Shown: positions 1-64,000 of the stretch, piece after piece
How the letters are laid out: every line of letters starts with the position of its first letter
Numbering within the stretch: the first letter of the stretch is position 1
Origin: an uncultured Selenomonadaceae bacterium
Lineage (GTDB): Bacteria; Bacillota; Negativicutes; Selenomonadales; Selenomonadaceae
Length of the DNA stretch: 64,000 bases
Direction: 5' to 3'
Assembly: GCA_905234395.1 (NCBI GenBank)
Contig: CAJOHG010000004.1
Location: forward strand, 1 to 64,000
Notes under the pieces: generated by a model
Database searches by the model: none
The model's input: only the letters and a program-made list of their open reading frames with translations
What the model was told of the DNA's origin: nothing
Translations under genes and position numbers: made by a program

Positions 1-1
1 G

Positions 2-886
2 AAAGTCATGTATCCTTTCGTGTGGCTGCTCAATACGACGGCGAGCTTTGTCGGACGGCACTTAGGCTTGTCGCAAGTCGGAGAAGGTGAAGTCGCGCAC
101 AACCCGGAAGAAATTCGTCTGCTGATGAAAGAGAGCCGCAAGCAAGGTTTAGTCGACGACACCGAGGTTGATTTTGTCGATAACGTCTTCGACTTCACGG
201 AGCGCAACGTCCGCGAAATCATGGTGCCGCGTCCCGATATGGTTTGCCTGTATCTCAACAAAAGCTACGAGGAAAATTTGACGACGATTCTTGAAGAGGA
301 AATGACGCGCTACCCGATTTGCGACGAAGACAAAGATCACATTGTCGGTTTCCTGCACATCAAAGACTTGACGAAATTTTTGCTCGAAGGTAAACGCAAG
401 CCGCATTTAAAAAAAATGGCGCGAAAAGTTTTCTTCGTGCCGGAGAGCATGGACGTTAGCGTTTTGCTTGAGACTATGCAAAAGAATCGTTCGCAACTGG
501 CGATTGTCGTTGATGAATACGGCGGAACTGCGGGCATGGTCACGATTGAAGATATTGTCGAGGAGATTGTCGGCGAGATTCAAGACGAATTCGACGAGGA
601 GCGTCCCGATGCCGAAAAGCGCGACGATAATCTTTATTCGATTGATGCGAAGATGTTGCTTGAGGATTTGAAAGACGAATTCGGCATTTCGATTGACGAT
701 GAGGACGTTGATACGGTCGGCGGCTGGCTCAACGACAAACTCGGCGGCGAACCTAAAGTCGGGCAATCTGCGGCGTATGACGGCAACACTTTCTACGTTG
801 AGGAAGTCGAAGGGTTGCGGATAACTCGTGTGCTGATTCGTCTTGCCAAAGAAAAGCGCGATGAAAATTCCGCTGACCATGATTAA
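2..886 (+). CDS. CNNM/CorC-type CBS-domain membrane protein, 3' part
   Basis: This is the end of a gene that starts before the window; the frame is already open at base 2 (K-V-M-Y-P...). The visible part begins in the last segment of a DUF21/CNNM membrane domain, then carries the REIMVPRPDM segment that precedes the CBS pair. Two CBS repeats follow (the second contains VVDEYGGTAGMVTIED), and an acidic C-terminal CorC_HlyC transporter-associated domain closes the protein. Proteins of this layout sit in the inner membrane and are linked to Mg2+/Co2+ efflux or tolerance; the old name hemolysin C family is usually misleading. mutL follows after 18 bases, so the two may share a transcript. The family call is firm, the transported ion is not. 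Confidence 0.88.
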   Translation, partial: KVMYPFVWLLNTTASFVGRHLGLSQVGEGEVAHNPEEIRLLMKESRKQGLVDDTEVDFVDNVFDFTERNVREIMVPRPDMVCLYLNKSYEENLTTILEEEMTRYPICDEDKDHIVGFLHIKDLTKFLLEGKRKPHLKKMARKVFFVPESMDVSVLLETMQKNRSQLAIVVDEYGGTAGMVTIEDIVEEIVGEIQDEFDEERPDAEKRDDNLYSIDAKMLLEDLKDEFGISIDDEDVDTVGGWLNDKLGGEPKVGQSAAYDGNTFYVEEVEGLRITRVLIRLAKEKRDENSADHD

Positions 887-904
887 ATTTTCAGGAGTGA
901 TTGA

Positions 905-2749
905 ATGGCAAATGTTAAACTGCTCGACACGAACACCATAAACAAAATTGCGGCGGGCGAAGTCGTCGAACGTCCTGCCTCGTGCGTCAAAGAACTCGTT
1001 GAAAATTCAATCGACGCCGGAGCACATCGCATTGAAGTTGAGATTCAAAACGGCGGCAAAGCTCTGATTCGCGTGACTGATGACGGTACGGGCATGAATC
1101 GCGAAGATGCAACTTTGTCCGTGCGTCGACATGCAACAAGCAAACTCACGACTGCCTCCGACCTTCAACACATTTCGACGTTAGGTTTTCGCGGAGAAGC
1201 TCTGCCGACAATCGCTGCCGTGTCGAAATTCACGTTGCAGACGCGTCAAGCTCAAGACGAACTCGGCACGCTGATTAAAATTGACGGCGGCAAAGTCTCT
1301 GACACGCACGAAATCGGTTGCAAAATCGGCACTACGGTTTTGGTTGAGGATTTATTTTTCAACACACCTGCGCGGCTGAAATTTCTTAAGGCGACACCGA
1401 CCGAGGCTAACAAGATTCACGACTTCATTGTCAAGCTTGCGATTAGCCGTCCCGATATCGCGTTCCGATTTGTCAACGGCAATCGCACCGCACTTGCCAC
1501 GCCCGGCAACGGAAAACTTATCGACACGTTGAGCGCGATTTACGGCACCGAATTAACCGATTCGCTGTTCACGCTCAAAGCCGACGTTGACGATTTGAAA
1601 CTCGCGGGATTTGTAACGAAGCCGAACATTCTCAAAAGTTATCGCGGTTGGCAGACGTTCATTGTCAACGGGCGCGTCGTCGAAAGCCGAACAATTTCAA
1701 AGGCGATTGACGAGGCTTACACGTCGCTAATTCCGAAAAGCGGTTTTCCGTTCGCAGCAGTGATTATCGACGTGCCGCAAACTTCAATCGACGTGAATGT
1801 TCACCCGCAAAAGATTGAGCTGAAATTTGAGGACGAGAGCAAAATTTTTCGGACGGTTTATCATGCGGTGCGAGAAGCTGTCGCTGATGTTCATTCGAGC
1901 GGTGAACACGATTTGACGGAAGTTGCCGCCGCACCGGATACTCCGCATTTCGAGCAGCTGAATTTGAGCGAAGACTTTCAAGAGCCGTCTACGCCGAAAA
2001 AATCTTCCGAACGTAAGCGCAAACCTAAAGACGACTTCGATTTGGAAGAAATTTTGACGACCGTAAACGAGCCGCGTGAAAAATTTTCGTCCGTTGAACA
2101 AACTGTCGAGTCCGCGCAGATTGAGCCGCCGCCGATTGAAAAAATTTCACCGTCGCCTGAAAAAAATTCTGCGTTCGAGTTGGAGCCGATTGGACAAGTT
2201 GCGCGCTGTTATATCGTTGCTCAAGGCGACAATGATTTGTACATCGTCGACCAGCACGCCGCGCACGAGCGAATTCTTTTCGACAGGCTGAACTCTTACG
2301 CCGAACGAATTCCCGCGCAAGGTTTGCTGATTCACCGCGTGATGAAGTTCGATTCGCACGAAGCAGAGCTGATTGAAAAAAATTTGCCGGTCTTCGCGAA
2401 ATTGGGCTTTGCAATGGAACCGAGCGGTATAAACGAATTCCGATTGATTGAGGTGCCGATTGATGCCGCTGATGCCGACGCCGAAAACCTTTTGCGAGCA
2501 ATCATCACGGAAATTTTTGCGGGAGTCAATGAGGCGGACGACATTGCAAAAAAAATTCGCCGCGCAGTTTTGGCGACGACAGCTTGCAAGGCGGCAATCA
2601 AAGCGGGACAAGAACTCAACTTGCGGCAAATGCAAATCCTTTTGAACGAACTCGCCGCGACACCGCACCCGCACACTTGTCCGCACGGACGACCGACCAT
2701 CATAAAATTTTCCGGCAACGACTTGAGCAAAATGTTCAAGCGAACCTAA
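905..2749 (+). CDS. mutL: DNA mismatch repair protein MutL
   Basis: 614 residues, the usual size for MutL. The N-terminal GHKL ATPase shows the Bergerat motifs: ELVENSIDAG, DDGTGM and GFRGEAL. A low-complexity charged linker (about residues 330-430) leads to the C-terminal dimerisation/endonuclease domain with DQHAAHER at residue 449, ACKAAIKAG, and CPHGRP at 592. These metal-binding motifs mark the endonuclease-type MutL found in bacteria that lack MutH. In the DQHA-x2-E-x4-E motif the last acidic residue is Asp instead of Glu. The start is ATG behind TTCAGGAGTGATTG. mutS is not next door. MutL couples mismatch recognition by MutS to nicking of the new strand. Confidence 0.97.
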   Translation: MANVKLLDTNTINKIAAGEVVERPASCVKELVENSIDAGAHRIEVEIQNGGKALIRVTDDGTGMNREDATLSVRRHATSKLTTASDLQHISTLGFRGEALPTIAAVSKFTLQTRQAQDELGTLIKIDGGKVSDTHEIGCKIGTTVLVEDLFFNTPARLKFLKATPTEANKIHDFIVKLAISRPDIAFRFVNGNRTALATPGNGKLIDTLSAIYGTELTDSLFTLKADVDDLKLAGFVTKPNILKSYRGWQTFIVNGRVVESRTISKAIDEAYTSLIPKSGFPFAAVIIDVPQTSIDVNVHPQKIELKFEDESKIFRTVYHAVREAVADVHSSGEHDLTEVAAAPDTPHFEQLNLSEDFQEPSTPKKSSERKRKPKDDFDLEEILTTVNEPREKFSSVEQTVESAQIEPPPIEKISPSPEKNSAFELEPIGQVARCYIVAQGDNDLYIVDQHAAHERILFDRLNSYAERIPAQGLLIHRVMKFDSHEAELIEKNLPVFAKLGFAMEPSGINEFRLIEVPIDAADADAENLLRAIITEIFAGVNEADDIAKKIRRAVLATTACKAAIKAGQELNLRQMQILLNELAATPHPHTCPHGRPTIIKFSGNDLSKMFKRT

Positions 2750-2752
2750 TCA

Positions 2753-2838
2753 AAATCAACGCGCGGAGTGATGTAAAGCGTCCGCTGATTCGTAAAAATG
2801 ACAAAGCCCGGTTTTGCGCCCGAAGGTTTCTTGACGAA
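2753..2838 (-). repeat. Partial duplicate of the rqcH 3' end
   Basis: These 86 bases match 2920-3005, which encode part of the RqcH C-terminus, with about seven substitutions. The copy lies outside the intact gene, directly after the mutL stop codon, and ends exactly where the GCAACGTGACGTTGC palindrome begins. The level of divergence suggests an older duplication. It encodes nothing useful. Confidence 0.9.
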
Positions 2839-2857
2839 GCAACGTGACGTTGCATCC
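2839..2857 (+). repeat. Palindromic P element, copy 1
   Basis: GCAACGTGACGTTGC (perfect palindrome around one central base) followed by ATCC. It sits at the junction between the duplicated rqcH 3' fragment and the intervening spacer (2839-2919) that leads to the real rqcH end. Its downstream sequence (CTGATCTGCTTT) resembles that after the copy at 38754. Confidence 0.85.
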
Positions 2858-2888
2858 AACTGATCTGCTTTGTAGCCGTCAAAAATTT

Positions 2889-4628
2889 TCAATCGCTTAT
2901 TGTGCTCAAAAATTTTTTCAAATCAACGCGCGGAGTGACGTAAAGCGTCCGTTGATTCGTGAAAATCACAAAGCCAGGTTTCGCGCCCGAAGGTTTCTTG
3001 ACAAACTTACAACGAACATAATCGACGGGCACATTCGAGGAGTTTTGAGCTTTGGAAAAATGCGCGGCGATCTCTGCGGCAAATTGCAAAGTCTCGTCGC
3101 TGACTTGACTTGAACGAATTATGACGTGCGAGCCGGTGATGTCTTTGGTGTGGAGCCACAAATCATCGGGCGCGGCGATTTTGAATGTCAAGCGGTCATT
3201 TTGCGAATTATTTTTCCCGACAAGAATTTCCGTGCCGTCGGGCGCGAAAAATTTCAGCGGCTGTGATTTTTTGCTTAACGCGGTACGTTTTTTGAATTCC
3301 TTGATGTAGCCGCCTGCGATTAGTTCCGTGCGAATCTCGTCAATGTCGGCAAGCGTGGTCGATGAATTCAACGCGTGAACGATGCTTTCCAAATAAAAAA
3401 TTTCTTCGCGACAAAGTTCAATCTGTTCGGCAATGAAGCGCGTCGAACGTTTGAGCTTGTCGTATTTTTTGTAGCAGGCTTGAATGTTTGCGGAGATTGT
3501 CAAACGTTTGTCGAGCGGAATGGAAATTTTTTCGCCGTCATAAATATTTTCAACGGTAATTTCGGCGTCGACGTGATCTTTTAGTCGATAACGATACGTC
3601 GACAAATTATCGGCGCGAATTCTCCAATCGTCGGCATTTTCGGCGGCGGCAAGTTCACTTTCGAGCACGGCGATTTTATTTGTCGCACGACGCAATTCGT
3701 TGCCCGCGAGCTTTGAAAATTTCTCCTTATCGGGCGGCACGTAACTGCCGGAAATTTCATCAGCGGTCTTCAAAAGTTCGGAGAGAGTTTCAAACGTGCG
3801 AATTTCCCCGCGCAGATAGTTCAGCTTGACGGCGGAAATTGCCAATACCTTGCCCGCGTCGACAATCATGCACGGTTTTGAAATTTTTGCGTCGTCACGA
3901 ATGTCAATCAGCGCGTCGCGGAGGCTGTCGAAATCTTTGGCGTCGAGCGCGGAAATTTTTATGTCAACGGGCAGTCCCGCGCGGAAAATCGTTTCGCGAA
4001 CACTTTGCGGCCCGAAACCTTGGCAAACGTTCATGACAGCTTTGTCGAGCCTTAACGTCCCGTCGAGTTTGATTCGCGACAAAATTTCTTCAACGTCGGT
4101 TGCGAAAATGTCAAGCTTATCTTGAGCCGGCGGCAGTTGATAAATTTGATTCGGCAAAACTGTTCGCACTCGGCTTGAGTTCGTGCCGATTTTTTTCAGC
4201 GCGTCGACAATCAGCCCGTCGTGAATCAAAATCAAGTTGCTGTATTTGCCGATGAGTTCCGCCGCGAGTGTGAACGTCTGAATTTTTCCGCCGGCACCGA
4301 TTGAATCAACGTCGATGAAAATTATTCGGTCGAGTTCATGTTGACGGATTGCCGCGATTCTTCCGTTCTCCAAATTTTTTCTAAGCACCATGCAAAACGT
4401 CGGCGGCTCCGGCAAATTTTCGGGAGCTTTTGTCAGCAAATGCAGCGACGGATTTTGCGGCGCGAGCGAGATTCTTAACAGGAACGTCTTGCCCGGTTGA
4501 CGGATTGTCAGCGTCAAATTTGCTTTGTTCTGTTGCGTGATTTTGTCGACGCGCCCGCCGATTAATGCCGTTGAAAGTTCGATTGTCAACGGACGCATTG
4601 AGAAGCCGTCCAAATTCAATGCAATCAT
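2889..4628 (-). CDS. rqcH: RqcH / NFACT-family ribosome quality control protein
   Basis: 579 residues from the ATG at 4628, which has CGGAG just upstream; an earlier in-frame ATG would add residues unlike the family. The N-terminal NFACT-N domain starts ALNLDGFSMRPLTIEL, with the conserved PPTFCMVLRK region and the D-R pair in HELDRII. Helix-hairpin-helix and coiled-coil regions fill the middle, and the C-terminal NFACT-R domain has VGKNNSQNDRLT and HTKDITGSHVII. RqcH binds peptidyl-tRNA on stalled 50S subunits and drives C-terminal alanine tailing. Older annotation names it fibronectin-binding protein FbpA. It is divergent from ilvB, with a probable promoter between them. A fragment of its 3' end is duplicated downstream. 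Confidence 0.93.
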   Translation of the reverse strand: MIALNLDGFSMRPLTIELSTALIGGRVDKITQQNKANLTLTIRQPGKTFLLRISLAPQNPSLHLLTKAPENLPEPPTFCMVLRKNLENGRIAAIRQHELDRIIFIDVDSIGAGGKIQTFTLAAELIGKYSNLILIHDGLIVDALKKIGTNSSRVRTVLPNQIYQLPPAQDKLDIFATDVEEILSRIKLDGTLRLDKAVMNVCQGFGPQSVRETIFRAGLPVDIKISALDAKDFDSLRDALIDIRDDAKISKPCMIVDAGKVLAISAVKLNYLRGEIRTFETLSELLKTADEISGSYVPPDKEKFSKLAGNELRRATNKIAVLESELAAAENADDWRIRADNLSTYRYRLKDHVDAEITVENIYDGEKISIPLDKRLTISANIQACYKKYDKLKRSTRFIAEQIELCREEIFYLESIVHALNSSTTLADIDEIRTELIAGGYIKEFKKRTALSKKSQPLKFFAPDGTEILVGKNNSQNDRLTFKIAAPDDLWLHTKDITGSHVIIRSSQVSDETLQFAAEIAAHFSKAQNSSNVPVDYVRCKFVKKPSGAKPGFVIFTNQRTLYVTPRVDLKKFLSTISD

Positions 4629-4650
4629 CTCCGAATTTAAAATCACGCGC

Positions 4651-4679
4651 ATTATAACATGCAAAAAAATATTTCCAAA
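4651..4679 (-). promoter_or_regulatory. Probable promoter of rqcH
   Basis: On the minus strand, TATAAT (bases 4656-4651) is preceded 17 bases upstream by TTTGGA. The -10 is perfect and the -35 is weak. It would give a leader of about 15-20 bases before the ATG at 4628. It overlaps the divergent ilvB promoter. Confidence 0.5.
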
Positions 4680-4700
4680 CCTTGTCATTAGTTGTATAAT
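4672..4700 (+). promoter_or_regulatory. Probable promoter of ilvB
   Basis: TTTCCA (4672-4677), a 17-base spacer, then a perfect TATAAT (4695-4700). Transcription would start near 4707, a few bases before the AGGAGG at 4718 that serves the TTG start at 4732, so there is no room for a leader peptide or T-box. Confidence 0.6.
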
Positions 4701-4731
4701 CGGCAACAGCAATTTTTAGGAGGTTGAAATT

Positions 4732-6420
4732 TTGAAGATGAACGGAGCGCGAGCTTTACTTGAGAGCTTAAAGAATGAGGGCGTCGAATTGGTTTTCGGC
4801 TATCCCGGCGGCGTTGTGCTGAAACTTTACGACGAGATTTACAAGATGAATTTCCCGAACATTTTGACCGGACACGAGCAAGGCGCAGTTCACGCGGCTG
4901 ACGGTTATGCACGGGCAAGCGGCAAAGTCGGAGTTGTTATCGCAACGTCCGGGCCCGGCGCGGCGAATTTGATAACCGGCATCGCAACGGCGAACATGGA
5001 TTCAATTCCGCTGGTCTGTATCACGGGACAAGTTGCCAATCCCGCAATCGGCAAGGACTCGTTCCAGGAAGTCGACGTTTGCGGAATCACCACGCCGATA
5101 ACCAAACACAACTATCTTGTTAAAGACGTGAACGATTTGCCGCGCGTCGTCAAAGAAGCGTTTTTCATTGCCAAGACAGGTCGTCCCGGTCCGGTGGCGA
5201 TTGACATTGCCGCCGACGTTTTCAACACGGAGATTGACTTTGAATATCCCGCCGAAATTAATCTGCGCGGCTACAGCGGCAAAAATCCCGTCAACGCGTC
5301 GGAAGTCGATGAAGTCATCAAGGCGGTTGAAAATTGTCAACGCCCGCTGATTTTTGTCGGAGGAGGCGTTACGAGTTCTGACACGTCCGAAGAATTGCGC
5401 AAGATTGTAAATTTGCTCGGCTGCCCGTCGACTTCAACGCTTATGGGTCTCGGTTGCATTGACGCTGACACTGACGGCTTTTTGGGATTTGCGGGAATGC
5501 ACGGCTCTTACGGCGCGAACATGGCGATTCAAAGTTGCGACTTGTTGATTTGTATCGGAATGCGTTTCAGCGACAGAGTTACCGGGCGCGTCAAAGATTT
5601 TGCTCCGAACGCGAAGATTGTCCACTTTGAATTGGATCCCGCCGAAATAAACAAGAATGTTACCGCCGATTTGAAAGTGCTCGGCGATTTGCGTCAATCG
5701 CTGCCGTTGTTCAGAGGCAAGCTTAACGCGTCGTTGACGAACTTTGCCGAAAAATTTTCCGCGTGGAAAGTTCAAGCCGTCGAAAAAGGTTTGGAACATC
5801 CTTTCACGTGGCAAGACGAAGGCGACGAAATTAAACCGGGCGCACTTATCAGCAAAATCAGCAGTCTCTGCGACGACAACACAATCGCAGTTACGGACGT
5901 CGGTCAACATCAAATGTGGGCAGCTCAATTTTTCAAGGCGCGTAAACCGCGGCAATTTCTCACGAGCGGCGGACTCGGCACAATGGGCTTCGGACTTCCT
6001 GCGGCTATGGGCGCAAAACTCGCTTGTCCCGATAAACACGTCGTGCTGTTCACCGGCGACGGCTCAATCATGATGAACATTCAAGAGCTTGCAACAATCG
6101 CTGACCACGACATTGACGTTAAGATTGTTATCGTGCACAATTTTATTCTCGGCATGGTCGGGCAATGGCAACGTCTGTTTTACAATCATCACTATTCGGC
6201 GTCGGAGCTTAAATGCAAGCGCGACTTCGTGAAAATTGCCAACGCGATGGGCTTGCGCGGCTATCGGCTGACCAAGGCTGACGAATTGGAAGACGAGCTT
6301 GTCGAAATTCTGTTCTCAAAAGGCGCGGCGGTCATTGATGTTTTAGTGCCCGAAGAAGAAAATGTTTTGCCAATGGTGCCCGGCGGCAAACGTCTCGACC
6401 AAATGGTTTTGGGCAAGTAA
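4732..6420 (+). CDS. ilvB: Acetolactate synthase, large subunit
   Basis: 562 residues, normal length. It joins two pyruvates, or pyruvate and 2-oxobutyrate, in the first common step of branched-chain amino-acid synthesis. It has the three-domain ThDP fold: an N-terminal PYR domain with GYPGGVVLKLYDEI and the catalytic Glu in TGHEQGAVHAADGYARASG, a central FAD/DHS-like domain, and a C-terminal PP domain with GDGSIMMNIQELATIADHDI. The TTG start at 4732 is chosen because AGGAGG lies 8 bases upstream; the next ATG (4738) is too far from it. The small subunit ilvN lies 1.3 kb downstream, separated by an oppositely oriented lipoprotein gene, which is unusual because the two normally adjoin. Confidence 0.96.
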   Translation: MKMNGARALLESLKNEGVELVFGYPGGVVLKLYDEIYKMNFPNILTGHEQGAVHAADGYARASGKVGVVIATSGPGAANLITGIATANMDSIPLVCITGQVANPAIGKDSFQEVDVCGITTPITKHNYLVKDVNDLPRVVKEAFFIAKTGRPGPVAIDIAADVFNTEIDFEYPAEINLRGYSGKNPVNASEVDEVIKAVENCQRPLIFVGGGVTSSDTSEELRKIVNLLGCPSTSTLMGLGCIDADTDGFLGFAGMHGSYGANMAIQSCDLLICIGMRFSDRVTGRVKDFAPNAKIVHFELDPAEINKNVTADLKVLGDLRQSLPLFRGKLNASLTNFAEKFSAWKVQAVEKGLEHPFTWQDEGDEIKPGALISKISSLCDDNTIAVTDVGQHQMWAAQFFKARKPRQFLTSGGLGTMGFGLPAAMGAKLACPDKHVVLFTGDGSIMMNIQELATIADHDIDVKIVIVHNFILGMVGQWQRLFYNHHYSASELKCKRDFVKIANAMGLRGYRLTKADELEDELVEILFSKGAAVIDVLVPEEENVLPMVPGGKRLDQMVLGK

Positions 6421-6431
6421 AATTTTTTCGG

Positions 6432-6462
6432 ACAAAAAAAATAAGCACCCGTTGAGGTGCTT
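6432..6462 (-). terminator. Rho-independent terminator of the lipoprotein gene
   Basis: AAGCACC / GGTGCTT form a 7-bp stem with a 6-base loop. Read on the minus strand it is followed by a T-rich tract (TTATTTTTTTT). It lies just past the stop codon at 6486 and also faces the end of ilvB. Confidence 0.75.
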
Positions 6463-6485
6463 GCAAGTCCGATTAATTTCCGAGT

Positions 6486-7355
6486 TTATTTCAGCGCGAC
6501 GCCGACGCGGCTGTCCATCATGTAAGGCAGAGTAATTGCAACGCCTTTCATGCTGTCGAGCGGATAGGGCAGAGCGTTACCGTCCTGGTCGTAAGTGCCG
6601 ACAACCCAGAAAAGTGCATCGACTTGACCGGAAGAAAGTGCGGCACCGCGAGCGTCGGAGCTGATTGAGACGAGTTCAAAGTTTTTGTTGATGCGTTTGC
6701 CGAGTTCGCTAAGGAACGCGACGTTAAAGCCTGCGGGAGTTCCGTTGGCAAGAATGCAGTCCATGCCGGGCATATCGCCGGTAACAGCAACTTTGAGCGT
6801 GTCCGCGCCGTCAATTTTGGGAATTTCGACTTCTGCGGGATCTTCCTTCACGTTGCGAATTTGTTCTTCGACGAGTTTGGCAAGCGTGCCGTCCGAGCGC
6901 ATGGCGGTGATTGCGTCGTTAATTTCTTTGACGGTATCGGCATTTTTCTCTTCCATTGCCATTGAGTAGCCGAGAATCGGTTTGAAGTTGTTGTCGATGA
7001 TTTTAACGTCATCATTGCGCGCCACGATGTAATTGGCAACTTCTTTGCTCGTCACGAAACGACCGATTTGCTTGGCTTTGAGCGCGGAGAGCATTGAATT
7101 GAGATCGTTGTAGAAAACGACCGTGCGCGGAGCGTTGTAGCTTGCGGGTTGACCTTCGACTTCAGCGACGCTTTGAGTCCAGCGTTTGTAGCCTTCCTCG
7201 TCAAGACCGATTGGCATGAGCACGCCGACTTTGTCCGCATCTGACTCTTGAGCCGCAGGAGCAGCAGGTTTATCGGCAGGTTTATCACCGCCGCCGCAAC
7301 CCGCGAAAGTCAACATTACAATAAGTGCCAAAAGTACTCCGAATAACCTTTTCAT
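6486..7355 (-). CDS. Lipoprotein with amino-acid-type solute-binding domain, apparently permuted
   Basis: 289 residues. The signal peptide MKRLFGVLLALIVMLTFAGC ends in a lipobox Cys followed by a Gly/Pro/Ala-rich tether. The remainder is SBP_bac_3-like, but the order looks shifted. Residues of about 60-160 resemble the second lobe and closing helices (SMLSALKAKQIGRFVTS, ending TLAKLVEEQI). The segment ADTLKVAVTGDMPGMDC, which normally opens such a domain, comes only at about residue 190, followed by the first lobe (GFNVAFLSELGKRINKNF) and an end at PYMMDSRVGVALK. No transporter genes are adjacent. RBS AAAGGAGG precedes the ATG. It has its own promoter and terminator, so it is a single-gene unit inserted between ilvB and ilvN. 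The ligand is unknown. Confidence 0.75.
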   Translation of the reverse strand: MKRLFGVLLALIVMLTFAGCGGGDKPADKPAAPAAQESDADKVGVLMPIGLDEEGYKRWTQSVAEVEGQPASYNAPRTVVFYNDLNSMLSALKAKQIGRFVTSKEVANYIVARNDDVKIIDNNFKPILGYSMAMEEKNADTVKEINDAITAMRSDGTLAKLVEEQIRNVKEDPAEVEIPKIDGADTLKVAVTGDMPGMDCILANGTPAGFNVAFLSELGKRINKNFELVSISSDARGAALSSGQVDALFWVVGTYDQDGNALPYPLDSMKGVAITLPYMMDSRVGVALK

Positions 7356-7407
7356 AATGAACCTCCTTTGATAGATTGTTAGTGCCTGTCAAAGATTGAC
7401 TGCCGCT

Positions 7408-7436
7408 ATTATACAGGGCGTTTACCGAATTTTCAA
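7408..7436 (-). promoter_or_regulatory. Promoter of the lipoprotein gene at 6486
   Basis: On the minus strand TTGAAA (7436-7431), a 17-base spacer, then TATAAT (7413-7408). This is a good sigma-70-type match about 50 bases upstream of the ATG at 7355. Confidence 0.7.
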
Positions 7437-7445
7437 TATGATTTA

Positions 7446-7488
7446 GGGAGGAATTAATTTGCAAAAATATTTTTTGGCGGTGCTCGTC
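7446..7488 (+). repeat. Duplicate of the ilvN ribosome-binding site and first codons
   Basis: 43 bases equal to 7708-7750 with one mismatch. The copy contains GGGAGGAATTAAT and the TTG start plus ten codons of ilvN. The two copies flank the three-hairpin repeat element at 7544-7700. Confidence 0.92.
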
Positions 7489-7521
7489 AAAACGGAAGCT
7501 GTTGAAAAATTTTACTCGTGA
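7459..7521 (+). other. Short leader ORF made from the duplicated ilvN start
   Basis: TTG start with the ilvN RBS; reads MQKYFLAVLV, identical to ilvN, then ten unrelated residues and TGA (20 residues in all). It is probably translated if the region is transcribed, because the initiation signals match those of the real gene. Whether it does anything is unknown. It lies about 200 bases before the functional ilvN start. Confidence 0.55.
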
Positions 7522-7543
7522 GCTTGATTCGTGCTGTGATTGA

Positions 7544-7700
7544 TTTTAATTTTTTTAGGATCTACTTTTTCTTTGCTCGCCCAAAGAAAAAGTAGCAAAA
7601 AGAAAGGGCGTTCATCCGCCTGTCGTCGCGTCACGCGACGCGGTCGGCGGCGGCGCACATCCTTGTGCGCCGGGTTTCAGCTCTTTTCAATGTGTCTTTA
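7544..7700 (+). repeat. Three-hairpin H element, copy A, upstream of ilvN
   Basis: Stem 1: CTACTTTTTCTTTG (7562-7575) with CAAAGAAAAAGTAG (7582-7595), loop CTCGCC. Stem 2: CCGCC (7616-7620) with GGCGG (7646-7650), enclosing CGTCGCG/CGCGACG. Stem 3: CGGCGCACA-TCCT-TGTGCGCCG (7651-7672), then GGGTTTCAGCTCT. TTGAAAA (7502-7508) and TTTTCAA (7684-7690) could close the whole structure. Related copies occur at 46789 and 49519 and, shortened, at 35022. The element ends a few bases before the ilvN RBS. Confidence 0.85.
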
Positions 7701-7720
7701 ATTTTTTGGGAGGAATTAAT

Positions 7721-8221
7721 TTGCAAAAATATTTTTTGGCAGTGCTCGTCGAAAATAAGCCCGGCGTCTTGACGCATGTATCGGGGCTAATCAGTCGTCG
7801 CGCCTTCAACATCGAATCAATTTCCGCCGGCTACACCGAAGAACCGTCCGTCACGCGAATCAATATCGTTGTCAGCGTCGAATCGGAGAACGAACTTGAT
7901 CAAGTCGTCAATCAGCTCAGCAAATTAATCGACGTGATTAAAATCGTCAACCTTAGCAAATCGCCGTCGATTGAGCGTGAACTCGTCATGATTAAAGTTC
8001 GCGCCAACAAAGAGACTCGTGCCGACCTCGTGAGCGTCGTTGACATTTTCCGCGCGCAAATCGTCGACATCACCAGCGAAAACGTCGTTATCGAGTTGAC
8101 GGGCAGTCAAAATAAAATCGACGCCATCTGCGAAGTTTTGAGCGATTACGAGATTGTCGAGATTGCTCGCACGGGAACGATTGCTCTTTCGCGCGGACCA
8201 ATTCCCGTCAAGGCAATGTGA
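7721..8221 (+). CDS. ilvN: Acetolactate synthase, regulatory small subunit
   Basis: 166 residues starting at TTG 7721, nine bases after GGGAGG. The N-terminal ACT domain (FLAVLVENKPGVLTHVSGLI, then RRAFNIESISAGYTEE) binds the feedback inhibitor valine. The C-terminal AHAS small-subunit domain follows (ELVMIKVRA, GSQNKIDAICEVL, EIARTGTIALSRG). It activates the IlvB catalytic subunit and gives it feedback control. It is separated from ilvB by a reversed lipoprotein gene and by a duplicated start with an H element. A lipoprotein gene follows after one base, so those two are co-transcribed. No promoter is obvious directly upstream. Confidence 0.96.
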   Translation: MQKYFLAVLVENKPGVLTHVSGLISRRAFNIESISAGYTEEPSVTRINIVVSVESENELDQVVNQLSKLIDVIKIVNLSKSPSIERELVMIKVRANKETRADLVSVVDIFRAQIVDITSENVVIELTGSQNKIDAICEVLSDYEIVEIARTGTIALSRGPIPVKAM

Positions 8222-8222
8222 C

Positions 8223-9488
8223 ATGAAAAAAATTTTTCTAATCTGCGCGGCGATGATTCTGCTCGTGACAGGTTGCGGCAATCAAATTCAGACGGTGCCT
8301 CCGTTGCCGGGAACTTTGCCCGATGCTTTGACTGCGCCCGACAAAATCGACACGGACATTTATTTTGACGCGACCGTTTCAATGAAAGGTTTCACGACTT
8401 TGGCGGCGGACAATGTTTATCTCACGTTGCCAGATATGCTCGGCGATTTATGCGGCGCGATGGGCACTGTGCAATTCTACGGTTTCGGCGAAAAAATTCG
8501 TCCGCTTGACGGCAGGAGCTATCGCAAATTCACAACGCCCGAAGTCTACACCGAGGCGATAACCGCCGTTTCAAACGTTGTCGACGCCGCCAATCCCGCG
8601 CACCTGTCGATAATCGTCACGGATTTATTTGAATCGGAATCGGATTGGAGCAACGTTACGCAGAAAATTCGCGACAAATTTTTCGCAAACCGGTTGACCG
8701 TTGCGGTTATCGGCATTCGCAATTCGTTTTACGGCGATATTTTTGACGTGGGCTTGAACGCCGCGAAGTTCAATTACAATTCGCAGGACAATCCCGAACG
8801 TTTCCGTCCGTTTTATCTGCTGATTATGGGTCGCGACGACGTTGTCAAGCGATTTTTGCGCAACTTCAATGAGCGGCAGAATTTTGCCAACGACACGGGC
8901 TGTTTGCTGTTGTCGGAGAGTTTGACGGTCGCGGCGAACGATTTTTCCAACTTTGAACTTGTGGAGCAGGAAAATTTTTATTCGGACGAGACTTTGGGAT
9001 TGGATGCTCGCGTCAAAGAATTCGGCGTGGACAATTTCAACGAGTCGGCGTCGTTTATCGTGCGTTGGAAATTTGAACCGTCGCTCGGAGCCTGTCCGTT
9101 GGATCTGTCCGATGTCGATACTTCCGTGGAAATTTTTGCCGTCAATGGCGAAGAGTGGACACAACTTGAATCAACCGACATTCGCGTGCGATTGATGAAA
9201 GACGACAAGTTGCCCGATAATTTTTTCGTGAAAGTCGCGTTGACGCCGGAAAAAACTTTGGCGGAAGGAAAATTGAATTTCGTGCGCGTGAAGGTCATGC
9301 CCAAAGAATACGGCTTGAAATTACCGGCTTGGGTAAATGCGTGGAGCGTGAACGTTGACGGCTCGGCAAAAAGATTCGACGGCTCAAAGACAGTGAATTT
9401 AACTCGCGTGCTCGGTTCGCTGAAAGATTCGGTGTTCGCGACGTCACGTCCCACGTTGATGAATATTGATTTTGTCGTCAAGCCTTAA
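8223..9488 (+). CDS. Predicted lipoprotein with a VWA-like N-terminal half
   Basis: 421 residues. The signal peptide MKKIFLICAAMILLVTGC has a clear lipobox, so the mature protein is lipid-anchored outside the inner membrane. Residues of about 45-200 resemble a von Willebrand A fold: the strand IDTDIYFDATVSMKGF has a DxxxSM pattern like a MIDAS start, and HLSIIVTDLFESESDW suits the later Asp-bearing strand. The second half is beta-rich with no motif I recognise. The ATG lies one base after the ilvN stop and a terminator follows, so it is the last gene of the ilvN transcript. The function is unknown; the link to ilvN may be only transcriptional. Confidence 0.7.
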   Translation: MKKIFLICAAMILLVTGCGNQIQTVPPLPGTLPDALTAPDKIDTDIYFDATVSMKGFTTLAADNVYLTLPDMLGDLCGAMGTVQFYGFGEKIRPLDGRSYRKFTTPEVYTEAITAVSNVVDAANPAHLSIIVTDLFESESDWSNVTQKIRDKFFANRLTVAVIGIRNSFYGDIFDVGLNAAKFNYNSQDNPERFRPFYLLIMGRDDVVKRFLRNFNERQNFANDTGCLLLSESLTVAANDFSNFELVEQENFYSDETLGLDARVKEFGVDNFNESASFIVRWKFEPSLGACPLDLSDVDTSVEIFAVNGEEWTQLESTDIRVRLMKDDKLPDNFFVKVALTPEKTLAEGKLNFVRVKVMPKEYGLKLPAWVNAWSVNVDGSAKRFDGSKTVNLTRVLGSLKDSVFATSRPTLMNIDFVVKP

Positions 9489-9497
9489 CAAAAAAAT

Positions 9498-9530
9498 CTC
9501 CCGCAAATTTTCTGCAGGAGGTTTTTTATT
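9498..9530 (+). terminator. Rho-independent terminator after the ilvN-lipoprotein unit
   Basis: CTCCCGCA and TGCAGGAG form an 8-bp stem with one mismatch, followed by GTTTTTTATTT. It lies ten bases after the stop codon at 9488. Confidence 0.75.
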
Positions 9531-9558
9531 TCAATCGTAAATTAACCGGTTGTGAGAG

Positions 9559-9747
9559 TCAGAAAATTAAAAGTTTTTGTCCAAGTGCTTTAAGTTCCTT
9601 TGTAAGCTTTTCAGAAACATAACTTTTGTCAGCGAGTATGACGAAATTGACTTTTGCCGCCAAACTCAAATCTTCAAAGGATTGATCAATTATGCTATAC
9701 TCTTCTTGAAACTGCGACATTTTTTGTTTGAAGTGTCTTTTATTCAA
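9559..9747 (-). pseudogene. Probable transposase remnant
   Basis: A 62-residue open stretch ending FVILADKSYVSEKLTKEL then KALGQKLLIF. This resembles the segment around the second catalytic Asp of IS4/IS982-like DDE transposases (D-K-x-Y followed by a basic helix). It lacks the first Asp, the final Glu and most of a transposase. The surroundings are more AT-rich than the neighbouring genes. It could instead be a small unrelated gene; the call is tentative. Confidence 0.35.
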
Positions 9748-10068
9748 TCCTCAAAACGAGTTAAGGTAACCGTTTTACATCAGGTGATTGAATGAAAGGT
9801 AACATAAGCTTGAAAGTAACTCATTCGAGGAATAACTCAACCATGCCCTTGACATTCCTGCACGCAAATGGCTGAAATTGCAAAATAATATTTCGTCAGA
9901 AGAAATTGCAATTTTGAAGCCGTTCAAAGGCATTTCAGCGCACATGAGTCAACTTCAACTGTTGCCTAAAAATCATGATTCGCTTTCCGTCATACCAAGT
10001 TATTGTTGAACTCACTTTGAATAAAGAGCTATGGTTTTGCACGACAAAAAAATTAAAGGCGGTGTGTT
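9748..10068. other. Gene-free decayed stretch
   Basis: No intact gene. On the plus strand a broken frame around 9835-9990 reads LDIPARKWLKLQNNISSEEI followed by AILKPFKGISAHM, with stops on both sides, so it is probably a residue of a lost gene of unknown type. Together with the transposase-like piece before it, the region looks like the scar of a mobile element. The last 20 bases carry the weak RBS (AAAGGCGG) of the next gene. Confidence 0.4.
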
Positions 10069-11895
10069 ATGGAAACAAAGTTGAAACTAAATGCCGAGGA
10101 GCAAACTGTTCTGGACAGTGTTTACGGGCGGCAAATTGACGACTTGAACGGCTACAATCCCAATCAACTCGAAGCGGTCATGGATTTGACGGAGCAGGAG
10201 TGGAAATTTTTTGCGGGAAAAAATTTTGTGTCGCCGCACTTTTTTATTCAGACGCTCTACAAAGTCAGCGGGACAATCAGCCCGATTAAATTTAAAATCG
10301 CCGTCAATCAGCTGCTCAAGGACAACAAAAGCTTGCGCGTAAATTTTTGCAACGTCGGCACGCGCACGGTCAAAGTTATTCGCTCCGATATTGCCGGCAA
10401 CGCCGAAGTCATTTTCCGCAACGTTATGCAGGTTGACGCGGACGATCTCGACGATGAATTCCGCAAGATTATGGAAGCCGATATGCGCCGCGACTTTGAC
10501 ATTCGACACGACGCGCTGATTCGATTTGCGGTTTACAAGACCGGCGACAGAGAATTTGCCGTGCTCGTGACGCTCGCGCAGTTGATCGCCGACAATTTCG
10601 ACGCGGAAAAATTTTTCTGCAACGCGCTTGGTGTTCCCGATGAGTACGTGCCGAAAAATTCTCCCGACAAACTTCCGCCGCCGAATCAAGCCGCGATTCT
10701 CGAACATTGGGCAAAAGTTTTGGACAAAGCTCCGCCGCCCGCAGTCTTGCCTTACGAACGTCAAACCGTCGCCGCTTATCATCAACGTGCGCACCGCATG
10801 ACAATTCCCGCCGATATTCTTTCCGATCTGCGCGGACGTGCACAATCCAACCGCATGATGCTCACGGCGATTTTGCAAAGTGCGTGGGGATTTATGTTGC
10901 ATTTGGCGAACAAGCGGCGCGATTGTCTGTTCTGCCAAATTCTGTCGGACGAAAATTCATCGCTCAATATAATTCCCGTGCGCGTGACCGGCGACGATAA
11001 TTTGACCGTCGAACAAATTGTCGGCAAGCAATTCCGTCAACTCGTCGTCTCGCAACCTTACAGCTGTATCGATTGGTCGACGCCGGAAAATTTTTCTCGG
11101 CACGGACGAAAATTGTTTGACCATTTCTTGAGCTTTAAAGAGTTTCAGTCGAACGAACTCAATTACATTCAAACGCCCGCCACGTCTCACGGAGAAATTG
11201 TCGCGCGAAATTCCTGGGACGCTCGCGGCATGAAACTCGGTGCTTACTTCCACTATTCCGAAAAAAAATTGTCGATTAACTTTCTCTGCGACTCGACGAA
11301 ATTTTTTGCGAACGGCGTTGAAAATCTTTGCAAGCTCTACGAAGTTGTTCTCCAGCAAATGCTCAACGATTGGAATGCAAAATTCGCGGACTTCTTCAAA
11401 CGGCTCAACATTCGCGCAGAAATTCCAACCGACATCACGACATCTTTCAAGGAAGACAATCGGAAAAAGATTCGCGATTTTTTGTCGCAGCTGCCGATTT
11501 TGCAAGGACGTTTCGGCGGAACAATCGGGCTTTTCGACGGGCAAGCGGAACTTATCACTCGCTACGAAGGCGACAGAATTTCCGGCGAATTGCTCAAGAA
11601 AAAATTTGTCTTCGTCGTGGACGGCAAACTTGCTCGCAACGTCGACAGCGGCGACGGCTGGTACAATCCGATTGACATTGTCGCGAAGAACAGCTTTGTC
11701 AACCCGACGAATTTTTTGGAGCGGCAACGGCTCACACTTTCCGCCGAAGTCTTGACTGAACGCGCAGAACTTTTGACAATCCCGCGCAACGTGATGATTG
11801 ACGTGCTAAGAAAAAATTCGGAGGTTGCGTTGTCAATGATGAACTTCGCGTTGGAACAAATGGAACGTTGGCAAATTCTGTGGCTGCAGTCGTGA
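10069..11895 (+). CDS. Condensation-domain-like protein with a cyclic-nucleotide-binding-like C-terminus
   Basis: 608 residues. Residues of about 45-450 follow the two-lobed acyltransferase fold of NRPS condensation domains (NPNQLEAVMDLTEQEWKFFA; later SFKEFQ and an LGAYFHYSEKKLSINF strand). The HHxxxDG active-site position is AQLIADN (residues 170-176): both His are lost and the Asp is kept, so peptide-bond catalysis is unlikely. Residues of about 475-605 look like a cNMP-binding jelly roll (ITRYEGDRISGELLKKKFVF, VVDGKLARN, ERAELLTIPRNVMIDVLRKN). There is no carrier or adenylation domain and no signal peptide. The FkbM-like gene follows after 22 bases. The function is unknown; it may be a sensory or scaffolding derivative. 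Confidence 0.6.
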   Translation: METKLKLNAEEQTVLDSVYGRQIDDLNGYNPNQLEAVMDLTEQEWKFFAGKNFVSPHFFIQTLYKVSGTISPIKFKIAVNQLLKDNKSLRVNFCNVGTRTVKVIRSDIAGNAEVIFRNVMQVDADDLDDEFRKIMEADMRRDFDIRHDALIRFAVYKTGDREFAVLVTLAQLIADNFDAEKFFCNALGVPDEYVPKNSPDKLPPPNQAAILEHWAKVLDKAPPPAVLPYERQTVAAYHQRAHRMTIPADILSDLRGRAQSNRMMLTAILQSAWGFMLHLANKRRDCLFCQILSDENSSLNIIPVRVTGDDNLTVEQIVGKQFRQLVVSQPYSCIDWSTPENFSRHGRKLFDHFLSFKEFQSNELNYIQTPATSHGEIVARNSWDARGMKLGAYFHYSEKKLSINFLCDSTKFFANGVENLCKLYEVVLQQMLNDWNAKFADFFKRLNIRAEIPTDITTSFKEDNRKKIRDFLSQLPILQGRFGGTIGLFDGQAELITRYEGDRISGELLKKKFVFVVDGKLARNVDSGDGWYNPIDIVAKNSFVNPTNFLERQRLTLSAEVLTERAELLTIPRNVMIDVLRKNSEVALSMMNFALEQMERWQILWLQS

Positions 11896-11917
11896 CAATA
11901 AATCGGGAGTGATGGCT

Positions 11918-13064
11918 TTGAATTTACGTGAAAAAATGTTGGCAATGCTCGACAGCACCCGCGTTGAGGAATGTTGTTGCGAGATAAGCGGCGATCTTTT
12001 AGTTTCAGTTTCAATCGGCAGAATGACCAAATCAAACATCTACATCATTGCTGAAAACGACTTGCATACTTACGTCCGCCTGTTCAAAAGTTGGGAATTG
12101 AAAGTTCATCGCGTCGTTTGTTCTCTGCCGAAACCTTTTGAAATGGTTGACGACGTGAAGATCATTTCTCCGCACGAATTGTTGACGGACGAAACTCCGC
12201 GCAAATTTTTTTTCCTGTTCACGCCGGATTGTCTCGTCGGCGAAGGAAAAACTTTCTTTGACGAAAACATCTACAAAATTCCCGCCGCAGGCGAACCCAA
12301 TCGCGCTTTTGTCGTCAAGGATGAAAATTTGTCGAAGCTGAATGCAAATACTTTTGACAGTTACGATTCAAACAGCATGTTTTATTATCAGTCGCACAAA
12401 GAAGAGCTTATGCAACTTTTTGACGCGCTTGCCGATGAAACTTCCAAGCGGACGTTGTATCATTACGTCGAGAGCTACGTTCTGAATTGTGCTTACAAGG
12501 GCGAGCAAAATTCTTCTCTGTGGAGATATTTTTTCGGCGGCAAATACGAGCGGCTGTACAAACATTTGGACGGCGAATGTTGGATTAATTGCGGTGCCAA
12601 CGAAGGCGATACGGTTTGCCAATATTTGAGCTTTGACTTCAAGCCGAAGAAGATTTACGCGTTCGAAGGCGATAAAAAAAAGTTATGAACTCATGCTGGA
12701 TCATCTTGCATTGTTGCCGCCGGAAAAACGTGCGCTTGTCGAGCCGATTAACCAAATACTTGACGAGACGACCGACTTTGAAAAAATTTTGGCTGGCAAT
12801 AAATGTACACTCTTAAACGCAGACATTGAGGGCGCGGAACTGCCGATGCTCCACGCCATGAAAAATATCATTCAAGCCGACCGACCCGTCATGGCGATTT
12901 GCGTCTATCACTTCAAGGAAGACCTTTTGACCGTGCCGCAATTCATTCAGTCGATTTGCCGCGATTATGTTTATTATCTGCGCAAGTACACGTCCTATTT
13001 CCAAAACGTCAAAAAAAATTACGAGATAATTTTCTACGCCGTGCCCGCCGAAAGAATTATATAA
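11918..13064 (+). pseudogene. FkbM-family methyltransferase, frameshifted
   Basis: The best start is TTG 11918, eight bases after GGGAG. The first frame runs through a poorly conserved N-terminal half to the SAM-binding signature WINCGANEGDT and YAFEGD, then meets a run of eight A (12674-12681) and stops at TGA about five codons later. Removing one A restores the second frame, which continues SYELMLDHLALLPPEKRA, TLLNADIEGAELPMLHAM and MAICVYH to 13064, the normal end of FkbM-type O-methyltransferases. The gap between YAFEGD and DIEGAE is only about 55 residues, shorter than usual. This could be a real pseudogene, a slippage-controlled gene or a sequencing error in the homopolymer. Such enzymes usually methylate glycans or polyketides. 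Confidence 0.75.
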
Positions 13065-13067
13065 TTC

Positions 13068-13096
13068 GTGACCAAAAGCATTTCAAATGATATAAT
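13068..13096 (+). promoter_or_regulatory. Probable promoter of the aroC-aroK-aroB unit
   Basis: GTGACC (13068-13073), a 17-base spacer and a perfect TATAAT (13091-13096). The transcript would start near 13103 and carry both copies of the duplicated aroC start, about 180 bases of leader. Confidence 0.55.
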
Positions 13097-13137
13097 AGCC
13101 GCGTCGAAATTCGCGGTTTATTTTTTTGCAAAGTGAC

Positions 13138-13188
13138 GTTGAAAATTTTTGGAGGAAAAATTATGGGTGTCAGATATATCAGCGGCGG
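13138..13188 (+). repeat. Exact duplicate of the aroC 5' edge
   Basis: 51 bases identical to 13258-13308: the GGAGG site, the ATG and the first eight to nine codons of aroC. It ends exactly at the first base of the palindromic P element at 13189. Complete identity suggests a recent event. Confidence 0.95.
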
Positions 13189-13237
13189 GCAACGTGACGT
13201 TGCATCCAATGAGCGCGTTAAAATCTTTAGCGGCTGA
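13163..13237 (+). other. Short leader ORF made from the duplicated aroC start
   Basis: ATG with the aroC RBS; reads MGVRYISGG then QRDVASNERVKIFSG from the P element and spacer, then TGA (24 residues). It is likely to be translated because its initiation region equals that of aroC. A regulatory role is possible but not shown. Confidence 0.55.
13189..13207 (+). repeat. Palindromic P element, copy 2
   Basis: GCAACGTGACGTTGC plus ATCC, followed by AATGAGCGCGTTAAA, a tail shared with the copies at 37126 (inverted), 44426 and 44557. It lies between the two copies of the aroC start. Confidence 0.88.
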
Positions 13238-13282
13238 AATTTTTTGACCGCGTGCATGTTGAAAATTTTTGGAGGAAAAATT

Positions 13283-14434
13283 ATGGGTGTCAGATATATC
13301 AGCGGCGGCGAAAGTCACGGCTCGCGACTCGTTTGCATTTTGGAAGGACTTCCCGCCGGTTTGAAAGTTTCAAGCGATTTTGTCAACGCGGAGCTAAAAC
13401 GTCGTCAAGGCGGCTACGGTCGCGGCGGTCGCATGAAAATCGAAAGTGATTGCGTCGAATTTTTGTCGGGCATTCGATTCGGAGAGACTCTCGGCAGTCC
13501 GATAACCTTGAGCGTTGAAAATCGCGATTGGAAAAATTGGCAAGACCGAATGAGCGCGGAAGGCTCACCTTGCGGCGAAAAAGTCACCAATGCTCGTCCC
13601 GGTCACGCCGATTTGACCGGTGCGGCTAAATATTCTCGTTCGGACGTGCGCGACATTTTGGAACGTTCATCTGCCCGCGAAACGACCATGAGAGTTGCGG
13701 CGGGTGCGTTGTGCAAAATTTTCCTGCAAAATTGCGGCGTCAACATCACGGGAAAAGTTTTGAGTGTCGGCGGCGCGATTGGCGATGAAAAAATTCGTGA
13801 ACGCATTGACGAAGCCAAAGCTCGCGGCGATACTGTCGGCGGGATTTTTGAAGTCAAAGTCAGCGGCGTGCCTGCAGGTCTCGGCAGTCACATTCAATGG
13901 GACAAAAAACTTGACGCGAAATTTGCGGCGGCGTTCATGTCGATTCAAGCTGTCAAGGCTGTTGAATTAGGCGACGGCTTTTCAAACGCTAACAAGTTCG
14001 GCAGTGAAGTCCACGACGAAATTTTTGTAACGTCTAAAGTCGGTGAAGAGTTGCGGTTATCAAACGGTTGCAAAGCATACCCGTTGGATGCAACGTCACG
14101 TTGCAAAATTTTTCGCAAGACCAATCGCGCGGGCGGCTTTGAAGGCGGAATGACCAACGGCGAAGATTTGATTATTCGTGCGGCGATGAAACCGATTCCG
14201 ACGTTGATGAAACCTTTGCAGACCGTCGACATTGCCACGCGTCAACCTGCGACTGCCAGCAAGGAACGTTCGGACACCTGCGCGATTTGGGCGGCTCAAG
14301 TCGTCGGAGAGGCGATGGCGGCTGTCGTCACGGCTGATGCGATTGTTGAAAAATTCGGCGGCGACGCGTTGATTGACACGCTTGCCAATTTGAAACATTA
14401 TCGCGAACGTTTGACGGAGGAATTCGGCTTATGA
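13283..14434 (+). CDS. aroC: Chorismate synthase
   Basis: 383 residues from ATG 13283 behind GGAGGAAAAATT. The enzyme converts EPSP to chorismate with reduced FMN. Family signatures: SGGESHGSRL near the start, RRQGGYGRGGRM, then RSSARETTMRVAAGAL, the TNRAGGFEGGMTNGE segment, and DIATRQPATASKERSDTCAI. Between VHDEIF and RKTNRAGG the protein is roughly 15-20 residues longer than I expect, and this stretch (YPLDATSRCKIF) is encoded by an inverted copy of the palindromic P element at 14086, in frame. aroK overlaps by four bases (ATGA). The 5' edge is duplicated upstream. Confidence 0.96.
   Translation: MGVRYISGGESHGSRLVCILEGLPAGLKVSSDFVNAELKRRQGGYGRGGRMKIESDCVEFLSGIRFGETLGSPITLSVENRDWKNWQDRMSAEGSPCGEKVTNARPGHADLTGAAKYSRSDVRDILERSSARETTMRVAAGALCKIFLQNCGVNITGKVLSVGGAIGDEKIRERIDEAKARGDTVGGIFEVKVSGVPAGLGSHIQWDKKLDAKFAAAFMSIQAVKAVELGDGFSNANKFGSEVHDEIFVTSKVGEELRLSNGCKAYPLDATSRCKIFRKTNRAGGFEGGMTNGEDLIIRAAMKPIPTLMKPLQTVDIATRQPATASKERSDTCAIWAAQVVGEAMAAVVTADAIVEKFGGDALIDTLANLKHYRERLTEEFGL
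14086..14104 (-). repeat. Palindromic P element, copy 3, inside the aroC coding region
   Basis: GGATGCAACGTCACGTTGC, the reverse complement of the P consensus. It is translated as part of L-DATSRC in chorismate synthase, just before the conserved KTNRAGG segment, without breaking the frame. No clear flanking duplication is seen here. Confidence 0.85.
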
Positions 14435-14952
14435 AAGACAACGTGATTCTGACAGGCTTCATGGGCACGGGCAAAACCAGTCTCGGCAAAATGTTGGCGA
14501 CAAAGTTGGGACGACCGTTCGTTGACATCGACAAAAAGATTGAAGACGAGACGCATTTGTCTATCCCGAAAATTTTTGAACGTTTCGGCGAAGAACATTT
14601 CCGCGAACTGGAACGCGCGGCAGTCAAAGAGTTGAGTGAACGTCGCGGGCTTGTCATTGCGACAGGCGGCGGCACAATCAAGGACGCTGAAAATCTTCGG
14701 CTGCTGAAAAATTCCGGCGTGATGATTTGTTTGACGACGGAGCCCGAAGAAATTTTCAATCGGACTGCGCGGCGCGGCGAACGTCCTGTTCTCGACGGCG
14801 GCGGCGATGAACGATTGGCAACGATTAAAAAACTTCTCGCCGAACGTCAAAAATTTTATGAGCGCGCGGATTACACGGTCGACACGACGGAATGGTCGCC
14901 GATTCAAATTGTCGATGACATCTGCAGATATTTGCGGCAGTTCAGGAGTTGA
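14431..14952 (+). CDS. aroK: Shikimate kinase
   Basis: 173 residues. P-loop GFMGTGKTSLG (Walker A), shikimate-binding DIDKKIE and the Arg in ERFGEEHFRELE, Gly-rich TGGGT, and the lid region RRGERPVL. It phosphorylates the 3-hydroxyl of shikimate. The start overlaps the aroC stop (ATGA) and aroB follows after four bases, so the three chorismate-pathway genes are translationally coupled. Confidence 0.96.
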   Translation: MKDNVILTGFMGTGKTSLGKMLATKLGRPFVDIDKKIEDETHLSIPKIFERFGEEHFRELERAAVKELSERRGLVIATGGGTIKDAENLRLLKNSGVMICLTTEPEEIFNRTARRGERPVLDGGGDERLATIKKLLAERQKFYERADYTVDTTEWSPIQIVDDICRYLRQFRS

Positions 14953-14956
14953 GCAC

Positions 14957-16045
14957 ATGGAAAAAGTTACAGTCAATCTCGGCGCGGCAAGCTACGAAAT
15001 TTTCATCGGCACGGACATTTTGCACGGCGTCGGAGAATTTATCGCGACAAAAAAATTTACCAAGGCTTTGGTCGTCACGCAGGAAAAAATTTTCAATCTG
15101 CACGGCAAAGCTCTCGTTGACGGTCTCGACGCGCAAAAAATTTCTTACACCGTCGCGACAATCCCGGACGGCGAAACTTCCAAAAATCTTCAAGAGGCTG
15201 AAAAACTTTTCACGCGGGCGATTGAATTCGGGCTCGACAGAAAATCTGTCGTCATTGCGTTCGGCGGCGGTGTCGTCGGAGATTTGGCGGGATTCGTCGC
15301 GGCAACGTTCCTGCGCGGCATCAATCTGATTCAAATTCCCACGACGCTCCTTGCGCAAGTCGATTCTTCTGTCGGCGGCAAGACGGCTGTCAATCACGCG
15401 CTCGGCAAAAATTTAATCGGAGCATTTCATCAACCGCGAGCAGTGTTTATCGATTTGAATTGCCTTGCCACGTTGCCCGAACGCGAAATTAAATCCGGTC
15501 TCGGCGAAGTCGTCAAGTACGGCGTCATCAGCGACGAAAAATTTTTCGCGTATCTTGAAGCCAACGCCGATAAAATTCTGCAACGCGACGTTGAAACTTT
15601 GTCGCACATCGTCAAACGTTCCTGCGAACTCAAGGCGGAAGTCGTCGGCAAAGACGAACGCGAATCCGGCTTGCGACGCATTTTGAATTTCGGACACACT
15701 TTGGCGCACGCAATCGAGGAACAAACGCATTACAAAAAATTTCGGCATGGCGAGGCAGTTGCAATCGGCATGATCGGTGCGGCGTCAATCAGTCGCGAAC
15801 TCGGCAAGACGACTTCCGCGAACGTTGAGCGGCTGAAAAATCTTCTGCGACGTTTCGACATGTTGACGACCTGCGCGGGACTTGACGCCGATAAACTTTA
15901 CGCCGTGACCTTCCGCGATAAAAAAACCGTCGGCGGCGTGGTGAATTGGGTGCTCATGAAAAATTTCGGCGACGTGGAAATTTGCGGCAATGTTCCCGAA
16001 TCTGTCGTTAAAAAAATTTTTGGAGGGTTGTGCGATGGAGATTAG
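14957..16045 (+). CDS. aroB: 3-dehydroquinate synthase
   Basis: 362 residues from ATG 14957, with AGGAG upstream. NAD-binding GGGVVGDLAGFVAATFLRG, then the motif QVDSSVGGKTAVNH with the catalytic Lys, and zinc ligands in GEVVKYGV, ILNFGHTLAHAIE and RHGEAVAIGM. It cyclises DAHP to 3-dehydroquinate. The order aroC-aroK-aroB is common in Bacillota. The last 11 bases overlap the next gene. Confidence 0.97.
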   Translation: MEKVTVNLGAASYEIFIGTDILHGVGEFIATKKFTKALVVTQEKIFNLHGKALVDGLDAQKISYTVATIPDGETSKNLQEAEKLFTRAIEFGLDRKSVVIAFGGGVVGDLAGFVAATFLRGINLIQIPTTLLAQVDSSVGGKTAVNHALGKNLIGAFHQPRAVFIDLNCLATLPEREIKSGLGEVVKYGVISDEKFFAYLEANADKILQRDVETLSHIVKRSCELKAEVVGKDERESGLRRILNFGHTLAHAIEEQTHYKKFRHGEAVAIGMIGAASISRELGKTTSANVERLKNLLRRFDMLTTCAGLDADKLYAVTFRDKKTVGGVVNWVLMKNFGDVEICGNVPESVVKKIFGGLCDGD

Positions 16046-16856
16046 AATCAGCGACGACTTCGACTTGAAAAAAATCGTCGACAGCGGACAATGTTTCCGT
16101 CCCAAAGAAATTGAGCCGAACGTCTTCCGATTTATTGTCGGCGAAAAAATTTTGCACATCAGCTCGCGCGGCGAAGATGTTTTCGACGTGGATTGCACCG
16201 TTGACGATTGGGAGCGCGTCTGGAAAAAATATTTTGACCTTGATGCGAATTACGCGGGCATTCGTCACGACGTGGAAAATTTTGCGGCGGGCAAGCCTTA
16301 CGAAAAAATTCTTCGTGACGCCGTAAATTTCGGTGCGGGCATCAGGATTTTGCGTCAAGAGCCGTTTGAAACGCTAATCAGTTTTATCATCAGCCAACGG
16401 AAAAATATCCCGGCAATTCGCACCGGTGTCGAGGGCATTTGCAAACGATTTGGGCGGCGTGTCGGCGACGTCTATCTTTTTCCGCGCGCTGAAGATATGT
16501 CGGGCGTGACTGTCGACGATTTGACGGGACTCGGTCTGGCTTATCGCAAAGACTACATTATCGACGCGCTGGAGAACGTGACAGGCGGTTTTCTGGAGTT
16601 GCTGGAAAATTTCCCGGACGCTGAACTTATTGAGCGGCTCAAGACGATTCGCGGCGTCGGAGACAAAGTTGCCAACTGCGTTGCGTTGTTCGCCTATCAT
16701 CGCGTTGACCGTGCACCCGTCGACGTTTGGATTAAACGCGCGATTGACGAAGACTTTGGCGGAAAAAATATTTTTGATTCTTTCGGCAAGAACGCGGGCA
16801 TTTTGCAACAGTACATTTTCTATCACAAGCGGACGAAAAATGCCGCACGCCGATAA
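16035..16856 (+). CDS. 8-oxoguanine DNA glycosylase/AP lyase, OGG1-like
   Basis: 273 residues from ATG 16035, behind GGAGGG that lies within the aroB end. The N-terminal part has the DSGQCFR motif of OGG-type enzymes. The HhH-GPD core has FETLISFIISQRKNIP, then a helix-hairpin-helix TIRGVGDKVANCVALFAY with the Schiff-base Lys, and the catalytic Asp in PVDVW. It removes oxidised guanine and nicks the abasic site. It overlaps aroB, and a glutaredoxin gene follows, so an oxidative-damage function rides on the aro operon. Confidence 0.9.
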   Translation: MEIRISDDFDLKKIVDSGQCFRPKEIEPNVFRFIVGEKILHISSRGEDVFDVDCTVDDWERVWKKYFDLDANYAGIRHDVENFAAGKPYEKILRDAVNFGAGIRILRQEPFETLISFIISQRKNIPAIRTGVEGICKRFGRRVGDVYLFPRAEDMSGVTVDDLTGLGLAYRKDYIIDALENVTGGFLELLENFPDAELIERLKTIRGVGDKVANCVALFAYHRVDRAPVDVWIKRAIDEDFGGKNIFDSFGKNAGILQQYIFYHKRTKNAARR

Positions 16857-16874
16857 ATTTTTTAGAGGTGTGTC

Positions 16875-17156
16875 ATGCAGAAAATCACGTTGATTAAAAT
16901 TGAAGGCTGTCCGTATTGCAAGGCGGCTTATCGGGCGATTGACGAGCTTAAAACGTCTAACAACGATTATACGGCGACGCAGATTGAGATTCTTGACGAA
17001 AATTTTCAGCCGGAACTCGCGGGCAAGTTCACTGATTATTATTACGTGCCGAGCATGTATGTTGGCGGCAAAAAAATTTACGAGGCTCATCCCGGCGAAA
17101 GTTATGATGAATGTTTTGCCAACGTCAAGAAAGTTTTCGAGGCAGCTTACCAATAA
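16875..17156 (+). CDS. Glutaredoxin-like thiol oxidoreductase
   Basis: 93 residues. An N-terminal CPYC dithiol site (IEGCPYCKAAYRAIDEL), a cis-Pro in YVPSMYVGGKKIYE, and an overall thioredoxin fold. It probably reduces disulfides in the cytoplasm. It starts at ATG 16875, 18 bases after the glycosylase, with AGAGGTG as RBS. An acidic stretch around residue 30 is a little longer than in classical glutaredoxins. Confidence 0.85.
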   Translation: MQKITLIKIEGCPYCKAAYRAIDELKTSNNDYTATQIEILDENFQPELAGKFTDYYYVPSMYVGGKKIYEAHPGESYDECFANVKKVFEAAYQ

Positions 17157-17177
17157 ACTTACAAGGAGTCTGATATC

Positions 17178-17867
17178 TTGAAAGCTGTAGTTCTTTTAAG
17201 CGGCGGGCTTGATTCGACGACGTGTCTTGCCATGGCGGTGAACAAATGCGGCTCTGATAATGTTTCCGCCGTATCGATTTTTTACGGGCAACGTCACGTT
17301 TCGGAACTTGATTGTGCCCGCAAAGTCGCAAAATTTTACAACGTGGCTCATTACGAACTTGACGCCGCAGAAATTTTCCGCAACTCAAATTCCGCTCTGC
17401 TCGACACTTCGACCGCAACGCTTGATAAAAATTCCTACGCCGCGCAGATTGAACAGAATCAATCGCCGAGAATTGCAACCTACGTTCCTTTCCGCAACGG
17501 CTTGTTTCTGTCGATGGCGGCGAGTTTTGCTGACGGTCTCTATGATGACGACGTTGAACTTTTTATCGGCGTGCACTCTGACGACGCGGCGGGCAATGCT
17601 TATGCCGATTGTTCTGCGAAATTTGTTGCGGCGATGAGCGCGGCGATTAGAATTGGCACCTACGAAAAAATTCGTCTCGTCGCTCCGTTTTTATGCCAAA
17701 AAAAATCCGACGTGGTTAAAGTCGGACTTGAACTCAATGCGCCGTATCATTTGACGCGAAGTTGTTATGAACGCGGCGACAAACCTTGCGGGCAATGTGC
17801 AACGTGTATCGATCGCGCGCGAGCTTTTGAACTTAACGGCGTCGAAGATCCTGCGAAGTTTGATTGA
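17178..17867 (+). CDS. queC: 7-cyano-7-deazaguanine synthase
   Basis: 229 residues from TTG 17178 behind AAGGAG. ATP-pyrophosphatase loop LSGGLDSTTCLA, the YGQRH motif, and a C-terminal zinc site (CYERGDKPCGQCATC). It makes preQ0 from CDG on the way to queuosine. queD, queE and queF are not adjacent. The gene faces the convergently oriented holB, with only six bases between the ends. Confidence 0.96.
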   Translation: MKAVVLLSGGLDSTTCLAMAVNKCGSDNVSAVSIFYGQRHVSELDCARKVAKFYNVAHYELDAAEIFRNSNSALLDTSTATLDKNSYAAQIEQNQSPRIATYVPFRNGLFLSMAASFADGLYDDDVELFIGVHSDDAAGNAYADCSAKFVAAMSAAIRIGTYEKIRLVAPFLCQKKSDVVKVGLELNAPYHLTRSCYERGDKPCGQCATCIDRARAFELNGVEDPAKFD

Positions 17868-17873
17868 AATTTT

Positions 17874-18875
17874 TCACTCGAAAATTTTTTTCAGCTCGAA
17901 CAGATAAGCTTCGGCGAGCAGTCGCAGATTCGCATTTGATTTCAGTCGCCGATGATACTCAACGCCAATTTCAATCGCGGCTGAAATTTTTCGTTCGGGA
18001 ATTTTTATTTCACGTAAGCGCGGCACCAAGTCGGGATTGAACGGCTCCATTATCTCGGCAAAGCAGATGTCGCGCAATATTTTTTGCATGTGAATCAAAA
18101 AGTCCGCGAATTTGTCACGTGACCACTCGGCGATTTGCGCACCTTTGCCGAAAATATTTTCAACGTTGAATTGTCCGCGAGAAATTTTTTCCAACGTGTC
18201 CAATGCCTCTTCGCGCAACTGTATGCCGCCCGAATCTTTCAACGTCAACGCTCGTCCGAAACTTCCGTCCGCGACGACCGATAAACGTTCCGCTTCCGAA
18301 ATTTCCACGCCGCGTGAAATTAGCGCGTCTCGAATTTGTCCGGCCGTGAGCTTGTCGAAATTTACCGTCATGCACCGCGAACGAATCGTCATCAACAGGC
18401 TTGAACGGTTTGCCGTCAACAAAATGAAAATCGTTTGGCTTGGCGGCTCCTCAATCGTTTTGAGCAGACAATTCGCCGCCGCAGTGTTCATCAGCTCCGC
18501 ACCGTCGATAATCATTACACGTCGCGCGGAATTTATCGGTCTCAATGCCGCTTCAGATTGCATGGCGCGAATTTGTCCGATTTTGATGTTGCGCGTAGTT
18601 TTAGTTGCTTCCGCTGCCACGACGTAAAAATCGGGATGATTGCCCGCCGCGACAAGTCGACAGTTCTCGCAAGTGCCGCAAGGTTCTCCGTCAAGCTGAT
18701 TGTCGCAAAGTAAAGCCGCCGCACAAATTTCAGCCGCCAAACGTTTGCCGATGCCTTCTGCGCCCGAAAAAATCACTGCGTGCGGAAATTTTTGCTCGGC
18801 GATATTTTTTTGCAGATAATTCATCATCGACGCGTGCCCGATTAAATTTTCCCGGCTCAATCTAAAATTTTCCAA
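17874..18875 (-). CDS. holB: DNA polymerase III delta' subunit
   Basis: 333 residues, TTG start at 18875 with TGAGGT upstream. RFC/DnaX-type clamp-loader fold: Walker-A-like SGAEGIGKRLAAEICAAALL, a four-Cys zinc knuckle (CDNQLDGEPCGTCENC), the DEAD-like strand VMIIDGAELM, and LLKTIEEPPSQTIFILLT. It helps load the sliding clamp. It is the last gene of the leftward block; the hypD stop lies about 13 bases upstream. Confidence 0.93.
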   Translation of the reverse strand: MENFRLSRENLIGHASMMNYLQKNIAEQKFPHAVIFSGAEGIGKRLAAEICAAALLCDNQLDGEPCGTCENCRLVAAGNHPDFYVVAAEATKTTRNIKIGQIRAMQSEAALRPINSARRVMIIDGAELMNTAAANCLLKTIEEPPSQTIFILLTANRSSLLMTIRSRCMTVNFDKLTAGQIRDALISRGVEISEAERLSVVADGSFGRALTLKDSGGIQLREEALDTLEKISRGQFNVENIFGKGAQIAEWSRDKFADFLIHMQKILRDICFAEIMEPFNPDLVPRLREIKIPERKISAAIEIGVEYHRRLKSNANLRLLAEAYLFELKKIFE

Positions 18876-18887
18876 AACGCTGATACC

Positions 18888-19961
18888 TCACCACTTGAAG
18901 ACGCCGCCGCCGTATTTGTACCACGCCGCACAGACGCCTTCGACAGAAACCATGCAAGAGCCGACAGCATGCAACGGTTGACAAATTTTCCCGAACAATG
19001 GGCAATCAATCGGCTTGACAATTCCGCGCAAAACTTCACCGCAACGACAGGCGGATTTTTTTTCGACACGTTCAATTTCAATCGGCTCAACGCGTTCAAT
19101 GTCAAAGCTCGCGAACTCGTCACGCATTTTCAAGCCCGACGCCGGAATTTTCCCGATGCCGCGCCAATCAACGTCCGCAACGTCATAAACCTGCGACAGA
19201 ATCTTTTGCGCCGCGATATTGCCTTCAGCTTTGACGACCGCGCGATAATCGTTTGCAACTTCAATGTGACCGCCGTCAATCTGCTCAAGCAAACTTGCCA
19301 GTGCCGACAAAATTTCATCAGCCTCGAAACCGCCGACTGCGCTAGGAATTTTGAATTCGTCCGCCAAAAAGTTGAAAGCCTTCGCGCCGATGACAACCGC
19401 CACATGTCCCGGCAAAAGGAAGCCGTCAACTTTGACCTGCGAATCGGCGAGCAACATTCTAAGTGCCGGCGGAACGAGTTTTTGCGCAGATAACATGAAC
19501 AAATTTTTCACGCCGCGAGCTTTTGCCGCCAAGATCGTTGCCGCAGCAGTCGGAGCCGTCGTCTCGAATCCTACAGCCAAAAAAATTATTTTCTTGTGCG
19601 GATTGTCCAGCGCGATTTGTATGCAGTCCAGCGGCGAATAGACAATGCGAACATCCGCGCCTTCAGCCGACGCCGTTGCCAAACTTGACCGCGAACCGGG
19701 AACTTTGAGCATGTCGCCGAACGTCGCAATGACAAAATTTTTTCGCGCATAAGCAATCGCCTTGTCAATGTAATCGTCGTTCGTGACGCACACGGGACAG
19801 CCGGGACCGCTGACTAATTCGACGTTTTCGGGCAAAATTTGTCTTATGCCGGAACGGAAAATCGCGACGGTGTGAGTGCCGCAAACTTCCATGAATCGCA
19901 ACGACTTTTTCCCGTCAGCGAGCCGCGAAATTTTTTTGACGAGTTTCAAAGTGTCCGCCAC
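18888..19961 (-). CDS. hypD: Hydrogenase maturation protein HypD
   Basis: 357 residues from GTG 19961, ten bases after AGGAG. Signatures: FMEVCGTHTVAIFRSG, SGPGCPVCVTND, AVGFETTAPTAA, and C-terminal Cys residues in ACRCGEVLRG, CPLFGKICQPL and SCMVSVEGVC that hold a [4Fe-4S] cluster. HypD works with HypC to build the Fe(CN)2CO unit of [NiFe]-hydrogenases. The other hyp genes are not here, which is unusual. Its 5' edge, fused to the end of the upstream glycosyltransferase, is tandemly duplicated; the upstream duplicate carries ATG where the functional copy has GTG. Confidence 0.95.
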   Translation of the reverse strand: MADTLKLVKKISRLADGKKSLRFMEVCGTHTVAIFRSGIRQILPENVELVSGPGCPVCVTNDDYIDKAIAYARKNFVIATFGDMLKVPGSRSSLATASAEGADVRIVYSPLDCIQIALDNPHKKIIFLAVGFETTAPTAAATILAAKARGVKNLFMLSAQKLVPPALRMLLADSQVKVDGFLLPGHVAVVIGAKAFNFLADEFKIPSAVGGFEADEILSALASLLEQIDGGHIEVANDYRAVVKAEGNIAAQKILSQVYDVADVDWRGIGKIPASGLKMRDEFASFDIERVEPIEIERVEKKSACRCGEVLRGIVKPIDCPLFGKICQPLHAVGSCMVSVEGVCAAWYKYGGGVFKW

Positions 19962-20295
19962 GCTGTCATCACTCCTGCCGAATAATTTTTTCAAGACGCC
20001 GCGCAAAATTTACGGGCGAGAAATCTTCACCTGCCGCCTTGAGATTTTCGGAATACGTCGGGAAATTTTTTTCAAAGTCGTTTATAAAAATTGCAGAGAT
20101 TTTTTCCCGTCAGCGAGCCGCGAAATTTTTTTGACGAGTTTAAATGTGTCCGTCATGCCGTCATCACTCCTGCCGAATAATTTTTTCAAGACGCCGCGCA
20201 AAATTCACGGGCGAGAAATCTTCACCTGCCGCCTTGAGATTTTCGGAATACGTCGGAAAATTTTTGTCGAAGTCGTTTATAAAATTCTCCAGCAC
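19906..20295. repeat. 195-bp tandem duplication over the GT4/hypD junction
   Basis: 19906-20100 and 20101-20295 are two copies with roughly 90 percent identity by eye. Each holds the last codons of the glycosyltransferase and the first codons of hypD (minus strand). The functional glycosyltransferase uses the right-hand copy and the functional hypD uses the left-hand copy, so the middle contains a truncated hypD start followed by a truncated glycosyltransferase end. No P element lies at this junction. Confidence 0.92.
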
Positions 20296-21300
20296 ACGAG
20301 CGAGGTCGTCAAGGTTGCCGCTTTGGAAAGTCTCTCCGACTTTGTACAGCCGAAAAACTTCGGGATTCATGTCATCGCTTGCAACGACGGGCTTGCCGAA
20401 ACCAATCGCCGTGAAGAGCATTCCGCCCCAATGATATTTGTAACGCGGCGCAGAATACGGCATCAACAGCGCGTCGACGTTCAAAATCGCCCGTTGCCAA
20501 TCAGCACCGATCAAACCTTTGTGCAGGAAACTCAAACGCTCGTCACCGCGATATTGCCGAATAATCTGCTCAAAGTCTTGCGAATCTTCCGCGTGCATTG
20601 TCGAGCCTTGAACTTGCAATTCAACCTGCCGAGTGTAATTTCCGCGCAAAAAAACTTCCAGCAGTCCGCGCAGATTTTTTTCACGACGATATTGCCCGAA
20701 AAATCCAACCTTGAGAACTTCGCCTGCCGCAGAAATTTTCGGAGCAACTTTCAAATCTCGTGCTGTGTAAGTCGGCGGATAAATCGTGAAAATATTGTCG
20801 CGCCGCTGTCCGAAAATGTTATCAGTAAACGTGAGCACTACGGGCTTGATATTTTTATTCGACGCCAATTTATCGGTCGCCGCCAAAAATTTCGGAGCTT
20901 CTGTAGGATTTATGCCATGCAGAATGAAAATCATCGGCACTGAAATTTTTTTCAGCGCACTGTGATTCAACGCCCGCAAATATCTGTAAGTCGACGTGGG
21001 AACAATCAGCGCGTCGAAATTTTTTTGCGCATCGAAAAGTTGACGGTACCAGCGTTGCCGATTGATTTCACGCTTTGCCGCCGAAAAAATTTTCTTCAGC
21101 CCGCGCGAATTCGTGTAAGTCACTGCGTCGCCGTTTAAACGATTGACGGGCGTTTTGTAGTCGAATTGGAACGAAAAATTTTCGGGAACGTAAAATTCGA
21201 CGGCGTGACCGAGCGCACGAAACTCCTCAACTAAAATCCTGTCGAATTCGACTTCGTGACCGCCGGGCGTCATTATGTTTTCAAATATCGCAATTCTCAC
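20164..21300 (-). CDS. Glycosyltransferase, GT4-like
   Basis: 378 residues from GTG 21300 behind GGGAGGTG. N-terminal VRIAIFENIMTPGGHEVEFD, a central VGFFGQYRREKNLRGLLEVF strand-helix typical of GT-B enzymes that use nucleotide sugars, and a C-terminal E-x7-type region (YHWGGMLFTAIGFGKPVVAS). It is probably cytoplasmic and builds a surface glycan, together with the three GT2 genes of the same block. Donor and acceptor are unknown. Its 3' end is duplicated with the hypD start. Confidence 0.82.
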   Translation of the reverse strand: MRIAIFENIMTPGGHEVEFDRILVEEFRALGHAVEFYVPENFSFQFDYKTPVNRLNGDAVTYTNSRGLKKIFSAAKREINRQRWYRQLFDAQKNFDALIVPTSTYRYLRALNHSALKKISVPMIFILHGINPTEAPKFLAATDKLASNKNIKPVVLTFTDNIFGQRRDNIFTIYPPTYTARDLKVAPKISAAGEVLKVGFFGQYRREKNLRGLLEVFLRGNYTRQVELQVQGSTMHAEDSQDFEQIIRQYRGDERLSFLHKGLIGADWQRAILNVDALLMPYSAPRYKYHWGGMLFTAIGFGKPVVASDDMNPEVFRLYKVGETFQSGNLDDLARVLENFINDFDKNFPTYSENLKAAGEDFSPVNFARRLEKIIRQE

Positions 21301-21318
21301 GCCGACACCTCCCAAAAT

Positions 21319-22101
21319 TTATTCGTCGCCGCGCAGTTCCGCAAGCTTTGATTTTTTGTCGACGGCACGCATTAAAGTTTCGCCAATCAACACGGCATCG
21401 GCACCGGATTCGCGAATTTTTTTCACGTCGTCGGCAGATTGAACGCCGCTTTCCGAAACGAAAATTATTTCGGGCGGGACAAGTTCGCGCAAACGTTTGG
21501 CATTGTCGGTGTCGACGGTGAAATCTTTCAAGTTACGGTTGTTGACGCCGATAATCCTTGCGCCGCAATTCAAAGCTCGTTTAATCTCCGATTCGTCGTG
21601 AGCCTCAACCAACGCACTCAAGCCCAATTCATCACACGTCGCGATAAAATTTTTCAGCTGAACGTCGTTGAGTATCGCGCAGATTAAAAGCACCGCACTC
21701 GCGCCCAAAATTTTCGCCTGATTAATCATGTACGCATCGACGACAAAATCTTTTCGCAGGCAAGGAATTGACACTTCGCGAGAAATTTCCGCCAAAAATT
21801 TGTCGCTGCCCAAAAAAAATTCCGGCTCCGTCAAAATCGATATGGCATCCGCGCCCGCCGATTCATACTCTTTTGCGATTGTCAAATACGGGAAATCGGG
21901 CGCGATTAAACCTTTTGACGGCGAGGCTTTTTTGCATTCGCAGATGAACGACAAATCGTCAGACTTAAGCGCAACTTCAAACGGGAAATTTCTGCGCGGC
22001 AAACTCAACGCTCTTTGCTTGAGTTCATCGGCGGGAATTTTTTCTTTATATCGGGCGACGCGCAATTTGGCACGTTCGGCGATTTTGTCAAGGATTGTCA
22101 A
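21319..22101 (-). CDS. trpC: Indole-3-glycerol-phosphate synthase
   Basis: 260 residues; TTG start at 22101 behind AAGGAG. TIM-barrel signatures: FICECKKASPSKGLI, DAISILTEPEFFLGS, LRKDFVVDAYMI, and GVNNRNLKDFTVD with ESGVQSADD near the end. It forms the indole ring in tryptophan synthesis. It is separated from trpD by a glycosyltransferase gene, although these genes normally adjoin; the other trp genes are not in the window. Confidence 0.96.
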   Translation of the reverse strand: MTILDKIAERAKLRVARYKEKIPADELKQRALSLPRRNFPFEVALKSDDLSFICECKKASPSKGLIAPDFPYLTIAKEYESAGADAISILTEPEFFLGSDKFLAEISREVSIPCLRKDFVVDAYMINQAKILGASAVLLICAILNDVQLKNFIATCDELGLSALVEAHDESEIKRALNCGARIIGVNNRNLKDFTVDTDNAKRLRELVPPEIIFVSESGVQSADDVKKIRESGADAVLIGETLMRAVDKKSKLAELRGDE

Positions 22102-22113
22102 ATGTAAAACTCC

Positions 22114-23250
22114 TTATCGTTGTTCCAAAGATTTTTTCAGCTCGACGATCTCCTCGCGAAGTTTTTTAATTTCCGCCTCCAACTCCTGCGTGCGATTCAG
22201 ATAAAGACTTGCCTTGTTGAAAAGATATGCGGCAAAAGCATGATCGTCGTCGGCATAAAATTCGGACTTGATCCACTCATAAAGTTTGAATTCGGGTTGC
22301 CGCGAATAAAAGCCCTTAGTGGCTCCGATTCTTTGTTTCATGAACCAGTCGAGCATGTTGTAACGATAATCGGGCAAATTCTCAAGGGCGGGCAATTTCA
22401 TCAGAATTCGTTTAAATTCATTGAAGCCGCAATTTACGGCGTGCATTCTCGTAAGAAAAGCCTTTTCGGGAGCAAGTTGATTTTTCGTTGCAGAACCGAT
22501 TCGGCGTCTGCGAATGTACGTGACGTTCGGCGTGATAAGATACCTCTTCGCCAAGCACAACGCCTCTAACGCAAAAGGCATATCCTCGCAAACAACCATA
22601 TCCGCAAAAACGATTTGATTGTCGATTAGAAAGTCGCGCCGATAAAAATGCAACACCGTCGACCAAAAACCATATGCGGGCGGATTGAGCCATTTATGTA
22701 CGCGTTTGGCAACGTCGTCTGTTTCCAAAATCGGCGCAAGCAACTTTTTCTTTCGACCGTATAAGGCAGTGAAGTTTTTCGGATTCGTCAACTCGTTCAT
22801 GTCAGTCATTGCGATGTCGTCTTCAGATTTTGCCTTGCCGCCCCACAACGTGAAAACTCCGTCGGTGTGAACAACTTCGGCTTGAAATTTTTCGGCAAGC
22901 GTCGTGAGTTCTTCAAGAGCAGTCTTCGTGAAGAGGTCGTCGCTGTCAAGGAAGGCGATATATTTTCCGCGGGCACTTTGAATGCCGACGTTTCGCGGAA
23001 CGCCGGGCGCACCCGTATTCTTTGCGAGCTTTATAACATGGAGATTATGCCCCCCCCCCATGGTATTAAAGCGCGGCTTGAAACTTTCAACGACTTCGAC
23101 GGAATTATCGGTTGAGCAATCGTCAATCACGACGACTTCAAAATTTTTCATCGTCTGATAAAGCAAACTCTCCAGCCCTTGCGATATGAATTTTGCCGAA
23201 TTGAACATCGGGATTATCACGCTGACGAGCGGATTAGTTTCTGTTGACAT
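22114..23250 (-). CDS. GT2 glycosyltransferase with an internal ten-G tract
   Basis: 378 residues from ATG 23250 behind AGGAGG. GT-A fold: [20 protein letters not shown], the DDCSTDNS nucleotide-sugar motif, and FLDSDDLF with the DxD-type metal site. The C-terminal part (about residues 230-350) is variable and ends in a heptad-rich helix (EAEIKKLREEIVELKKSLEQ). Between the two motifs the coding strand has ten consecutive G (23050-23059) giving M-G-G-G; the paralogues at 24288 and 25390 lack this insert. A change of one or two G would truncate the protein near residue 80, so expression may be phase-variable. It lies between trpD and trpC. Confidence 0.85.
   Translation of the reverse strand: MSTETNPLVSVIIPMFNSAKFISQGLESLLYQTMKNFEVVVIDDCSTDNSVEVVESFKPRFNTMGGGHNLHVIKLAKNTGAPGVPRNVGIQSARGKYIAFLDSDDLFTKTALEELTTLAEKFQAEVVHTDGVFTLWGGKAKSEDDIAMTDMNELTNPKNFTALYGRKKKLLAPILETDDVAKRVHKWLNPPAYGFWSTVLHFYRRDFLIDNQIVFADMVVCEDMPFALEALCLAKRYLITPNVTYIRRRRIGSATKNQLAPEKAFLTRMHAVNCGFNEFKRILMKLPALENLPDYRYNMLDWFMKQRIGATKGFYSRQPEFKLYEWIKSEFYADDDHAFAAYLFNKASLYLNRTQELEAEIKKLREEIVELKKSLEQR
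23050..23059 (-). repeat. Homopolymer of ten G within a GT2 gene
   Basis: Ten C on the plus strand, ten G in the coding sense, flanked by ACCAT and GCATAATC. It is the only such tract I noticed in the window. In the given length the frame is open. Confidence 0.9.
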
Positions 23251-23254
23251 CAAA

Positions 23255-24274
23255 CTATTCCTCCTGACTGACCGCGACAAATTTTTTCAACGTGTCTAGA
23301 GCTTTGCCGCTGTCGATAAGTTGAGCCGCCAATTCGACGCCCGACTTAAAGCTGTCCGACTTGCCGCCGACATAGAGAGCCGCACCCGCATTCAAAAGGA
23401 CGGCGTTACGTTTGTGACCGTGTTCGCCGCGCAGAATCGCACGAGTTATCGCCGCATTATCGACAGGATCTCCGCCGCGCAAATCGTCACGTGTGCAACG
23501 AGTAAAGCCAAAATCTTCGGGCGCGATGACAAAATTTTTAATCCAGCCGTCGTTAATTTCGCAGATTGAAGTTGGTGCGCTCAATGAAATTTCGTCGAGT
23601 TTGTCTTGACCGTAGACGACCATTCCGCGCTTGACGCCGAGACTAATCAACACTTGTGCGAGCGGTGCAACGAGATATTCAGCGTAGACGCCGAGGATTT
23701 GCATTGACGGTTTGCCGGGATTGGTCAAAGGACCGAGAATATTGAAGACTGTCCTAAATCCCAACTCTTTGCGAATCGCGCCGACGTATTTCATCGAGCT
23801 GTGATATTTCTGCGCGAAGAAAAAACATATGCCGACTTTGTTTAGGAGTTCAACGCATTTTTCGGGCGATTGGTTGATGTTGACGCCGAGAGCTTCCAGA
23901 CAATCGGCAGCACCGCATTTTGACGACGCCGCGCGATTTCCGTGTTTGGCGACCTTCATGCCGCCCGCCGCCGCGATAATCGCCGATGTCGTGGAAATGT
24001 TAAAGCTGTGGGAATTATCGCCGCCCGTGCCGACAATCTCAAACAGTTCCATTCCCGTGTTGACCGTAGTGGCATGTGAACGCATTGCCGCCGCACAGCC
24101 CGCAATTTCGTCCGTAGTCTCCGCGCCCGCACTTTTTGTAGACAGTGCAGATAAAAATGCCGCATTCTGCGTGGGAGTCGTCGTGCCGCTCATGATTTCG
24201 TTCATCACGGCAAACGCCTCGTCGTAAGTCAAATCCTCCTTGTTCACGATTTTAACGATGGCTTCTTTAATCAT
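23255..24274 (-). CDS. trpD: Anthranilate phosphoribosyltransferase
   Basis: 339 residues from ATG 24274 behind AAAGGAG. Signatures: the PRPP loop [40 protein letters not shown], and [11 protein letters not shown]. It attaches phosphoribose to anthranilate. GT2 genes lie on both sides in the same transcript direction. Confidence 0.96.
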
Positions 24275-24287
24275 GTTTGAAACTCCT

Positions 24288-25403
24288 TTAATGCTTTTGA
24301 AACTTTGCAAGCTCCTGATTTAGCCGCATAATCTGAAGTTGCTGAACGTTGACCGTGTTAAATAAATATGCCGCAAAAGCCGCGTCGTCGCCCGAAAATT
24401 CTTTCGCGACAAACTGATTCAGCACGGCGGAATGAATTCGCGCATAAGTTGCCGGAAAATTTTTGGCGTCACTTATTCCGGCTTTGAAAAACCAATTCAG
24501 CACGGCGTAGCGATAATCGGGATGTTCGTTGAAAAAATTGATGCGAGCCATGATTTCTTCAAGAGCCTTGAAACCGAGCGTCAAGTTGCTTACCCATTTG
24601 TGAATGAAATTGCCGACATCATCTTTTTCGCGCGAAATGGATTCGGCGCGGTGTCTGTAAATGTAGACGAGATTCGGCGCAATAATCAATTTTTTTGCCA
24701 AACACACGCAGGCGAAATTTGCAATCGTATCATCCGAGACGGGCATTTGCGGGAAACTGATTTGATTGGCGATCCAAAAATCTCTCTTGCAAAACCAAGC
24801 CCACGTCCCTCTTTGAAAGCCGTCATTCACCCAAATTTGCACGCGTTTTGCCAAATCTTCGGGCAACTCAATCACCTTTTGCAAATTCAGTGATCCCGAT
24901 TCGTAAAGAGCATTGATTTTTTGATTTACGGAAGCGAGCAGAGCGTTTAAATCTTCTCCGTTGTCCGGCATGTTAAAAACTCTGGAAATATTGATAACAT
25001 CGGCTTGAAATTTTTCGGCAAGCGTCGTCAATTCCGCAAGGGCAGTCTTCGTGAAAAAATCGTCGTTGTCCATGAAGGCGAGATATTTTCCGCACGCGAA
25101 GTTGATGCCGACGTTGCGAGGCAGATAAGGCATTCCCGTATTTTTAGCGAGCTTGACCACGTGCAATCGTCCGCCAAAACGTTCCGCAAAATTTTCAACG
25201 ACTTCAACGCTTTTATCGGTTGAGCAGTCATCAACTGCGACGACTTCAAAATCGGTCATCGTCTGATTCAGCAAACTCTCCAGCGTCTGCGGAATAAAAT
25301 TCGCCGCGTTGTACATCGGAATTATCACGCTCACGAGCGGAATTTTTTCGGTGACGGTTACGGCGGGCGAATTGACTTCGCGCCGATTTTTATTTTTTGC
25401 CAT
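24288..25403 (-). CDS. GT2 glycosyltransferase, paralogue 2
   Basis: 371 residues from ATG 25403 behind AGGAG. GT-A motifs [28 protein letters not shown] and FMDNDDFF. The first roughly 110 residues are almost identical, also at DNA level, to those of the next gene upstream (25390-26457), whereas the last 250 differ strongly. That contrast points to recombination of a shared donor-binding half with different acceptor-binding halves. Its start overlaps the stop of the upstream paralogue by 14 bases. Confidence 0.86.
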
Positions 25404-26457
25404 TTAATTTCTCCTGTTGCAAGCGCATAAGTTGAGACCGCCAAATGTTCACCGTGTTAAAAAGATGTGCCGCCAAAGCCGCGTCGTCGGGATGAAAAGC
25501 CTCTTTAATGAATTCGTTGAACTCGAACGGCGGCTTCTTTGCATAATAAGGTTGCGTCGAATACAAAACATCGTTCATATAAAAATCCAGCACGGCATAG
25601 CGATAATCGGGATGTTCGGCGAAAAATTTTATCTCGTCCATAATTTTTTCGTAGGCGTTAAAACCGTCATTCATGACCTTTGCGTATTTTCGGAAACGCG
25701 CAGGAATATCGTCGCGATTTTCGTAGGAAACTGAGCCCTGCCGTTTTTTATATATGTAGGTAAGATTCGGCACGCGCAAAAATTTTTCGGTTTGACACAA
25801 TACGGCAAAACTAAAAAGCATGTCGCCATAGCTTCTCATTTTCGGGAATTGAATTTGATTGCGGACAAGAAAATCCCGCCTGCAAAACATTGTGTAAGGT
25901 TCCCAGTTGTAGCCGCGTTTTACCCAGTATCTGATTCTTTGAGCAAGGTCTTTGGTCTCGAAAGTCGGCTCCGATACGACGGGCAACTTTTGCAATCGAC
26001 AAACCGTGACCTTGTCGTCTTCGGACAAATAGAATGTATCCGAGTGAACGACTTCCGCTTGAAAATTTTCGGCAAGCGTCGACAACTCTTCAAGTGCAGT
26101 CTTCGTATAAAGATCGTCGCTGTCAAGGAAAGCAATGTATTTCCCGCGAGCCATTTGAATTCCGACGTTGCGCGGCAAACCGGGCGTTCCCGTATTCTTT
26201 GCGAGCTTGACTACGTGCAATCGTCCGTCAAAACGTTCCGCAAAATTTTCAACGACTTCAACGCTTTTATCGGTTGAGCAGTCATCAACTGCGACGACTT
26301 CAAAATCGGTCATCGTCTGATTGAGCAAACTCTCCAACGTCTGCGGAATAAAATTCGCCGCGTTGTACATCGGGATTATCACGCTCACGAGCGGAATTTT
26401 TTCGGTGACGGTTACGGCGGGCGAATTGACTTCGCGCCGATTTTTATTTTTTGCCAC
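25390..26457 (-). CDS. GT2 glycosyltransferase, paralogue 3
   Basis: 355 residues from GTG 26457 behind GAGGAGTG. The N-terminal half is nearly the same as in the gene at 24288 ([28 protein letters not shown]), with FLDSDDLY as the metal site. The C-terminal half is distinct (YNWEPYTMFCRRDF and a long helical end). It probably adds a different sugar or uses a different acceptor than its neighbour. It starts five bases after the murB stop. Confidence 0.86.
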   Translation of the reverse strand: MAKNKNRREVNSPAVTVTEKIPLVSVIIPMYNAANFIPQTLESLLNQTMTDFEVVAVDDCSTDKSVEVVENFAERFDGRLHVVKLAKNTGTPGLPRNVGIQMARGKYIAFLDSDDLYTKTALEELSTLAENFQAEVVHSDTFYLSEDDKVTVCRLQKLPVVSEPTFETKDLAQRIRYWVKRGYNWEPYTMFCRRDFLVRNQIQFPKMRSYGDMLFSFAVLCQTEKFLRVPNLTYIYKKRQGSVSYENRDDIPARFRKYAKVMNDGFNAYEKIMDEIKFFAEHPDYRYAVLDFYMNDVLYSTQPYYAKKPPFEFNEFIKEAFHPDDAALAAHLFNTVNIWRSQLMRLQQEKLNGKK

Positions 26458-26461
26458 AAGA

Positions 26462-27382
26462 TCACTCCTCGCCGATGATTCGCACTTCGGGTGACAGCAT
26501 GACGCCGTGAGCCTCATTAACGCGCCGCTTGACCTCCGCAATTAAATTCAGCACATCGGCAGCAGTCGCACCGCCCGTGTTCACGACAAAGCCCGCGTGT
26601 TTTTTAGAGACCATTGCTCCGCCGACGCGCAAGCCTTTTAAGCCGGTTTTGTCAATCAGCGTGCCCGCAAAGTGACCTTTCGGACGTTTGAAGGTTGAGC
26701 CGGCACTTGGCATATCAAGCGGCTGTTTGCTCTCGCGGCGTTCGGTGAAGTCTTCCATTTTGCGTTTGATGTCTTCGACGTTGCCGCGTTGCAAAATCAA
26801 TTCGACTTCGCAAATTGCGCAACCGTTCTCCTGAAAAATGCTGTGACGATAGCCGAGCTGAAGACTTGCGCCGTTGAATTCGATGAGCTCGCCGTTACGA
26901 TTGACCGCCTTGACGCTGGCAACCGCGTTTTTCATTTCGCCGTCATATGCGCCCGCGTTCATGAAGATTGCTCCGCCGATTGAGCCGGGAATTCCGACAG
27001 CAAATTCCATGCCCGTCAAGCCGTTTTCCGCCGCGAACATCGAGACGTTCCTAAGTTCGGCACCTGCACACGCAACGAGCCTTTGACCGTCACATTTCAT
27101 GCCGCCGAAAAATTTTTCCGTGAACTTGACGACGACGCCGCGAATACCTTTGTCGCGCACCAAAACATTCGAGCCGTTGCCCAAGACGACGCAGGGCAAT
27201 TTAAATTCGTCGACGAGCCGAAAAATTTTCGAGACGTCATCCGCGCTTGACGGGAAGATTAAAACATCAGCCGCACCACCGATTTTAAAAGTCGTGTACT
27301 CAAACATCGGCGCGTTGAAAATGAATTGTTCCGCACGCAAAAATTCCGCGAGCCTGTTCCTAAAATTTTCTGTCCAATCCAT
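26462..27382 (-). CDS. murB: UDP-N-acetylenolpyruvoylglucosamine reductase
   Basis: 306 residues, ATG with AGGAG upstream. FAD-binding type-4 signatures: TTFKIGGAADVL, VVLGNGSNVLV, and GIPGSIGGAIFMNAGAYDGE. The substrate loop is YRHSIFQ and the C-terminal motif PSAGSTFKRPKGHFAG. It reduces UDP-GlcNAc-enolpyruvate to UDP-MurNAc for peptidoglycan. A truncated copy of its 5' end lies directly upstream. Confidence 0.96.
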   Translation of the reverse strand: MDWTENFRNRLAEFLRAEQFIFNAPMFEYTTFKIGGAADVLIFPSSADDVSKIFRLVDEFKLPCVVLGNGSNVLVRDKGIRGVVVKFTEKFFGGMKCDGQRLVACAGAELRNVSMFAAENGLTGMEFAVGIPGSIGGAIFMNAGAYDGEMKNAVASVKAVNRNGELIEFNGASLQLGYRHSIFQENGCAICEVELILQRGNVEDIKRKMEDFTERRESKQPLDMPSAGSTFKRPKGHFAGTLIDKTGLKGLRVGGAMVSKKHAGFVVNTGGATAADVLNLIAEVKRRVNEAHGVMLSPEVRIIGEE

Positions 27383-27394
27383 TGAATCAACTCC

Positions 27395-27559
27395 TCAAGC
27401 CGACGCACGGCAATTTGAATTCGTCGACGGGAAGATTAAAACATCAGCCGCACCGCCGATTTTAAACGTCGTGTACTCGAACATTGGCGCGTTGAAAATG
27501 AATTGTTCCGCACGCAAAAATTCCGCGAGTCGATTACCGAAATTTTTTTGCCAATTCAT
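27395..27559 (-). pseudogene. Truncated duplicate of the murB start
   Basis: ATG at 27559 with AGGAG; 54 codons. The first 45 repeat the murB N-terminus with a few changes (MNWQKNFGNRLAEFLRAEQF, FEYTTFKIGGAADVLIFPS). An internal deletion then shifts the frame and the product ends NSNCRASA. It has a working-looking RBS and lies between ilvD and murB, so it may be translated as a peptide, but it cannot have MurB activity. Confidence 0.9.
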
Positions 27560-27571
27560 TGAATCAGCTCC

Positions 27572-29227
27572 TCAAACCTTCAAAACTGCTCCGGTTGATG
27601 CGGAAGTCGTGAGCTTGGCATAACGGGCAAGATAGCCGGTTTTAATCTTCGGTTCGGGCTTAATCCACTCTGCGCGGCGTTTGGCAAGTTCATCGTCTGA
27701 AACTTCGAGTTCGAGCTTGCGATTGGGAATGTCGATAAAAATTTTGTCGCCGTCGTGAATCAGAGCGATATTGCCGCCTTCCATTGCTTCCGGTGAAATG
27801 TGACCAATGCATGCTCCTTGACTGGCACCGCTGAATCGACCGTCCGTTATCAAGCCGACCTTGAGACCTGCGCCCGTTATCGCCGCCGTAGGATTCAACA
27901 TTTCCTGCATGCCGGGACCGCCTTTTGGGCCTTCGTAGCGAATGACGACAACATCTCCGTCGTGAATTTCGTTAGCCATAATCGCGTTGATAGCCGCTTC
28001 TTCCGAATCAAAACATTTCGCCGCGCCGCGATAAACGAGCATGTCTTCGCTGACAGCCGACACTTTAACGACAGCATAATCCGGACAAAGGTTGCCTTGC
28101 AAAATCGCGATGCCGCCCGTTTGACGATAAGGATTGTCGACAGTGTGAATGACATCGGAGCGTTGAATTTGAGCGTTTGCAATTCTTTCGCCGAGCGTGC
28201 CCGTTACCGTCAACGCGTCAAGGTTGAGCAGATTTTTCTTTGAAAGTTCGTGCATGACAGCGTTAATGCCGCCTGCCTCGTCAAGGTCTTGCATGTGATG
28301 AGTTCCCGCAGGACTTAGCTTCGTGATGTACGGTGTCCGCGCAGAAATTTCATCAAAGAGCGTCGCAGGAATTTTAATGCCGCACTCGTTGGCAATCGCC
28401 GTCAAATGCAAAACCGTATTCGATGAGCCGCCAATGCCCATGTCAACGGTTATCGCGTTCTCGAAAGCTTTGCGCGTCAAAATGTCACGCGGGCAAATAT
28501 TTTTCTCCAAAAGTTCCATGATGACTTTGCCGGCACGTTTGGCAAGAATGAATCTGTCGCCGGTGTACGCCGCAGGAATTGTGCCGTTGCCGGGCAGAGC
28601 CATGCCGAGAGCTTCCGATAAACAGTTCATCGTGTTCGCCGTGAAAAGTCCCGCGCAGGAGCCGCAACTCGGACAAGCATGAGCCTCAAGGTCTGTCATT
28701 TCAGCTTCTGACATTTTGCCCGCCGCGAATTTGCCTGCCGCCTCGAACGCTTGACTGACGGAAATATCTTTGCCGTGGAAACGTCCTGCCAACATCGGAC
28801 CGCCGCTGACGATTATTGACGGAATATTTAAACGTGCCGCCGCCATCAACATGCCCGGAACAACTTTATCGCAGTTCGGAATTAAAATCAGCGCGTCGAA
28901 TCCGCTAGCCATTGCAACAGCCTCAATCGAATCGGCGATAAGTTCACGACTTGCCAGCGAATATTTCATGCCGGTATGACCCATTGCAATGCCGTCGCAC
29001 ACGCCGATTGCCGGGAATTCGACAGGTGTACCGCCCGCCGCCGCAACGCCGAGTTTTGCCGCTTCCGTTATCGATTTAAGGTGCATGTGACCGGGAATAA
29101 TCTCGTTGAAAGAATTGCACACGCCGATCAGCGGACGAGACAATTCGTCGACGCCGTAGCCGTTTGCGTGAAATAAACTTCTGTGTGCGCAACGTGTCGC
29201 GCCTTTTTTAACAATGTCACTTCTCAT
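27572..29227 (-). CDS. ilvD: Dihydroxy-acid dehydratase
   Basis: 551 residues, ATG with AAGGAGG 11 bases upstream. Iron-sulfur Cys residues are visible in [23 protein letters not shown] and [13 protein letters not shown]; also TGRF-like [20 protein letters not shown] near the end. It forms the 2-keto acids of isoleucine and valine synthesis. It heads the leftward block of ten genes that ends with holB. ilvC and ilvE are not in the window. Confidence 0.97.
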
Positions 29228-29292
29228 TTGCAGAGTTGCCTCCTTGAAAATTTTCTAAGGGATTTTACAGCATTTGTCATTATCTTGCAATA

Positions 29293-31620
29293 TCAACTGC
29301 CACTGACGAACGTTTCAACTTTCAAGCTCTTTCCGTCCGTGCGAAACTTAATCAAGCCGTCGCGATCGGTGCGAAAAATTTTCGTCTGCAAATTTTCCAG
29401 CCGCTCCAAAACTTCAGCGCGCGGATGACCGAAACTGTTGCCGTAGCCGACGCAAATCACTGCGCATTTCGGATTGACGGCTCGCAAAAATTCTGCGCTC
29501 GAACTCGTCGCGCTGCCGTGATGAGCAACTTTTAACACCGTGCTCCGAACGTCGATGCCTGCCGACAAAATTTGCGCCTCAACATCTTTGACGAGATCGC
29601 CGGTTATCAAAAAGCTCAAGTCGCCGTAACGAATTCGATAGACGTTGGAAATTTCGTTGCCCGTGCCGATTTCGGGCGCGAATAAAATTTCAATCGTCAC
29701 GCCGTCAACAGTGAACGTCTCGCCCGTTTGACCGATTCGCATTGTCGGCAAAAGTTCTTGGGCAATTCCGAAGGTCGCCGCGTATTCCGAACGTGATTCG
29801 CCCGCCGTGATGATCTCGCCGACAGGAAAATTTTTTATCACTGCACCTGCACCGCCTGCATGGTCTTCGTGGACGTGTGTCAAAAAAATTTTGTCGACAG
29901 CGCAAATGTTCTCGTGTTTAAGATACGGAACGACGACTCGTTCTCCGATGTCAAACATTTTCTCGCGAACACCGCCGGCATCAAAAATCAAACATTTTCC
30001 GTGCGGCGTGATGACAACTGCGCAATCGCCCTGTCCGACGTCGACGAAATTCACTTCAAGGTTGCCACTCGGTCTGAAGACGTTAATCGCGAGCAAAATT
30101 ATTATCGGCAGCAAAATTATCGGGCGACGGAAAATCAGCGCGACGTAATAAAAAATTCCCGCCAAAAATCCCAACGTCGGCACCTGCAACGCGCTCAACG
30201 GCAAATTCGCGAACGAGCGATTTATTTCCGCGCCAAAACCGAATGTCAACGCCAACACTCCGAAAAAAATTCTTCCCGCGATTGGAACGAACGCCGCGAT
30301 TATTCCGCCCAAAAGTCCGCCGACGATTACGATATGCAACAGCGGCAATACAAACGCATTCGCAAGCAACGCGCTCAACGAAATTCGATTGAAGTACCAC
30401 ACGACGACCGGCAAACTCGCCACAGTCGCCGCGACAGTCATTGACAATGCCAACTCAAAAAATTTCGGCAAGCGTTCAAACAATCGGCTCAACTTCGGTG
30501 CCAAATAGATCAGTCCCGCCGTCGAGGTAAAGCTTAGTTGAAAGCTCACGTCGAATATCAGCAGCGGTTGATTGAGCAACATTGCCGCCGCGACCAACGT
30601 CAAAAGCCGTGCGCCTTCAGCTTCCGCGTCGAGTGTCCTGGCAAGAAAAATTAACATGCCCATTGACGCTGAACGCATGACTTGCGGCAACAGTCCGCTC
30701 AAGATTGCATACGTGCCGATGATGACGAGTCCGATTGCAAACGTTACCTTGCGCGAAAATCTCAGGCCTTTGCAAAGAGCAGCCGTCGCCATTGCAAGCA
30801 TTGACATATGCGAGCCGCTGACCGATAAAATGTGCACGATGCCCGTTGTGATGAATTCGTCGACGAGTTCGGGATTGATGCCCGCGTAGCCGCCGAAAAG
30901 CATTGCGAAAATTGCCGCCGCATCTTCGCGCGACATGACTTGCTCCATTGATTTGCGATAATGTTCACGAATTGCCGCGACGCCGCGTAAAAATTTCGTC
31001 CACAGCCCGCCGTCAACGCGTTTGATTGAAATGCCCTGCTTGTTCGCCGACATTCGCGCGGTAATGCCGTCAGCTTTCATGCGCGTCACGCCGTCAATAC
31101 GTCCGGGATTTTTGTAGTTGCTCAAAATTTTCAGGTTGCCGTGCGCGGAAATTTTGTCGCCGATTCGCACGGACGGAAGCTTTTCGTCAGCGTCGGGATA
31201 GAATGTCAAAATCAGTCCGCCGGAAATTTTTCGGGACGTGCCGTTGATGTGAATTGTCTCCGCGTCGACGACAAAGCGCATTTGCGTCAAACCGTTCGGC
31301 AAAATTTTTGTCTGCGGCTCATCGCGAACACTGCCCGATAAAAAAATTTGTTGCCCTGCGAATTTCGACACGTCGTCGGGCGCGATGCTGTCGACTGCCG
31401 CGAATCTCAACGCTCCGATTGCAAAAAAAATTATCGGGCAGATTATCTGCGCCGTCAAATTTTTTCGCCGCCACGTCGCGAGCAAACCGATGACCGTCAA
31501 CGCCGCGCAGATTGCGATTAAAAATTTCGGTGCGTGATGAAAGTGCTCCATAAAAATAATGCCCGACGCCATTGCCGCGAGCAGGACGTTGAGCATTTTA
31601 TCAGAGACTTTTGGTTTCAT
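29293..31620 (-). CDS. comEC: ComEC/Rec2 DNA-uptake channel protein
   Basis: 775 residues from ATG 31620. N-terminal membrane helices and a DUF4131/OB-like part, a central Competence domain with several membrane segments (GIVHILSVSGSHMSMLAMA is the signature), and a C-terminal metallo-beta-lactamase domain (VNFVDVGQGDCAVV; THVHEDHAGG with HxHxDH; ITGDL; VAHHGSATSSS). It transports single-stranded DNA across the inner membrane. comEA is not adjacent. The corA stop lies three bases upstream. Confidence 0.94.
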   Translation of the reverse strand: MKPKVSDKMLNVLLAAMASGIIFMEHFHHAPKFLIAICAALTVIGLLATWRRKNLTAQIICPIIFFAIGALRFAAVDSIAPDDVSKFAGQQIFLSGSVRDEPQTKILPNGLTQMRFVVDAETIHINGTSRKISGGLILTFYPDADEKLPSVRIGDKISAHGNLKILSNYKNPGRIDGVTRMKADGITARMSANKQGISIKRVDGGLWTKFLRGVAAIREHYRKSMEQVMSREDAAAIFAMLFGGYAGINPELVDEFITTGIVHILSVSGSHMSMLAMATAALCKGLRFSRKVTFAIGLVIIGTYAILSGLLPQVMRSASMGMLIFLARTLDAEAEGARLLTLVAAAMLLNQPLLIFDVSFQLSFTSTAGLIYLAPKLSRLFERLPKFFELALSMTVAATVASLPVVVWYFNRISLSALLANAFVLPLLHIVIVGGLLGGIIAAFVPIAGRIFFGVLALTFGFGAEINRSFANLPLSALQVPTLGFLAGIFYYVALIFRRPIILLPIIILLAINVFRPSGNLEVNFVDVGQGDCAVVITPHGKCLIFDAGGVREKMFDIGERVVVPYLKHENICAVDKIFLTHVHEDHAGGAGAVIKNFPVGEIITAGESRSEYAATFGIAQELLPTMRIGQTGETFTVDGVTIEILFAPEIGTGNEISNVYRIRYGDLSFLITGDLVKDVEAQILSAGIDVRSTVLKVAHHGSATSSSAEFLRAVNPKCAVICVGYGNSFGHPRAEVLERLENLQTKIFRTDRDGLIKFRTDGKSLKVETFVSGS

Positions 31621-31622
31621 GT

Positions 31623-32582
31623 TCAGCCCCAAAACATGTGTTTGCGCCAAAAAACTATCGCCGCGATGATTGACGCGAGAATTGCAATTGCGATGACGAT
31701 TAGGAAGCCGGAAGGATTTTCGCTCATTGGCACGGGCACATTCATTCCGAAAAAGCTTGCGATGACCGTCGGAACGGCGATGATGATTGTCATTGCCGCG
31801 AGAAATTTCATCACCATGTTCTGATTGTTCGAGATTATCGACGAGAAAATATCCGCCATCTGCGAGAGAATTTGGCTGTACATTTCGACCATTTCGCGCG
31901 CCTGCTTATTCTCAATGATAACGTCTTCGAGCAAGTCCTCGTCTTCCTCGTAAATCTCTAAAATTCCGTCGGTGGTGCGATTGTTTCTTAGGCGCATGAG
32001 TTTATCAAAGACCGCGTCGTTTGAACGGAGTGCGGCGTTAAAATAAGTCAAACCGCGTTGCAATTCCATTAGCCGCAAAATGTCGGAGTTACGCATTGAA
32101 CGGCGCAGTTGCTCTTCGATTTCGTCGGAGAGTTTATTTATTTGTCGCAGGTACCGCAGATAAAACGTCGCTGAACGAAATAAAATCTCGAACAAAAATT
32201 GCGTGCGTTTGTACGTGTGGAAAAGCCGCGCGGTGCGTTCATTGAAACTTGACACGACCGGCGTCTCTTCCAGGCAAACGGTGATGATGTATTGTTTCGT
32301 CAAGATGATTGACAGCGGCAACGTGTCGTAACTTTCCTCTTCGTAGACGATTGGCACGTTCGTTAGGATCATGATTGATTGATCTTCAACGTCCAAATGC
32401 GAGCGTTCTTCTTCGTCGAGTGCGGCGCGTAAAAAATCCGGCTCAACTTGCGTCAATGCGCTGACTTCGCGCAATTCATACGGCGTCGGGTCGACAATGT
32501 TTATCCACGCGCCTTTTTGCAACGTTTTGAGCGTGAGCTTTTCCAAATGCCCGGACTCTTGCGATTTGTAAACCTCAACCAA
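31623..32582 (-). CDS. corA: CorA-family divalent cation transporter
   Basis: About 319 residues if TTG 32582 is the start, which lies eight bases after GGAGG; a TTG at 32600 would have no RBS. Long cytoplasmic helical domain, then two membrane helices with the signature FFGMNVP between them and the positively charged tail FWRKHMFWG. It moves Mg2+ or a similar ion through the inner membrane. It is co-directional with comEC. Confidence 0.92.
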   Translation of the reverse strand: MVEVYKSQESGHLEKLTLKTLQKGAWINIVDPTPYELREVSALTQVEPDFLRAALDEEERSHLDVEDQSIMILTNVPIVYEEESYDTLPLSIILTKQYIITVCLEETPVVSSFNERTARLFHTYKRTQFLFEILFRSATFYLRYLRQINKLSDEIEEQLRRSMRNSDILRLMELQRGLTYFNAALRSNDAVFDKLMRLRNNRTTDGILEIYEEDEDLLEDVIIENKQAREMVEMYSQILSQMADIFSSIISNNQNMVMKFLAAMTIIIAVPTVIASFFGMNVPVPMSENPSGFLIVIAIAILASIIAAIVFWRKHMFWG

Positions 32583-32703
32583 CGGTACCACCTCCGACAA
32601 GATTGCAAGTAATAAGATTGCAAGATTGCGAGTACAGTTTGAGTAGAATTATTTTACTTATGGCGGCGAATTTTTGCAACGCGATGTTCGGAAAATTTCT
32701 GCG

Positions 32704-33699
32704 TCAACGGTTGCAAAGCTTGATGATGATTCGTTCCAATGCCTCGACGCCCGCGCGACCGGTCTTAAGTTTGAAGTCTGCTTCCGCCAATTCGACAAAG
32801 ACTTCTTCCAAAATTTTTTCCTTGTAGCTTTTGGCAGTCTCTCCGAGTTTTTGCGCGATGTACGGATTCATTTCGAGCGGCTCACCGAGTTTGCGACCCG
32901 TCACGCCTTGTGCAATGAAAAATTTCGCGCGGAGCAATCTTCGCACGTGATTAACCAAGAGCGTCGTCACGAGCGGCAACTTTCCGTAATCGCGAGCTTG
33001 AGTCTTGAGCAGATACACGGCTTTTGATGCCTTGCGTTCGTCAACGGCGTCCGTCAATGCGAAATTCGACACTTCCGGCGGCGCGAGCATGATTCGGCGC
33101 AAATCTGCAGCTGTAATTTCGTTGCCGTCAACGTTGAGCGCGACCTTGTCCAATTCGTTTTCAAGATACCACAGCGAAATTTCCGGCAAAATTCCCAATC
33201 GTTCGTTGAAGTGACGACGAGCTTCTCCGCGCATGATTTTGCCCAGCGATTTAAGTTTTCCGTTAAGCCAATCGTCGACTTCCCACGCACGCAACGGATC
33301 AGCTTCCAACACGCCGCCGACCTTTTCGATGATTTTGTAGAGCTTGCGACGTTTATCAGCCGCCTTCGCCGTGAAGATGACGTAATTCGTCGGTTGCATG
33401 TCGCGCAAAATATTTTCGAGCCGCTCAAATTTTTTATCGCCGCCAAAAAAATTCGCGTTCTTGACGAGCACAACGTTTCGCGTGCCGAAAAACGGCGAGC
33501 TGTCAATCGCGCTGATAATTTCTCCGACCGCCGGCTTTGAATCGCAATCAATCGTTACAAGTTCCGTCTGCTTATCGACGTTGAGCCGTGACAAAATTTT
33601 TTCGCGCGCCTTGTCGATGAAAAAATTTTCTTCGCCGCAAAGCAGATAAACGTTTTTAATTTCGCCGTCGAGTGCGCTCATAAAATCTTTGAACTTCAC
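32704..33699 (-). CDS. holA: DNA polymerase III delta subunit
   Basis: 331 residues, GTG start behind GGAGGTG. Clamp-loader wrench subunit: NVYLLCGEENFFIDKAREKI near the start, SPFFGTRNVVLVKNANFF, RAWEVDDWL, and the C-terminal collar part LKTGRAGVEALERIII. holB lies 14 kb away in the same direction. Confidence 0.93.
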   Translation of the reverse strand: MKFKDFMSALDGEIKNVYLLCGEENFFIDKAREKILSRLNVDKQTELVTIDCDSKPAVGEIISAIDSSPFFGTRNVVLVKNANFFGGDKKFERLENILRDMQPTNYVIFTAKAADKRRKLYKIIEKVGGVLEADPLRAWEVDDWLNGKLKSLGKIMRGEARRHFNERLGILPEISLWYLENELDKVALNVDGNEITAADLRRIMLAPPEVSNFALTDAVDERKASKAVYLLKTQARDYGKLPLVTTLLVNHVRRLLRAKFFIAQGVTGRKLGEPLEMNPYIAQKLGETAKSYKEKILEEVFVELAEADFKLKTGRAGVEALERIIIKLCNR

Positions 33700-33814
33700 G
33701 TTGTCACCTCCGCAAAAAAATCTTCACGGGAAATTTTGAAGTATGCAAGCCGCGCTGTCAAGTATTGACTTCGAGTTATTCCAATGTGTAAAATTTTCGC
33801 GGAGGTGTTTGAAC

Positions 33815-34822
33815 ATGAAGACAAGGAAATTGCGCGATTTGACGGTTTCGGCTGTCGGCATGGGCTGCATGGGATTTTCTCACGGCTACGGTGCTTGCCC
33901 GCCCGAAAGTGAATCGATTCGGCTCATGCGTTCGGCTTACGAGGATTACGGCTGCACGTTCTTTGACACGGCGGAAGGTTACAGCGCGGGCGAAAATGAA
34001 ATTCTCGTCGGCAAGGCAATTAAACCTTTCCGCGACAAAATTGTTCTCGCGACGAAATTCATGCCCGAAATTTTTATAACCACGCCCGAAATTCCCGAAG
34101 GCAAAACTTCTCGCAAGGGCGTCCGTGCTGCCGTTGATGCGTCGTTGAAACGTCTGCAAACCGATTATATCGATTTGTATTACGAACATCGCGTGCCGGC
34201 CAATCGTGACGTTGCGGAAGTTGCAGAGTGGATGGGCGAACTCATCAAGGAAGGAAAAATTCGAGCTTGGGGCGTTTCAGAGGCGACACCGGAACAAATT
34301 AAACGCGCTCATTCCGTCACGCCGTTGACCGCCGTTCAAAGCGAATATTCAATCATGGAACGCAAATACGAGGCTGAAGTTATTCCGCTGTGTCACGAGC
34401 TGAATATCGGATTCGTTGCATTTTCTCCGATGGCGGGCGGCTTTTTGAGCGGCAAATACACGAGCAAGGACGTTTTCAAAGGCGACGACGTGAGACGAGC
34501 GATAACTCGTTTCAAACCCGAAAACATGGACGCCAATCAAGCATTGCTCGACCTGCTGAAAAAATTCGCCGCCGATAAAAATGCAACTCCCGCGCAGATT
34601 TCGTTGGCTTATCTGATGTGCAAAAATGATTTCGTCGTGCCGATACCGGGCATGCGTCGCGATGAACGGCTTAAAGAAAATTTCGGTGCGGCTGACGTTG
34701 AGCTGAGCGTTGCAGAACTTGCGGAACTTGAGGCGGCTCTTGCAAAGGTCACGATTCACGGCGACAGGAAAGATTCGGACATTCAAAAGCTCGGCACGAT
34801 TAAGACCGTCGCGAAAAGTTAA
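33815..34822 (+). CDS. Aldo/keto reductase
   Basis: 335 residues from ATG 33815 behind GGAGGTG. TIM-barrel with the catalytic tetrad visible: Asp and Tyr in FFDTAEGYSAGEN, Lys in LATKF, His in YYEHRVP. VPIPGMRRDERLKEN near the end is the NADPH-phosphate binding loop. It belongs to the group with an N-terminal VGMGCMGFSHGYG segment. It is a cytoplasmic NADPH-dependent carbonyl reductase of unknown substrate, transcribed alone. Confidence 0.9.
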   Translation: MKTRKLRDLTVSAVGMGCMGFSHGYGACPPESESIRLMRSAYEDYGCTFFDTAEGYSAGENEILVGKAIKPFRDKIVLATKFMPEIFITTPEIPEGKTSRKGVRAAVDASLKRLQTDYIDLYYEHRVPANRDVAEVAEWMGELIKEGKIRAWGVSEATPEQIKRAHSVTPLTAVQSEYSIMERKYEAEVIPLCHELNIGFVAFSPMAGGFLSGKYTSKDVFKGDDVRRAITRFKPENMDANQALLDLLKKFAADKNATPAQISLAYLMCKNDFVVPIPGMRRDERLKENFGAADVELSVAELAELEAALAKVTIHGDRKDSDIQKLGTIKTVAKS

Positions 34823-34830
34823 ACGCCGAC

Positions 34831-34859
34831 AAAAAAAGACCGCGCATGGACGCGCGGTC
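34831..34859 (-). terminator. Hairpin with T tract, minus strand
   Basis: GACCGCGC-ATGGAC-GCGCGGTC; on the minus strand it is followed by seven T. It lies ten bases past the stop codon of the aldo/keto reductase and may back up the sigH terminator from the other side. Confidence 0.6.
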
Positions 34860-35021
34860 GCCGGCACCACTGAGCGGGACGCGAAGTTTGCCGGCACTCA
34901 ACACTACGGGCAGTCTTAACGTTAAAATCATGATGACCAAACGTTAAACGCGCTGATGATCTGAATCGAAGTGAGCGGCTGAAGTTATCGAAAAATTTTC
35001 ATCGCCCCGCGCGTAGCGGTG
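34860..35021. other. Gene-free stretch
   Basis: No gene. GCCGGCA (34860 area) and TGCCGGC about 22 bases later could form a loose stem, and AACGTTAAA occurs twice nearby. TTATCGA at 34987 is repeated at 35092 on the other side of the H element copy D, a possible 7-base target-site duplication. Confidence 0.4.
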
Positions 35022-35086
35022 CCCTTTCTTTTTGCTACTTTTTCTTTGGGCAAGCAAAGAAAAAGTAGATCCTAAAAAAATTAAAA
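35022..35086 (-). repeat. H element, copy D, shortened
   Basis: On the minus strand it begins TTTTAATTTTTTTAGGATC and carries stem 1 (CTACTTTTTCTTTG; the other arm has lost one base), then AAAAAGAAAGGGC. Stems 2 and 3 are absent. It is flanked by TTATCGA direct repeats and lies between convergently oriented genes. Confidence 0.7.
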
Positions 35087-35108
35087 GAAATTTATCGACA
35101 TGCTCGGC

Positions 35109-35140
35109 AAAATAAAAGAGGCGTCCACGGCGGACGCCTC
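35109..35140 (-). terminator. Terminator of sigH
   Basis: GAGGCGTCC and GGACGCCTC form a perfect 9-bp stem that begins within the sigH stop codon; on the minus strand it is followed by TTTTATTTT. Confidence 0.8.
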
Positions 35141-35879
35141 AAGTATTATTGCTTGCTTTAATGTGCCGGTCGAGCGTCGACAGCCCGCGATAAACGGTGC
35201 CGATGTCGATATTTTCGCCGCGACTGTTAACGTAACGTTCAAGCTTGCGTTTCACTCTCTGCAACGCGTTGTCGATTGATTTAACGTGACGATCCAAACT
35301 CGCCGCGATTTCTTGATAAGATTTGCCGTCAAGATAAGCCATGAGCACTTGCCATTCCAATTCGCTCAAAATTTCTTCCATCTTCTTTTCGATAGCCAAG
35401 AATTCTTCGCGGCTGATGACAAGTTCTTCCGGGTCGGCAACTTTCACGCCGCTAATCACGTCAAGCAAAGTTCGGTCGCTGTCCTCGTCGTAAATCGGTT
35501 TGTTTAGCGAAATGTAAGAGTTAAGCGGAATGTGCTTTTGACGCGTGGCAGTTTTTATCGCGGTGATGATTTGTCGTGTGACGCACAGCTCGGCGAAGGC
35601 GTGAAAACTTGACAACTTGTCGCTCTTGAAGTCTCGCACCGCCTTATAAAAACCGATCATGCCTTCTTGAATGATGTCTTCACGATCCGCGCCGATTAAA
35701 AAATATGAACGCGCCTTTGCACGAACGAAACTTCTGTAGCGGTGAATCAGATAATCAAGCGCAGAGGTGTTATTGTTTTCTTTTATTTCAACGATGAGCT
35801 CTTCGTCGGTCAACGTCTCGTATTTGGCGTACTCGTCGGCGATTTCACTCTCGAAAGAATTTTCAGCGTTCGATTTCAT
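35139..35879 (-). CDS. sigH: SigH-type RNA polymerase sigma factor
   Basis: 246 residues, ATG with GGAGGTTG upstream. Region 2: DYLIHRYRSFVRAKARSYFL and ADREDIIQEGMIGFYKAVRD; region 4: YLDGKSYQEIAASLDRHVKS followed by IDNALQRVKRKLERY. Closest in layout to Spo0H/SigH of Bacillota, which controls entry into stationary phase, competence or sporulation. It has a 25-residue tail after region 4 (GTVYRGLSTLDRH). It is a single-gene unit with its own promoter and terminator. comEC nearby fits a competence role, but that is inference. Confidence 0.88.
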   Translation of the reverse strand: MKSNAENSFESEIADEYAKYETLTDEELIVEIKENNNTSALDYLIHRYRSFVRAKARSYFLIGADREDIIQEGMIGFYKAVRDFKSDKLSSFHAFAELCVTRQIITAIKTATRQKHIPLNSYISLNKPIYDEDSDRTLLDVISGVKVADPEELVISREEFLAIEKKMEEILSELEWQVLMAYLDGKSYQEIAASLDRHVKSIDNALQRVKRKLERYVNSRGENIDIGTVYRGLSTLDRHIKASNNT

Positions 35880-35904
35880 TTTGCAACCTCCAATTTACGC
35901 GCTG

Positions 35905-35933
35905 ATTATACTTCACGACTTATCGTTAGTCAA
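35905..35933 (-). promoter_or_regulatory. Promoter of sigH
   Basis: On the minus strand TTGACT (35933-35928), a 17-base spacer, TATAAT (35910-35905): an almost perfect vegetative promoter about 25 bases before the start codon. Confidence 0.75.
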
Positions 35934-36017
35934 ATTTTTTCGGCGGCAAGTAGGGATTGGCGCGCGTCAAGTAGAATAAGAATTTTTTTATAGCTTGAAG
36001 TTGCGGAGTGAAAAATT

Positions 36018-36578
36018 TTGGGACAGATAATTTTGGTGACAGGCGGAGCTCGCAGCGGCAAAAGTTCGTTCGCGGAAAAACTCGCGCTCAAAATCGGCGG
36101 CGGACGTGCGGCTTACATTGCCACGGCGCAAATTTTTGATGACGAGATGAATTTTCGCGTTGAAGTTCATCGTTCTCGTCGCGGCGATAATTGGACGACC
36201 TTTGAGGCTCCGTTTGCGGCTGAAGAAAAAATTTCGGTTGCGGGAAAAAATTTCGGCGCGATTCTCTTCGACTGCGTGACGATTTATATCAGCAACTTTC
36301 TCTGCGCGGCGAATCTCGACAACGAAAAAATTTTATGCGACGATCTGCGCGGACTGATTGAAAAATTAATCGACGCCGCAAAAAATTCTGACGCCGTGAC
36401 AATTTTTGTAAGCAATGAAGTCGGAGCTGGCATCGTTCCCGAAAATAAATTGGCGCGACGTTTCAGAGACTTGGCGGGAATTGCAAATCAAATGCTCGCC
36501 GCGAATTCGGATAAAGTTTTTCTGACGGTCGCAGGTCTCGCCGTTGACATAAAAAAAATTTCGGAGGTTATCGAATGA
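36018..36578 (+). CDS. cobU: Adenosylcobinamide kinase / guanylyltransferase
   Basis: 186 residues, TTG start at 36018 behind GGAG. The P-loop GGARSGKSSFAEKLA is diagnostic, as are AYIATAQIFDDEM, the H-R-x-R segment VHRSRRGDNW, and FVSNEVGAGIVPENKLARRF. It phosphorylates adenosylcobinamide and transfers GMP in the lower-loop assembly of vitamin B12. The next gene overlaps by four bases and cobQ lies close by. No cobalamin riboswitch is seen upstream. Confidence 0.94.
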   Translation: MGQIILVTGGARSGKSSFAEKLALKIGGGRAAYIATAQIFDDEMNFRVEVHRSRRGDNWTTFEAPFAAEEKISVAGKNFGAILFDCVTIYISNFLCAANLDNEKILCDDLRGLIEKLIDAAKNSDAVTIFVSNEVGAGIVPENKLARRFRDLAGIANQMLAANSDKVFLTVAGLAVDIKKISEVIE

Positions 36579-37087
36579 ACGTTGAACTTATCCCGACGCT
36601 TGACAAGGAAAATTTTATCGTCAACATTCAAGCCGCGTTCAAAAAGGCTGTTGTCGAAACTTACGGCGACGACGGCAAGGAAGTTATTCCGCGCGAGGAC
36701 GTTGAGAAATCTTTTGCTGCGGACGGTGCAGAAATTTTGGACATCATCAGCGGCGGACAAATCGTCGGCGGTGCAGTGCTCAAAATCAATCGCGAGACCA
36801 ATCGCAACGAGTTAATGCTTTTCTATGTCAAAGTCGACTGTCACGGCAAAGGTATCGGCTCGGCGGCTTGGCAGGCGATTGAAAAACGTTATCCCGCGAC
36901 AAAAATTTGGGAGACCGTCACGCCGTATTTCGAGAAGCGCAATTTGCATTTCTATATCAACAAGTGCGGTTTTCATGCCGTGGAATTTTTCAATCCGCAT
37001 CACAAAGATCCGAATTTTGACGGTGACGAAGATTTTCCCGGCGGCGATTATTTCTTTAGGTTTGAAAAGAAAATGTTTGAACGCTGA
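36575..37087 (+). CDS. GNAT-family N-acetyltransferase
   Basis: 170 residues; the start overlaps the cobU stop. The acetyl-CoA site is VKVDCHGKGIGSAAWQAIE (Q/R-x-x-G-x-G/A pattern), followed by TVTPYFEKRNLHFYINKCGF. The tail is acidic and aromatic (DGDEDFPGGDYFFRF). The substrate is unknown; its place between two cobalamin genes may only reflect co-transcription. Confidence 0.87.
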   Translation: MNVELIPTLDKENFIVNIQAAFKKAVVETYGDDGKEVIPREDVEKSFAADGAEILDIISGGQIVGGAVLKINRETNRNELMLFYVKVDCHGKGIGSAAWQAIEKRYPATKIWETVTPYFEKRNLHFYINKCGFHAVEFFNPHHKDPNFDGDEDFPGGDYFFRFEKKMFER

Positions 37088-37125
37088 AAATAATTTCGGC
37101 TATCGGAAATTTAATCGCGCTCATT

Positions 37126-37144
37126 GGATGCAACGTCACGTTGC
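37126..37144 (-). repeat. Palindromic P element, copy 4
   Basis: GGATGCAACGTCACGTTGC, inverted relative to copies 1 and 2, with the shared tail (AATGAGCGCGATTAAA on the minus strand). It lies between the GNAT gene and cobQ, 21 bases before the cobQ start. Only a short TTTGAAAAG repeat is seen on either side, so a flanking duplication is doubtful. Confidence 0.82.
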
Positions 37145-37164
37145 TTTGAAAAGGTGATGAAAAT

Positions 37165-38616
37165 TTGACTCAATATCTGATGTTTCAAGGGACAAGCTCG
37201 CACGTCGGCAAGAGCATTTTGACAACAGCATTGTGCAGAATTTTTTTCCGGCAAGGTCGACGCGTGGCACCGTTCAAGGCGCAAAATATGGCGTTGAATT
37301 CTTTCGTGACGGCTGACGGTTTGGAAATGGGACGTGCACAAGTCGCGCAGGCTGAAGCGGCAAATATCGCGCCACGAGTGGAAATGAATCCCGTTTTGCT
37401 CAAACCAACCGGCAATCAAAGTTCGCAAGTCATCATCAACGGCAAGGCTGTCGGCGTCATGAACGCGGCGACTTATCATCAAGGTTACTCGCTCAAAGCT
37501 TTCGACGCCGTCAAGTCTGCGCTGCAAAAACTTTCCGCCGAATTCGACACGATTGTCATTGAAGGTGCCGGCTCGCCCGCTGAAGTCAATCTGAAGGCAA
37601 ACGATATTGTCAACATGCGCGTCGCAAAATTTTTGAATGCTCCCGTGATTTTGGTCGCCGATATTGATCGCGGCGGATGTTTGGCGTCAATCGTCGGAAC
37701 TCTTGAGCTTTTGGACGACGACGAACGCGAACTTGTCAAAGGTCTGGTCATCAACAAATTTCGCGGCGACGTGAATTTATTTTTGCCCGCCGTCGAATTT
37801 CTAGAACGCAAAACTTCAAAGCCCGTGCTCGGCATCGTTCCGTTTATCGACAAACTCGGCATTGACGACGAGGACAGCGTTTCATTGGACGACAAAATTT
37901 CTTCGGACGGCGAAGTTTCAATCGCAGTGATTCGGCTCGGCAAACTCTCGAACTTCACGGACTTTGACAGTCTCGCGGGCGAATCGGACGTTAAACTTTT
38001 CTATGCAACTGAACCAGACGAACTCGACGCGGCGGACGTTATCATTTTGCCCGGCAGCAAGAACACGTCGGAAGATTTAACCGCTCTGCGCGGCAACGGC
38101 TTTGCGGAAAAAATTTTGCGTCGTGCTCACGAAGGCTCGGCGATTGTCGGAATTTGCGGCGGCTATCAAATGCTCGGCACGAAAATTTTTGATCCGTTGC
38201 AAACCGAATCGAATCACGTTGAGCTTGACGGCTTGAGCTTGTTGCCGATTGAAACGACGTTCACCGCCGAAAAATTCACGCGACAAGTTAACTTTGACGT
38301 TGACTTTGATTTTCTCGGCGAAAAAATTTCCGGCACGAATCTTGACGGCTACGAAATTCACAGCGGGCAGAGCACAGTTGACGAAAAAATTTTGTCGCGC
38401 GGAAATGTTTTGGGCACTTATGTTCACGGCATCTTTGACAACGACGACTTCCGTCGAAAATTTTTGAATGCCGTTCGCCGCAAAAAAAATCTTCCGCCGC
38501 TCGAATCAATGCGCAATGTTCGTGCGGAGAAGCAACAGAATTACGACCGCCTTGCAAAAATCGTCCGCGACAATTTGAACATGGAACTGCTCGAAAAGAT
38601 AATGAGCGACTGTTGA
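37165..38616 (+). CDS. cobQ: Cobyric acid synthase (adenosylcobyric acid amidotransferase)
   Basis: 483 residues, TTG start at 37165 with AAGGTG upstream. The N-terminal dethiobiotin-synthetase-like ATPase domain has MFQGTSSHVGKSILTTALCR, then FKAQNMALNSFVT and EGAGSPAEVNL. The C-terminal class-I glutamine amidotransferase domain has the nucleophile Cys in GICGGYQMLG and a late His in YVHGIFDND. It amidates four side chains of the corrin ring. It is part of the local cobalamin salvage or synthesis group with cobU. Confidence 0.96.
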   Translation: MTQYLMFQGTSSHVGKSILTTALCRIFFRQGRRVAPFKAQNMALNSFVTADGLEMGRAQVAQAEAANIAPRVEMNPVLLKPTGNQSSQVIINGKAVGVMNAATYHQGYSLKAFDAVKSALQKLSAEFDTIVIEGAGSPAEVNLKANDIVNMRVAKFLNAPVILVADIDRGGCLASIVGTLELLDDDERELVKGLVINKFRGDVNLFLPAVEFLERKTSKPVLGIVPFIDKLGIDDEDSVSLDDKISSDGEVSIAVIRLGKLSNFTDFDSLAGESDVKLFYATEPDELDAADVIILPGSKNTSEDLTALRGNGFAEKILRRAHEGSAIVGICGGYQMLGTKIFDPLQTESNHVELDGLSLLPIETTFTAEKFTRQVNFDVDFDFLGEKISGTNLDGYEIHSGQSTVDEKILSRGNVLGTYVHGIFDNDDFRRKFLNAVRRKKNLPPLESMRNVRAEKQQNYDRLAKIVRDNLNMELLEKIMSDC

Positions 38617-38726
38617 TAAATTAACCCGTGGCAAAGGTTAGAAAAACAGATCTCAATGCGCCGACAGCTTTCATCGGGCACTGCGTGAAACTTTTACTTG
38701 ATCATACGACGAGTGCACGAGCTTTA

Positions 38727-38753
38727 CAAAAAAATTCCCGCCACATTGACGGG
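38727..38753 (-). repeat. Duplicate of the terminator 5' flank of the RTX gene
   Basis: 27 bases identical to 38818-38844 (seven A, then TTCCCGCCACATTGACGGG). It ends exactly where the P element at 38754 begins, the same arrangement as at rqcH, aroC and the HAD gene. Confidence 0.88.
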
Positions 38754-38772
38754 GCAACGTGACGTTGCATCC
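38754..38772 (+). repeat. Palindromic P element, copy 5
   Basis: GCAACGTGACGTTGC plus ATCC, followed by TGCTGGTCTGCTTTTTAA, a tail related to copy 1. It lies between the two copies of the terminator sequence. Confidence 0.88.
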
Positions 38773-38817
38773 TGCTGGTCTGCTTTTTAATCGATTGATA
38801 ACCGCAATCGCTTTGTG

Positions 38818-38846
38818 CAAAAAAATTCCCGCCACATTGACGGGAA
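38818..38846 (-). terminator. Terminator of the RTX-lectin gene
   Basis: TTCCCGTCAATGTGGCGGGAA hairpin (on the minus strand, written with one base trimmed from the loop: TTCCCG / CGGGAA arms) followed by seven T. It lies 20 bases past the stop codon at 38865. Confidence 0.75.
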
Positions 38847-38864
38847 AAGCTTGCCGCGCAGATT

Positions 38865-40787
38865 TTATTTCTTGACGGTAGCGGAACTGATAATTTTGTA
38901 AGCGTCGTCGTTTGCGTTGAAAGTCGTCGCCGTGAAGTCGCTTAACGTGGAGGAATTTTCATTGAATTTGAGCGCGGCGGCGTTTAGATTATCGTTGCCC
39001 GTGAAGTTGAGACTGTCAAGCTTGAGCGTGTCGTTGCCGAATTCATTACCGCCACTTGAATGAATGAAATCGTCGACATCGTTATTGCCCCACAATTCGT
39101 CGTTGCTCGCATTACCATTGTTTATGGTGTCCCATTCGCATATGAAAGCACGCGTGTCGCCAACCGTTCCATGTTTGAAATTGCCATCGTTCCATTTGCC
39201 GTCAGAAAATTTATAGTAAAATTCCGCATAATCTTCATTGCTGCTTTCGCTGTTAGGTTCGCCGCTTGCCCAATTTCTGTAAGTTGAAGAATCGCCGTTT
39301 ACCCAAGTCCAAGTGCCTTCTCTTGCCGCGTCGGAAAGTCCGAAATATGCGCTGTTATAGCCGGCAGCTTTCATGAAGATGAACAGCATGTGATTTTCGT
39401 CGTTATCATTAATAACAGCAAGATGCCCGCCGCGAGCCTCGCAGTAAGCTTGTGCTTCTTCCCAAGTGTTTGCGACATCAGAATAAATATAGTAGCTGTG
39501 TCCGTTATAAGTAAGAGCATCGTTAGGATCGCCATTTGCACGTGAAGGAATGGAGACATTATTTGAATTGCCGCCTTTGAGAGTGCCTTGAATGTTAATC
39601 GTTGTGTTCGCCGCGTCCTTGAGTGTAACAGAGCCTTTGCCGACCTTCAACACGACATCATTGCCGACAGTCGAGCGAGTGTATTTTGCACCCGTGATTT
39701 TGAGCGTGTCCGTTGAGCTGAAGCCCGTGATTATATCTTTGCCGTCACCGTTAGCGTACTTGTAAAGAGTTTTTGTTCCGGTGTTGATAATTGAGTCGTT
39801 ACCTTTGCCGCCAATAATCGTGAGCTTTTCGCCGCCGTTATTCCAAATGGTATCGTTGCCGGAGCCTGCGTTAATCGAGACGTTTGAGCCGTAATCGTAG
39901 CTGTTGCTTTGATTAATGATTTTATCGTTGCCGCTGCCTGCTTTAACCGTAGAATTTGCTCCGTAGTTGAGAATTGAATCATTACCCGTACCGGTGGAGA
40001 TTGATGCCTTTGCACTGTCGTTGCTGACCGTGTCGTCACCTGCGCCCGTATTGATTGTGTCGCGTGAACCGGCGGCGTAATAACCTACAATTTCATTGAA
40101 AATCCAATCGTTGCCGTCACCGCTGTTAATCGAGACTCGCGAGCCTGTGTTGGTGATTCTATCTTTGCCTTTGCCACCGCTGATAGTCACGTAAGAGCCG
40201 CTGTTTGTGAATGTGTCGGCGTATTTCGTGCCCGTGAGTTTTTTCTTGTCTTTTGTATTGCTGATATTTTTTCCGCCCGCTAGTGTGCCGTCAATGTTTA
40301 GCGTCGTGTTTGCCGCGTCCTTTAGAGTGATTGAGCCTTTGCCGACCGTGAGGATAACGTCGTTGCCGACCGTTTCTTTTGTGTAAGTGCCGCCCGTGAT
40401 TTTGATTACGCCATTTGAACTCCAGCCCGTGATTAAATCATTGCCATCGCCCGATTTGTACTGATAGAGCACATCATAGCCGTTGCCATAAATCGTATCG
40501 TCGCCTGTACCGCCTTTGACCGTGACATCATCTGCATGACCATAAAGATCAATTAAATCATTACCGCTGCCCGCGTTGATTGAAGAACCATCTCCGCTGT
40601 AAAGTTCGATGGTGTCGTTGCCGGAGCCTGCATTTATTGTCGCGTAATATCCAATGTCATTGTAAATCGAATCGTTGCCCTTGCCGGTGTTGACACTTAC
40701 ATTATCGGCGTAATCGATATGGACTTTGTCTTTCTTTGATGTGCCCGTCCAAGTCGTGTAGTCCGAGCTGATAGTTTTCTTCGCCAT
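38865..40787 (-). CDS. RTX-like calcium-binding repeat protein with a C-type lectin domain
   Basis: 640 residues. It opens MAKKTISSDYTTWTGTSKKD with no Sec signal. Residues of about 25-420 are two blocks of nonapeptide-like repeats (INAGSGNDTI, GKGNDS, GTGDDT), each closed by a similar module (DGNDLITGWSSNGVIKITGG; VGKGSITLKDAANTT). Residues of about 430-555 are a C-type lectin-like domain: WEEAQAYCEARGGHLAVIND, GEPN, WND and the final CEW, with Cys449 and Cys550 placed for the canonical disulfide and EPN/WND suiting Ca2+-dependent sugar binding. The tail is non-repetitive. It is probably secreted, perhaps by a type I system, and may bind a glycan; no secretion genes adjoin. Some repeats lack the GGxGxDxUx consensus, so calcium binding is inferred. 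Confidence 0.8.
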   Translation of the reverse strand: MAKKTISSDYTTWTGTSKKDKVHIDYADNVSVNTGKGNDSIYNDIGYYATINAGSGNDTIELYSGDGSSINAGSGNDLIDLYGHADDVTVKGGTGDDTIYGNGYDVLYQYKSGDGNDLITGWSSNGVIKITGGTYTKETVGNDVILTVGKGSITLKDAANTTLNIDGTLAGGKNISNTKDKKKLTGTKYADTFTNSGSYVTISGGKGKDRITNTGSRVSINSGDGNDWIFNEIVGYYAAGSRDTINTGAGDDTVSNDSAKASISTGTGNDSILNYGANSTVKAGSGNDKIINQSNSYDYGSNVSINAGSGNDTIWNNGGEKLTIIGGKGNDSIINTGTKTLYKYANGDGKDIITGFSSTDTLKITGAKYTRSTVGNDVVLKVGKGSVTLKDAANTTINIQGTLKGGNSNNVSIPSRANGDPNDALTYNGHSYYIYSDVANTWEEAQAYCEARGGHLAVINDNDENHMLFIFMKAAGYNSAYFGLSDAAREGTWTWVNGDSSTYRNWASGEPNSESSNEDYAEFYYKFSDGKWNDGNFKHGTVGDTRAFICEWDTINNGNASNDELWGNNDVDDFIHSSGGNEFGNDTLKLDSLNFTGNDNLNAAALKFNENSSTLSDFTATTFNANDDAYKIISSATVKK

Positions 40788-40895
40788 GATGTCTCTTTTC
40801 CTCCGAAAAATTTTTTGAACGTCTCGTTGAGCTTTAAAATAATTGAGTTTGATTAAATCTTAATTAGCCGCCGTCGACTTTAATCAAAGTTTAAC

Positions 40896-40923
40896 AAAAA
40901 AAATTCCCGCCTTTTGACGGGAA
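40896..40923 (-). terminator. Terminator of codY
   Basis: TTCCCG / CGGGAA stem; on the minus strand it is followed by eight T. It lies about 20 bases past the codY stop. Confidence 0.75.
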
Positions 40924-40943
40924 AAAATTTTTTCAGCGTAAAA

Positions 40944-41705
40944 TTATCTGCGGAGCTTTTGAACTTCATCAAGCAAATATTCATTCTTGACTTTGATGTA
41001 GGTGCCCTTCATGCCGAGCGACTTCGATTCAATGACGCCCGCCGATTCAAATTTGCGCAAGGCATTGACGATAACCGAACGAGTGATTCCGACGCGGTCA
41101 GCGATTTTCGAGGCGACGAGCAAGCCTTCAGTGCCGTTGAGTTCGCCGAGAATGTTTACAGCCGCTTCTGCCTCCGAATAGCTCAAGGTTGCCAGAGCGA
41201 TTTGAACGGTTGCCTTATTGCGAGCTTCTTCCTCGATTTTTTCGGAACGATCGCGCAAAATTTCCATTCCGACGACCGTTGCGCCGTATTCCGCCAAAAG
41301 TAAATCGTCGTCGGTGGGATCGTCATCGTAGCGACCGATAATCAACGTGCCGATTCTGCGACCGACGCCGTAAATCGGGACAATGATGAAATTTTTGCCG
41401 TTGACTGGCGAGTTGCCGTCGCTGTCAGCGTATTTTTCGGAATCAGCTTGCGTCTCGTCGATGTCGTTAATCCAGTGAATGAACGGCGCAGGAAATTTGC
41501 CCTTGCGAAGAATTTCTTGGGCGGCGGCGGAAATATCTTCGTCACCGTTGAGCGCGTAGCCGTAAATATCGCCCTTCTTGTTGGCGATGTAAATGTTGGC
41601 GTCCAAAACCTTGCTCAAGACTTTCGCGATGCCGCCGTACTCGACGTTCTCGGCGCGTTGGAGCAGCTTGTTAATCTTGCGTGTTTTTTCCAAGAGTGTT
41701 GCCAT
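40944..41705 (-). CDS. codY: GTP-sensing global regulator CodY
   Basis: 253 residues, ATG with AAAGGAGAG upstream. The N-terminal GAF domain binds branched-chain amino acids (MATLLEKTRKINKLLQ, then FIIVPIYGVGRRIGTLIIGR). The C-terminal winged helix has EGLLVASKIADRVGITRSVI and NALRKFESAGVIESKSLGMK. It represses amino-acid synthesis and other genes when Ile, Leu, Val and GTP are plentiful, so ilvB, ilvN and ilvD in this window are candidate targets. It is divergent from the dehydrogenase gene with a possible CodY box between. hslUV and xerC, its usual neighbours in Bacilli, are absent. Confidence 0.96.
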   Translation of the reverse strand: MATLLEKTRKINKLLQRAENVEYGGIAKVLSKVLDANIYIANKKGDIYGYALNGDEDISAAAQEILRKGKFPAPFIHWINDIDETQADSEKYADSDGNSPVNGKNFIIVPIYGVGRRIGTLIIGRYDDDPTDDDLLLAEYGATVVGMEILRDRSEKIEEEARNKATVQIALATLSYSEAEAAVNILGELNGTEGLLVASKIADRVGITRSVIVNALRKFESAGVIESKSLGMKGTYIKVKNEYLLDEVQKLRR

Positions 41706-41782
41706 AATTTAACTCTCCTTTTTAAGTGTCCGTTTCCTAATTTCTAGTTCCCGGTCACTGAATTTATCTTGCTCAATATCCT

Positions 41783-41811
41783 ACGTTTATACTAGCACGA
41801 AATTTTATAAT
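41783..41811 (+). promoter_or_regulatory. Probable promoter of the LDH/MDH-family gene
   Basis: A perfect TATAAT (41806-41811) with a poor -35 (ACGTTT) at 17 bases. A second TATACT lies at 41788. Transcription would begin near 41818, giving a leader of about 120 bases. Confidence 0.45.
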
Positions 41812-41819
41812 GTCAAATA

Positions 41820-41834
41820 AGTTTTCAGAATTTT
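41820..41834. promoter_or_regulatory. Candidate CodY box
   Basis: AGTTTTCAGAATTTT matches the CodY consensus AATTTTCWGAAAATT at 12 of 15 positions. It lies just downstream of the TATAAT at 41806, where binding would block transcription of the dehydrogenase gene, in the intergenic region shared with codY. Confidence 0.45.
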
Positions 41835-41863
41835 TTTGCGGGCGTCTTGAAATATTTCTTGAC

Positions 41864-41903
41864 GGAAGTTGTAAACTTCCCGCAAAAGGGAGCATCAAGC
41901 TCC
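41864..41903 (+). other. Two small hairpins in the dehydrogenase leader
   Basis: GGAAGTT-GTA-AACTTCC (41864-41880) and GGAGC-ATCAA-GCTCC (41889-41903), both perfect, within the 5' untranslated region. Neither is followed by a T tract, so they are not terminators; they may stabilise the mRNA. Confidence 0.5.
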
Positions 41904-41940
41904 GCAGAAATGTTTTCGTATATTCAAGGGAGGAATTCAA

Positions 41941-42909
41941 ATGGGTAACCGCAGGAAAATTGTTGTCGTCGGAACTTCCAACGTCGGTTCGGCAGTTGTC
42001 AACAAACTCGCCGACTTCCAACTCGCATCTGAAATCGTTTTGATCGATCTCAATCAGGACAAAGCTTGGGGCGAGGCAACTGACTCCAGCCACGCAACCG
42101 CTTGCGTCTACAGCACCAACATCAAATTCCGCGCCACCGGTGATTACAGTGCATGTGCGGGCGCGAACATCGTCATCATCTGCGCAGGTCCGTCAATTCG
42201 CCCGGGCGAAACTCCCGACCGTCTTAAACTCGCCGGCACCAATGCAAAGATCATGAACTCGGTCTTCCGCGCCATTGCTGAACACACCAAAGAAGCTGTC
42301 ATTATCCTCATCACCAATCCGCTTGACGTTGCAACCTACGTCGTGAGCAAAATCGCTGATGAAATCGGCTATCCGCGCAACCTCATCATGGGCACCGGCA
42401 CCATGCTCGAAACTTATCGCTTCCGTCGCATTCTCGCCAACAAATACGAAGTCGACCCGAAGAATATTAACGGCTACGTCCTCGGTGAACACGGCAACGC
42501 GGCATTTGTCGCTTGGTCAACCACCGGTTGCGCAGGCTTCCCGCTCGAAAGACTCGACGAATATTTCCATCACACCGAACCGCTTGACAAGAAAGCCGTT
42601 GAGCAAGAACTCATTCAGGTTGCTTACGACGTTATCAACCGCAAAGGCTTCACCAACACCGGCGTTGCGATGGCGGCTGTTCGTTTCGTCAAGAGCGTTC
42701 TCTATGATGAGCATACGATTCTGCCCTGCTCGGCTGTCATGAACGGCGAATATGGCATCACCGACGTTGCGCTGTCAATGCCGCGCATGGTTTGTGCTGA
42801 TGGTCTTATGCGCGTGTTTGAAGTCGCTCTTACCGATGACGAACTCGAAAAGATGCACAAGGCGGCTCAATCTGTCCGCTCTGCTCTCGACGGCGCAGGC
42901 ATCAAATAA
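41941..42909 (+). CDS. Lactate/malate dehydrogenase family protein
   Basis: 322 residues, ATG behind GGGAGG. Rossmann signature VVVGTSNVGSAVVNKLAD with an Asp that favours NAD (IVLIDLNQDKA); TNPLDVATYV; GTGTMLETYRFR; the catalytic His in LGEHGNAAF. The mobile loop reads IRPGETPDRLK: the residue that separates LDH (Gln) from MDH (Arg) appears to be Ile, and the Arg normally following GET is Pro, so the substrate could be another 2-keto acid. Codon use is more C-rich (ATC, AAC, CTC) than in its neighbours, as in highly expressed genes. It has its own promoter and terminator. Confidence 0.85.
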   Translation: MGNRRKIVVVGTSNVGSAVVNKLADFQLASEIVLIDLNQDKAWGEATDSSHATACVYSTNIKFRATGDYSACAGANIVIICAGPSIRPGETPDRLKLAGTNAKIMNSVFRAIAEHTKEAVIILITNPLDVATYVVSKIADEIGYPRNLIMGTGTMLETYRFRRILANKYEVDPKNINGYVLGEHGNAAFVAWSTTGCAGFPLERLDEYFHHTEPLDKKAVEQELIQVAYDVINRKGFTNTGVAMAAVRFVKSVLYDEHTILPCSAVMNGEYGITDVALSMPRMVCADGLMRVFEVALTDDELEKMHKAAQSVRSALDGAGIK

Positions 42910-42934
42910 TCCACGACAACAAATTTCCCGCAAC

Positions 42935-42968
42935 AAAAAAGCTCTTCCAAATTCGGAAGGGCTTTTTT
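42935..42968. terminator. Bidirectional terminator
   Basis: AAAAAAGCTCTTCC-AAATTC-GGAAGGGCTTTTTT: an 8-bp stem with one G-T pair, flanked by A and T runs. It serves the dehydrogenase gene and the oppositely oriented coiled-coil gene. Confidence 0.85.
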
Positions 42969-42992
42969 CGTGTCAATGTTTAGTCGTGCAAC

Positions 42993-44291
42993 TTAGGTGA
43001 ACATGTTGACAAAGTTTGAAGGATTTTCGCGAGCAAGTGCGGCAGTCTGATTCAACTGCGCGGCATAAAGCGATTCGGTCAACTCGTCGCGTCGATTGTT
43101 AACGTTGTCGACGTTGTTGACATAATCGGTGACGGACGGGAAAAGATTATCGCGTTGAGACGTTGCCAGCTCAATATTTCTGTCAAGGCGACCTGCAAGA
43201 CCGTTGCGACCGAGCAGAGCGTTGACGTTGGCAGAATTTTCGTTGAGCGCGTCGGCAAGTCGAGTTTCGTTGACGGTTAAGCGACCGTTCTCGTTGACGG
43301 TAATTCCCACGGCGTTAAGCGGCTCGGCAAAATTTTCCGTCCTGCCAAACGATCCGGCAAGTGCGCTCATTCTGTCGGACACGCCGCGATTTTCGTTAAA
43401 ATAGGTTATGGCGTCGTTGAATCGGTTGACTAAGTTGCGAACGTTCGAGAGTGCGGCATTTGCATTTTCGTCGCGAGTCTCGTCCAAATTCTGTATAACT
43501 TCGCGTTCAGTCGTTCGAGCTTGAGTCGTCCGAGCTTGATCTTCGGAAACAAGATATTCCTGCGCAAATCTTTCCGTGCGTTCACGTTGAGTTTGAGCGC
43601 GTTCGCGAGTGACATTGGCAAGTTCTTCCGTCCGTCCGCGCAATGTTTGTTCGTCAGCTTGAATTCGTTCGCGGAGTTCTTCGCCGGAAACTGTCGCGTC
43701 GGTAATTTGAGCTTGAGCCCGTTCACGTGTGGCAGTGACTTGTTGAGCCTGTTCGCGTTGATTTTGAACGTTCTGAAGTCGTTCGCGATTCTCTTCGGCA
43801 ATTTGTTCCATTTTTTCCTGTTGAGCTTGCGCACTGTTCTGCAAACGTTCACGGGTAATTTCGGCAAGCTGATCGGCGCGTTCCTTACGGTCATGTTGAG
43901 CCTCGTCGAGTTTTTCGCGGGCATCATCGGCAAATCTTTGCGCAACTTCACGACGGTCGCGTTCAGTCTCCTGTGCCTTTTGACGGCTTGCAATGCGTTC
44001 GTCTTCCCGATTTTGAACAGACTCTTGGAGCTTGTCGGCGGACTCTTTGAGCGAAGACATTGTCTTGTCGAATTGCGAATCGAAGGAGTCCTTTTCCTCC
44101 GTGTAGCTGCCGAGCATTTCGCTGATATTGGAACGCAGTCCGAAAGTTGAGCCGACCATATCGTTGGCAGTTTCCATCGGACCTTTTATCAGCGTGGAAT
44201 TTCTCGCCGCGTCAAAATCTGTTCGGAAAATTTTACTCGACACATCCGCCGTCAAACTTTTTTGTTGGGCAATGGCATTAACGGTCGGCAT
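42993..44291 (-). CDS. Coiled-coil protein with a FliD-like C-terminal region
   Basis: 432 residues from ATG 44291 behind GAGAGGAGG. Residues of about 65-275 are almost pure charged coiled coil rich in Gln, Arg and Glu (RERLQNSAQAQQEKMEQIAE and similar repeats of RERxQ). Residues of about 280-375 resemble the C-terminal domain of flagellar hook cap FliD: NLVNRFNDAITYFNENRG, then AVGITVNENGRLTVNETRLA and DALNENSANVNALLGRNG. The N-terminal FliD domains are missing and no flagellar gene lies near. It has no signal peptide. It could be a filament or surface component related to the hook cap, or a cytoplasmic scaffold; the role is unknown. It is transcribed alone, divergent from the HAD gene. Confidence 0.65.
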   Translation of the reverse strand: MPTVNAIAQQKSLTADVSSKIFRTDFDAARNSTLIKGPMETANDMVGSTFGLRSNISEMLGSYTEEKDSFDSQFDKTMSSLKESADKLQESVQNREDERIASRQKAQETERDRREVAQRFADDAREKLDEAQHDRKERADQLAEITRERLQNSAQAQQEKMEQIAEENRERLQNVQNQREQAQQVTATRERAQAQITDATVSGEELRERIQADEQTLRGRTEELANVTRERAQTQRERTERFAQEYLVSEDQARTTQARTTEREVIQNLDETRDENANAALSNVRNLVNRFNDAITYFNENRGVSDRMSALAGSFGRTENFAEPLNAVGITVNENGRLTVNETRLADALNENSANVNALLGRNGLAGRLDRNIELATSQRDNLFPSVTDYVNNVDNVNNRRDELTESLYAAQLNQTAALARENPSNFVNMFT

Positions 44292-44382
44292 GGCAATTCC
44301 TCCTCTCAAAAACCAAACAATCCTTGTTGGCAGCATTTTATAATTTAATCGCTTGAACTGCAAGACTTGTGCGCAAAAATTT

Positions 44383-44411
44383 TCGACGCCCGCAAGATTA
44401 TGTGATATAAT
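44383..44411 (+). promoter_or_regulatory. Probable promoter of the HAD-ispD-Nudix unit
   Basis: TCGACG (44383-44388), a 17-base spacer and a perfect TATAAT (44406-44411). The transcript would include both copies of the 131-bp tandem duplication. Confidence 0.5.
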
Positions 44412-44425
44412 CGCCCAAAAAATTT

Positions 44426-44444
44426 GCAACGTGACTTTGCATCC
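44426..44444 (+). repeat. Palindromic P element, copy 6
   Basis: GCAACGTGACTTTGCATCC, one substitution from consensus, with the tail GATTAGCGCGATTAAG. It opens the first unit of the tandem duplication. Confidence 0.85.
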
Positions 44445-44522
44445 GATTAGCGCGATTAAGTCACGAAAATTTTTATCCGTTCGCCGCACTTGACAGTTAA
44501 AAATTTTTGCGGAGGAATTGAA

Positions 44523-44624
44523 ATGATTAAGATAATTTTTTCCGACATGGACGGCAGCAACGTGACGTTGCATCCGATTAGCGCGATTAAGTCACGAAAA
44601 TTTTTATCCGTTCGCCGCGCTTGA
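44523..44624 (+). other. Short leader ORF made from the duplicated HAD start
   Basis: ATG with GGAGG; reads MIKIIFSDMDG as in the HAD gene, then SNVTLHPISAIKSRKFLSV encoded by the P element and tail, ending RRA (33 residues). It stops 29 bases before the functional start codon. Confidence 0.55.
44557..44575 (+). repeat. Palindromic P element, copy 7
   Basis: GCAACGTGACGTTGCATCC with the tail GATTAGCGCGATTAAG. It joins the truncated HAD start to the second, functional unit. Confidence 0.88.
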
Positions 44625-44653
44625 CAGTTAAAAACTTTTACGGAGGAATTGAA

Positions 44654-45457
44654 ATGATTAAGATAATTTTTTCCGACATGGACGGCACGCTTTTGACGAG
44701 CGAAAATAAATTGCCCGAAGGCTTCGACGAGGCGATGACCGAACTTAAACGCCGCAACGTTCTCTTTGCACCGGCGAGCGGTCGACAATATTTTTCTCTG
44801 CTCAAATCGTTTGAAAAGTATCGTGACGACTTCCTGTTCCTCGGCGAGAACGGGACGCTTGTCATGCACAAGGGCAAAGAAATTTTCAGCTGTCCGCTTG
44901 ACGTTGAAGCAGCTAAAAAAGTTTTGTCGGCGACTGACGGCTTTGAAAATGTTCTGCGCGTTTATTGCGGCAAAAAGGACGCTTATCTTCGCCGCGACCA
45001 GGATACGCCCGAATTTCACGCCGAGCTTGACAAATATTACACGCACAACGGCGTTGTCGACAACTTCAGCGAAATTCGCGACGTTCCGTTGAAACTTGCC
45101 TTCTTTGACCCGACTGCTCACGCCAAGGAAAATATCTACGACAAAATCTCTCACTTTCGCGACACGTTGCAAGTTGTTTTGAGCTCCGATTATTGGGTTG
45201 ACGTGATGAATCCGAACATCAACAAGGGCGCGGCGATTAAAAATATTCAGCGCGTGATGAATTTTGCTCCCGAAGAGTGCGCGGCGTTCGGCGACTACCT
45301 CAACGATTTTGAAATGCTTCAAGCTGTCGGCTACGGCTTTGCTATGGCGAATGCTCATCCCGATTTGAAACGCATTGCCAGATTCGAGACGGAGAGCAAC
45401 GATCAAGCAGGCGTTATCGTCGGGATTCGTCGGCTAATCGCTTACGGGTTGATTTGA
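44654..45457 (+). CDS. Cof-type HAD-IIB hydrolase
   Basis: 267 residues from ATG 44654 behind GGAGG. HAD motif I FSDMDGTLL, motif II ASGRQ (Ser in APASG), the Lys of motif III in NKGAAIKNI, motif IV AAFGDYLNDFEML. The cap is of the IIB type. Probably a phosphatase acting on sugar phosphates or a related metabolite. ispD starts two bases after the stop. Its 5' edge is tandemly duplicated. Confidence 0.92.
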   Translation: MIKIIFSDMDGTLLTSENKLPEGFDEAMTELKRRNVLFAPASGRQYFSLLKSFEKYRDDFLFLGENGTLVMHKGKEIFSCPLDVEAAKKVLSATDGFENVLRVYCGKKDAYLRRDQDTPEFHAELDKYYTHNGVVDNFSEIRDVPLKLAFFDPTAHAKENIYDKISHFRDTLQVVLSSDYWVDVMNPNINKGAAIKNIQRVMNFAPEECAAFGDYLNDFEMLQAVGYGFAMANAHPDLKRIARFETESNDQAGVIVGIRRLIAYGLI

Positions 45458-45458
45458 A

Positions 45459-46145
45459 ATGGTGACGGCAATTTTTCCTGCGGCGGGAGCAAGTCGACGT
45501 ATGGGCGGCGGCGTGAATAAAAATTTGTTGCAACTTGCGGGCGAACCGATTTTGATTCGCACGCTGAAAATTTTTTCGCAAGTCGAGCGCGTGAACTTTT
45601 TGATTGTCGTTGTCGCGGCACATGAAGTTGAAACGGTCAAAAAACTTCTGCGCGGGACAGACGGACTTAAACCATGGCTTGTGACACAAGGCGGCAGTGA
45701 ACGACAATTTTCAATCGCAAACGGCTTGAAACTTTTGCCCGACGACGCGGAAATTATTTTGGTGCACGACGCGGCACGCCCGTTAATCGGCACGCAGACG
45801 ATTGACGCCGTGATTGACGCGGCAGAAAAATTCGGCGGAGCAATCGCGGCAGTTCCGTCAAAAGACACAATCAAAATCGTCGACGCAGAGGGATTTGTCA
45901 CATACACACCGCCGCGCAGTGAACTCGTTGCAGTGCAGACGCCGCAAGGTTTTCGACGCGAAATTTTGTTGCAAGCTTATGAACGGGCTGCCAATGAAAA
46001 TTTTATCGGCACGGACGATGCAAGTTTAGTTGAACGTCTCAACATGCGCGTTAAAGTCGTGACCGGAGATTATCGCAACATAAAAATCACGACGCCCGAA
46101 GACATCAGCGTCGCGGAAAATTTTTTAAGGAACACGATCGATTAA
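45459..46145 (+). CDS. ispD: 2-C-methyl-D-erythritol 4-phosphate cytidylyltransferase
   Basis: 228 residues. N-terminal nucleotide-binding loop IFPAAGASRRMGGGVNKNLL, then VTQGGSERQFSIANGL, VHDAARPLI, VPSKDTIKIV and TPQGFRREIL. It makes CDP-ME in the MEP isoprenoid pathway. The start codon lies one base after the HAD stop; the Nudix gene overlaps its stop codon by one base. ispF is 0.8 kb downstream. Confidence 0.95.
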   Translation: MVTAIFPAAGASRRMGGGVNKNLLQLAGEPILIRTLKIFSQVERVNFLIVVVAAHEVETVKKLLRGTDGLKPWLVTQGGSERQFSIANGLKLLPDDAEIILVHDAARPLIGTQTIDAVIDAAEKFGGAIAAVPSKDTIKIVDAEGFVTYTPPRSELVAVQTPQGFRREILLQAYERAANENFIGTDDASLVERLNMRVKVVTGDYRNIKITTPEDISVAENFLRNTID

Positions 46146-46753
46146 TGGAAAAATTTTTGGAATGGGCACGGGAATTACAGAGTTTGTCGCAGACCGGGCT
46201 TTACTATTGCCACGATAAATTTTGCCGCGAACGTTATCAACGGATACGGGACATTGCGGCGGAAATTTTGAGTGAACGAACTGATTTGCCGCTTGATAAG
46301 GTCAAAAATTTTTTCTGTTGCGAAATCGGCTACCAGACTCCCAAAGTCGACACTCGTGCGGCAATCTTCGACGGCGAAAAAATTTTGCTCGTGCGCGAAA
46401 ATAACGTTTGGGCATTGCCGGGCGGTTGGTGCGAAGTAAATCTTTCTCCCGCCGAAAACGTCATCAAAGAGGCGCGTGAAGAAGCAGGGCTTGATGTTGT
46501 CGTTGAAAAGGTTATCGCTGTTCAAGATCGTGCCAAGCACAATCGCCCGTTGTATGTCTTTAACATTGTGAAAATTTTTTATCTGTGCAAGGCGATTGGC
46601 GGCGAATTCATTCCGAACATTGAAACGACGGCGCGAGGATATTTTGCCGAGGACAATTTGCCCGAAATGGACGCGGCAAGAACCACCGTTGACCAAGTCA
46701 AACTTTGTTTTGAGGCAAAACGTGCCGACATTTGGGAGACGCAATTCGATTAG
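46145..46753 (+). CDS. Nudix hydrolase with an N-terminal extension
   Basis: 202 residues. Residues 1-65 form the helical N-terminal extension known from ADP-ribose pyrophosphatase-like proteins (YQRIRDIAAEILSERTDLPL). The Nudix box is GGWCEVNLSPAENVIKEARE followed by EAGL: the REUxEE part is intact (as KEAREE), but the first Glu of the box is Leu. The catalytic Mg2+ site therefore probably remains. Substrate unknown. It is the last gene before the H element that precedes ispF. Confidence 0.86.
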   Translation: MEKFLEWARELQSLSQTGLYYCHDKFCRERYQRIRDIAAEILSERTDLPLDKVKNFFCCEIGYQTPKVDTRAAIFDGEKILLVRENNVWALPGGWCEVNLSPAENVIKEAREEAGLDVVVEKVIAVQDRAKHNRPLYVFNIVKIFYLCKAIGGEFIPNIETTARGYFAEDNLPEMDAARTTVDQVKLCFEAKRADIWETQFD

Positions 46754-46788
46754 AGCGTGTTGGTAAATTGCATTCGGCTCGTAACTGT

Positions 46789-46935
46789 TTTTAATTTTTT
46801 TAGGATCTACTTTTTCTTTGCTGCGCCCAAAGAAAAAGTAGCAAAAAGATCATCCGGCAAAGAAACATCCTGTTTCTATTGCCGGCGGCGCACATCCTTG
46901 TGCGCCGGGTTTCAGCTCTATTCAACGCGACTTTA
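46789..46935 (+). repeat. Three-hairpin H element, copy B, upstream of ispF
   Basis: Stem 1 CTACTTTTTCTTTG (46807-46820) with CAAAGAAAAAGTAG (46828-46841), loop CTGCGCC. Stem 2 CCGGCAAAGAAACA-TCC-TGTTTCTATTGCCGG with one bulged A (46854-46885): a different sequence from copy A but the same shape. Stem 3 CGGCGCACA-TCCT-TGTGCGCCG (46886-46907), then GGGTTTCAGCTCT. TGTTGGTAAA (46758-46767) and TTTACCAACA (46932-46941) are perfect inverted repeats that bracket it. Confidence 0.88.
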
Positions 46936-46961
46936 CCAACATGTCCTAGGAGGAAATTTTT

Positions 46962-47432
46962 ATGACTCGTTTTGGTATCGGCTATGACGTGCACAAACTC
47001 GTGCCGAATCGCAAATTAATTCTCGGAGGCGTGGAAATTGCTCATGAATTCGGACTTGAGGCGCATTCGGACGGCGATGTGCTGATTCACGCGATAATCG
47101 ACGCACTTTTAGGCGCGGCATCACTCGGAGACATCGGGCAACACTTCCCAATGACAGACGAATTCAAAAACGTTTCAAGTGTCGAATTGCTCAAGCGGAC
47201 GTGTAAACTTGTCGCGGCGAAAGGCTATTCAATCGGCAACGTGGATTCAATCGTCGTGGCTCAACGCCCGAAACTTGCGCCGCACATTCCGTCAATGCGT
47301 CAACGACTCGCGGAAATTCTCAACGTTGAACTCGACGCGATAAGCGTAAAAGCCAAGACTGAAGAAGGATTGGGCTTCACGGGCAAGGAACAGGGTATCG
47401 CGGCTTATGCGGTGGCGGGATTAAATCAGTGA
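46962..47432 (+). CDS. ispF: 2-C-methyl-D-erythritol 2,4-cyclodiphosphate synthase
   Basis: 156 residues, ATG behind CTAGGAGG. Signatures: [20 protein letters not shown] (Asp and His zinc ligands), [27 protein letters not shown], and C-terminal [18 protein letters not shown]. It forms the cyclic diphosphate in the MEP pathway. An H element fills the space before its RBS. It ends seven bases inside the oppositely oriented yitT. Confidence 0.96.
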
Positions 47433-48292
47433 CCCGACTTTTTGAAACGACCGCCGACAATATCATTGACAGGATAAATCGTCACAAAGGCTCGTTCGTC
47501 CATGTTCAAAACAATTTGCTTGAGTTTGTCGACTTCCAATCGCGTGACGACACAATATAAAATTTCCTTGCTTTGACGAGTGTAACCGCCTTCGCCGTGC
47601 AACAATGTGACACCGCGTCCGAGTTTCGCGTTAAGCTCATCGGTCAGCTCGTAAGGAACATTCGTGACAATCATCACCGCGTACATTTCGTCGAGACCTT
47701 TAATCACAACGTCAATCATCTTTGAAATAACGAAGTAAGCAAACAGCGAATACATTGCCTTATCCCAGCCGAAGAGCAATCCCGCGCCGCTCAAGATGAA
47801 CAGATTGATAAACATCACGACTTCGCCGACCGACCAGATAGTTTTCTTGTCAACGATTATCGCAACAATCTCTGTGCCGTCGAGTGAACCGCCTGCACGC
47901 ATTATCAAGCCGACGCCGACACCGTCAATTATGCCGCCGAAAATCGCCGCAAGAAACGGATCCGTCGTGACCTGTTCATATTGACCGACGACTTCCGACC
48001 AGACGCTTAGGAAACAAATCGCCACAATCGTCGCGATGACAAAATCTTTGCCAATCTGTTTGTAAGCGAGCCAGAGGAACGGAATATTGAACGCGATTAG
48101 AAAGACGCCCAGCGGTAAGCCCGTGACGTATTGCGCCATGATTGACAGACCGACAACACCGCCGTCAATGACTTCGTTCGGGATAAGGAACAGTTCCAAG
48201 CCGAGCGACGCTATCACCGCGCCGATACACAGTTGGATATATTTTTTCACGTAGGCAGAAAAATTGTTGCGTGAAATTTTTTTTGTCGTCAA
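47426..48292 (-). CDS. YitT-family membrane protein
   Basis: About 288 residues from TTG 48292, behind GAGGTG. Five to six membrane helices ([55 protein letters not shown]) followed by a cytoplasmic DUF2179 domain ([37 protein letters not shown]). The family is widespread in Bacillota and its transport role is not well defined. Convergent with ispF. Confidence 0.88.
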
Positions 48293-48310
48293 TGGAATCA
48301 CCTCGCGGGC

Positions 48311-48339
48311 ATTATAAAGCACTTGTCAACGGTGCGCAA
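48311..48339 (-). promoter_or_regulatory. Probable promoter of the YitT gene
   Basis: On the minus strand TTGCGC (48339-48334), a 17-base spacer, TATAAT (48316-48311), about 20 bases upstream of the TTG start. Confidence 0.5.
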
Positions 48340-48383
48340 CGAAATTTATTGTCAACGCAGGAATTTGACGAGCAATTAGGAAT

Positions 48384-48413
48384 TAGGAACGAGGAACCGG
48401 GAATTAGTTCCTA
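48384..48413 (+). other. Leader hairpin before the HD-GYP gene
   Basis: TAGGAAC (48384-48390) and GTTCCTA (48407-48413) form a 7-bp stem that ends three bases before AAAGGAGG. The words GAATTAGGAA and ACCGGGAA also occur, on the minus strand, in the codY leader at 41737-41755. It could modulate ribosome access. Confidence 0.4.
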
Positions 48414-48429
48414 TAAAGGAGGCGATGGG

Positions 48430-49518
48430 ATGCTTAAATCCTACGACGTGACAGAATTACGCGCGGGCATGAAAGTCGGACGAGCCGTTAAAGATTTTGA
48501 CGGCAAAACGCTCATCAAAGGCGGCGTCAACTTGACCAAAGAAATGATTGACAGTCTGCGCGGGAAAAATATTTTTTCGGTGTATATCGACGTGACGGCG
48601 GAAGATTATACTCCGACTAAGGCAAGTCAGGAACATTTGCTAGACGAAGAGTACATGACGTGCTACAAAAATTGTTTCGGCGCGACGCAAAATCTTTACT
48701 ACGGTTTCGCCAACACAGGCAAGCTTGACAAAAATGAACTCGCCGAACTTTTGCGCGCGGAAAATATCGCTGAACTCTGTGATGACGGCGCAAAGTCTGT
48801 CACGCAAATTCACAACATGAAACGCGACGGAGATTATGTAATTCATCACGCGCTCAACGTCGGAATTTTGGCGGGCATTATGGCGCGGTGGATGAATTAT
48901 CGTGCCAAGCAAGTCGGCGAACTCGTTATGACCGGGCTTTTGAGCGAAATCGGCAAGATGAAAATTTCCAAGGGCATTCTCAACAAGACGGAGAAACTTG
49001 ACGCGGAAGAACTCGCCGAAGTCCGCAAACACGTCGTCTACGGTTACGCAATGCTGCTCGATTCTCCGTTGCGTGCTCTGAAAAATGTTCTGTTCGGCGT
49101 CTTGCATCATCATGAACGTTGCGACGGCTCCGGCTATCCCAGCGGCTTGAAAGGCGACAAAATCAGCGACTTCGGCAAAATTATCGCGGTGCTTGACATT
49201 TACGACGCGATGGCTACCAATCGTTCTTACGCGCAACGCAATTCGCCGTTCGACATCATCAAGGTTTTGTATGGCGACGTGCTCGCGGGCAAACTCGATA
49301 CTCAATTCGGCGTCGTCTTCATGAAAAAACTTTTGCAGGCAATCAACGGCTCGTGGGTCGGCTTGAGCGACGGGCAACGCGCAAAGATTGTTTACATTGA
49401 CGATTCGCGCGTGACAAGTCAACCTGTCGTGCAGACGACTAAGGGCGAATTCATTGACCTCAACCGCCGAACCGATTTGAAAGTTGCCGCATTGCTCACC
49501 GCCAACGAGGCGAACTGA
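48430..49518 (+). CDS. HD-GYP-type protein with an altered HD pair
   Basis: 362 residues from ATG 48430 behind AAGGAGG. An N-terminal domain of about 120 residues (SYDVTELRAGMKVGRAVKDF is typical of HD-GYP proteins in Bacillota) precedes the hydrolase domain: HHALNVGILAGIMARWM, then LLSEIGKMKISKGILNK, VLHHHERCDGSGYPSGLKGD and VLDIYDAMATNRSYA. In c-di-GMP phosphodiesterases the third segment is LLHDIGK; here Ser172 and Glu173 replace the metal-binding His-Asp, so catalysis is doubtful although GYP-region features are kept. It may have become a c-di-GMP sensor. The stop codon abuts the H element copy C. Confidence 0.85.
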   Translation: MLKSYDVTELRAGMKVGRAVKDFDGKTLIKGGVNLTKEMIDSLRGKNIFSVYIDVTAEDYTPTKASQEHLLDEEYMTCYKNCFGATQNLYYGFANTGKLDKNELAELLRAENIAELCDDGAKSVTQIHNMKRDGDYVIHHALNVGILAGIMARWMNYRAKQVGELVMTGLLSEIGKMKISKGILNKTEKLDAEELAEVRKHVVYGYAMLLDSPLRALKNVLFGVLHHHERCDGSGYPSGLKGDKISDFGKIIAVLDIYDAMATNRSYAQRNSPFDIIKVLYGDVLAGKLDTQFGVVFMKKLLQAINGSWVGLSDGQRAKIVYIDDSRVTSQPVVQTTKGEFIDLNRRTDLKVAALLTANEAN

Positions 49519-49657
49519 TCTTACTTTTCTTTTGCTGCGCCCAAAAGAAAAGTAAGCAAAAGAAAAGGGCGTATAATCCGCCACGGTGCAATCCTGCACC
49601 TAACGGCGGCGGCGCACGTCCTGTGCGCCGGGTCTCAGCTCTGTTTAACGTGTTTTT
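49519..49657 (+). repeat. Three-hairpin H element, copy C, upstream of nagA
   Basis: Stem 1 is CTTACTTTTCTTTTG (49520-49534) with CAAAAGAAAAGTAAG (49542-49556), loop CTGCGCC: both arms differ from copies A and B in a compensating way. Stem 2 CCGCC...GGCGG (49578-49582, 49605-49609) encloses GGTGCA-ATCC-TGCACC. Stem 3 CGGCGCAC-GTCCT-GTGCGCCG (49610-49630), then GGGTCTCAGCTCT. It ends about 15 bases before the nagA RBS. Confidence 0.88.
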
Positions 49658-49681
49658 AGCAACAGCATCTAAGGAGATTGC

Positions 49682-50824
49682 ATGAAGACTATCATTAACG
49701 GAAAGTTGATTGTGCCCGATTCAAACGGCGACTTCAAAATCGTAAGCGAGGCTTTGACCTTCGACGAGAAGATAATTTCAATCGGCGACGTGCCCAACGA
49801 CACTGAACTTATCGACGCGCAAGGACTGTTCATTTCGCCGGGATTTATAAACATTCACATTCACGGAGCGGCGGGCGTCGACACGATGGACGACAATTCC
49901 GACGCGCTGAAAATTTTAGCCGACTTCCTGCCAATAACGGGCGTCACAAGTTTTTTGCCGACGACGATGACAATGCCGCTTGAAAAAATTTATCGTGCTC
50001 TCAATCGAATTCGTAACGGAAAAAATTTTTTGCACGGTGCCAAAATTCTCGGCGCACATCTCGAAGGCCCGTTCATCAGCAAAAAATTCAACGGTGCGCA
50101 GGCGATTGAAAATATCTTGCCCGCCGATTTTGAGCCGATAAAAAATTTCGTCGACGTGATTAAAATTATCACCGTTGCGCCCGAAAATTGCGGCGTCGAA
50201 TTCATCAGCCGTTGTCGCGAAAAAAATATCGTCGTCTCAATCGGGCACAGCGCGGCGACTTACGACGAGGCTTTAACTGCGATTCATCACGGAGCAAATC
50301 ACATCACGCACCTTTTCAACGCACAAACGGGACTTCATCACCGCAAGCCGGGCATTGTCGGAGCAGCTCTCGATTCAAATGCGACAGTCGAACTCATTGC
50401 CGATAATGTTCACGTTCACGCCGCCGCTCAACGTGTCGTCGCCAAATGCAAGCCGCGAAGTGAAATCATTTTGATAACCGATTCAATTCGCGCCTGCGGA
50501 ATTGGCAACGGCGTCAGCGAACTCGGCGGACAAAAAGTTTTCGTCAACGGCCAAATCGCCACGCTTGAAGACGGAACGCTCGTTGGAAGTGTCGCTCCGA
50601 TGAATCAAGTCGTTAAAAATTTCCGCGACAATACCGGCTGGAACGTTGAGCAAGTCGTTGAACTCGTCACGAAAAATCCTGCGCTTGAACTCGGCATTTA
50701 TGACAAGCTCGGCTCTTTAACGGTCGGCAAAGCTGCTGATGTAATTTTGTTTGACGACGCCTTCAACGTGGCAAAAAGTTTCGTCGGCGGCAGGCAAATG
50801 CAAATTGACTTTATCGCAAGGTAA
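49682..50824 (+). CDS. nagA: N-acetylglucosamine-6-phosphate deacetylase
   Basis: 380 residues, ATG with AAGGAG upstream. Amidohydrolase fold: SPGFINIHIHGAAGVDTMDD, LGAHLEGPFISKKFNGAQ (metal-binding Glu), SIGHSAATYDEAL, ITHLFNAQTGLHHRKPGIVG, ITDSIRACG (catalytic Asp) and GSLTVGKAADVILFD. It deacetylates GlcNAc-6-P during amino-sugar or wall recycling. nagB is not adjacent. The Na+-pump genes follow after 49 bases. Confidence 0.95.
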   Translation: MKTIINGKLIVPDSNGDFKIVSEALTFDEKIISIGDVPNDTELIDAQGLFISPGFINIHIHGAAGVDTMDDNSDALKILADFLPITGVTSFLPTTMTMPLEKIYRALNRIRNGKNFLHGAKILGAHLEGPFISKKFNGAQAIENILPADFEPIKNFVDVIKIITVAPENCGVEFISRCREKNIVVSIGHSAATYDEALTAIHHGANHITHLFNAQTGLHHRKPGIVGAALDSNATVELIADNVHVHAAAQRVVAKCKPRSEIILITDSIRACGIGNGVSELGGQKVFVNGQIATLEDGTLVGSVAPMNQVVKNFRDNTGWNVEQVVELVTKNPALELGIYDKLGSLTVGKAADVILFDDAFNVAKSFVGGRQMQIDFIAR

Positions 50825-50873
50825 GTTTAGAATTGCAACCAACTTTTTTAAATCATTCGAGGTGGTTTTTTCT

Positions 50874-51239
50874 ATGGAACATTCTCCGGTAACGACGAAT
50901 CCGCTCATCATCATGATGATTAACATGACGGTCGTCTTCATTGTGCTGGTAGTGCTGATGTATCTTATCAAGCTGATTCACTTCATCGACCCGACGAAAG
51001 AAAAACCTAAGCCCGCGCAGGTTGAGGAAGAAGAACCGCTCGTTGCAGTCAAGTCGGAGCCCGCACCTGCTCCCGCACCTATCATCGAAGAAGGTATCTC
51101 GCCCGAAATCATCGCGGCAATATCGGCGGCAATCGCGGCTTACGGTTTCAGCGGACAGGTTAAAGCCGTTCATATTGTCAATCACGAATCGACACCGTGG
51201 CGGTCGTCGGCAAAATTCAACACACTGCGTCGGAAATGA
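50874..51239 (+). CDS. OadG-family gamma/delta subunit of a Na+-pumping decarboxylase
   Basis: 121 residues from ATG 50874 behind GAGGTGG. One N-terminal membrane helix (LIIMMINMTVVFIVLVVLMY), a charged neck, an Ala/Pro/Glu linker (SEPAPAPAPIIEEG), and a C-terminal helical segment (GISPEIIAAISAAIAAYGFS), as in OadG or MmdD. It helps assemble and stabilise the membrane complex. The beta-subunit gene follows after ten bases. Confidence 0.85.
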   Translation: MEHSPVTTNPLIIMMINMTVVFIVLVVLMYLIKLIHFIDPTKEKPKPAQVEEEEPLVAVKSEPAPAPAPIIEEGISPEIIAAISAAIAAYGFSGQVKAVHIVNHESTPWRSSAKFNTLRRK

Positions 51240-51249
51240 GGTGACCGAT

Positions 51250-52383
51250 TTGGAAGCATTAAACGCATTTACAGTATCACTGCAAGCCGTTTGGAACGAC
51301 AGCGGCTTTTCATCGTTCACGGTCGGCAACGGCATAATGATTCTCGTCGGACTGTTGCTTTTGTATATGGCATTCGTCAAAGAGTTTGAACCGCTGCTTT
51401 TGGGACCAATCGCTTTCGGTTGTATTCTCGCCAATTTCCCGAACACAGGATTTTTCGGCGAAGAAATGAACGTCATGAAGGCTATCAACTTCGGCATCAC
51501 GAACGAAATTTTTCCGCCGTTAATCTTTCTCGGTATCGGAGCAATGACTGACTTCAGCCCGTTGCTTGCAAGACCGTCAACTTTACTGCTCGGTGCTGCG
51601 GCTCAAGTCGGCGTGTTCGTTGCACTCGGCGGAGCAATGATTGTCGGCTTTGATGTACACGAGGCAGCGGCAATCGGAATTATCGGCGGCGCGGACGGTC
51701 CCACGTCAATTTATCTGTCAACGAAACTCGCACCGCATTTGCTCGGCGCAATCGCAGTGGCGGCTTATTCTTATATGTCGCTGGTGCCGTTGATTCAACC
51801 GCCGATTATGAAAATGATGACCACTCAAGCTGAACGCGAAATCGTCATGAAAGAATTGCGTCCCGTCACGAAATTTGAACGCGTCGTATTTCCGATTGTG
51901 TCCACGATTTTTATCAGCTTGCTCCTGCCGCCGATAGCCGCTCTGCTCGGCTGCTTGATGTTGGGCAATTTGTTCAGAGAATCGGGCGTTACGGACAGAC
52001 TTAGCGACACGGCTCAAAATGCGCTGATTAATATCGTAACGATTTTCTTGGGACTTGGTACGGGCATGACGATGAGCGCGGAAGGATTTTTGCGGGCTGA
52101 TACGCTGTTGATTATTGCACTCGGTTTGGTCGCGTTTATGGGCGGAACTGCAGGCGGCTTAATTTTCGGAAAGATTATGTGCAAGATGACCGGCGGCGCA
52201 ATTAATCCGCTAATCGGCTCGGCAGGTGTTTCGGCTGTTCCCATGGCGGCTCGTGTAAGTCAACTCGTCGGCATGAAGGCTAAACCCGGCAATTATCTTT
52301 TAATGCACGCGATGGGACCGAACGTTGCGGGTGTTATCGGCACGGCTGTTGCGGCGGGCACCATGCTTGCAATGCTCAAATGA
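51250..52383 (+). CDS. Na+-translocating decarboxylase, beta subunit
   Basis: 377 residues from TTG 51250 with GAGGTG upstream. A hydrophobic membrane protein with the conserved GIGAMTDFSPLLARP, then GIIGGADGPTSIYLSTKLAP (Asp implicated in Na+ and proton binding) and GSAGVSAVPMAARVSQ. It couples decarboxylation of a biotin-bound carboxyl group to Na+ export, as OadB, MmdB or GcdB. The carboxyltransferase and biotin carrier genes are not in the window, so the substrate (oxaloacetate, methylmalonyl-CoA or glutaconyl-CoA) cannot be decided here. Confidence 0.93.
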   Translation: MEALNAFTVSLQAVWNDSGFSSFTVGNGIMILVGLLLLYMAFVKEFEPLLLGPIAFGCILANFPNTGFFGEEMNVMKAINFGITNEIFPPLIFLGIGAMTDFSPLLARPSTLLLGAAAQVGVFVALGGAMIVGFDVHEAAAIGIIGGADGPTSIYLSTKLAPHLLGAIAVAAYSYMSLVPLIQPPIMKMMTTQAEREIVMKELRPVTKFERVVFPIVSTIFISLLLPPIAALLGCLMLGNLFRESGVTDRLSDTAQNALINIVTIFLGLGTGMTMSAEGFLRADTLLIIALGLVAFMGGTAGGLIFGKIMCKMTGGAINPLIGSAGVSAVPMAARVSQLVGMKAKPGNYLLMHAMGPNVAGVIGTAVAAGTMLAMLK

Positions 52384-52388
52384 GTTTG

Positions 52389-52464
52389 AAGCTTTTAGCT
52401 TTTAGGTTTTAGCTTTTAGGGACAATTCCTGACAGCTGACAGTTGAAAGCTGAAAGCTTTTTTA
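52389..52464 (+). terminator. Long terminator-like hairpin after the decarboxylase genes
   Basis: AAGCTTTTAGCTTTTA pairs with TGAAAGCTGAAAGCTT through two G-U pairs, followed by TTTTT. The interior repeats the words TTTTAG and CTGACAG. It separates the Na+-pump genes from the giant gene. Confidence 0.65.
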
Positions 52465-52499
52465 ACTCAATCCTAACGTTCGGCGGGCAAGCAGTCTGT

Positions 52500-52505
52500 T
52501 ATAAT
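52500..52505 (+). promoter_or_regulatory. Candidate -10 box of the giant gene
   Basis: A perfect TATAAT about 70 bases upstream of the start codon. No good -35 lies at 16-18 bases, so activation by a regulator is possible. Confidence 0.4.
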
Positions 52506-52574
52506 TCAACTAAAGACGCCTCGCGATTGAAACGATATATACACAGAGAAATTTACGGAAGGAGACAGATCATC

Positions 52575-55500
52575 ATGACGGAGTTCAGCTTCGACTTGCA
52601 ACGATTCGCCACAATCGAAGTCGCCACTCAAGCAGAATTGACAAGTGCACTAAGCACCGCTTCTGAAGGCGATGAAATTGTTTTTACGGCAAGTATTTCA
52701 AGCGGCACAGGCTTTACCGTTGACAAAGATATAACGATAGACTTCGGCAGCTACGGTTATTCCATGACATCCAACGGGCAAATAACTGTGGAGGCAGGCG
52801 CGAACGTCACTTTCGACGGCACGGGCACCATAACCAACGGAGCCATTTATAACAAAGGTGCACTCGAAATAAACGGCGTGCAACTTTCTTCAACCACTTC
52901 GCTAAGCAAAAGTTCTTCCGCCGCGACAACGCTCAATTACAACGTTTCAAGCTATGGCACTCTCGCCAACTTGATAAGTGACACTCCGGCAGACGGCACT
53001 CAATTAAATATCACTCTGACGGGAAATATTTCCGCTTCCACAAGCTACGGCGAAATCACCGTAAGCAACGGTCAATACGTCAACATTGACTTCAACGGCT
53101 ACACCTACGAGGTTACAAATTCCGGTTACGGGCTGGAAATGGAACAAGGCTCCGTCGTCAATTTATACAACGGTACCGTCACTTCAAGCGAAGACGGCAT
53201 CACTTATAACTGGGAACTCATTACAAACAGCGGCACGCTGACCTTAAGCGGCATGACCTTGCAAAACGGCATTTTCAACTTGACCAACTCCAATGTCGGC
53301 ACCGCACAGCTTGACGACACAACAATCACGCTCAAAAAAGTTTCCTATCGCAGCGGCTACTCCACCATCACCAAGAACGGCACCGTCATTTGGCGCAACA
53401 CCACAACGCAAGTTCCTACAACTTACACCGTCACGAGTACCGGCTCCGCGAAATTCACATTTAACTTGGTAACCGACGAAACTACCGAAGAGACTTCGGA
53501 AAGTATCACCGTCACGGGACTGGATACGGGCGTCACTTTCACTTCGGCAAAGGACGGCACTTCAACCGTCACTTACACCGTCACAAGCGGCGGCTTGACT
53601 GCCACACGCGACGAAGCCGTCAAAGTTTATATCGGCGTCATCAATCAGCAAACCGTTCTTTCTTTGGACGATTTGAATTTCGACAGCGGCTCACTGGTTG
53701 ACGCTCTTGTTGTCGAAGACGGTGCACTTACCGTTTCTTCAAGCACTATGGCGAATTTGAGCGCGGGCACAACCGTCCAAATGTTCTCAAGTGCCGACTT
53801 CTCAATCATTTACGGCACCATTACCAAAAATGCCGACGAGACTTTTTCGCTCGCCAAAAGTGACGATTCAACCAACGACTTGACTTCAATCACGATAAGC
53901 GACAATTTGACCGTGGACTTCAGCAGCGATTACGCGGGCATTCCCATAACAATAAACTCCACGACGTTTGCCTCAACCGGCTCCGAATCTTTCACCGTCG
54001 ACAGCAAAAATTCTTCCGTTGACGGTGCGACAAATATCAGTCTCGGAACGGGCAAACTCCTTTTGAATACGGAAAGTCAGACCGTCACGGCGGGCACATA
54101 TAAAATCTCCGGCTATTCGGACACGAATCCTTCAAATGCCGACGGTGTAACCATTGCCGTTTCAAACGGCTCCGTCACTGTCGGCGATATTGATATGGGC
54201 GAATCTTTTTATGTCGGCTCCTTAAGCTATACCAGAGCACCGCTCGGCTTGAGAACGATTGAAAAGAACGTTGAGAAACTTTATACGGGTGCGCAAACGG
54301 TTGCTTCCACAGGTGACATTGCCATTAATCTCGCCAACCTTGAAAGCAACATGCGTCCTTACATTGCGCCAAATAATTATTCCATCGTGCTCGGCGGCGA
54401 CAACACCTACAGCGCGGTCGTAGTCGATGATGACACCAATCCCACCAATAAATACGCCGAACTGCAAGTTGACGCCTCAAGCAATGAATACACTTTGACC
54501 ACGATTGACGGCGGCGATGACAAACTCTTCCGCGGCGGCGTATCAACAATTTCAATTCTCGGCGGCAATACAACTTTCAACAAAAGCCTCGTCGGCTCCA
54601 ACATGCAAATCGTCACTCGATACGGCGCAACGTTCATTGTCAAGGAAAGCGGCGATACTTTCACTGTCAACGGCTCGGCACAAGCTCCGACTGTCGACGA
54701 CGCAACCAAGATAATTCTCCTCGACGGAACTGTCACTGCCACGAGAGGTCAAACGATTATCCTCGGTGAAGACGGACTTTCGTTTAAAGTCAATGCCTCC
54801 TCAAGCGGTATGCAACTCACCTTCGACGCGGCAACTTCAACGGCGACTATCGCAGGCAACGTCAACGATCGTTTCACTCTGCCATTGGGCGGCGCGGATA
54901 AAACTTACTCAATCGCCGGCGGCACCGAAGGCATGACTTTCACTGTTGACGCGGAAGGCAACGTCACTATAAGCGACTTGACCGTAAACGACGGCGACTC
55001 ATTCTATTTCGACGGCTCAACTTATTCCGTCAAAGGCGCGGGCTTCATCAAAGACGATACTTATCTGTGGAATACAAGCGGCGTCCATTCACTCACGGGC
55101 GGGACTGTTTCACTTGCCGATGTCATTGACGACGATAATTGGGGCGTACTTAGTCTCGTCGACGCAACCAATCACTCAATTAATCTTGCCTCAAGCGTCA
55201 TACCGTCTTCAACCGATGAAGTCACGCTCGTGGGCGATGATTATTCCAAAATCTACGGCACCTTTGAACTCACGGGCGGCTCATATTTCGTCACTACCGT
55301 TGATTCAACTGCCAAGCTCAACCGCGTCTCCATAAGCAACGATCTGTCCAATTTGTCCATGGGTGCGGGCTTGACAAATGTAACCATTTGGTCACCGTTT
55401 GCCTCAATCGCCGTAACCGATGACGGCTCCGACGGTTATCAAATCACGCTCTCAAGTGATATGGCATCCGTTACCGGGCAAGAGTCTTTGACTTTGTTCC

Positions 55501-58500
55501 ACGGCACCTTGCAGGCAGATTCAAATGTCTCCGCCAGAATCGGCAACTCTATTGTCTCGGCAAGCGATTCGTCAACCATTACTCTTGTCAGCGCAACTTC
55601 TTCCGAAAATGTTTCCGTCGGCGTTGTCAATCTCGACGTGGGCGAATCTTTCGACATTGCAAACAAAGGTTCTTTCATTCAAAGCAAAATCGGCTTGATT
55701 AACGACAACTCTCAATATCTGCTCAAATCCACCGCCGGCAATATCACTCTAAGCTACCTTAACGACAATGATAATTGGGGCTCTTTGATGAGCGCATCTG
55801 CTCTTACCATTGACGCCAACACTTCAAACCTTCTGATTGTCGACGATACATCCAATCCCGTAAGCATTTACGCCGAATATACCAAGAATACCAAAACCTT
55901 AAGCAAATCCGCCGATTATGTCAAACTCGGCACCAACCTCATCAACATTGACGAAACCACAATTACAATCTCCTCAGATTTCGCGGGCACCAACGCCGTC
56001 AGCATTCACGGTGTTCAATCCGATGCTGTCTTCGTTGTCAAAGATGAAAACGTCGACTTCACCGTCAACGACAGATCCGCAGGCGCAGTCATTGGCAATG
56101 CCTCGCTTATAAGTCAAACTGCAGGACTTATATCCTTGAGAGCCAATCAGACCATAACTTCCGACGCGGGCACCTTTGTTGAGAACGTCGCAGGAAACAC
56201 TTTCTCCGTAAGCGGCTCCTCTGCCACAATCGGCGCGATAACCACCACTACCGGCTCCGAATTCACTTTTGACGGCACCACTTACGACAAATACACCGTC
56301 GGCTTGTTTAAATCTGATTCACTGCTTACCGAGGTAAGCGTTGATTCCACCGTTGACGTTGCCGATTTGGATGTCGAATCTAATTGGCGCAACACCACTT
56401 CCATTTACAGCACCAGACTTGCCATCAATTCAAGTTCACTCACGGGTTCAAGTCCGTGGGTTGTAGTCAATTCTTTGCGCACCGCTCGTTACGGCACCAT
56501 CGAAACTGTAAGCGGCGGCTACTCCATTTACAAAGACACTGCAGACAGCACTTGGGCATCCGGCAACACCATCAGCCTTGTAGGCACAAGCCTCACTTTG
56601 ACCGACGATTTCCTTAACGTCTCCATTGCGGGCAACAGAGCCGATTCAGCTTATTTTTCCGTCACCGATTCCGACGGCAATTTCACTGTAACCGACGGTT
56701 CAAACGGCGTTTCAATCAGTTCAGACGCCAAACGCATTCGCCAAACCTATGGGCTTATTCATTTGACGGAAACGAATTCCGCTCAATCAATCGTGGCGGG
56801 CACCAACTCCAATTACACGATAACTCTTGTTGAAAACGGTTCGGGGCATTCCGACGGCATCAAAGTTTTTGTGGACGGTACTCGCGCGTCAATCTCCGCT
56901 CTTGATACCGGCGACAAATTCACCTTCAGCAATTACGACGGCGAACAGACTTACGAATTGCTTTCAAACGGCAGACTTCGTCGCGACGACGGTTCCGGCA
57001 CATTGGAACTTTGGGGCGGCTCAACGCTTAGGACTACGGGCGCAACAATGACTTCCGCCAGCATTCAATCCGAAATGTGGTACGACGTGGTCACGGTGAC
57101 GGGCGGCAATGTCACAATCGATTCAACCGCCATTAACTCCATAACCGACAGCCCGTATTCGGCTTTTTATGTCGACGCAACCGACGACACCATGATTTAC
57201 GGCTCATTGTTGAGCAGAAAAGCCAAAGATCAATTCGCGCTCACTTCAGACGGTTCAACGACCGGGGCGCAGATTAATTCGGTCACCATAACTGAAGCCG
57301 CCTCAAAAGTCATTTTAACGCCCGACTTCAAAAACATTCCCGTTATCGTGGGCTCCGCAAGCTTTTATTCGACTGATTCAACGCACAATGCCATCGTTAA
57401 CTACGACGGCACAAATGTTTCCGTTGATACCGCAACGGCTCTGACTTTGGATCAGGGCACGCTCCTTCTTGGCACGGGAAATACAAATCAAACCATCACC
57501 GCCAACGGTCACACCGTCAAAGAGGAAAAAGGTACAATTTCCGTCTCCTACGACGGCACCACGGTCACAATCGACAGCTTGGACGTTGAGAACGACGCCG
57601 TCACCGTTGACAAGAGAAAATACACCTTTGACAGCGGCAACGGTTTCACCATTGAAATTGCCGGTTCGTCGACGATAATCAAAAATATTGACGATGACGA
57701 CGTGTTTACAATCGCAGGCATTTCTTATCACAAGACAAGCAGCGGTTTTGTCAAGACTTCCGACGCCACAACTTATTATCTGTGGAAAGGTTCCGACGTA
57801 ACGGAGGGCGTGACACTTGCCGATTTGACCAGCTCAAGTAATTGGGACGCCATTGCCTCTGTCACTGTCGAAGACGATGCCATTATCATCAGCTCCACTT
57901 CCACGGCGGGCATACTCGTTGATGATCCGCTGGAATTGAACAAGAGCTACGGCAAGTTGACCAAAAGCGGTTCGGGATTCATTCTTAGCGGCGACGGTCA
58001 AACCGATGCGCCCGTATCAATCACCGTTGACAATCAGACCGTTGCCATAACCGATGATTTCAGCGCGATACCGATAACGGCGATTAACGGTGCGAAAATC
58101 ACTACCGACGACGACAAGACTTTGACATTCACGACCGACAGCACAACCTTCAGCGTCAACGGCACGAGCTACAAGATGACCGACATCGGCTTGGCGACGA
58201 CTGACGGCAGGCTCTGGAGTGATCCTTCTGCGGACGATTACGTTCTGCCCAATGATGACAATTTCCGGCTGATGTTGGTGCGCGATTCAAATGACGTTCT
58301 CGATTTATCGGCGGCTTCTGCAAGCGCGATTGTCGTGGACAGCTTGAGCACTCCGACTGAACGATTGGGCACGGTTGAAGTTACGGGCGACGATTACACA
58401 GTTGATTTCGCGACGCAGGCGACCATTGCCAAAAATGATATTTACAACGTCAACGGCGCGAGTTTCATTGGCACGACGACTTTGCTTTTGGACGTGACGA

Positions 58501-61500
58501 CGAAAACTTCCACGCTCAACGAAGGCACGGCTCAAATCAACGACACAATTACCGCTGCGCCGGCAACCAATGACGAGACAATCACATTTGCGGGCGGAGA
58601 GACCGGCAACAACGGCATCACTGCGACGGCGGCTTCGGGTGCATGGGAAAGTTTAGGTTCTCTTGACGACGGAGACACTTTCACCATTGACGGCACAACT
58701 TACAAAGTTTACGGCACGGACGCATTGGCAATGCTCGATAAAAGCGGCAACGTGAGCAAGACTTACAAGGACACGTTCAGCAACGGCACGATGGCTTATT
58801 CCACGTTGACGGACGACGACAATTTTATTGACATAGTGACGTTGACTGACGGCGTATTGAGTTTGACGAATCGTTACACCTCGGCGATAGTAGTTGGCGG
58901 AACGAGTTCTGCACCCGACGTATCGACGCGCATCGCGGGACTTTCTTATTCAAGCGGCACTTACACGTTGACGGAACTTGATGACGGCGATTCAAGCGAT
59001 TTGGGCTCCGTGGCACTTACGAAGTCCGATCCGAAATTGATAACCGACATTGAAACGACGGTCACGACGACCGACAGCGCGACTTATGTTGTCAACGGCA
59101 AATACTTCCGTGGCGGCTCATTGTCAATCGCTACCGCTGAAAGCAACGCGTCCTTAACAGGCGGCACAGTCACGTTGGCATACGGCAAAAATTGGGATTC
59201 TGTCACGACGGGCGACGGCGACACCATTGCCGCGACGAAAGGCACAGTCACTGCCACGGTTGACGACTCAACAACAATAGGCGCGTTGAATGCGGGCGAC
59301 ACTTTCACCGTCAACGGCACGAGCTATATTATGACTTCAATCGGTTTGGCATTGGGCGACAAGACTAAGCTCAACATTACGGTGACCGATTCGATTGACA
59401 TTGACGATTTGAGCGGCTCGAATTGGAACAACGTGCTTGACGCGGACGACGGCGTATTGACCATCACCACGAGCACTCCCGCATATTTGGAAGAAGTTGT
59501 TGACCTAAACGACCCGACCAAAGCTTTGAAATACGGCAGATTGACCAAGACTGAAGGACGCTACATTCTCGGCTCAACTAGCGGTGCGACGCCCGAAGAC
59601 ATCAAGAGCATAATCGTTACGGGCGTGAAATTGGAATTGCCTGTTGACTGCCGGGATGCCGCGTTCACAGTGGGAGATGCCTCGTTTACAATTACTGCGC
59701 CTGCAAGCGGCACGTTAACGATAGATGCGACTTCCACGCCTTCAATCAGCGGAGTTAGTTCAATCGATTTGTCGGCGGGCGTGCTAAAAGGCAGTACCGA
59801 TTATTCCATAACAGTTGACGGCAGGAGCATTGTCGCGGACACGGGCGACATCACCGTCGGCATAAATTCTGACGGTCAAGCATATGTAGGCGCATTGAAC
59901 ACGGGCGACATCTTCACCATTGACGGCACAAAATATGAAATGACAAGCGTCGGTCTGATAAAAGGCGATTCGGGCGATAAGATTGTTTATGGGCACAACA
60001 CGACGTTTATCATTGACGACGAGATTGAGCAGAACATTTTGGCAGTCGTGGGCACAAATCTTGATCTGCGCTCTCAAACGGTCTCCGCATATGTTTATGA
60101 CAATTTAATCACGCAGAAATTGGGCGAATTGACGGTTGAAGGTTCAATGACGCTTGCGGGCGAAACTTCTGCCTCTCCTGCCGATAAAATCAAAACCATT
60201 GACATAAACAATAACACTGTCTTTGACGTGGACTTTGTGACGAAAGTCAATGCTCCGAGCGGCACGGTCACCGTTAATGACAAAGTTTATACGACGGTTG
60301 ATGATATTGTCATTGCCACGACTGCCACGACTTCCACGCTTTATGACGGCACGGTTGCATTGGACGGCGGCGACGACGTTGCGGCGAACAACGGCACTTT
60401 AATCGCGGTCAACGGCTCAATCTCTGCCACGGCGACGAACGGCGCGTTGACGACAATCACCGGGCTTGATACTGATGAAACGTTTACGTTCGGCGACATG
60501 GACTACACGCAAAGCGAAGTCGGCTTGATGAACGGCAGCGGCTCCATTTGCGAAAAGCTTACCGGCTCAACAATCAACGTGAACACTTTGACCGCCGCTT
60601 CCACGAAATGGTTGCCGGTACTAGCACCCGTGGGCACTGAACTTGACATCACGGCGCAGACTGTTGACGCGGGCATTTTCGACAAATCAACATCTCCGAC
60701 CGAAAAGCTTGCAAGTCTCACGGTAAGCGGCAGTAAGTTCACGCTCAAGGATAACGGTTCGGCAAGTGCGATTGAACTGATTGACACCGCGGCAAATTCA
60801 ACGGTTGTAGTCGATTGGGCAACGCAGATTGAAACAAGCGGCACGGTCAGCGTCAACGGCAAGAAATACGTCGGCACAACGGCATTGCTCATTGACGCGA
60901 CGGAAAATTCTTCCACGCTCAACGACGGCACAATCACTTTAAACACGACGAACAATTCTGCGGACGCGACTGATAACGGCACGTTGAAGGTTGTCAGCGG
61001 CACCATTTCTGCCACGGCTGAAGACGGCTCCTTCACGACGATTGAAGGGCTTGACGTTGGCGAAAGTTTCACGTTCGGCGGCTCCACATACAAACAGACG
61101 GCAGTCGGCTTGATGAACGGTGCTACGATTCGCGAAGATTTGACGGACACGACGCTTGACCTTGACGATTTGACATCAGCCGAATGGGCGGCGGCAATCG
61201 CTCCGAATTCCGGCACGCTTGATTTGTCGTCAGTTACGGGCGATGCGATTGTTCTCGACAGCACGACTTCTGCCGATAATGTTAAGCTTGCCTCGTTCAC
61301 CAGAGGTTCCGATTCTGTTTACACGCTCACCGGCACAAGTTCTGCTTCCGAGATCATCACGACGATTAAATTGCCCGCGAATACTTCCGCGACTGTCGAC
61401 TTTGCGGCGAAGATTAACGTTCCGACCGGCACCGCGACAATCAACGGCGAAAAATATAATGCCGCGACGACTTTAACGCTTGAAAATGACGGCACGACTT

Positions 61501-64000
61501 CCACATTGACAACGGGCACTGTTACATTGACGAACGGCGAACACGTCAACACGACAAGATACGGTTCTGTCAGTGCGATAACTGAAACTGAAGGCGACGG
61601 AATCAGCGTGAAGGCAACTTCAACAACGGTGACGATAGGCGATTTGAATTCGGGCGACACGTTCACCGTAGGCGAAACAACCTATGAAGTTAAAGACGCC
61701 GCGCTTTACAAAGTCGACTCTTCGGGCAACGAGCTGATGTATATCGGTGATGTTGATGTCATTGGCAAGGGCACGATAACCGTTGCGGAAATTCTTGACG
61801 GCGATTGGGGCGGCTTCCTTGAAATTGACGGTGCGTTGTCAATCACTGATTCGACGCTTGAAAACAATGAGACCGTGCGCGTTGTCAGCACCGACCACAG
61901 CAAAGTTTACGGCACGCTTGTTAAAGTTGACGACGCATATACATTGACGGCACCGAGCAGTAAAAATGCCGACTTGACCTCAATCGAAGTGGTTGGCGTT
62001 GAAATTGAAATTGAGCCGGATTATGCCTCCGTTCCGATAACCGCAAATGACACGACAATCACCGACGTGGCATTGAACTCGAACACGAAGACTTACACCG
62101 TTGACGCGACGAATAACACACCGACGCTAAGCGACAACGTAAAAAGTCTCACACTCACTGCAGGAACGATTCAAGCGGCGACTAAGCAACAGGTCACTGC
62201 AGGCGATAACGTTCTCACTCCGACGACAATCAGCGGCACTGCGACGATAAGCCTTACTCAAATCAGCGGGCTTTCAATCGGCGACAAACTCACGCTAAAC
62301 GGCGACACTTACACCTACATCAACGACGACCTCGGAATGTACAATTCGACTGACACTGCGCTTGTCACGAGCGGCTTTGACAGCGGAACGTTGAGTTTCG
62401 ACTTTGAAGAGACTGCCGCCATTGCACCGACATCGGGCACGCTGAACATTTCATCGATCACGAGTAATGCGGTTGTTTTGAACAGCACATCAACTCCGAC
62501 GACGCAACTTGCCTCGCTCACTGCCAACGGCACGACTTACACATTGACGAATGACAATTCTGCCGCCGATTCAATTTCCACGATAAAAATTGCCGCAGGT
62601 TCCGCGTTGACGGTCGATTTTGCCGCGCAGGTCACATCACCGATTGGCACGGTCACTGTCAACGGTCAATCTTATGTTGGCACGACGGCTTTAACTCTCG
62701 ACAATGACGGCACGACTTCCACGTTGACAACGGGCACGGTTACGGTTGCAAACGGTTCTGAAGTCACGGCGACGGTTGACGGCACAATTTCTGCGACTGC
62801 GGGCGACGGCTTGACGGTCAAAGCGACTGACGGCTCCGCGACAATCAGCGGCATGAACGACGGCGACGCTTTCACCGTGCAGGATAAATCGTTTACGGTC
62901 AATGCGGTTGCTCCCATGAATGAGGACGGACAACTTTGGCGAGGCACATATTCAAGCGGCTTGACGGTCACCGAACTTTTGAGCGGCGATAATTGGACAG
63001 ACATCAGCGCACTTAGCGACGGACAAATTTACGTCAACACGGTCACGCTTTCCGACGGCGATGAATTCCTTCTTGTCGACGACGTGACTAGCCCGACGAA
63101 GACTTACGGCAAACTTTCTCGCGCGGACGGCAAATACACGTTGGAAGTTGAATCAACCGACACTGCGCCCGATTCAATCAAAGTCGAGGGTGTTGCCATT
63201 GACATTTACAACGACTTCGCGGACGTGCCAATCACCACCGTAAACGACGACGGCTCCACGACGCTTTTCAACGTCCAAACTTCCACGACGAAAGATTATT
63301 TCACGGTCACTGCAACGGGCGACATTCCGATTGTCGACAACGCAAGCGAAATTGACATCACAAGCGGCAACATCACGCCCGGCACCAATAATTCAAAAGA
63401 AATTCCCGTCAAGGCGACGGAAGATTCAACTTCCGCGCAAGTCACCGTCGGCAACGGCACGCACTCCATTGCCGATAAATCTGTCACCATTGCCTCCGAT
63501 AACGATACCGTAACATTTGATTTGACGAACGGAGCTGTCAGCGACATTGAAGGACTTGATTCGGGCGCGACTGTCACCGTTGACGGCACGACTTACACAT
63601 CTCTTGCCGATGATTCGACACTTCACTACACCGACGCCGACGGTTGGTATTTTGACAATTACGCACTCGACGCTTACACGGTCACCGTTGACAAGAGCGG
63701 CAACGTTAAAGTCGATGCGGGCGTCAAATTCACGGACATTCTCTCAAGCGGCAGGACACTTGACGACGACGGCTCAATCAAATTCGTTTTAGATCCTTAC
63801 GAAGCGAAAGTTACCGTCATAAACAACGGCTCCGCTGAACTCAACATCAGCGACGCGGACGGTAATTCACTCGTCGAAAATCTCGGCAAGGTCACGGGCG
63901 GCATCAAATTCGACGACGACGCGATAACCATTGGCGAATTTAAAAACGTTCAAGGTGCGACGTTCACTTTAAATGACGGTCAAACGCTCACTGAAGGCAC
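52575..64000 (+). CDS. Giant repetitive protein with N-terminal FDLQRFA motif, 3' end outside the window
   Basis: ATG 52575 behind GGAAGGAGA; the same frame appears open for 3808 codons and leaves the window without a stop. It begins MTEFSFDLQRFATIEVA with no Sec signal. Residues of about 15-300 look like a right-handed beta-helix (short strands alternating with turns such as GAGANVTFDGTGTITNG-type steps). The remainder is rich in Thr, Ser, Asp, Gly, Asn and Val with almost no Cys. From about 58.4 kb a unit of roughly 190-210 residues recurs, each with LxxGDxFTVxGTxY (starts at 58662, 59286, 59895, 60465, 61050, 61644, 62271, 62853, 63555) and a TVxVNGxxYVGTTALTLD step. Probably a secreted or surface-attached adhesin-like protein; the export route is unknown. 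Its codon use is richer in C and lacks the AAAATTTT words common elsewhere. Confidence 0.85.
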   Translation, partial: MTEFSFDLQRFATIEVATQAELTSALSTASEGDEIVFTASISSGTGFTVDKDITIDFGSYGYSMTSNGQITVEAGANVTFDGTGTITNGAIYNKGALEINGVQLSSTTSLSKSSSAATTLNYNVSSYGTLANLISDTPADGTQLNITLTGNISASTSYGEITVSNGQYVNIDFNGYTYEVTNSGYGLEMEQGSVVNLYNGTVTSSEDGITYNWELITNSGTLTLSGMTLQNGIFNLTNSNVGTAQLDDTTITLKKVSYRSGYSTITKNGTVIWRNTTTQVPTTYTVTSTGSAKFTFNLVTDETTEETSESITVTGLDTGVTFTSAKDGTSTVTYTVTSGGLTATRDEAVKVYIGVINQQTVLSLDDLNFDSGSLVDALVVEDGALTVSSSTMANLSAGTTVQMFSSADFSIIYGTITKNADETFSLAKSDDSTNDLTSITISDNLTVDFSSDYAGIPITINSTTFASTGSESFTVDSKNSSVDGATNISLGTGKLLLNTESQTVTAGTYKISGYSDTNPSNADGVTIAVSNGSVTVGDIDMGESFYVGSLSYTRAPLGLRTIEKNVEKLYTGAQTVASTGDIAINLANLESNMRPYIAPNNYSIVLGGDNTYSAVVVDDDTNPTNKYAELQVDASSNEYTLTTIDGGDDKLFRGGVSTISILGGNTTFNKSLVGSNMQIVTRYGATFIVKESGDTFTVNGSAQAPTVDDATKIILLDGTVTATRGQTIILGEDGLSFKVNASSSGMQLTFDAATSTATIAGNVNDRFTLPLGGADKTYSIAGGTEGMTFTVDAEGNVTISDLTVNDGDSFYFDGSTYSVKGAGFIKDDTYLWNTSGVHSLTGGTVSLADVIDDDNWGVLSLVDATNHSINLASSVIPSSTDEVTLVGDDYSKIYGTFELTGGSYFVTTVDSTAKLNRVSISNDLSNLSMGAGLTNVTIWSPFASIAVTDDGSDGYQITLSSDMASVTGQESLTLFHGTLQADSNVSARIGNSIVSASDSSTITLVSATSSENVSVGVVNLDVGESFDIANKGSFIQSKIGLINDNSQYLLKSTAGNITLSYLNDNDNWGSLMSASALTIDANTSNLLIVDDTSNPVSIYAEYTKNTKTLSKSADYVKLGTNLINIDETTITISSDFAGTNAVSIHGVQSDAVFVVKDENVDFTVNDRSAGAVIGNASLISQTAGLISLRANQTITSDAGTFVENVAGNTFSVSGSSATIGAITTTTGSEFTFDGTTYDKYTVGLFKSDSLLTEVSVDSTVDVADLDVESNWRNTTSIYSTRLAINSSSLTGSSPWVVVNSLRTARYGTIETVSGGYSIYKDTADSTWASGNTISLVGTSLTLTDDFLNVSIAGNRADSAYFSVTDSDGNFTVTDGSNGVSISSDAKRIRQTYGLIHLTETNSAQSIVAGTNSNYTITLVENGSGHSDGIKVFVDGTRASISALDTGDKFTFSNYDGEQTYELLSNGRLRRDDGSGTLELWGGSTLRTTGATMTSASIQSEMWYDVVTVTGGNVTIDSTAINSITDSPYSAFYVDATDDTMIYGSLLSRKAKDQFALTSDGSTTGAQINSVTITEAASKVILTPDFKNIPVIVGSASFYSTDSTHNAIVNYDGTNVSVDTATALTLDQGTLLLGTGNTNQTITANGHTVKEEKGTISVSYDGTTVTIDSLDVENDAVTVDKRKYTFDSGNGFTIEIAGSSTIIKNIDDDDVFTIAGISYHKTSSGFVKTSDATTYYLWKGSDVTEGVTLADLTSSSNWDAIASVTVEDDAIIISSTSTAGILVDDPLELNKSYGKLTKSGSGFILSGDGQTDAPVSITVDNQTVAITDDFSAIPITAINGAKITTDDDKTLTFTTDSTTFSVNGTSYKMTDIGLATTDGRLWSDPSADDYVLPNDDNFRLMLVRDSNDVLDLSAASASAIVVDSLSTPTERLGTVEVTGDDYTVDFATQATIAKNDIYNVNGASFIGTTTLLLDVTTKTSTLNEGTAQINDTITAAPATNDETITFAGGETGNNGITATAASGAWESLGSLDDGDTFTIDGTTYKVYGTDALAMLDKSGNVSKTYKDTFSNGTMAYSTLTDDDNFIDIVTLTDGVLSLTNRYTSAIVVGGTSSAPDVSTRIAGLSYSSGTYTLTELDDGDSSDLGSVALTKSDPKLITDIETTVTTTDSATYVVNGKYFRGGSLSIATAESNASLTGGTVTLAYGKNWDSVTTGDGDTIAATKGTVTATVDDSTTIGALNAGDTFTVNGTSYIMTSIGLALGDKTKLNITVTDSIDIDDLSGSNWNNVLDADDGVLTITTSTPAYLEEVVDLNDPTKALKYGRLTKTEGRYILGSTSGATPEDIKSIIVTGVKLELPVDCRDAAFTVGDASFTITAPASGTLTIDATSTPSISGVSSIDLSAGVLKGSTDYSITVDGRSIVADTGDITVGINSDGQAYVGALNTGDIFTIDGTKYEMTSVGLIKGDSGDKIVYGHNTTFIIDDEIEQNILAVVGTNLDLRSQTVSAYVYDNLITQKLGELTVEGSMTLAGETSASPADKIKTIDINNNTVFDVDFVTKVNAPSGTVTVNDKVYTTVDDIVIATTATTSTLYDGTVALDGGDDVAANNGTLIAVNGSISATATNGALTTITGLDTDETFTFGDMDYTQSEVGLMNGSGSICEKLTGSTINVNTLTAASTKWLPVLAPVGTELDITAQTVDAGIFDKSTSPTEKLASLTVSGSKFTLKDNGSASAIELIDTAANSTVVVDWATQIETSGTVSVNGKKYVGTTALLIDATENSSTLNDGTITLNTTNNSADATDNGTLKVVSGTISATAEDGSFTTIEGLDVGESFTFGGSTYKQTAVGLMNGATIREDLTDTTLDLDDLTSAEWAAAIAPNSGTLDLSSVTGDAIVLDSTTSADNVKLASFTRGSDSVYTLTGTSSASEIITTIKLPANTSATVDFAAKINVPTGTATINGEKYNAATTLTLENDGTTSTLTTGTVTLTNGEHVNTTRYGSVSAITETEGDGISVKATSTTVTIGDLNSGDTFTVGETTYEVKDAALYKVDSSGNELMYIGDVDVIGKGTITVAEILDGDWGGFLEIDGALSITDSTLENNETVRVVSTDHSKVYGTLVKVDDAYTLTAPSSKNADLTSIEVVGVEIEIEPDYASVPITANDTTITDVALNSNTKTYTVDATNNTPTLSDNVKSLTLTAGTIQAATKQQVTAGDNVLTPTTISGTATISLTQISGLSIGDKLTLNGDTYTYINDDLGMYNSTDTALVTSGFDSGTLSFDFEETAAIAPTSGTLNISSITSNAVVLNSTSTPTTQLASLTANGTTYTLTNDNSAADSISTIKIAAGSALTVDFAAQVTSPIGTVTVNGQSYVGTTALTLDNDGTTSTLTTGTVTVANGSEVTATVDGTISATAGDGLTVKATDGSATISGMNDGDAFTVQDKSFTVNAVAPMNEDGQLWRGTYSSGLTVTELLSGDNWTDISALSDGQIYVNTVTLSDGDEFLLVDDVTSPTKTYGKLSRADGKYTLEVESTDTAPDSIKVEGVAIDIYNDFADVPITTVNDDGSTTLFNVQTSTTKDYFTVTATGDIPIVDNASEIDITSGNITPGTNNSKEIPVKATEDSTSAQVTVGNGTHSIADKSVTIASDNDTVTFDLTNGAVSDIEGLDSGATVTVDGTTYTSLADDSTLHYTDADGWYFDNYALDAYTVTVDKSGNVKVDAGVKFTDILSSGRTLDDDGSIKFVLDPYEAKVTVINNGSAELNISDADGNSLVENLGKVTGGIKFDDDAITIGEFKNVQGATFTLNDGQTLTEG

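Follow-up and report, generated by a model that had tools for sequence, protein, structure and literature searches.

The aroC gene of a rumen bacterium carries a 66-base mobile element in frame

The stretch of DNA analyzed here, which we call the window (64 kb, from the genome designated G000), contains an aroC gene with one copy of a short palindromic element inside its coding region and a second copy at its start. The features of the locus are as follows.

13283–14434, plus strand: aroC, encoding a chorismate synthase of 383 amino acids (PF01264, E = 1.6e-107)
14039–14104, minus strand: element copy inside aroC, with a type B tail
14086–14104, minus strand: nearly invariant head of the copy inside aroC, consisting of a 15-nt palindrome followed by ATCC
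13189–13257, plus strand: second element copy, at the start of aroC, with a type A tail
13138–13188, plus strand: upstream copy of a 51-bp duplication that holds the ribosome site, the ATG and the first aroC codons (51 of 51 positions identical to 13258–13308)
13258–13308, plus strand: downstream copy of the 51-bp duplication and start of the intact aroC frame

Plus-strand positions 14086–14104 (GGATGCAACGTCACGTTGC) are translated as (L)DATSRC directly ahead of KIFRKTNRAGG in AroC, and the DATSRC codons are the 19-mer GCAACGTGACGTTGCATCC read on the minus strand. This confirms the preliminary description, in which an inverted copy at 14086 was said to encode LDATSRC within chorismate synthase before KTNRAGG. 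The AroC loop between HDEIF and KIFRKTNRAGG holds the residues VTSKVGEELRLSNGCKAYPLDATSRC, where elsewhere VDGG or a similar short loop is found. AroC matches were obtained in 58 of the 60 genus genomes searched, the own genome among them. The protein measures 351–363 amino acids in 28 of the 29 relatives read (the 29th is a truncated record), compared with 383 here, and none of the 29 has the insert in the loop from HDEIF to TN(R/H)AGG. In the closest relative, G162, whose AroC is 95% identical in amino acid sequence, the gene is exactly 66 nt shorter at the place of the insert, where it reads TTTGT-TGACGGCG-GCAAAATTTTTC. The internal copy therefore represents a net gain of 66 nt, or 22 codons, in frame, with about 9 native nucleotides replaced and no flanking duplication at 14039–14104. 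An excess of 15–20 residues had been proposed, and while the protein is indeed longer the size of the excess has to be corrected to 22; similarly, the proposed palindrome range of 14020–14140 does enclose the element but takes in native sequence on both sides of its actual extent, about 14039–14104. The copy at the gene start is absent from that description. The insert is predicted to be unstructured, with pLDDT below 50 at residues 240–285 of a model of modest quality (mean 70.7 over the whole model), and it was related to the experimental structure 1q1l by sequence alignment alone. A chance match had been expected to show itself in relatives with an equally long loop of unrelated sequence. 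The relatives lack the segment, and coincidence is not upheld. We conclude that 14039–14104 is a copy of a dispersed mobile element and not a chance palindrome.

Matching the 19-mer at up to three mismatches gave 9 matches in the window compared with 0.06 expected. These represent seven copies because two of the nine are antiparallel readings of the same palindromes. In each copy the head has at most one mismatch and leads into a related tail of about 45 nt. Besides the two in aroC, the copies are:

2839–2919, plus strand: element copy with an 86-bp duplication (2753–2838 and 2920–3005, 79 of 86 identical)
37081–37144, minus strand: element copy without a clear duplication
38754–38817, plus strand: element copy with a perfect 27-bp duplication (38727–38753 and 38818–38844)
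44426–44490, plus strand: element copy, first in a tandem 131-bp unit, head with one mismatch
44557–44621, plus strand: element copy, second in the tandem 131-bp unit

The 27-bp duplication at the 38754 copy ends in the hairpin CCCGCC..GACGGG, and the 66-bp flank of the tandem unit (44491–44556 and 44622–44687) duplicates the start of a gene near the 44557 copy; this gene begins MIKIIFSDMDGTLL, and we take it to be HAD-like. G162 shares the copy at the aroC start together with its duplication, and its head there is GCAACGTGACGAGGCATCC, a near-palindrome that is a perfect palindrome in G000. At this site the two species differ in their heads, one having GAGG and one GTTG (L085 of G162 compared with window position 13189); either the palindrome was perfected in one or its perfection was lost in the other. 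The GAGG head occurs nine times in G000 and is present in 3 of the 66 genus genomes in all.

Across its copies the element is about 66–80 nt long and consists of a nearly invariant 19-nt head (GCAACGTGACGTTGCATCC) and a variable tail of about 45 nt. The head folds as a 6-bp hairpin plus ATCC, and the palindrome is found at one element end only. G000 has 78 head matches at up to two mismatches, 52 of them exact; three of the 78 are antiparallel readings, which left 75 distinct copies for analysis. Tails usually share 65–80% identity with their nearest paralogues and 87–93% with orthologues, compared with 48% for shuffled sequence. One recurrent tail type reads ACGCG, about 30 variable nucleotides and then CACCGCGCTTGAA, and a second reads AACGGGTMTGCTTTGCAA. 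The tails are lineage specific, RNAalifold gave no convincing shared fold for them, and no terminal inverted repeat between head and tail was seen in the element alignments. A second stem starting about 3–5 nt past ATCC showed positional enrichment in the genus and distant bacterial sets, with no such enrichment in the viral set. In a swap test, the second hairpin was found in 38% of observed compared with 14% of swapped cases in the non-Selenomonadaceae set, and the same test on the own genome showed no effect. The arms of this stem covary in some Clostridia (CCGCC/GGCGG, TCGCC/GGCGA, GCGCC/GGCGC). A known RNA or riboswitch was rejected as an identity for the element, as the window has no Rfam match at gathering score, and eight element loci compared with Rfam at E ≤ 1 matched a neighboring tRNA alone. 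Heads also occur in tandem arrays, with a 66-nt period at G168 C15:47558-47774 and periods of 118–121 nt at G587 C61:4971-5346 and G162 C27:7036-7292.

The element was found in 41 of 66 genus genomes. A family sample gave 16 positive genomes of 151, all of the own genus, with 0 of 123 in other genera, and a sample of the own phylum gave 1 of 398, which was the own genome itself. A scan of one genome per species returned at least 115 stretches with the head, and among the 80 listed many lie outside Selenomonadaceae. Heads were counted at up to one mismatch in 20 distant genomes picked for having a match. Propionigenium maris DSM 9537 has 70 and a Fusobacteriaceae genome 19; a Planctomycetaceae genome has 40, a Methylacidiphilaceae genome 30, and two Verrucomicrobia have 11 and 4. 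The other fourteen, titled as Clostridia or one of their families, have between 1 and 42 each, and the reversed head pattern had no match in any of the 20. We take the families that carry the head to belong, beyond Bacillota, to Fusobacteriota, Planctomycetota and Verrucomicrobiota, and the identical 19-mer is found in at least four phyla, Bacillota included. An end that is identical letter for letter across unrelated phyla calls for a common enzyme. The head was present in 33 stretches of viral contigs, compared with 0, 0 and 0 stretches for the three 19-mers used as controls. With a 32-nt query, the phage collection gave no whole-query match and plasmids gave one partial match (91% coverage, E = 0.7). 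The head sequence was not found as a repeat in CC-licensed PMC literature, where the exact sequence turned up in two papers that by their titles belong to rodent or heart physiology, nor were such repeats found in literature naming Quinella. With many head copies in unrelated bacteria and in phages, the element looks like an undescribed, tiny piece of jumping DNA.

The insertion points favor the 3′ base of hairpins, both tRNA genes and terminator-like stems. In the genus set, 51 of 159 stems ending at −1 scored at least 14, compared with 23.7 (SD 4.1) at offsets 6–30; an example is the stem CCCGCAAGATTTTTCCTGCGGG before a head in G162. The distant set showed no clear preference for a hairpin at −1, and offset 5 was prominent instead. 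ARAGORN identified tRNA genes in 3 of 288 flank sets, and in all three the head-side tRNA abuts the head exactly, at the 5′ end of a tRNA-Phe, the 5′ end of a tRNA-Gly and the 3′ end of a tRNA-Pro, the last in a Ruminococcaceae genome. As for the immediate sequence context, all 14 Propionigenium copies read are preceded by AAAAA or GAAAA, mostly as ATAAAAA, and after most of them comes TAACAATAAAAA or a similar stretch. In the Methylacidiphilaceae loci L480, L489 and L492 the head lies between the complementary arms CCAGCGTAAC .. GTTACGCTG or similar ones, an arrangement that resembles a larger hairpin with the head in its loop.

At least six copies in the own genome are in frame in conserved genes (aroC, BcrAD_BadFG+DUF2229, DUF512, YlxR, Peptidase_U32 and Ribonuclease_3). 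Reading frames that stay open across the element connect with conserved domains or lie next to them, in different frames and in both orientations (the DUF512 case being DUF512/radical SAM). The repeated PQIENGIGMTRNFIEE around the element in the DUF512 protein arises because the element and a 49-nt duplication jointly keep the frame. An HSP70 gene may be interrupted by the element, with a stop just upstream. One phage contig has two oppositely oriented heads, each of them in frame within the gene for the terminase large subunit (PF05876, PF20454). Among 14 intergenic viral copies, four (L365, L366, L369 and L380) have a head that starts directly past the preceding stop codon.

The hairpin-base preference and the tandem units would suit a process without any transposase, in which template switching at hairpins, as an error of host replication, copies the double hairpin to other hairpins. 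This possibility was raised for mitochondrial hairpin elements, and the GAGG/GTTG switch at one orthologous site looks like the correction of an imperfect palindrome. However, at least four phyla have the 19-mer in identical form, which calls for a shared recognizing factor or strong selection that replication error would not provide, and we consider replication error an improbable origin.

Flanking duplications were called at a repeat score of at least 15. By this measure the DNA before the head recurs right after the tail in 39 of the 75 copies in G000, about 5 of which are the second copy in a tandem unit; swapped flanks gave 0 of 375 and random points 1 of 400. In 33 of the 39 the repeat stops precisely at the head, and duplication lengths run from 15 to over 100 bp; some insertions have small deletions instead. 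The other 36 copies, the internal aroC copy included, were below the threshold. Duplications were likewise found at 17 of 37 Selenomonadaceae loci of the per-species scan compared with 0 of 148 controls, where some of the loci may duplicate genomes sampled under our G designations, and at 10 of 48 loci in a mixed set of Clostridia and others compared with 1 of 192 controls. None was found among 38 viral loci, and G147 had a duplication in just 2 of 20 copies. In G058, 6 of 23 real copies and 8 of 92 swapped controls reached the threshold, and this genome was left out of the duplication support because its flanks are themselves repetitive.

Comparison with G162 was informative for 14 copies with both flanks alignable, at which seven sites were empty, five were filled (three of these called from the extent of BLAST matches alone) and two were unclear. 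At the empty sites of L002 and L019 the duplicated segment is single, and L048 behaves likewise, if less cleanly; insertions without a duplication, the internal aroC copy included, replaced a few bases in the same comparison. With half of the alignable sites empty, the genome comparison indicates that the element is mobile. Where the duplicate includes a ribosome site and start codon (13138–13308, 44491–44687 and L035), an intact frame persists downstream, and the duplication often restores an interrupted gene start, as at the second aroC copy with its 51 of 51 identical positions. We conclude that genes tolerate the element if it keeps their frame or if their start is restored by the duplication.

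Taken together, we think that the aroC segment is probably one copy of a mobile element, non-autonomous and about 66–80 nt long, which would be moved by a factor acting in trans through staggered nicks and fill-in. Such a factor would recognize the head and would either nick both strands of the target, at points tens of bases from each other, or nick and copy. The precise head end and the imprecise tail end would then be joined to the target, and fill-in of the staggered nicks would make the duplication. The element would become protein-coding by accident, surviving where it falls in a flexible loop of the host protein, as in AroC. Far-apart cutting by a head-recognizing enzyme would fit the combination of a precise and a ragged end, a duplication of any length or none, and targets beside hairpins. 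Counting against this reading are the searches that found no mobilizer, the roughly half of copies that have no duplication, and the viral copies, which show neither duplications nor an enrichment of the second hairpin. Recent insertions, moreover, lack a close sibling tail in the genome (best paralogue usually 0.65–0.80 compared with 0.87–0.93 for orthologues), which a simple copy-and-paste would not predict.

A SINE-like retroelement could also leave an exact and a ragged end, together with either duplications (13 to over 100 bp) or small deletions. In this scheme an RNA with the complement of the head at its 3′ end would be reverse-transcribed into a nicked target, so that one end is exact, the other varies, and the target is duplicated over a variable length or not at all. 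Error-prone copying would in addition account for the tail diversity. We regard this origin, and the account of the duplications that comes with it, as unlikely: G000, G058, G140 and G187 have no RVT_1 (PF00078) match, where other capable polymerases would fall outside PF00078, and G058 is 99% complete with 56 head matches.

The duplication lengths also match the range of 8–514 bp given for IS1549/IS1634 in the cited portion of that work (PMC2266710), which raises the possibility that the element is a MITE of an IS4-superfamily element of this kind. PF01609 was found in 7 of 18 genomes searched, all seven of them carriers, but it is missing from 5 of 12 carriers searched (G058, G148, G187, G166 and G585). 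No terminal inverted repeat linking head and tail was seen in alignments and no full IS with the head end was found. We regard this derivation as very unlikely. IS1549 and IS1634 are moreover full ISs that encode a DDE transposase, with long variable direct repeats for which, according to the cited excerpt, no mechanistic model had been proposed as of 2008 (PMC2266710), whereas the element here contains no coding sequence and several carriers lack PF01609.

The anatomy of a tag beside a hairpin resembles REPs as far as the cited extract describes them (PMC3733652), and a REP-type repeat with GGAT as its tag could in principle be moved by an IS200/IS605-like (RAYT) transposase. The same extract presents the GTAG- and CGTC-tagged REP families as high-copy tagged hairpins in several phyla, with the CGTC class lacking a dedicated transposase (PMC3733652). 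However, just 7 of 66 genus genomes have a PF01797 match, which G000, G058, G140, G148 and G187 all lack, the tags named in the extract are GTAG and CGTC where ours is a nearly invariant ATCC/GGAT, and long duplications are outside the REP description in that extract (PMC3733652). The second hairpin and the target duplications likewise separate our element from REPs. Such a mobilization is very unlikely overall, and within the genus a REP/RAYT origin is largely refuted.

Returning to a head-recognizing factor that acts in trans, we searched for it beside the element in 113 distant loci, each of up to 14 kb, and clustered their ORFs of 110 residues or more; no encoded protein was widely shared, and the largest cluster covered 8 loci. 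RAYT (PF01797), reverse transcriptase (PF00078) and DDE_Tnp_1 (PF01609) were each rejected as a universal mobilizer, being absent from element-rich genomes, in profile searches that covered these three Pfam families in mostly incomplete genomes. Propionigenium maris DSM 9537, as a named carrier strain, makes the question of the mobilizer testable.

The tail diversity of recent insertions is beyond every model considered. A bolder reading, which we offer tentatively, is that of a new class of mobile DNA in which the 19-nt hairpin is the sole fixed part, one factor serves Bacillota, Fusobacteriota, Planctomycetota, Verrucomicrobiota and phages, insertion at hairpins proceeds by staggered cuts tens of bases apart, and the tail is rewritten at or after each jump. 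If true, tails would differ between lineages or even between copies, with the head almost constant, and the duplication would often rescue the gene that was hit.

Protein-coding palindromes are known from Rickettsia and Wolbachia, and here an element much smaller than the RPE codes for parts of proteins in a rumen bacterium and for part of the terminase of a phage. The suggestion of a mobile palindromic element in frame in aroC, outside Rickettsia, is supported by the empty sites and the insert-free relatives, whereas its grouping with RPEs is not supported, given the size, the single palindromic end, the long duplications and a host range wider than Negativicutes. RPEs, as entered in the cited part of the survey, measure 105–146 bp and have terminal inverted repeats, with the target site duplication given as unknown (PMC2229807). 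The likeness, limited to the cited portions, is that of a small dispersed palindromic repeat found in frame within conserved protein genes that are unrelated to one another (PMC10969869, PMC2229807). Compared by description only, our element differs in its length of about 66–80 nt, its one palindromic end, its long duplications in about half of copies, its several frames and both orientations, and its many phyla. YPAL/RU-2 of Yersinia and Erwinia, listed in the same part at 168 bp with mobility predicted from empty and filled sites, is similar in its variable duplications (3–26 bp) and targets beside dyad symmetry (PMC2229807); the duplications here exceed 80 bp, again compared by description only. 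Mitochondrial double-hairpin or repetitive hairpin elements, in the cited excerpt, resemble ours in having no known enzyme and in occurring occasionally in genes (PMC2800124), but those are organellar, and this comparison too is by description only. In behavior, our element is closest to RPEs within genes and to YPAL at the target, and it appears set apart from both by their descriptions.

The window also contains other repeats. A dispersed palindromic repeat, TTTTTCTTTGGGC .. GCAAAGAAAAAGTAG, occurs at 7539–7609, 35021–35091 and 46789–46836, and at L015 and L063 the present element lies beside or inside it. A three-copy repeat with the hairpin GGCGCACATCCTTGTGCGCC is found at 7648–7700, 46883–46935 and 49606–49658. 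Near-identical direct duplications are present at 19894–20283 (adjacent copies of 195 bp, 93%) and 27249–27578 (153-bp copies 177 bp apart, 90%), and three related blocks at 22862–26406, with spacings of 2108–2123 and 1054 bp and up to 87% identity, are repeated gene modules. Finally, 39568–40709 and 53973–63881 are long repetitive coding regions, surface-protein-like, with many imperfect repeats of 34–54 nt.

What the first reader, a model, noticed from the sequence alone, without database searches (positions are those of the whole stretch)
52575..64000. Giant open frame with an FDLQRFA start and roughly 195-residue repeats
More than 3800 codons are uninterrupted and still open. The protein has no Sec signal but opens with FDLQRFA, a short motif that I associate with other long surface-type proteins of Negativicutes (from memory, unverified). 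Repeat starts at 58662, 59286, 59895, 60465, 61050, 61644, 62271, 62853 and 63555 give spacings of 570-702 bases. The motif may be an export or sorting tag of a system that is not described; that is speculation.
Basis: partly seen in the sequence, partly recalled or inferred. Interest (0 to 1): 0.72.

Follow-up and report, generated by a model that had tools for sequence, protein, structure and literature searches.

The report
Ribosomal-protease leader on giant secreted-type protein
In rumen-gut Selenomonadaceae, giant secreted-type repeat proteins begin with the same short removable leader that ribosomal protein L27 carries, which suggests that the essential ribosome-maturing protease Prp also trims these giants; this pairing was not found in the literature that could be searched.

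Summary
The giant frame is real: ATG 52575, 3808 codons in the window and 3878 to the contig end (64208), still open, with no Sec signal and about 17 repeats of roughly 200 residues. The FDLQRFA start is not a new sorting tag. In the same genome the identical motif opens ribosomal protein L27 (MTFQFDLQRFAHKKG...), next to a Prp gene with all known catalytic residues. The motif is therefore the L27-type Prp leader, cleaved F|A in Staphylococcus aureus. Across the genus it sits on L27, some FlhB and phage proteins, and many RTX or repeat giants (319 to over 5700 aa). In giant homologs collected without using the motif, F-x-F-D-L-Q-R-F is the most conserved stretch, with freely varying synonymous codons. 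Conservation stops exactly at the P1 Phe. Leaderless homologs start at the predicted mature N-terminus. Sister giants end in RTX repeats, and all 31 genus genomes searched carry one type I HlyD, so type I export is likely. The window protein's own C-terminus is missing. Best model: Prp removes an 11-residue leader in the cytoplasm before C-terminus-first type I export. Cleavage is not shown experimentally. A new substrate class for a known protease; high interest.

The parts
52559..52564 (+). Shine-Dalgarno-like AAGGAG, 10 nt before the ATG
   Evidence: sequence
52575..64000 (+). giant open reading frame, 3808 codons in the window, open to contig end C4:64208 (3878 aa; Thr 15.8%, Ser 11.2%, Asp 9.3%; net charge -310; 3 Cys)
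52575..52607 (+). predicted Prp leader MTEFSFDLQRF (residues 1-11); predicted scissile bond F11|A12 between 52607 and 52608
   Evidence: same F-x-F-D-L-Q-R-F|A as L27 of this genome; conservation ends at the P1 Phe in homologs; S. aureus cleavage rule from PMC9405229 and PMC5744158
52608..53519 (+). N-terminal region (residues 12-315), variable between giants; two homologs with a visible N-terminus also carry the leader
53520..58661 (+). more diverged repeat units of about 200 residues (residues 316-2029)
   Evidence: profile hits 4-12, i-E 4e-9 to 5e-16
58662..63554 (+). eight well-phased repeat units (residues 2030-3660), all-beta by prediction (mean pLDDT 76.7, no clear PDB match)
63555..64000 (+). 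start of a different C-terminal segment that resembles the C-terminal fragment of a paralog on contig C53
   Evidence: 33% identity to C53 residues 4-244

Best explanation
The window encodes a giant secreted-type repeat protein whose first 11 residues (MTEFSFDLQRF) are a removable leader of the ribosomal protein L27 type. The cytoplasmic cysteine protease Prp, encoded beside L27 in this genome, most likely binds F-x-F-D-L-Q-R-F and cuts after the Phe, leaving a mature protein that starts at Ala12. The protein is then most likely exported C-terminus first by the genome's single HlyB-HlyD-HlyB type I system, as its RTX sister proteins appear to be. Shown here: the motif, its identity with the L27 leader, protein-level conservation ending at P1, the leader/body boundary, and the presence of Prp and type I genes. 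Inferred: actual cleavage, its timing, and export of this particular protein. Why the giants carry the leader is not known; the simplest idea is folding or quality control of very long chains before export, by analogy with other Prp clients that enter large assemblies.
For: Identity: L27 of the same genome begins MTFQFDLQRFAHKKG, and the preceding gene is Prp (PF04327, 1.6e-18). It aligns to SaPrp 4peo with G21, H22, G29, D31, C34 and S38 kept (residue roles from PMC9405229). Chance expectation 0.005 sites, 5 found. Family: up to 9 sites per genome, control 0. Of 40 genus sites read, 28 open long RTX/repeat proteins, 4 are L27, 2 FlhB, 6 short or broken frames. Homologs found with the motif left out of the query: 22 of 25 with a visible N-terminus carry F[DN][LI]QRF. 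In the aligned leader-bearing subset, positions F4, F6, D7, Q9, R10 and F11 are invariant and L8 nearly so; FDLQRF is the most conserved 6-column window (0.98 against 0.49 overall), while positions 2, 3, 5 and 12 vary. Synonymous codons vary freely: five Leu and five Arg codons. Conserved positions match SaPrp contacts P1 Phe, P3 Gln, P4 Leu, P5 Asn/Asp, P6 hydrophobic. Leaderless homologs start where cleavage would leave the mature end (M|AITLSTG, M|DTVTINKG, M|ETTMTLTEG, M|AITIPTG), like short L27. RTX proteins: distance from P1' (with leader) or residue 2 (leaderless) to a shared anchor is 12 in 4 of 5 and 6 of 9. Export: RTX repeats in sister FDLQRFA proteins; one type I HlyD above cut-off in each of 31 genus genomes; HlyB-HlyD-HlyB operon.
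Against: P1' in giants is often not Ala: Asp in 5, Ser 3, Thr 1, Val 1 of 22, whereas SaPrp is described as restricted to small P1' residues; some giants may be bound but not cut. The P2 residue does not track L27: leader-bearing giants of genera g22, g29 and g30 have FDLQRFA although their L27 has FDLQLFA, so there is no strict co-variation, although P2 also varies among known substrates. The window protein's C-terminus and any RTX block are missing; no GGxGxD motif occurs in its 3878 residues. No proteomic or biochemical evidence exists. In phage 80alpha, cleavage itself is dispensable (PMC5744158).
Confidence: 0.72

Rival explanations
1. The leader is a docking tag rather than a cleavage signal: Prp (or another factor that reads the same peptide) binds it and acts as a chaperone or holding factor for very long chains, and cutting is incidental or absent in many giants.
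For: Phage 80alpha scaffold needs its Prp leader but not its cleavage, and the authors suggest a chaperone link (PMC5744158). P1' is unconstrained in giants (Asp, Val, Thr). In 12 genus genomes Prp is a tandem fusion whose second domain has lost the catalytic His, which would suit binding without cutting.
Against: Leaderless homologs and RTX sisters start exactly at the predicted mature N-terminus, which a mere docking tag would not predict; P1 Phe is invariant.
Confidence: 0.15
2. The motif is an export or sorting tag of an undescribed secretion system.
For: It recurs on many giant surface-type proteins.
Against: It also opens L27, FlhB and phage structural proteins. RTX proteins with the same conserved C-terminal tail lack it. 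A type I ABC/HlyD set is present.
Confidence: 0.04
3. The conserved stretch works at DNA or RNA level (translation initiation element, recombination cassette) or is a passive relic of gene capture from rpmA or a phage.
For: It lies at the very 5' end of the genes, and the leader looks like a detachable module.
Against: Codons are synonymously shuffled at every position while the amino acids stay fixed between homologs down to about 30-40% identity; a relic or nucleic acid element would not show this.
Confidence: 0.04
4. The giant is exported by another route (for example two-partner or other type V) and RTX/type I is irrelevant to it.
For: Its own C-terminus is missing, and repeats without RTX motifs also occur in type V passengers (general knowledge).
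Against: No Sec signal at the N-terminus. The complete 4097-aa homolog L092 (30% identity over 3400 residues) and the C53 paralog end in a short tail like those of other leader-bearing giants, not an evident beta-barrel.
Confidence: 0.1

Closest known systems
Prp (PF04327, MEROPS C108) and long ribosomal protein L27 of Firmicutes (S. aureus MLKLNLQFF|ASKK)
   Same: Same N-terminal leader grammar: P1 Phe, P3 Gln, P4 Leu, P5 Asn/Asp, hydrophobic P6, within the first about 20 residues. The Prp gene with catalytic residues is present, and leaderless homologs start at the cut site.
   Different: The client is a giant secreted-type repeat protein, not a ribosomal protein. P1' is less restricted, and an extra conserved Phe lies at P8.
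Prp-processed phage 80alpha capsid and scaffold proteins
   Same: A non-ribosomal client carrying the L27-type leader, cut by the host Prp between F and A (PMC5744158).
   Different: Phage assembly proteins, not cellular exported proteins.
FlhB N-terminal extension (proposed Prp client; Wall et al., reviewed in PMC9405229)
   Same: Same motif in the same bacterial family (FDLQ[LR]FAG.KTEEPT).
   Different: Membrane export-gate protein; cleavage there is also only proposed.
Type I secreted RTX giants (MARTX-type and LapA-like adhesins; from memory)
   Same: Giant acidic repeat proteins, RTX nonapeptides in sisters, a single HlyD and two HlyB-type ATPases in B-D-B order like rtxBDE.
   Different: No cytoplasmic N-terminal leader of Prp type is described for those, to my knowledge. 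LapA-like proteins are cut by a periplasmic protease (LapG).

Membership tests
Prp substrates (L27-type leader) | motif within the first about 20 residues | tested here: met
   residues 6-12 of the window protein; same placement in sister proteins
Prp substrates (L27-type leader) | P1 Phe, P3 Gln, P4 Leu, P5 Asn/Asp, hydrophobic P6 | tested here: met
   FDLQRF; invariant or nearly so in homologs, compared with PMC9405229
Prp substrates (L27-type leader) | small residue at P1' | tested here: inconclusive
   Ala in the window protein (met); across homologs Ala 12, Asp 5, Ser 3, Thr 1, Val 1
Prp substrates (L27-type leader) | catalytically complete Prp encoded in the same genome, next to rpmA | tested here: met
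Prp substrates (L27-type leader) | demonstrated proteolytic removal | not testable with these tools
   needs biochemistry or N-terminomics
Type I secreted RTX proteins | RTX nonapeptide block in the protein | tested here: inconclusive
   none in the 3878 available residues, C-terminus missing; present in sister proteins P0002, P0003, P0004
Type I secreted RTX proteins | uncleaved C-terminal secretion signal | not testable with these tools
   C-terminus lies beyond contig end 64208; homolog L092 and paralog C53 share a short similar tail
Type I secreted RTX proteins | HlyB and HlyD genes in the genome | tested here: met
   TIGR01846 and TIGR01843 above cut-off
Type I secreted RTX proteins | TolC-type outer membrane partner | not tested
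   not searched genome-wide; none found adjacent to hlyD in the three loci read
Type V secreted proteins | Sec signal and C-terminal beta-barrel or TpsB partner | tested here: inconclusive
   no Sec-like N-terminus; C-terminus missing

The most novel reading that the evidence does not exclude
A whole class of type I secreted giants has been placed under the control of the essential ribosome-maturation protease. Prp removes (or reads) an L27-type leader on each of them, so ribosome assembly, flagellar export (FlhB) and giant surface protein biogenesis share one cytoplasmic processing enzyme and can compete for it.
Probability: 0.4. Interest if true: 0.85.

Novelty: new variant of a known kind. 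Interest (0 to 1): 0.74.

Why it matters
Prp is known for L27 and a few phage proteins, with FlhB only proposed; why bacteria keep a removable leader on L27 is, as far as I know, an open question. A large natural set of Prp leaders on exported giants, with leaderless natural controls that start at the cut site, gives dozens of new candidate substrates and makes the specificity and purpose of Prp testable. It would also be an N-terminal cytoplasmic maturation step for type I substrates, and would widen the consequences of inhibiting Prp, which is discussed as an antibiotic target (PMC9405229).

Tried and rejected
Joining C53 to the window contig: C53 (1422 aa, C-terminal) overlaps the window protein by homology (C53 4-244 against C4 3634-3878, 33%), so it looks like a paralog and is not shown to be the continuation. 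Pfam hits on the giant itself (Phage_attach, PTSIIA_gutA) have no stretch that passes alone and look like repeat-composition artefacts. Strict L27-giant co-variation at P2 was tested and is absent. Correlation of tandem Prp with the number of FDLQRFA sites: none (p = 0.20). Fold of one repeat: all-beta, mean pLDDT 76.7, no PDB match above background; a second phasing gave a poor model (pLDDT 49). Literature: FDLQRFA in no paper held; searches for related Prp motifs and for L27/Prp with type I secretion or surface proteins gave only the Prp review or unrelated papers.

Full report
WHAT IS THERE. The frame starting at ATG 52575 is open for 3808 codons to the window end and for 70 more to the end of its contig at 64208, so the protein is at least 3878 residues and its C-terminus is missing from the assembly. 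It is acidic (net charge -310), rich in Thr, Ser, Asp and Gly, with 3 Cys. A Shine-Dalgarno-like AAGGAG precedes the ATG, and no Sec-type hydrophobic segment follows it. A profile built from the eight well-phased repeats (residues 2030-3660) also recovers diverged units back to residue 316. The repeat is predicted all-beta with no clear structural match. The upstream genes are metabolic (IspD, Nudix, YgbB, HD, amidohydrolase, OAD beta), not secretion genes.

WHAT THE MOTIF IS. Five sites in the 2.83 Mb genome encode FDLQRFA, against about 0.005 expected and none for the reversed control. Four open long proteins: the window giant; a complete 2944-aa protein with an alpha/beta-hydrolase domain and RTX repeats (C37); a 721-aa RTX protein (C34); and a protein of about 510 aa with RTX repeats (C40). 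The fifth is ribosomal protein L27: MTFQFDLQRFAHKKGVSSTRNGRDS, directly preceded by a gene for Prp (PF04327). This Prp aligns to S. aureus Prp (4peo) with the active-site His, Asp and Cys and the essential Gly21, Gly29 and Ser38 conserved (residue roles from PMC9405229). In S. aureus, Prp cuts MLKLNLQFF|ASKK in L27 and the matching leaders of phage 80alpha capsid and scaffold, between F and A (PMC9405229, PMC5744158).

HOW FAR IT SPREADS. In 189 genomes of the family, 87 have FDLQRFA sites, up to 9 in one genome of the window's genus, with zero control matches. Other genera mostly have FDLQLFA, about two sites per genome; those read were L27 and FlhB. Of 40 genus sites read with their flanks, 28 open long RTX/repeat proteins (319 to over 5745 aa; RTX nonapeptides in 22 of them by a simple pattern), 4 are L27, 2 are FlhB and 6 are short or broken frames. 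Phage scaffold and major tail proteins with the motif also occur in the family. Leader-bearing giants also occur in genera g22, g29 and g30, whose L27 has FDLQLFA, so the P2 residue is not coupled to L27; it also differs among known substrates (F in L27 and scaffold, H in capsid). Named relatives are uncultured Selenomonadaceae/Selenomonadales, several labelled from ruminant gut samples.

WHY IT LOOKS LIKE A CLEAVED LEADER. To avoid selecting on the motif, homologs of the C37 giant were collected with residues 13-199 only. Of 25 with a visible N-terminus, 22 carry F[DN][LI]QRF close behind the start codon. In the alignment of 16 leader-bearing sequences, F4, F6, D7, Q9, R10 and F11 are invariant, L8 nearly so, and FDLQRF is the most conserved six-column window (0.98 against 0.49 overall), while positions 2, 3, 5 and 12 vary. 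The conserved set P8 F, P6 F, P5 D, P4 L, P3 Q, P1 F matches the contacts of the S. aureus Prp-peptide structure at P1, P3, P4, P5 and P6, and conservation stops at the scissile bond. Codons are synonymously scrambled, so selection is on the peptide. The leaderless homologs start where the mature protein would: M|AITLSTG, M|DTVTINKG, M|ETTMTLTEG, each with a Shine-Dalgarno-like sequence, and M|AITIPTG. Alternative upstream ATGs exist for two of them, so those starts are inferred. In the shorter RTX proteins, the distance from P1' (leader form) or residue 2 (leaderless form) to a shared anchor is 12 in 4 of 5 and 6 of 9 cases. This repeats what is known for L27, where species without the leader start at M|A. 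For the window protein itself, a motif-free query found two N-terminal homologs, in giants of about 7100-7200 aa, and both carry the leader (one as FDIQRFA).

EXPORT. All 31 genus genomes examined have exactly one type I HlyD above cut-off. In three of them it lies between two HlyB-type ATPases, each above the TIGR01846 cut-off, the order known from MARTX-type systems (from memory). The genome carries about 27 RTX frames, most with a shared tail (FxVNxSTYKISGSKLVKK); only a minority have the leader. The leader is thus an add-on and not the export signal. The window protein shows no RTX motif in its known part. Its best proxies, the complete 4097-aa homolog L092 (30% over about 3400 residues) and the C53 paralog, end in a short tail, and C53 has a few RTX-like motifs.

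MODEL AND LIMITS. Most likely Prp trims 11 residues in the cytoplasm and the giant leaves by type I export. Cleavage, its timing and its benefit are inferred. Against a simple view: P1' is Asp in 5 of 22 homologs, and in phage 80alpha the leader is needed on the scaffold while its cleavage is not. A docking or chaperone role is therefore kept as the main rival.

COMPARISON. It works like a Prp client, and every testable defining feature of a Prp substrate is met except that P1' is mixed across homologs. Membership by demonstrated cleavage cannot be tested here. The known clients are L27 and phage assembly proteins, with FlhB proposed. No paper in the held library was found to link Prp leaders to secreted or surface proteins; subscription literature was not searchable.

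Noticed in passing
L196-L207 (G075, G079, G091, G100, G053, G114, G111, G078, G067, G088, G110, G084): In 12 genomes of the genus Prp is a single frame of about 250 aa with two Prp domains; the first keeps the GH...C active site, the second has lost the His (EE/ER and similar). It looks like an active domain fused to a pseudo-protease; no correlation with the number of FDLQRFA sites.
   Followed up: partly
L194:4831-10634 (own genome C13), L209:3007-8948, L210:3287-9126: The single type I secretion locus of the genus has two HlyB-type ATPases flanking one HlyD, like the B-D-E order of MARTX systems (from memory); no TolC gene beside it.
   Followed up: partly
L026-L039, L124-L146 and others: FlhB of many Selenomonadaceae genera starts with FDLQ[LR]FA before KTEEPT, which broadens the proposal that FlhB is a Prp client.
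   Followed up: partly
own genome contigs C2, C6, C8, C11, C14, C15, C19, C25, C34, C43, C55, C56, C73 and others (L257-L276): About 27 RTX frames in one genome, most sharing the C-terminal tail FxVNxSTYKISGSKLVKK, many in tandem clusters; one (C19) has the leader variant FDLQRFD.
   Followed up: partly
L011:7408-16242 (contig C37): Leader-bearing 2944-aa giant with an alpha/beta-hydrolase (Hydrolase_4) domain in its middle, between repeat regions and an RTX-containing C-terminal part.
   Followed up: no
L084, L096, L104, L118, L121, L123: Several leader-bearing genes in the genus break off after 20-280 codons, by frameshift or truncation; either assembly errors in repeats or real on/off variation.
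   Followed up: no
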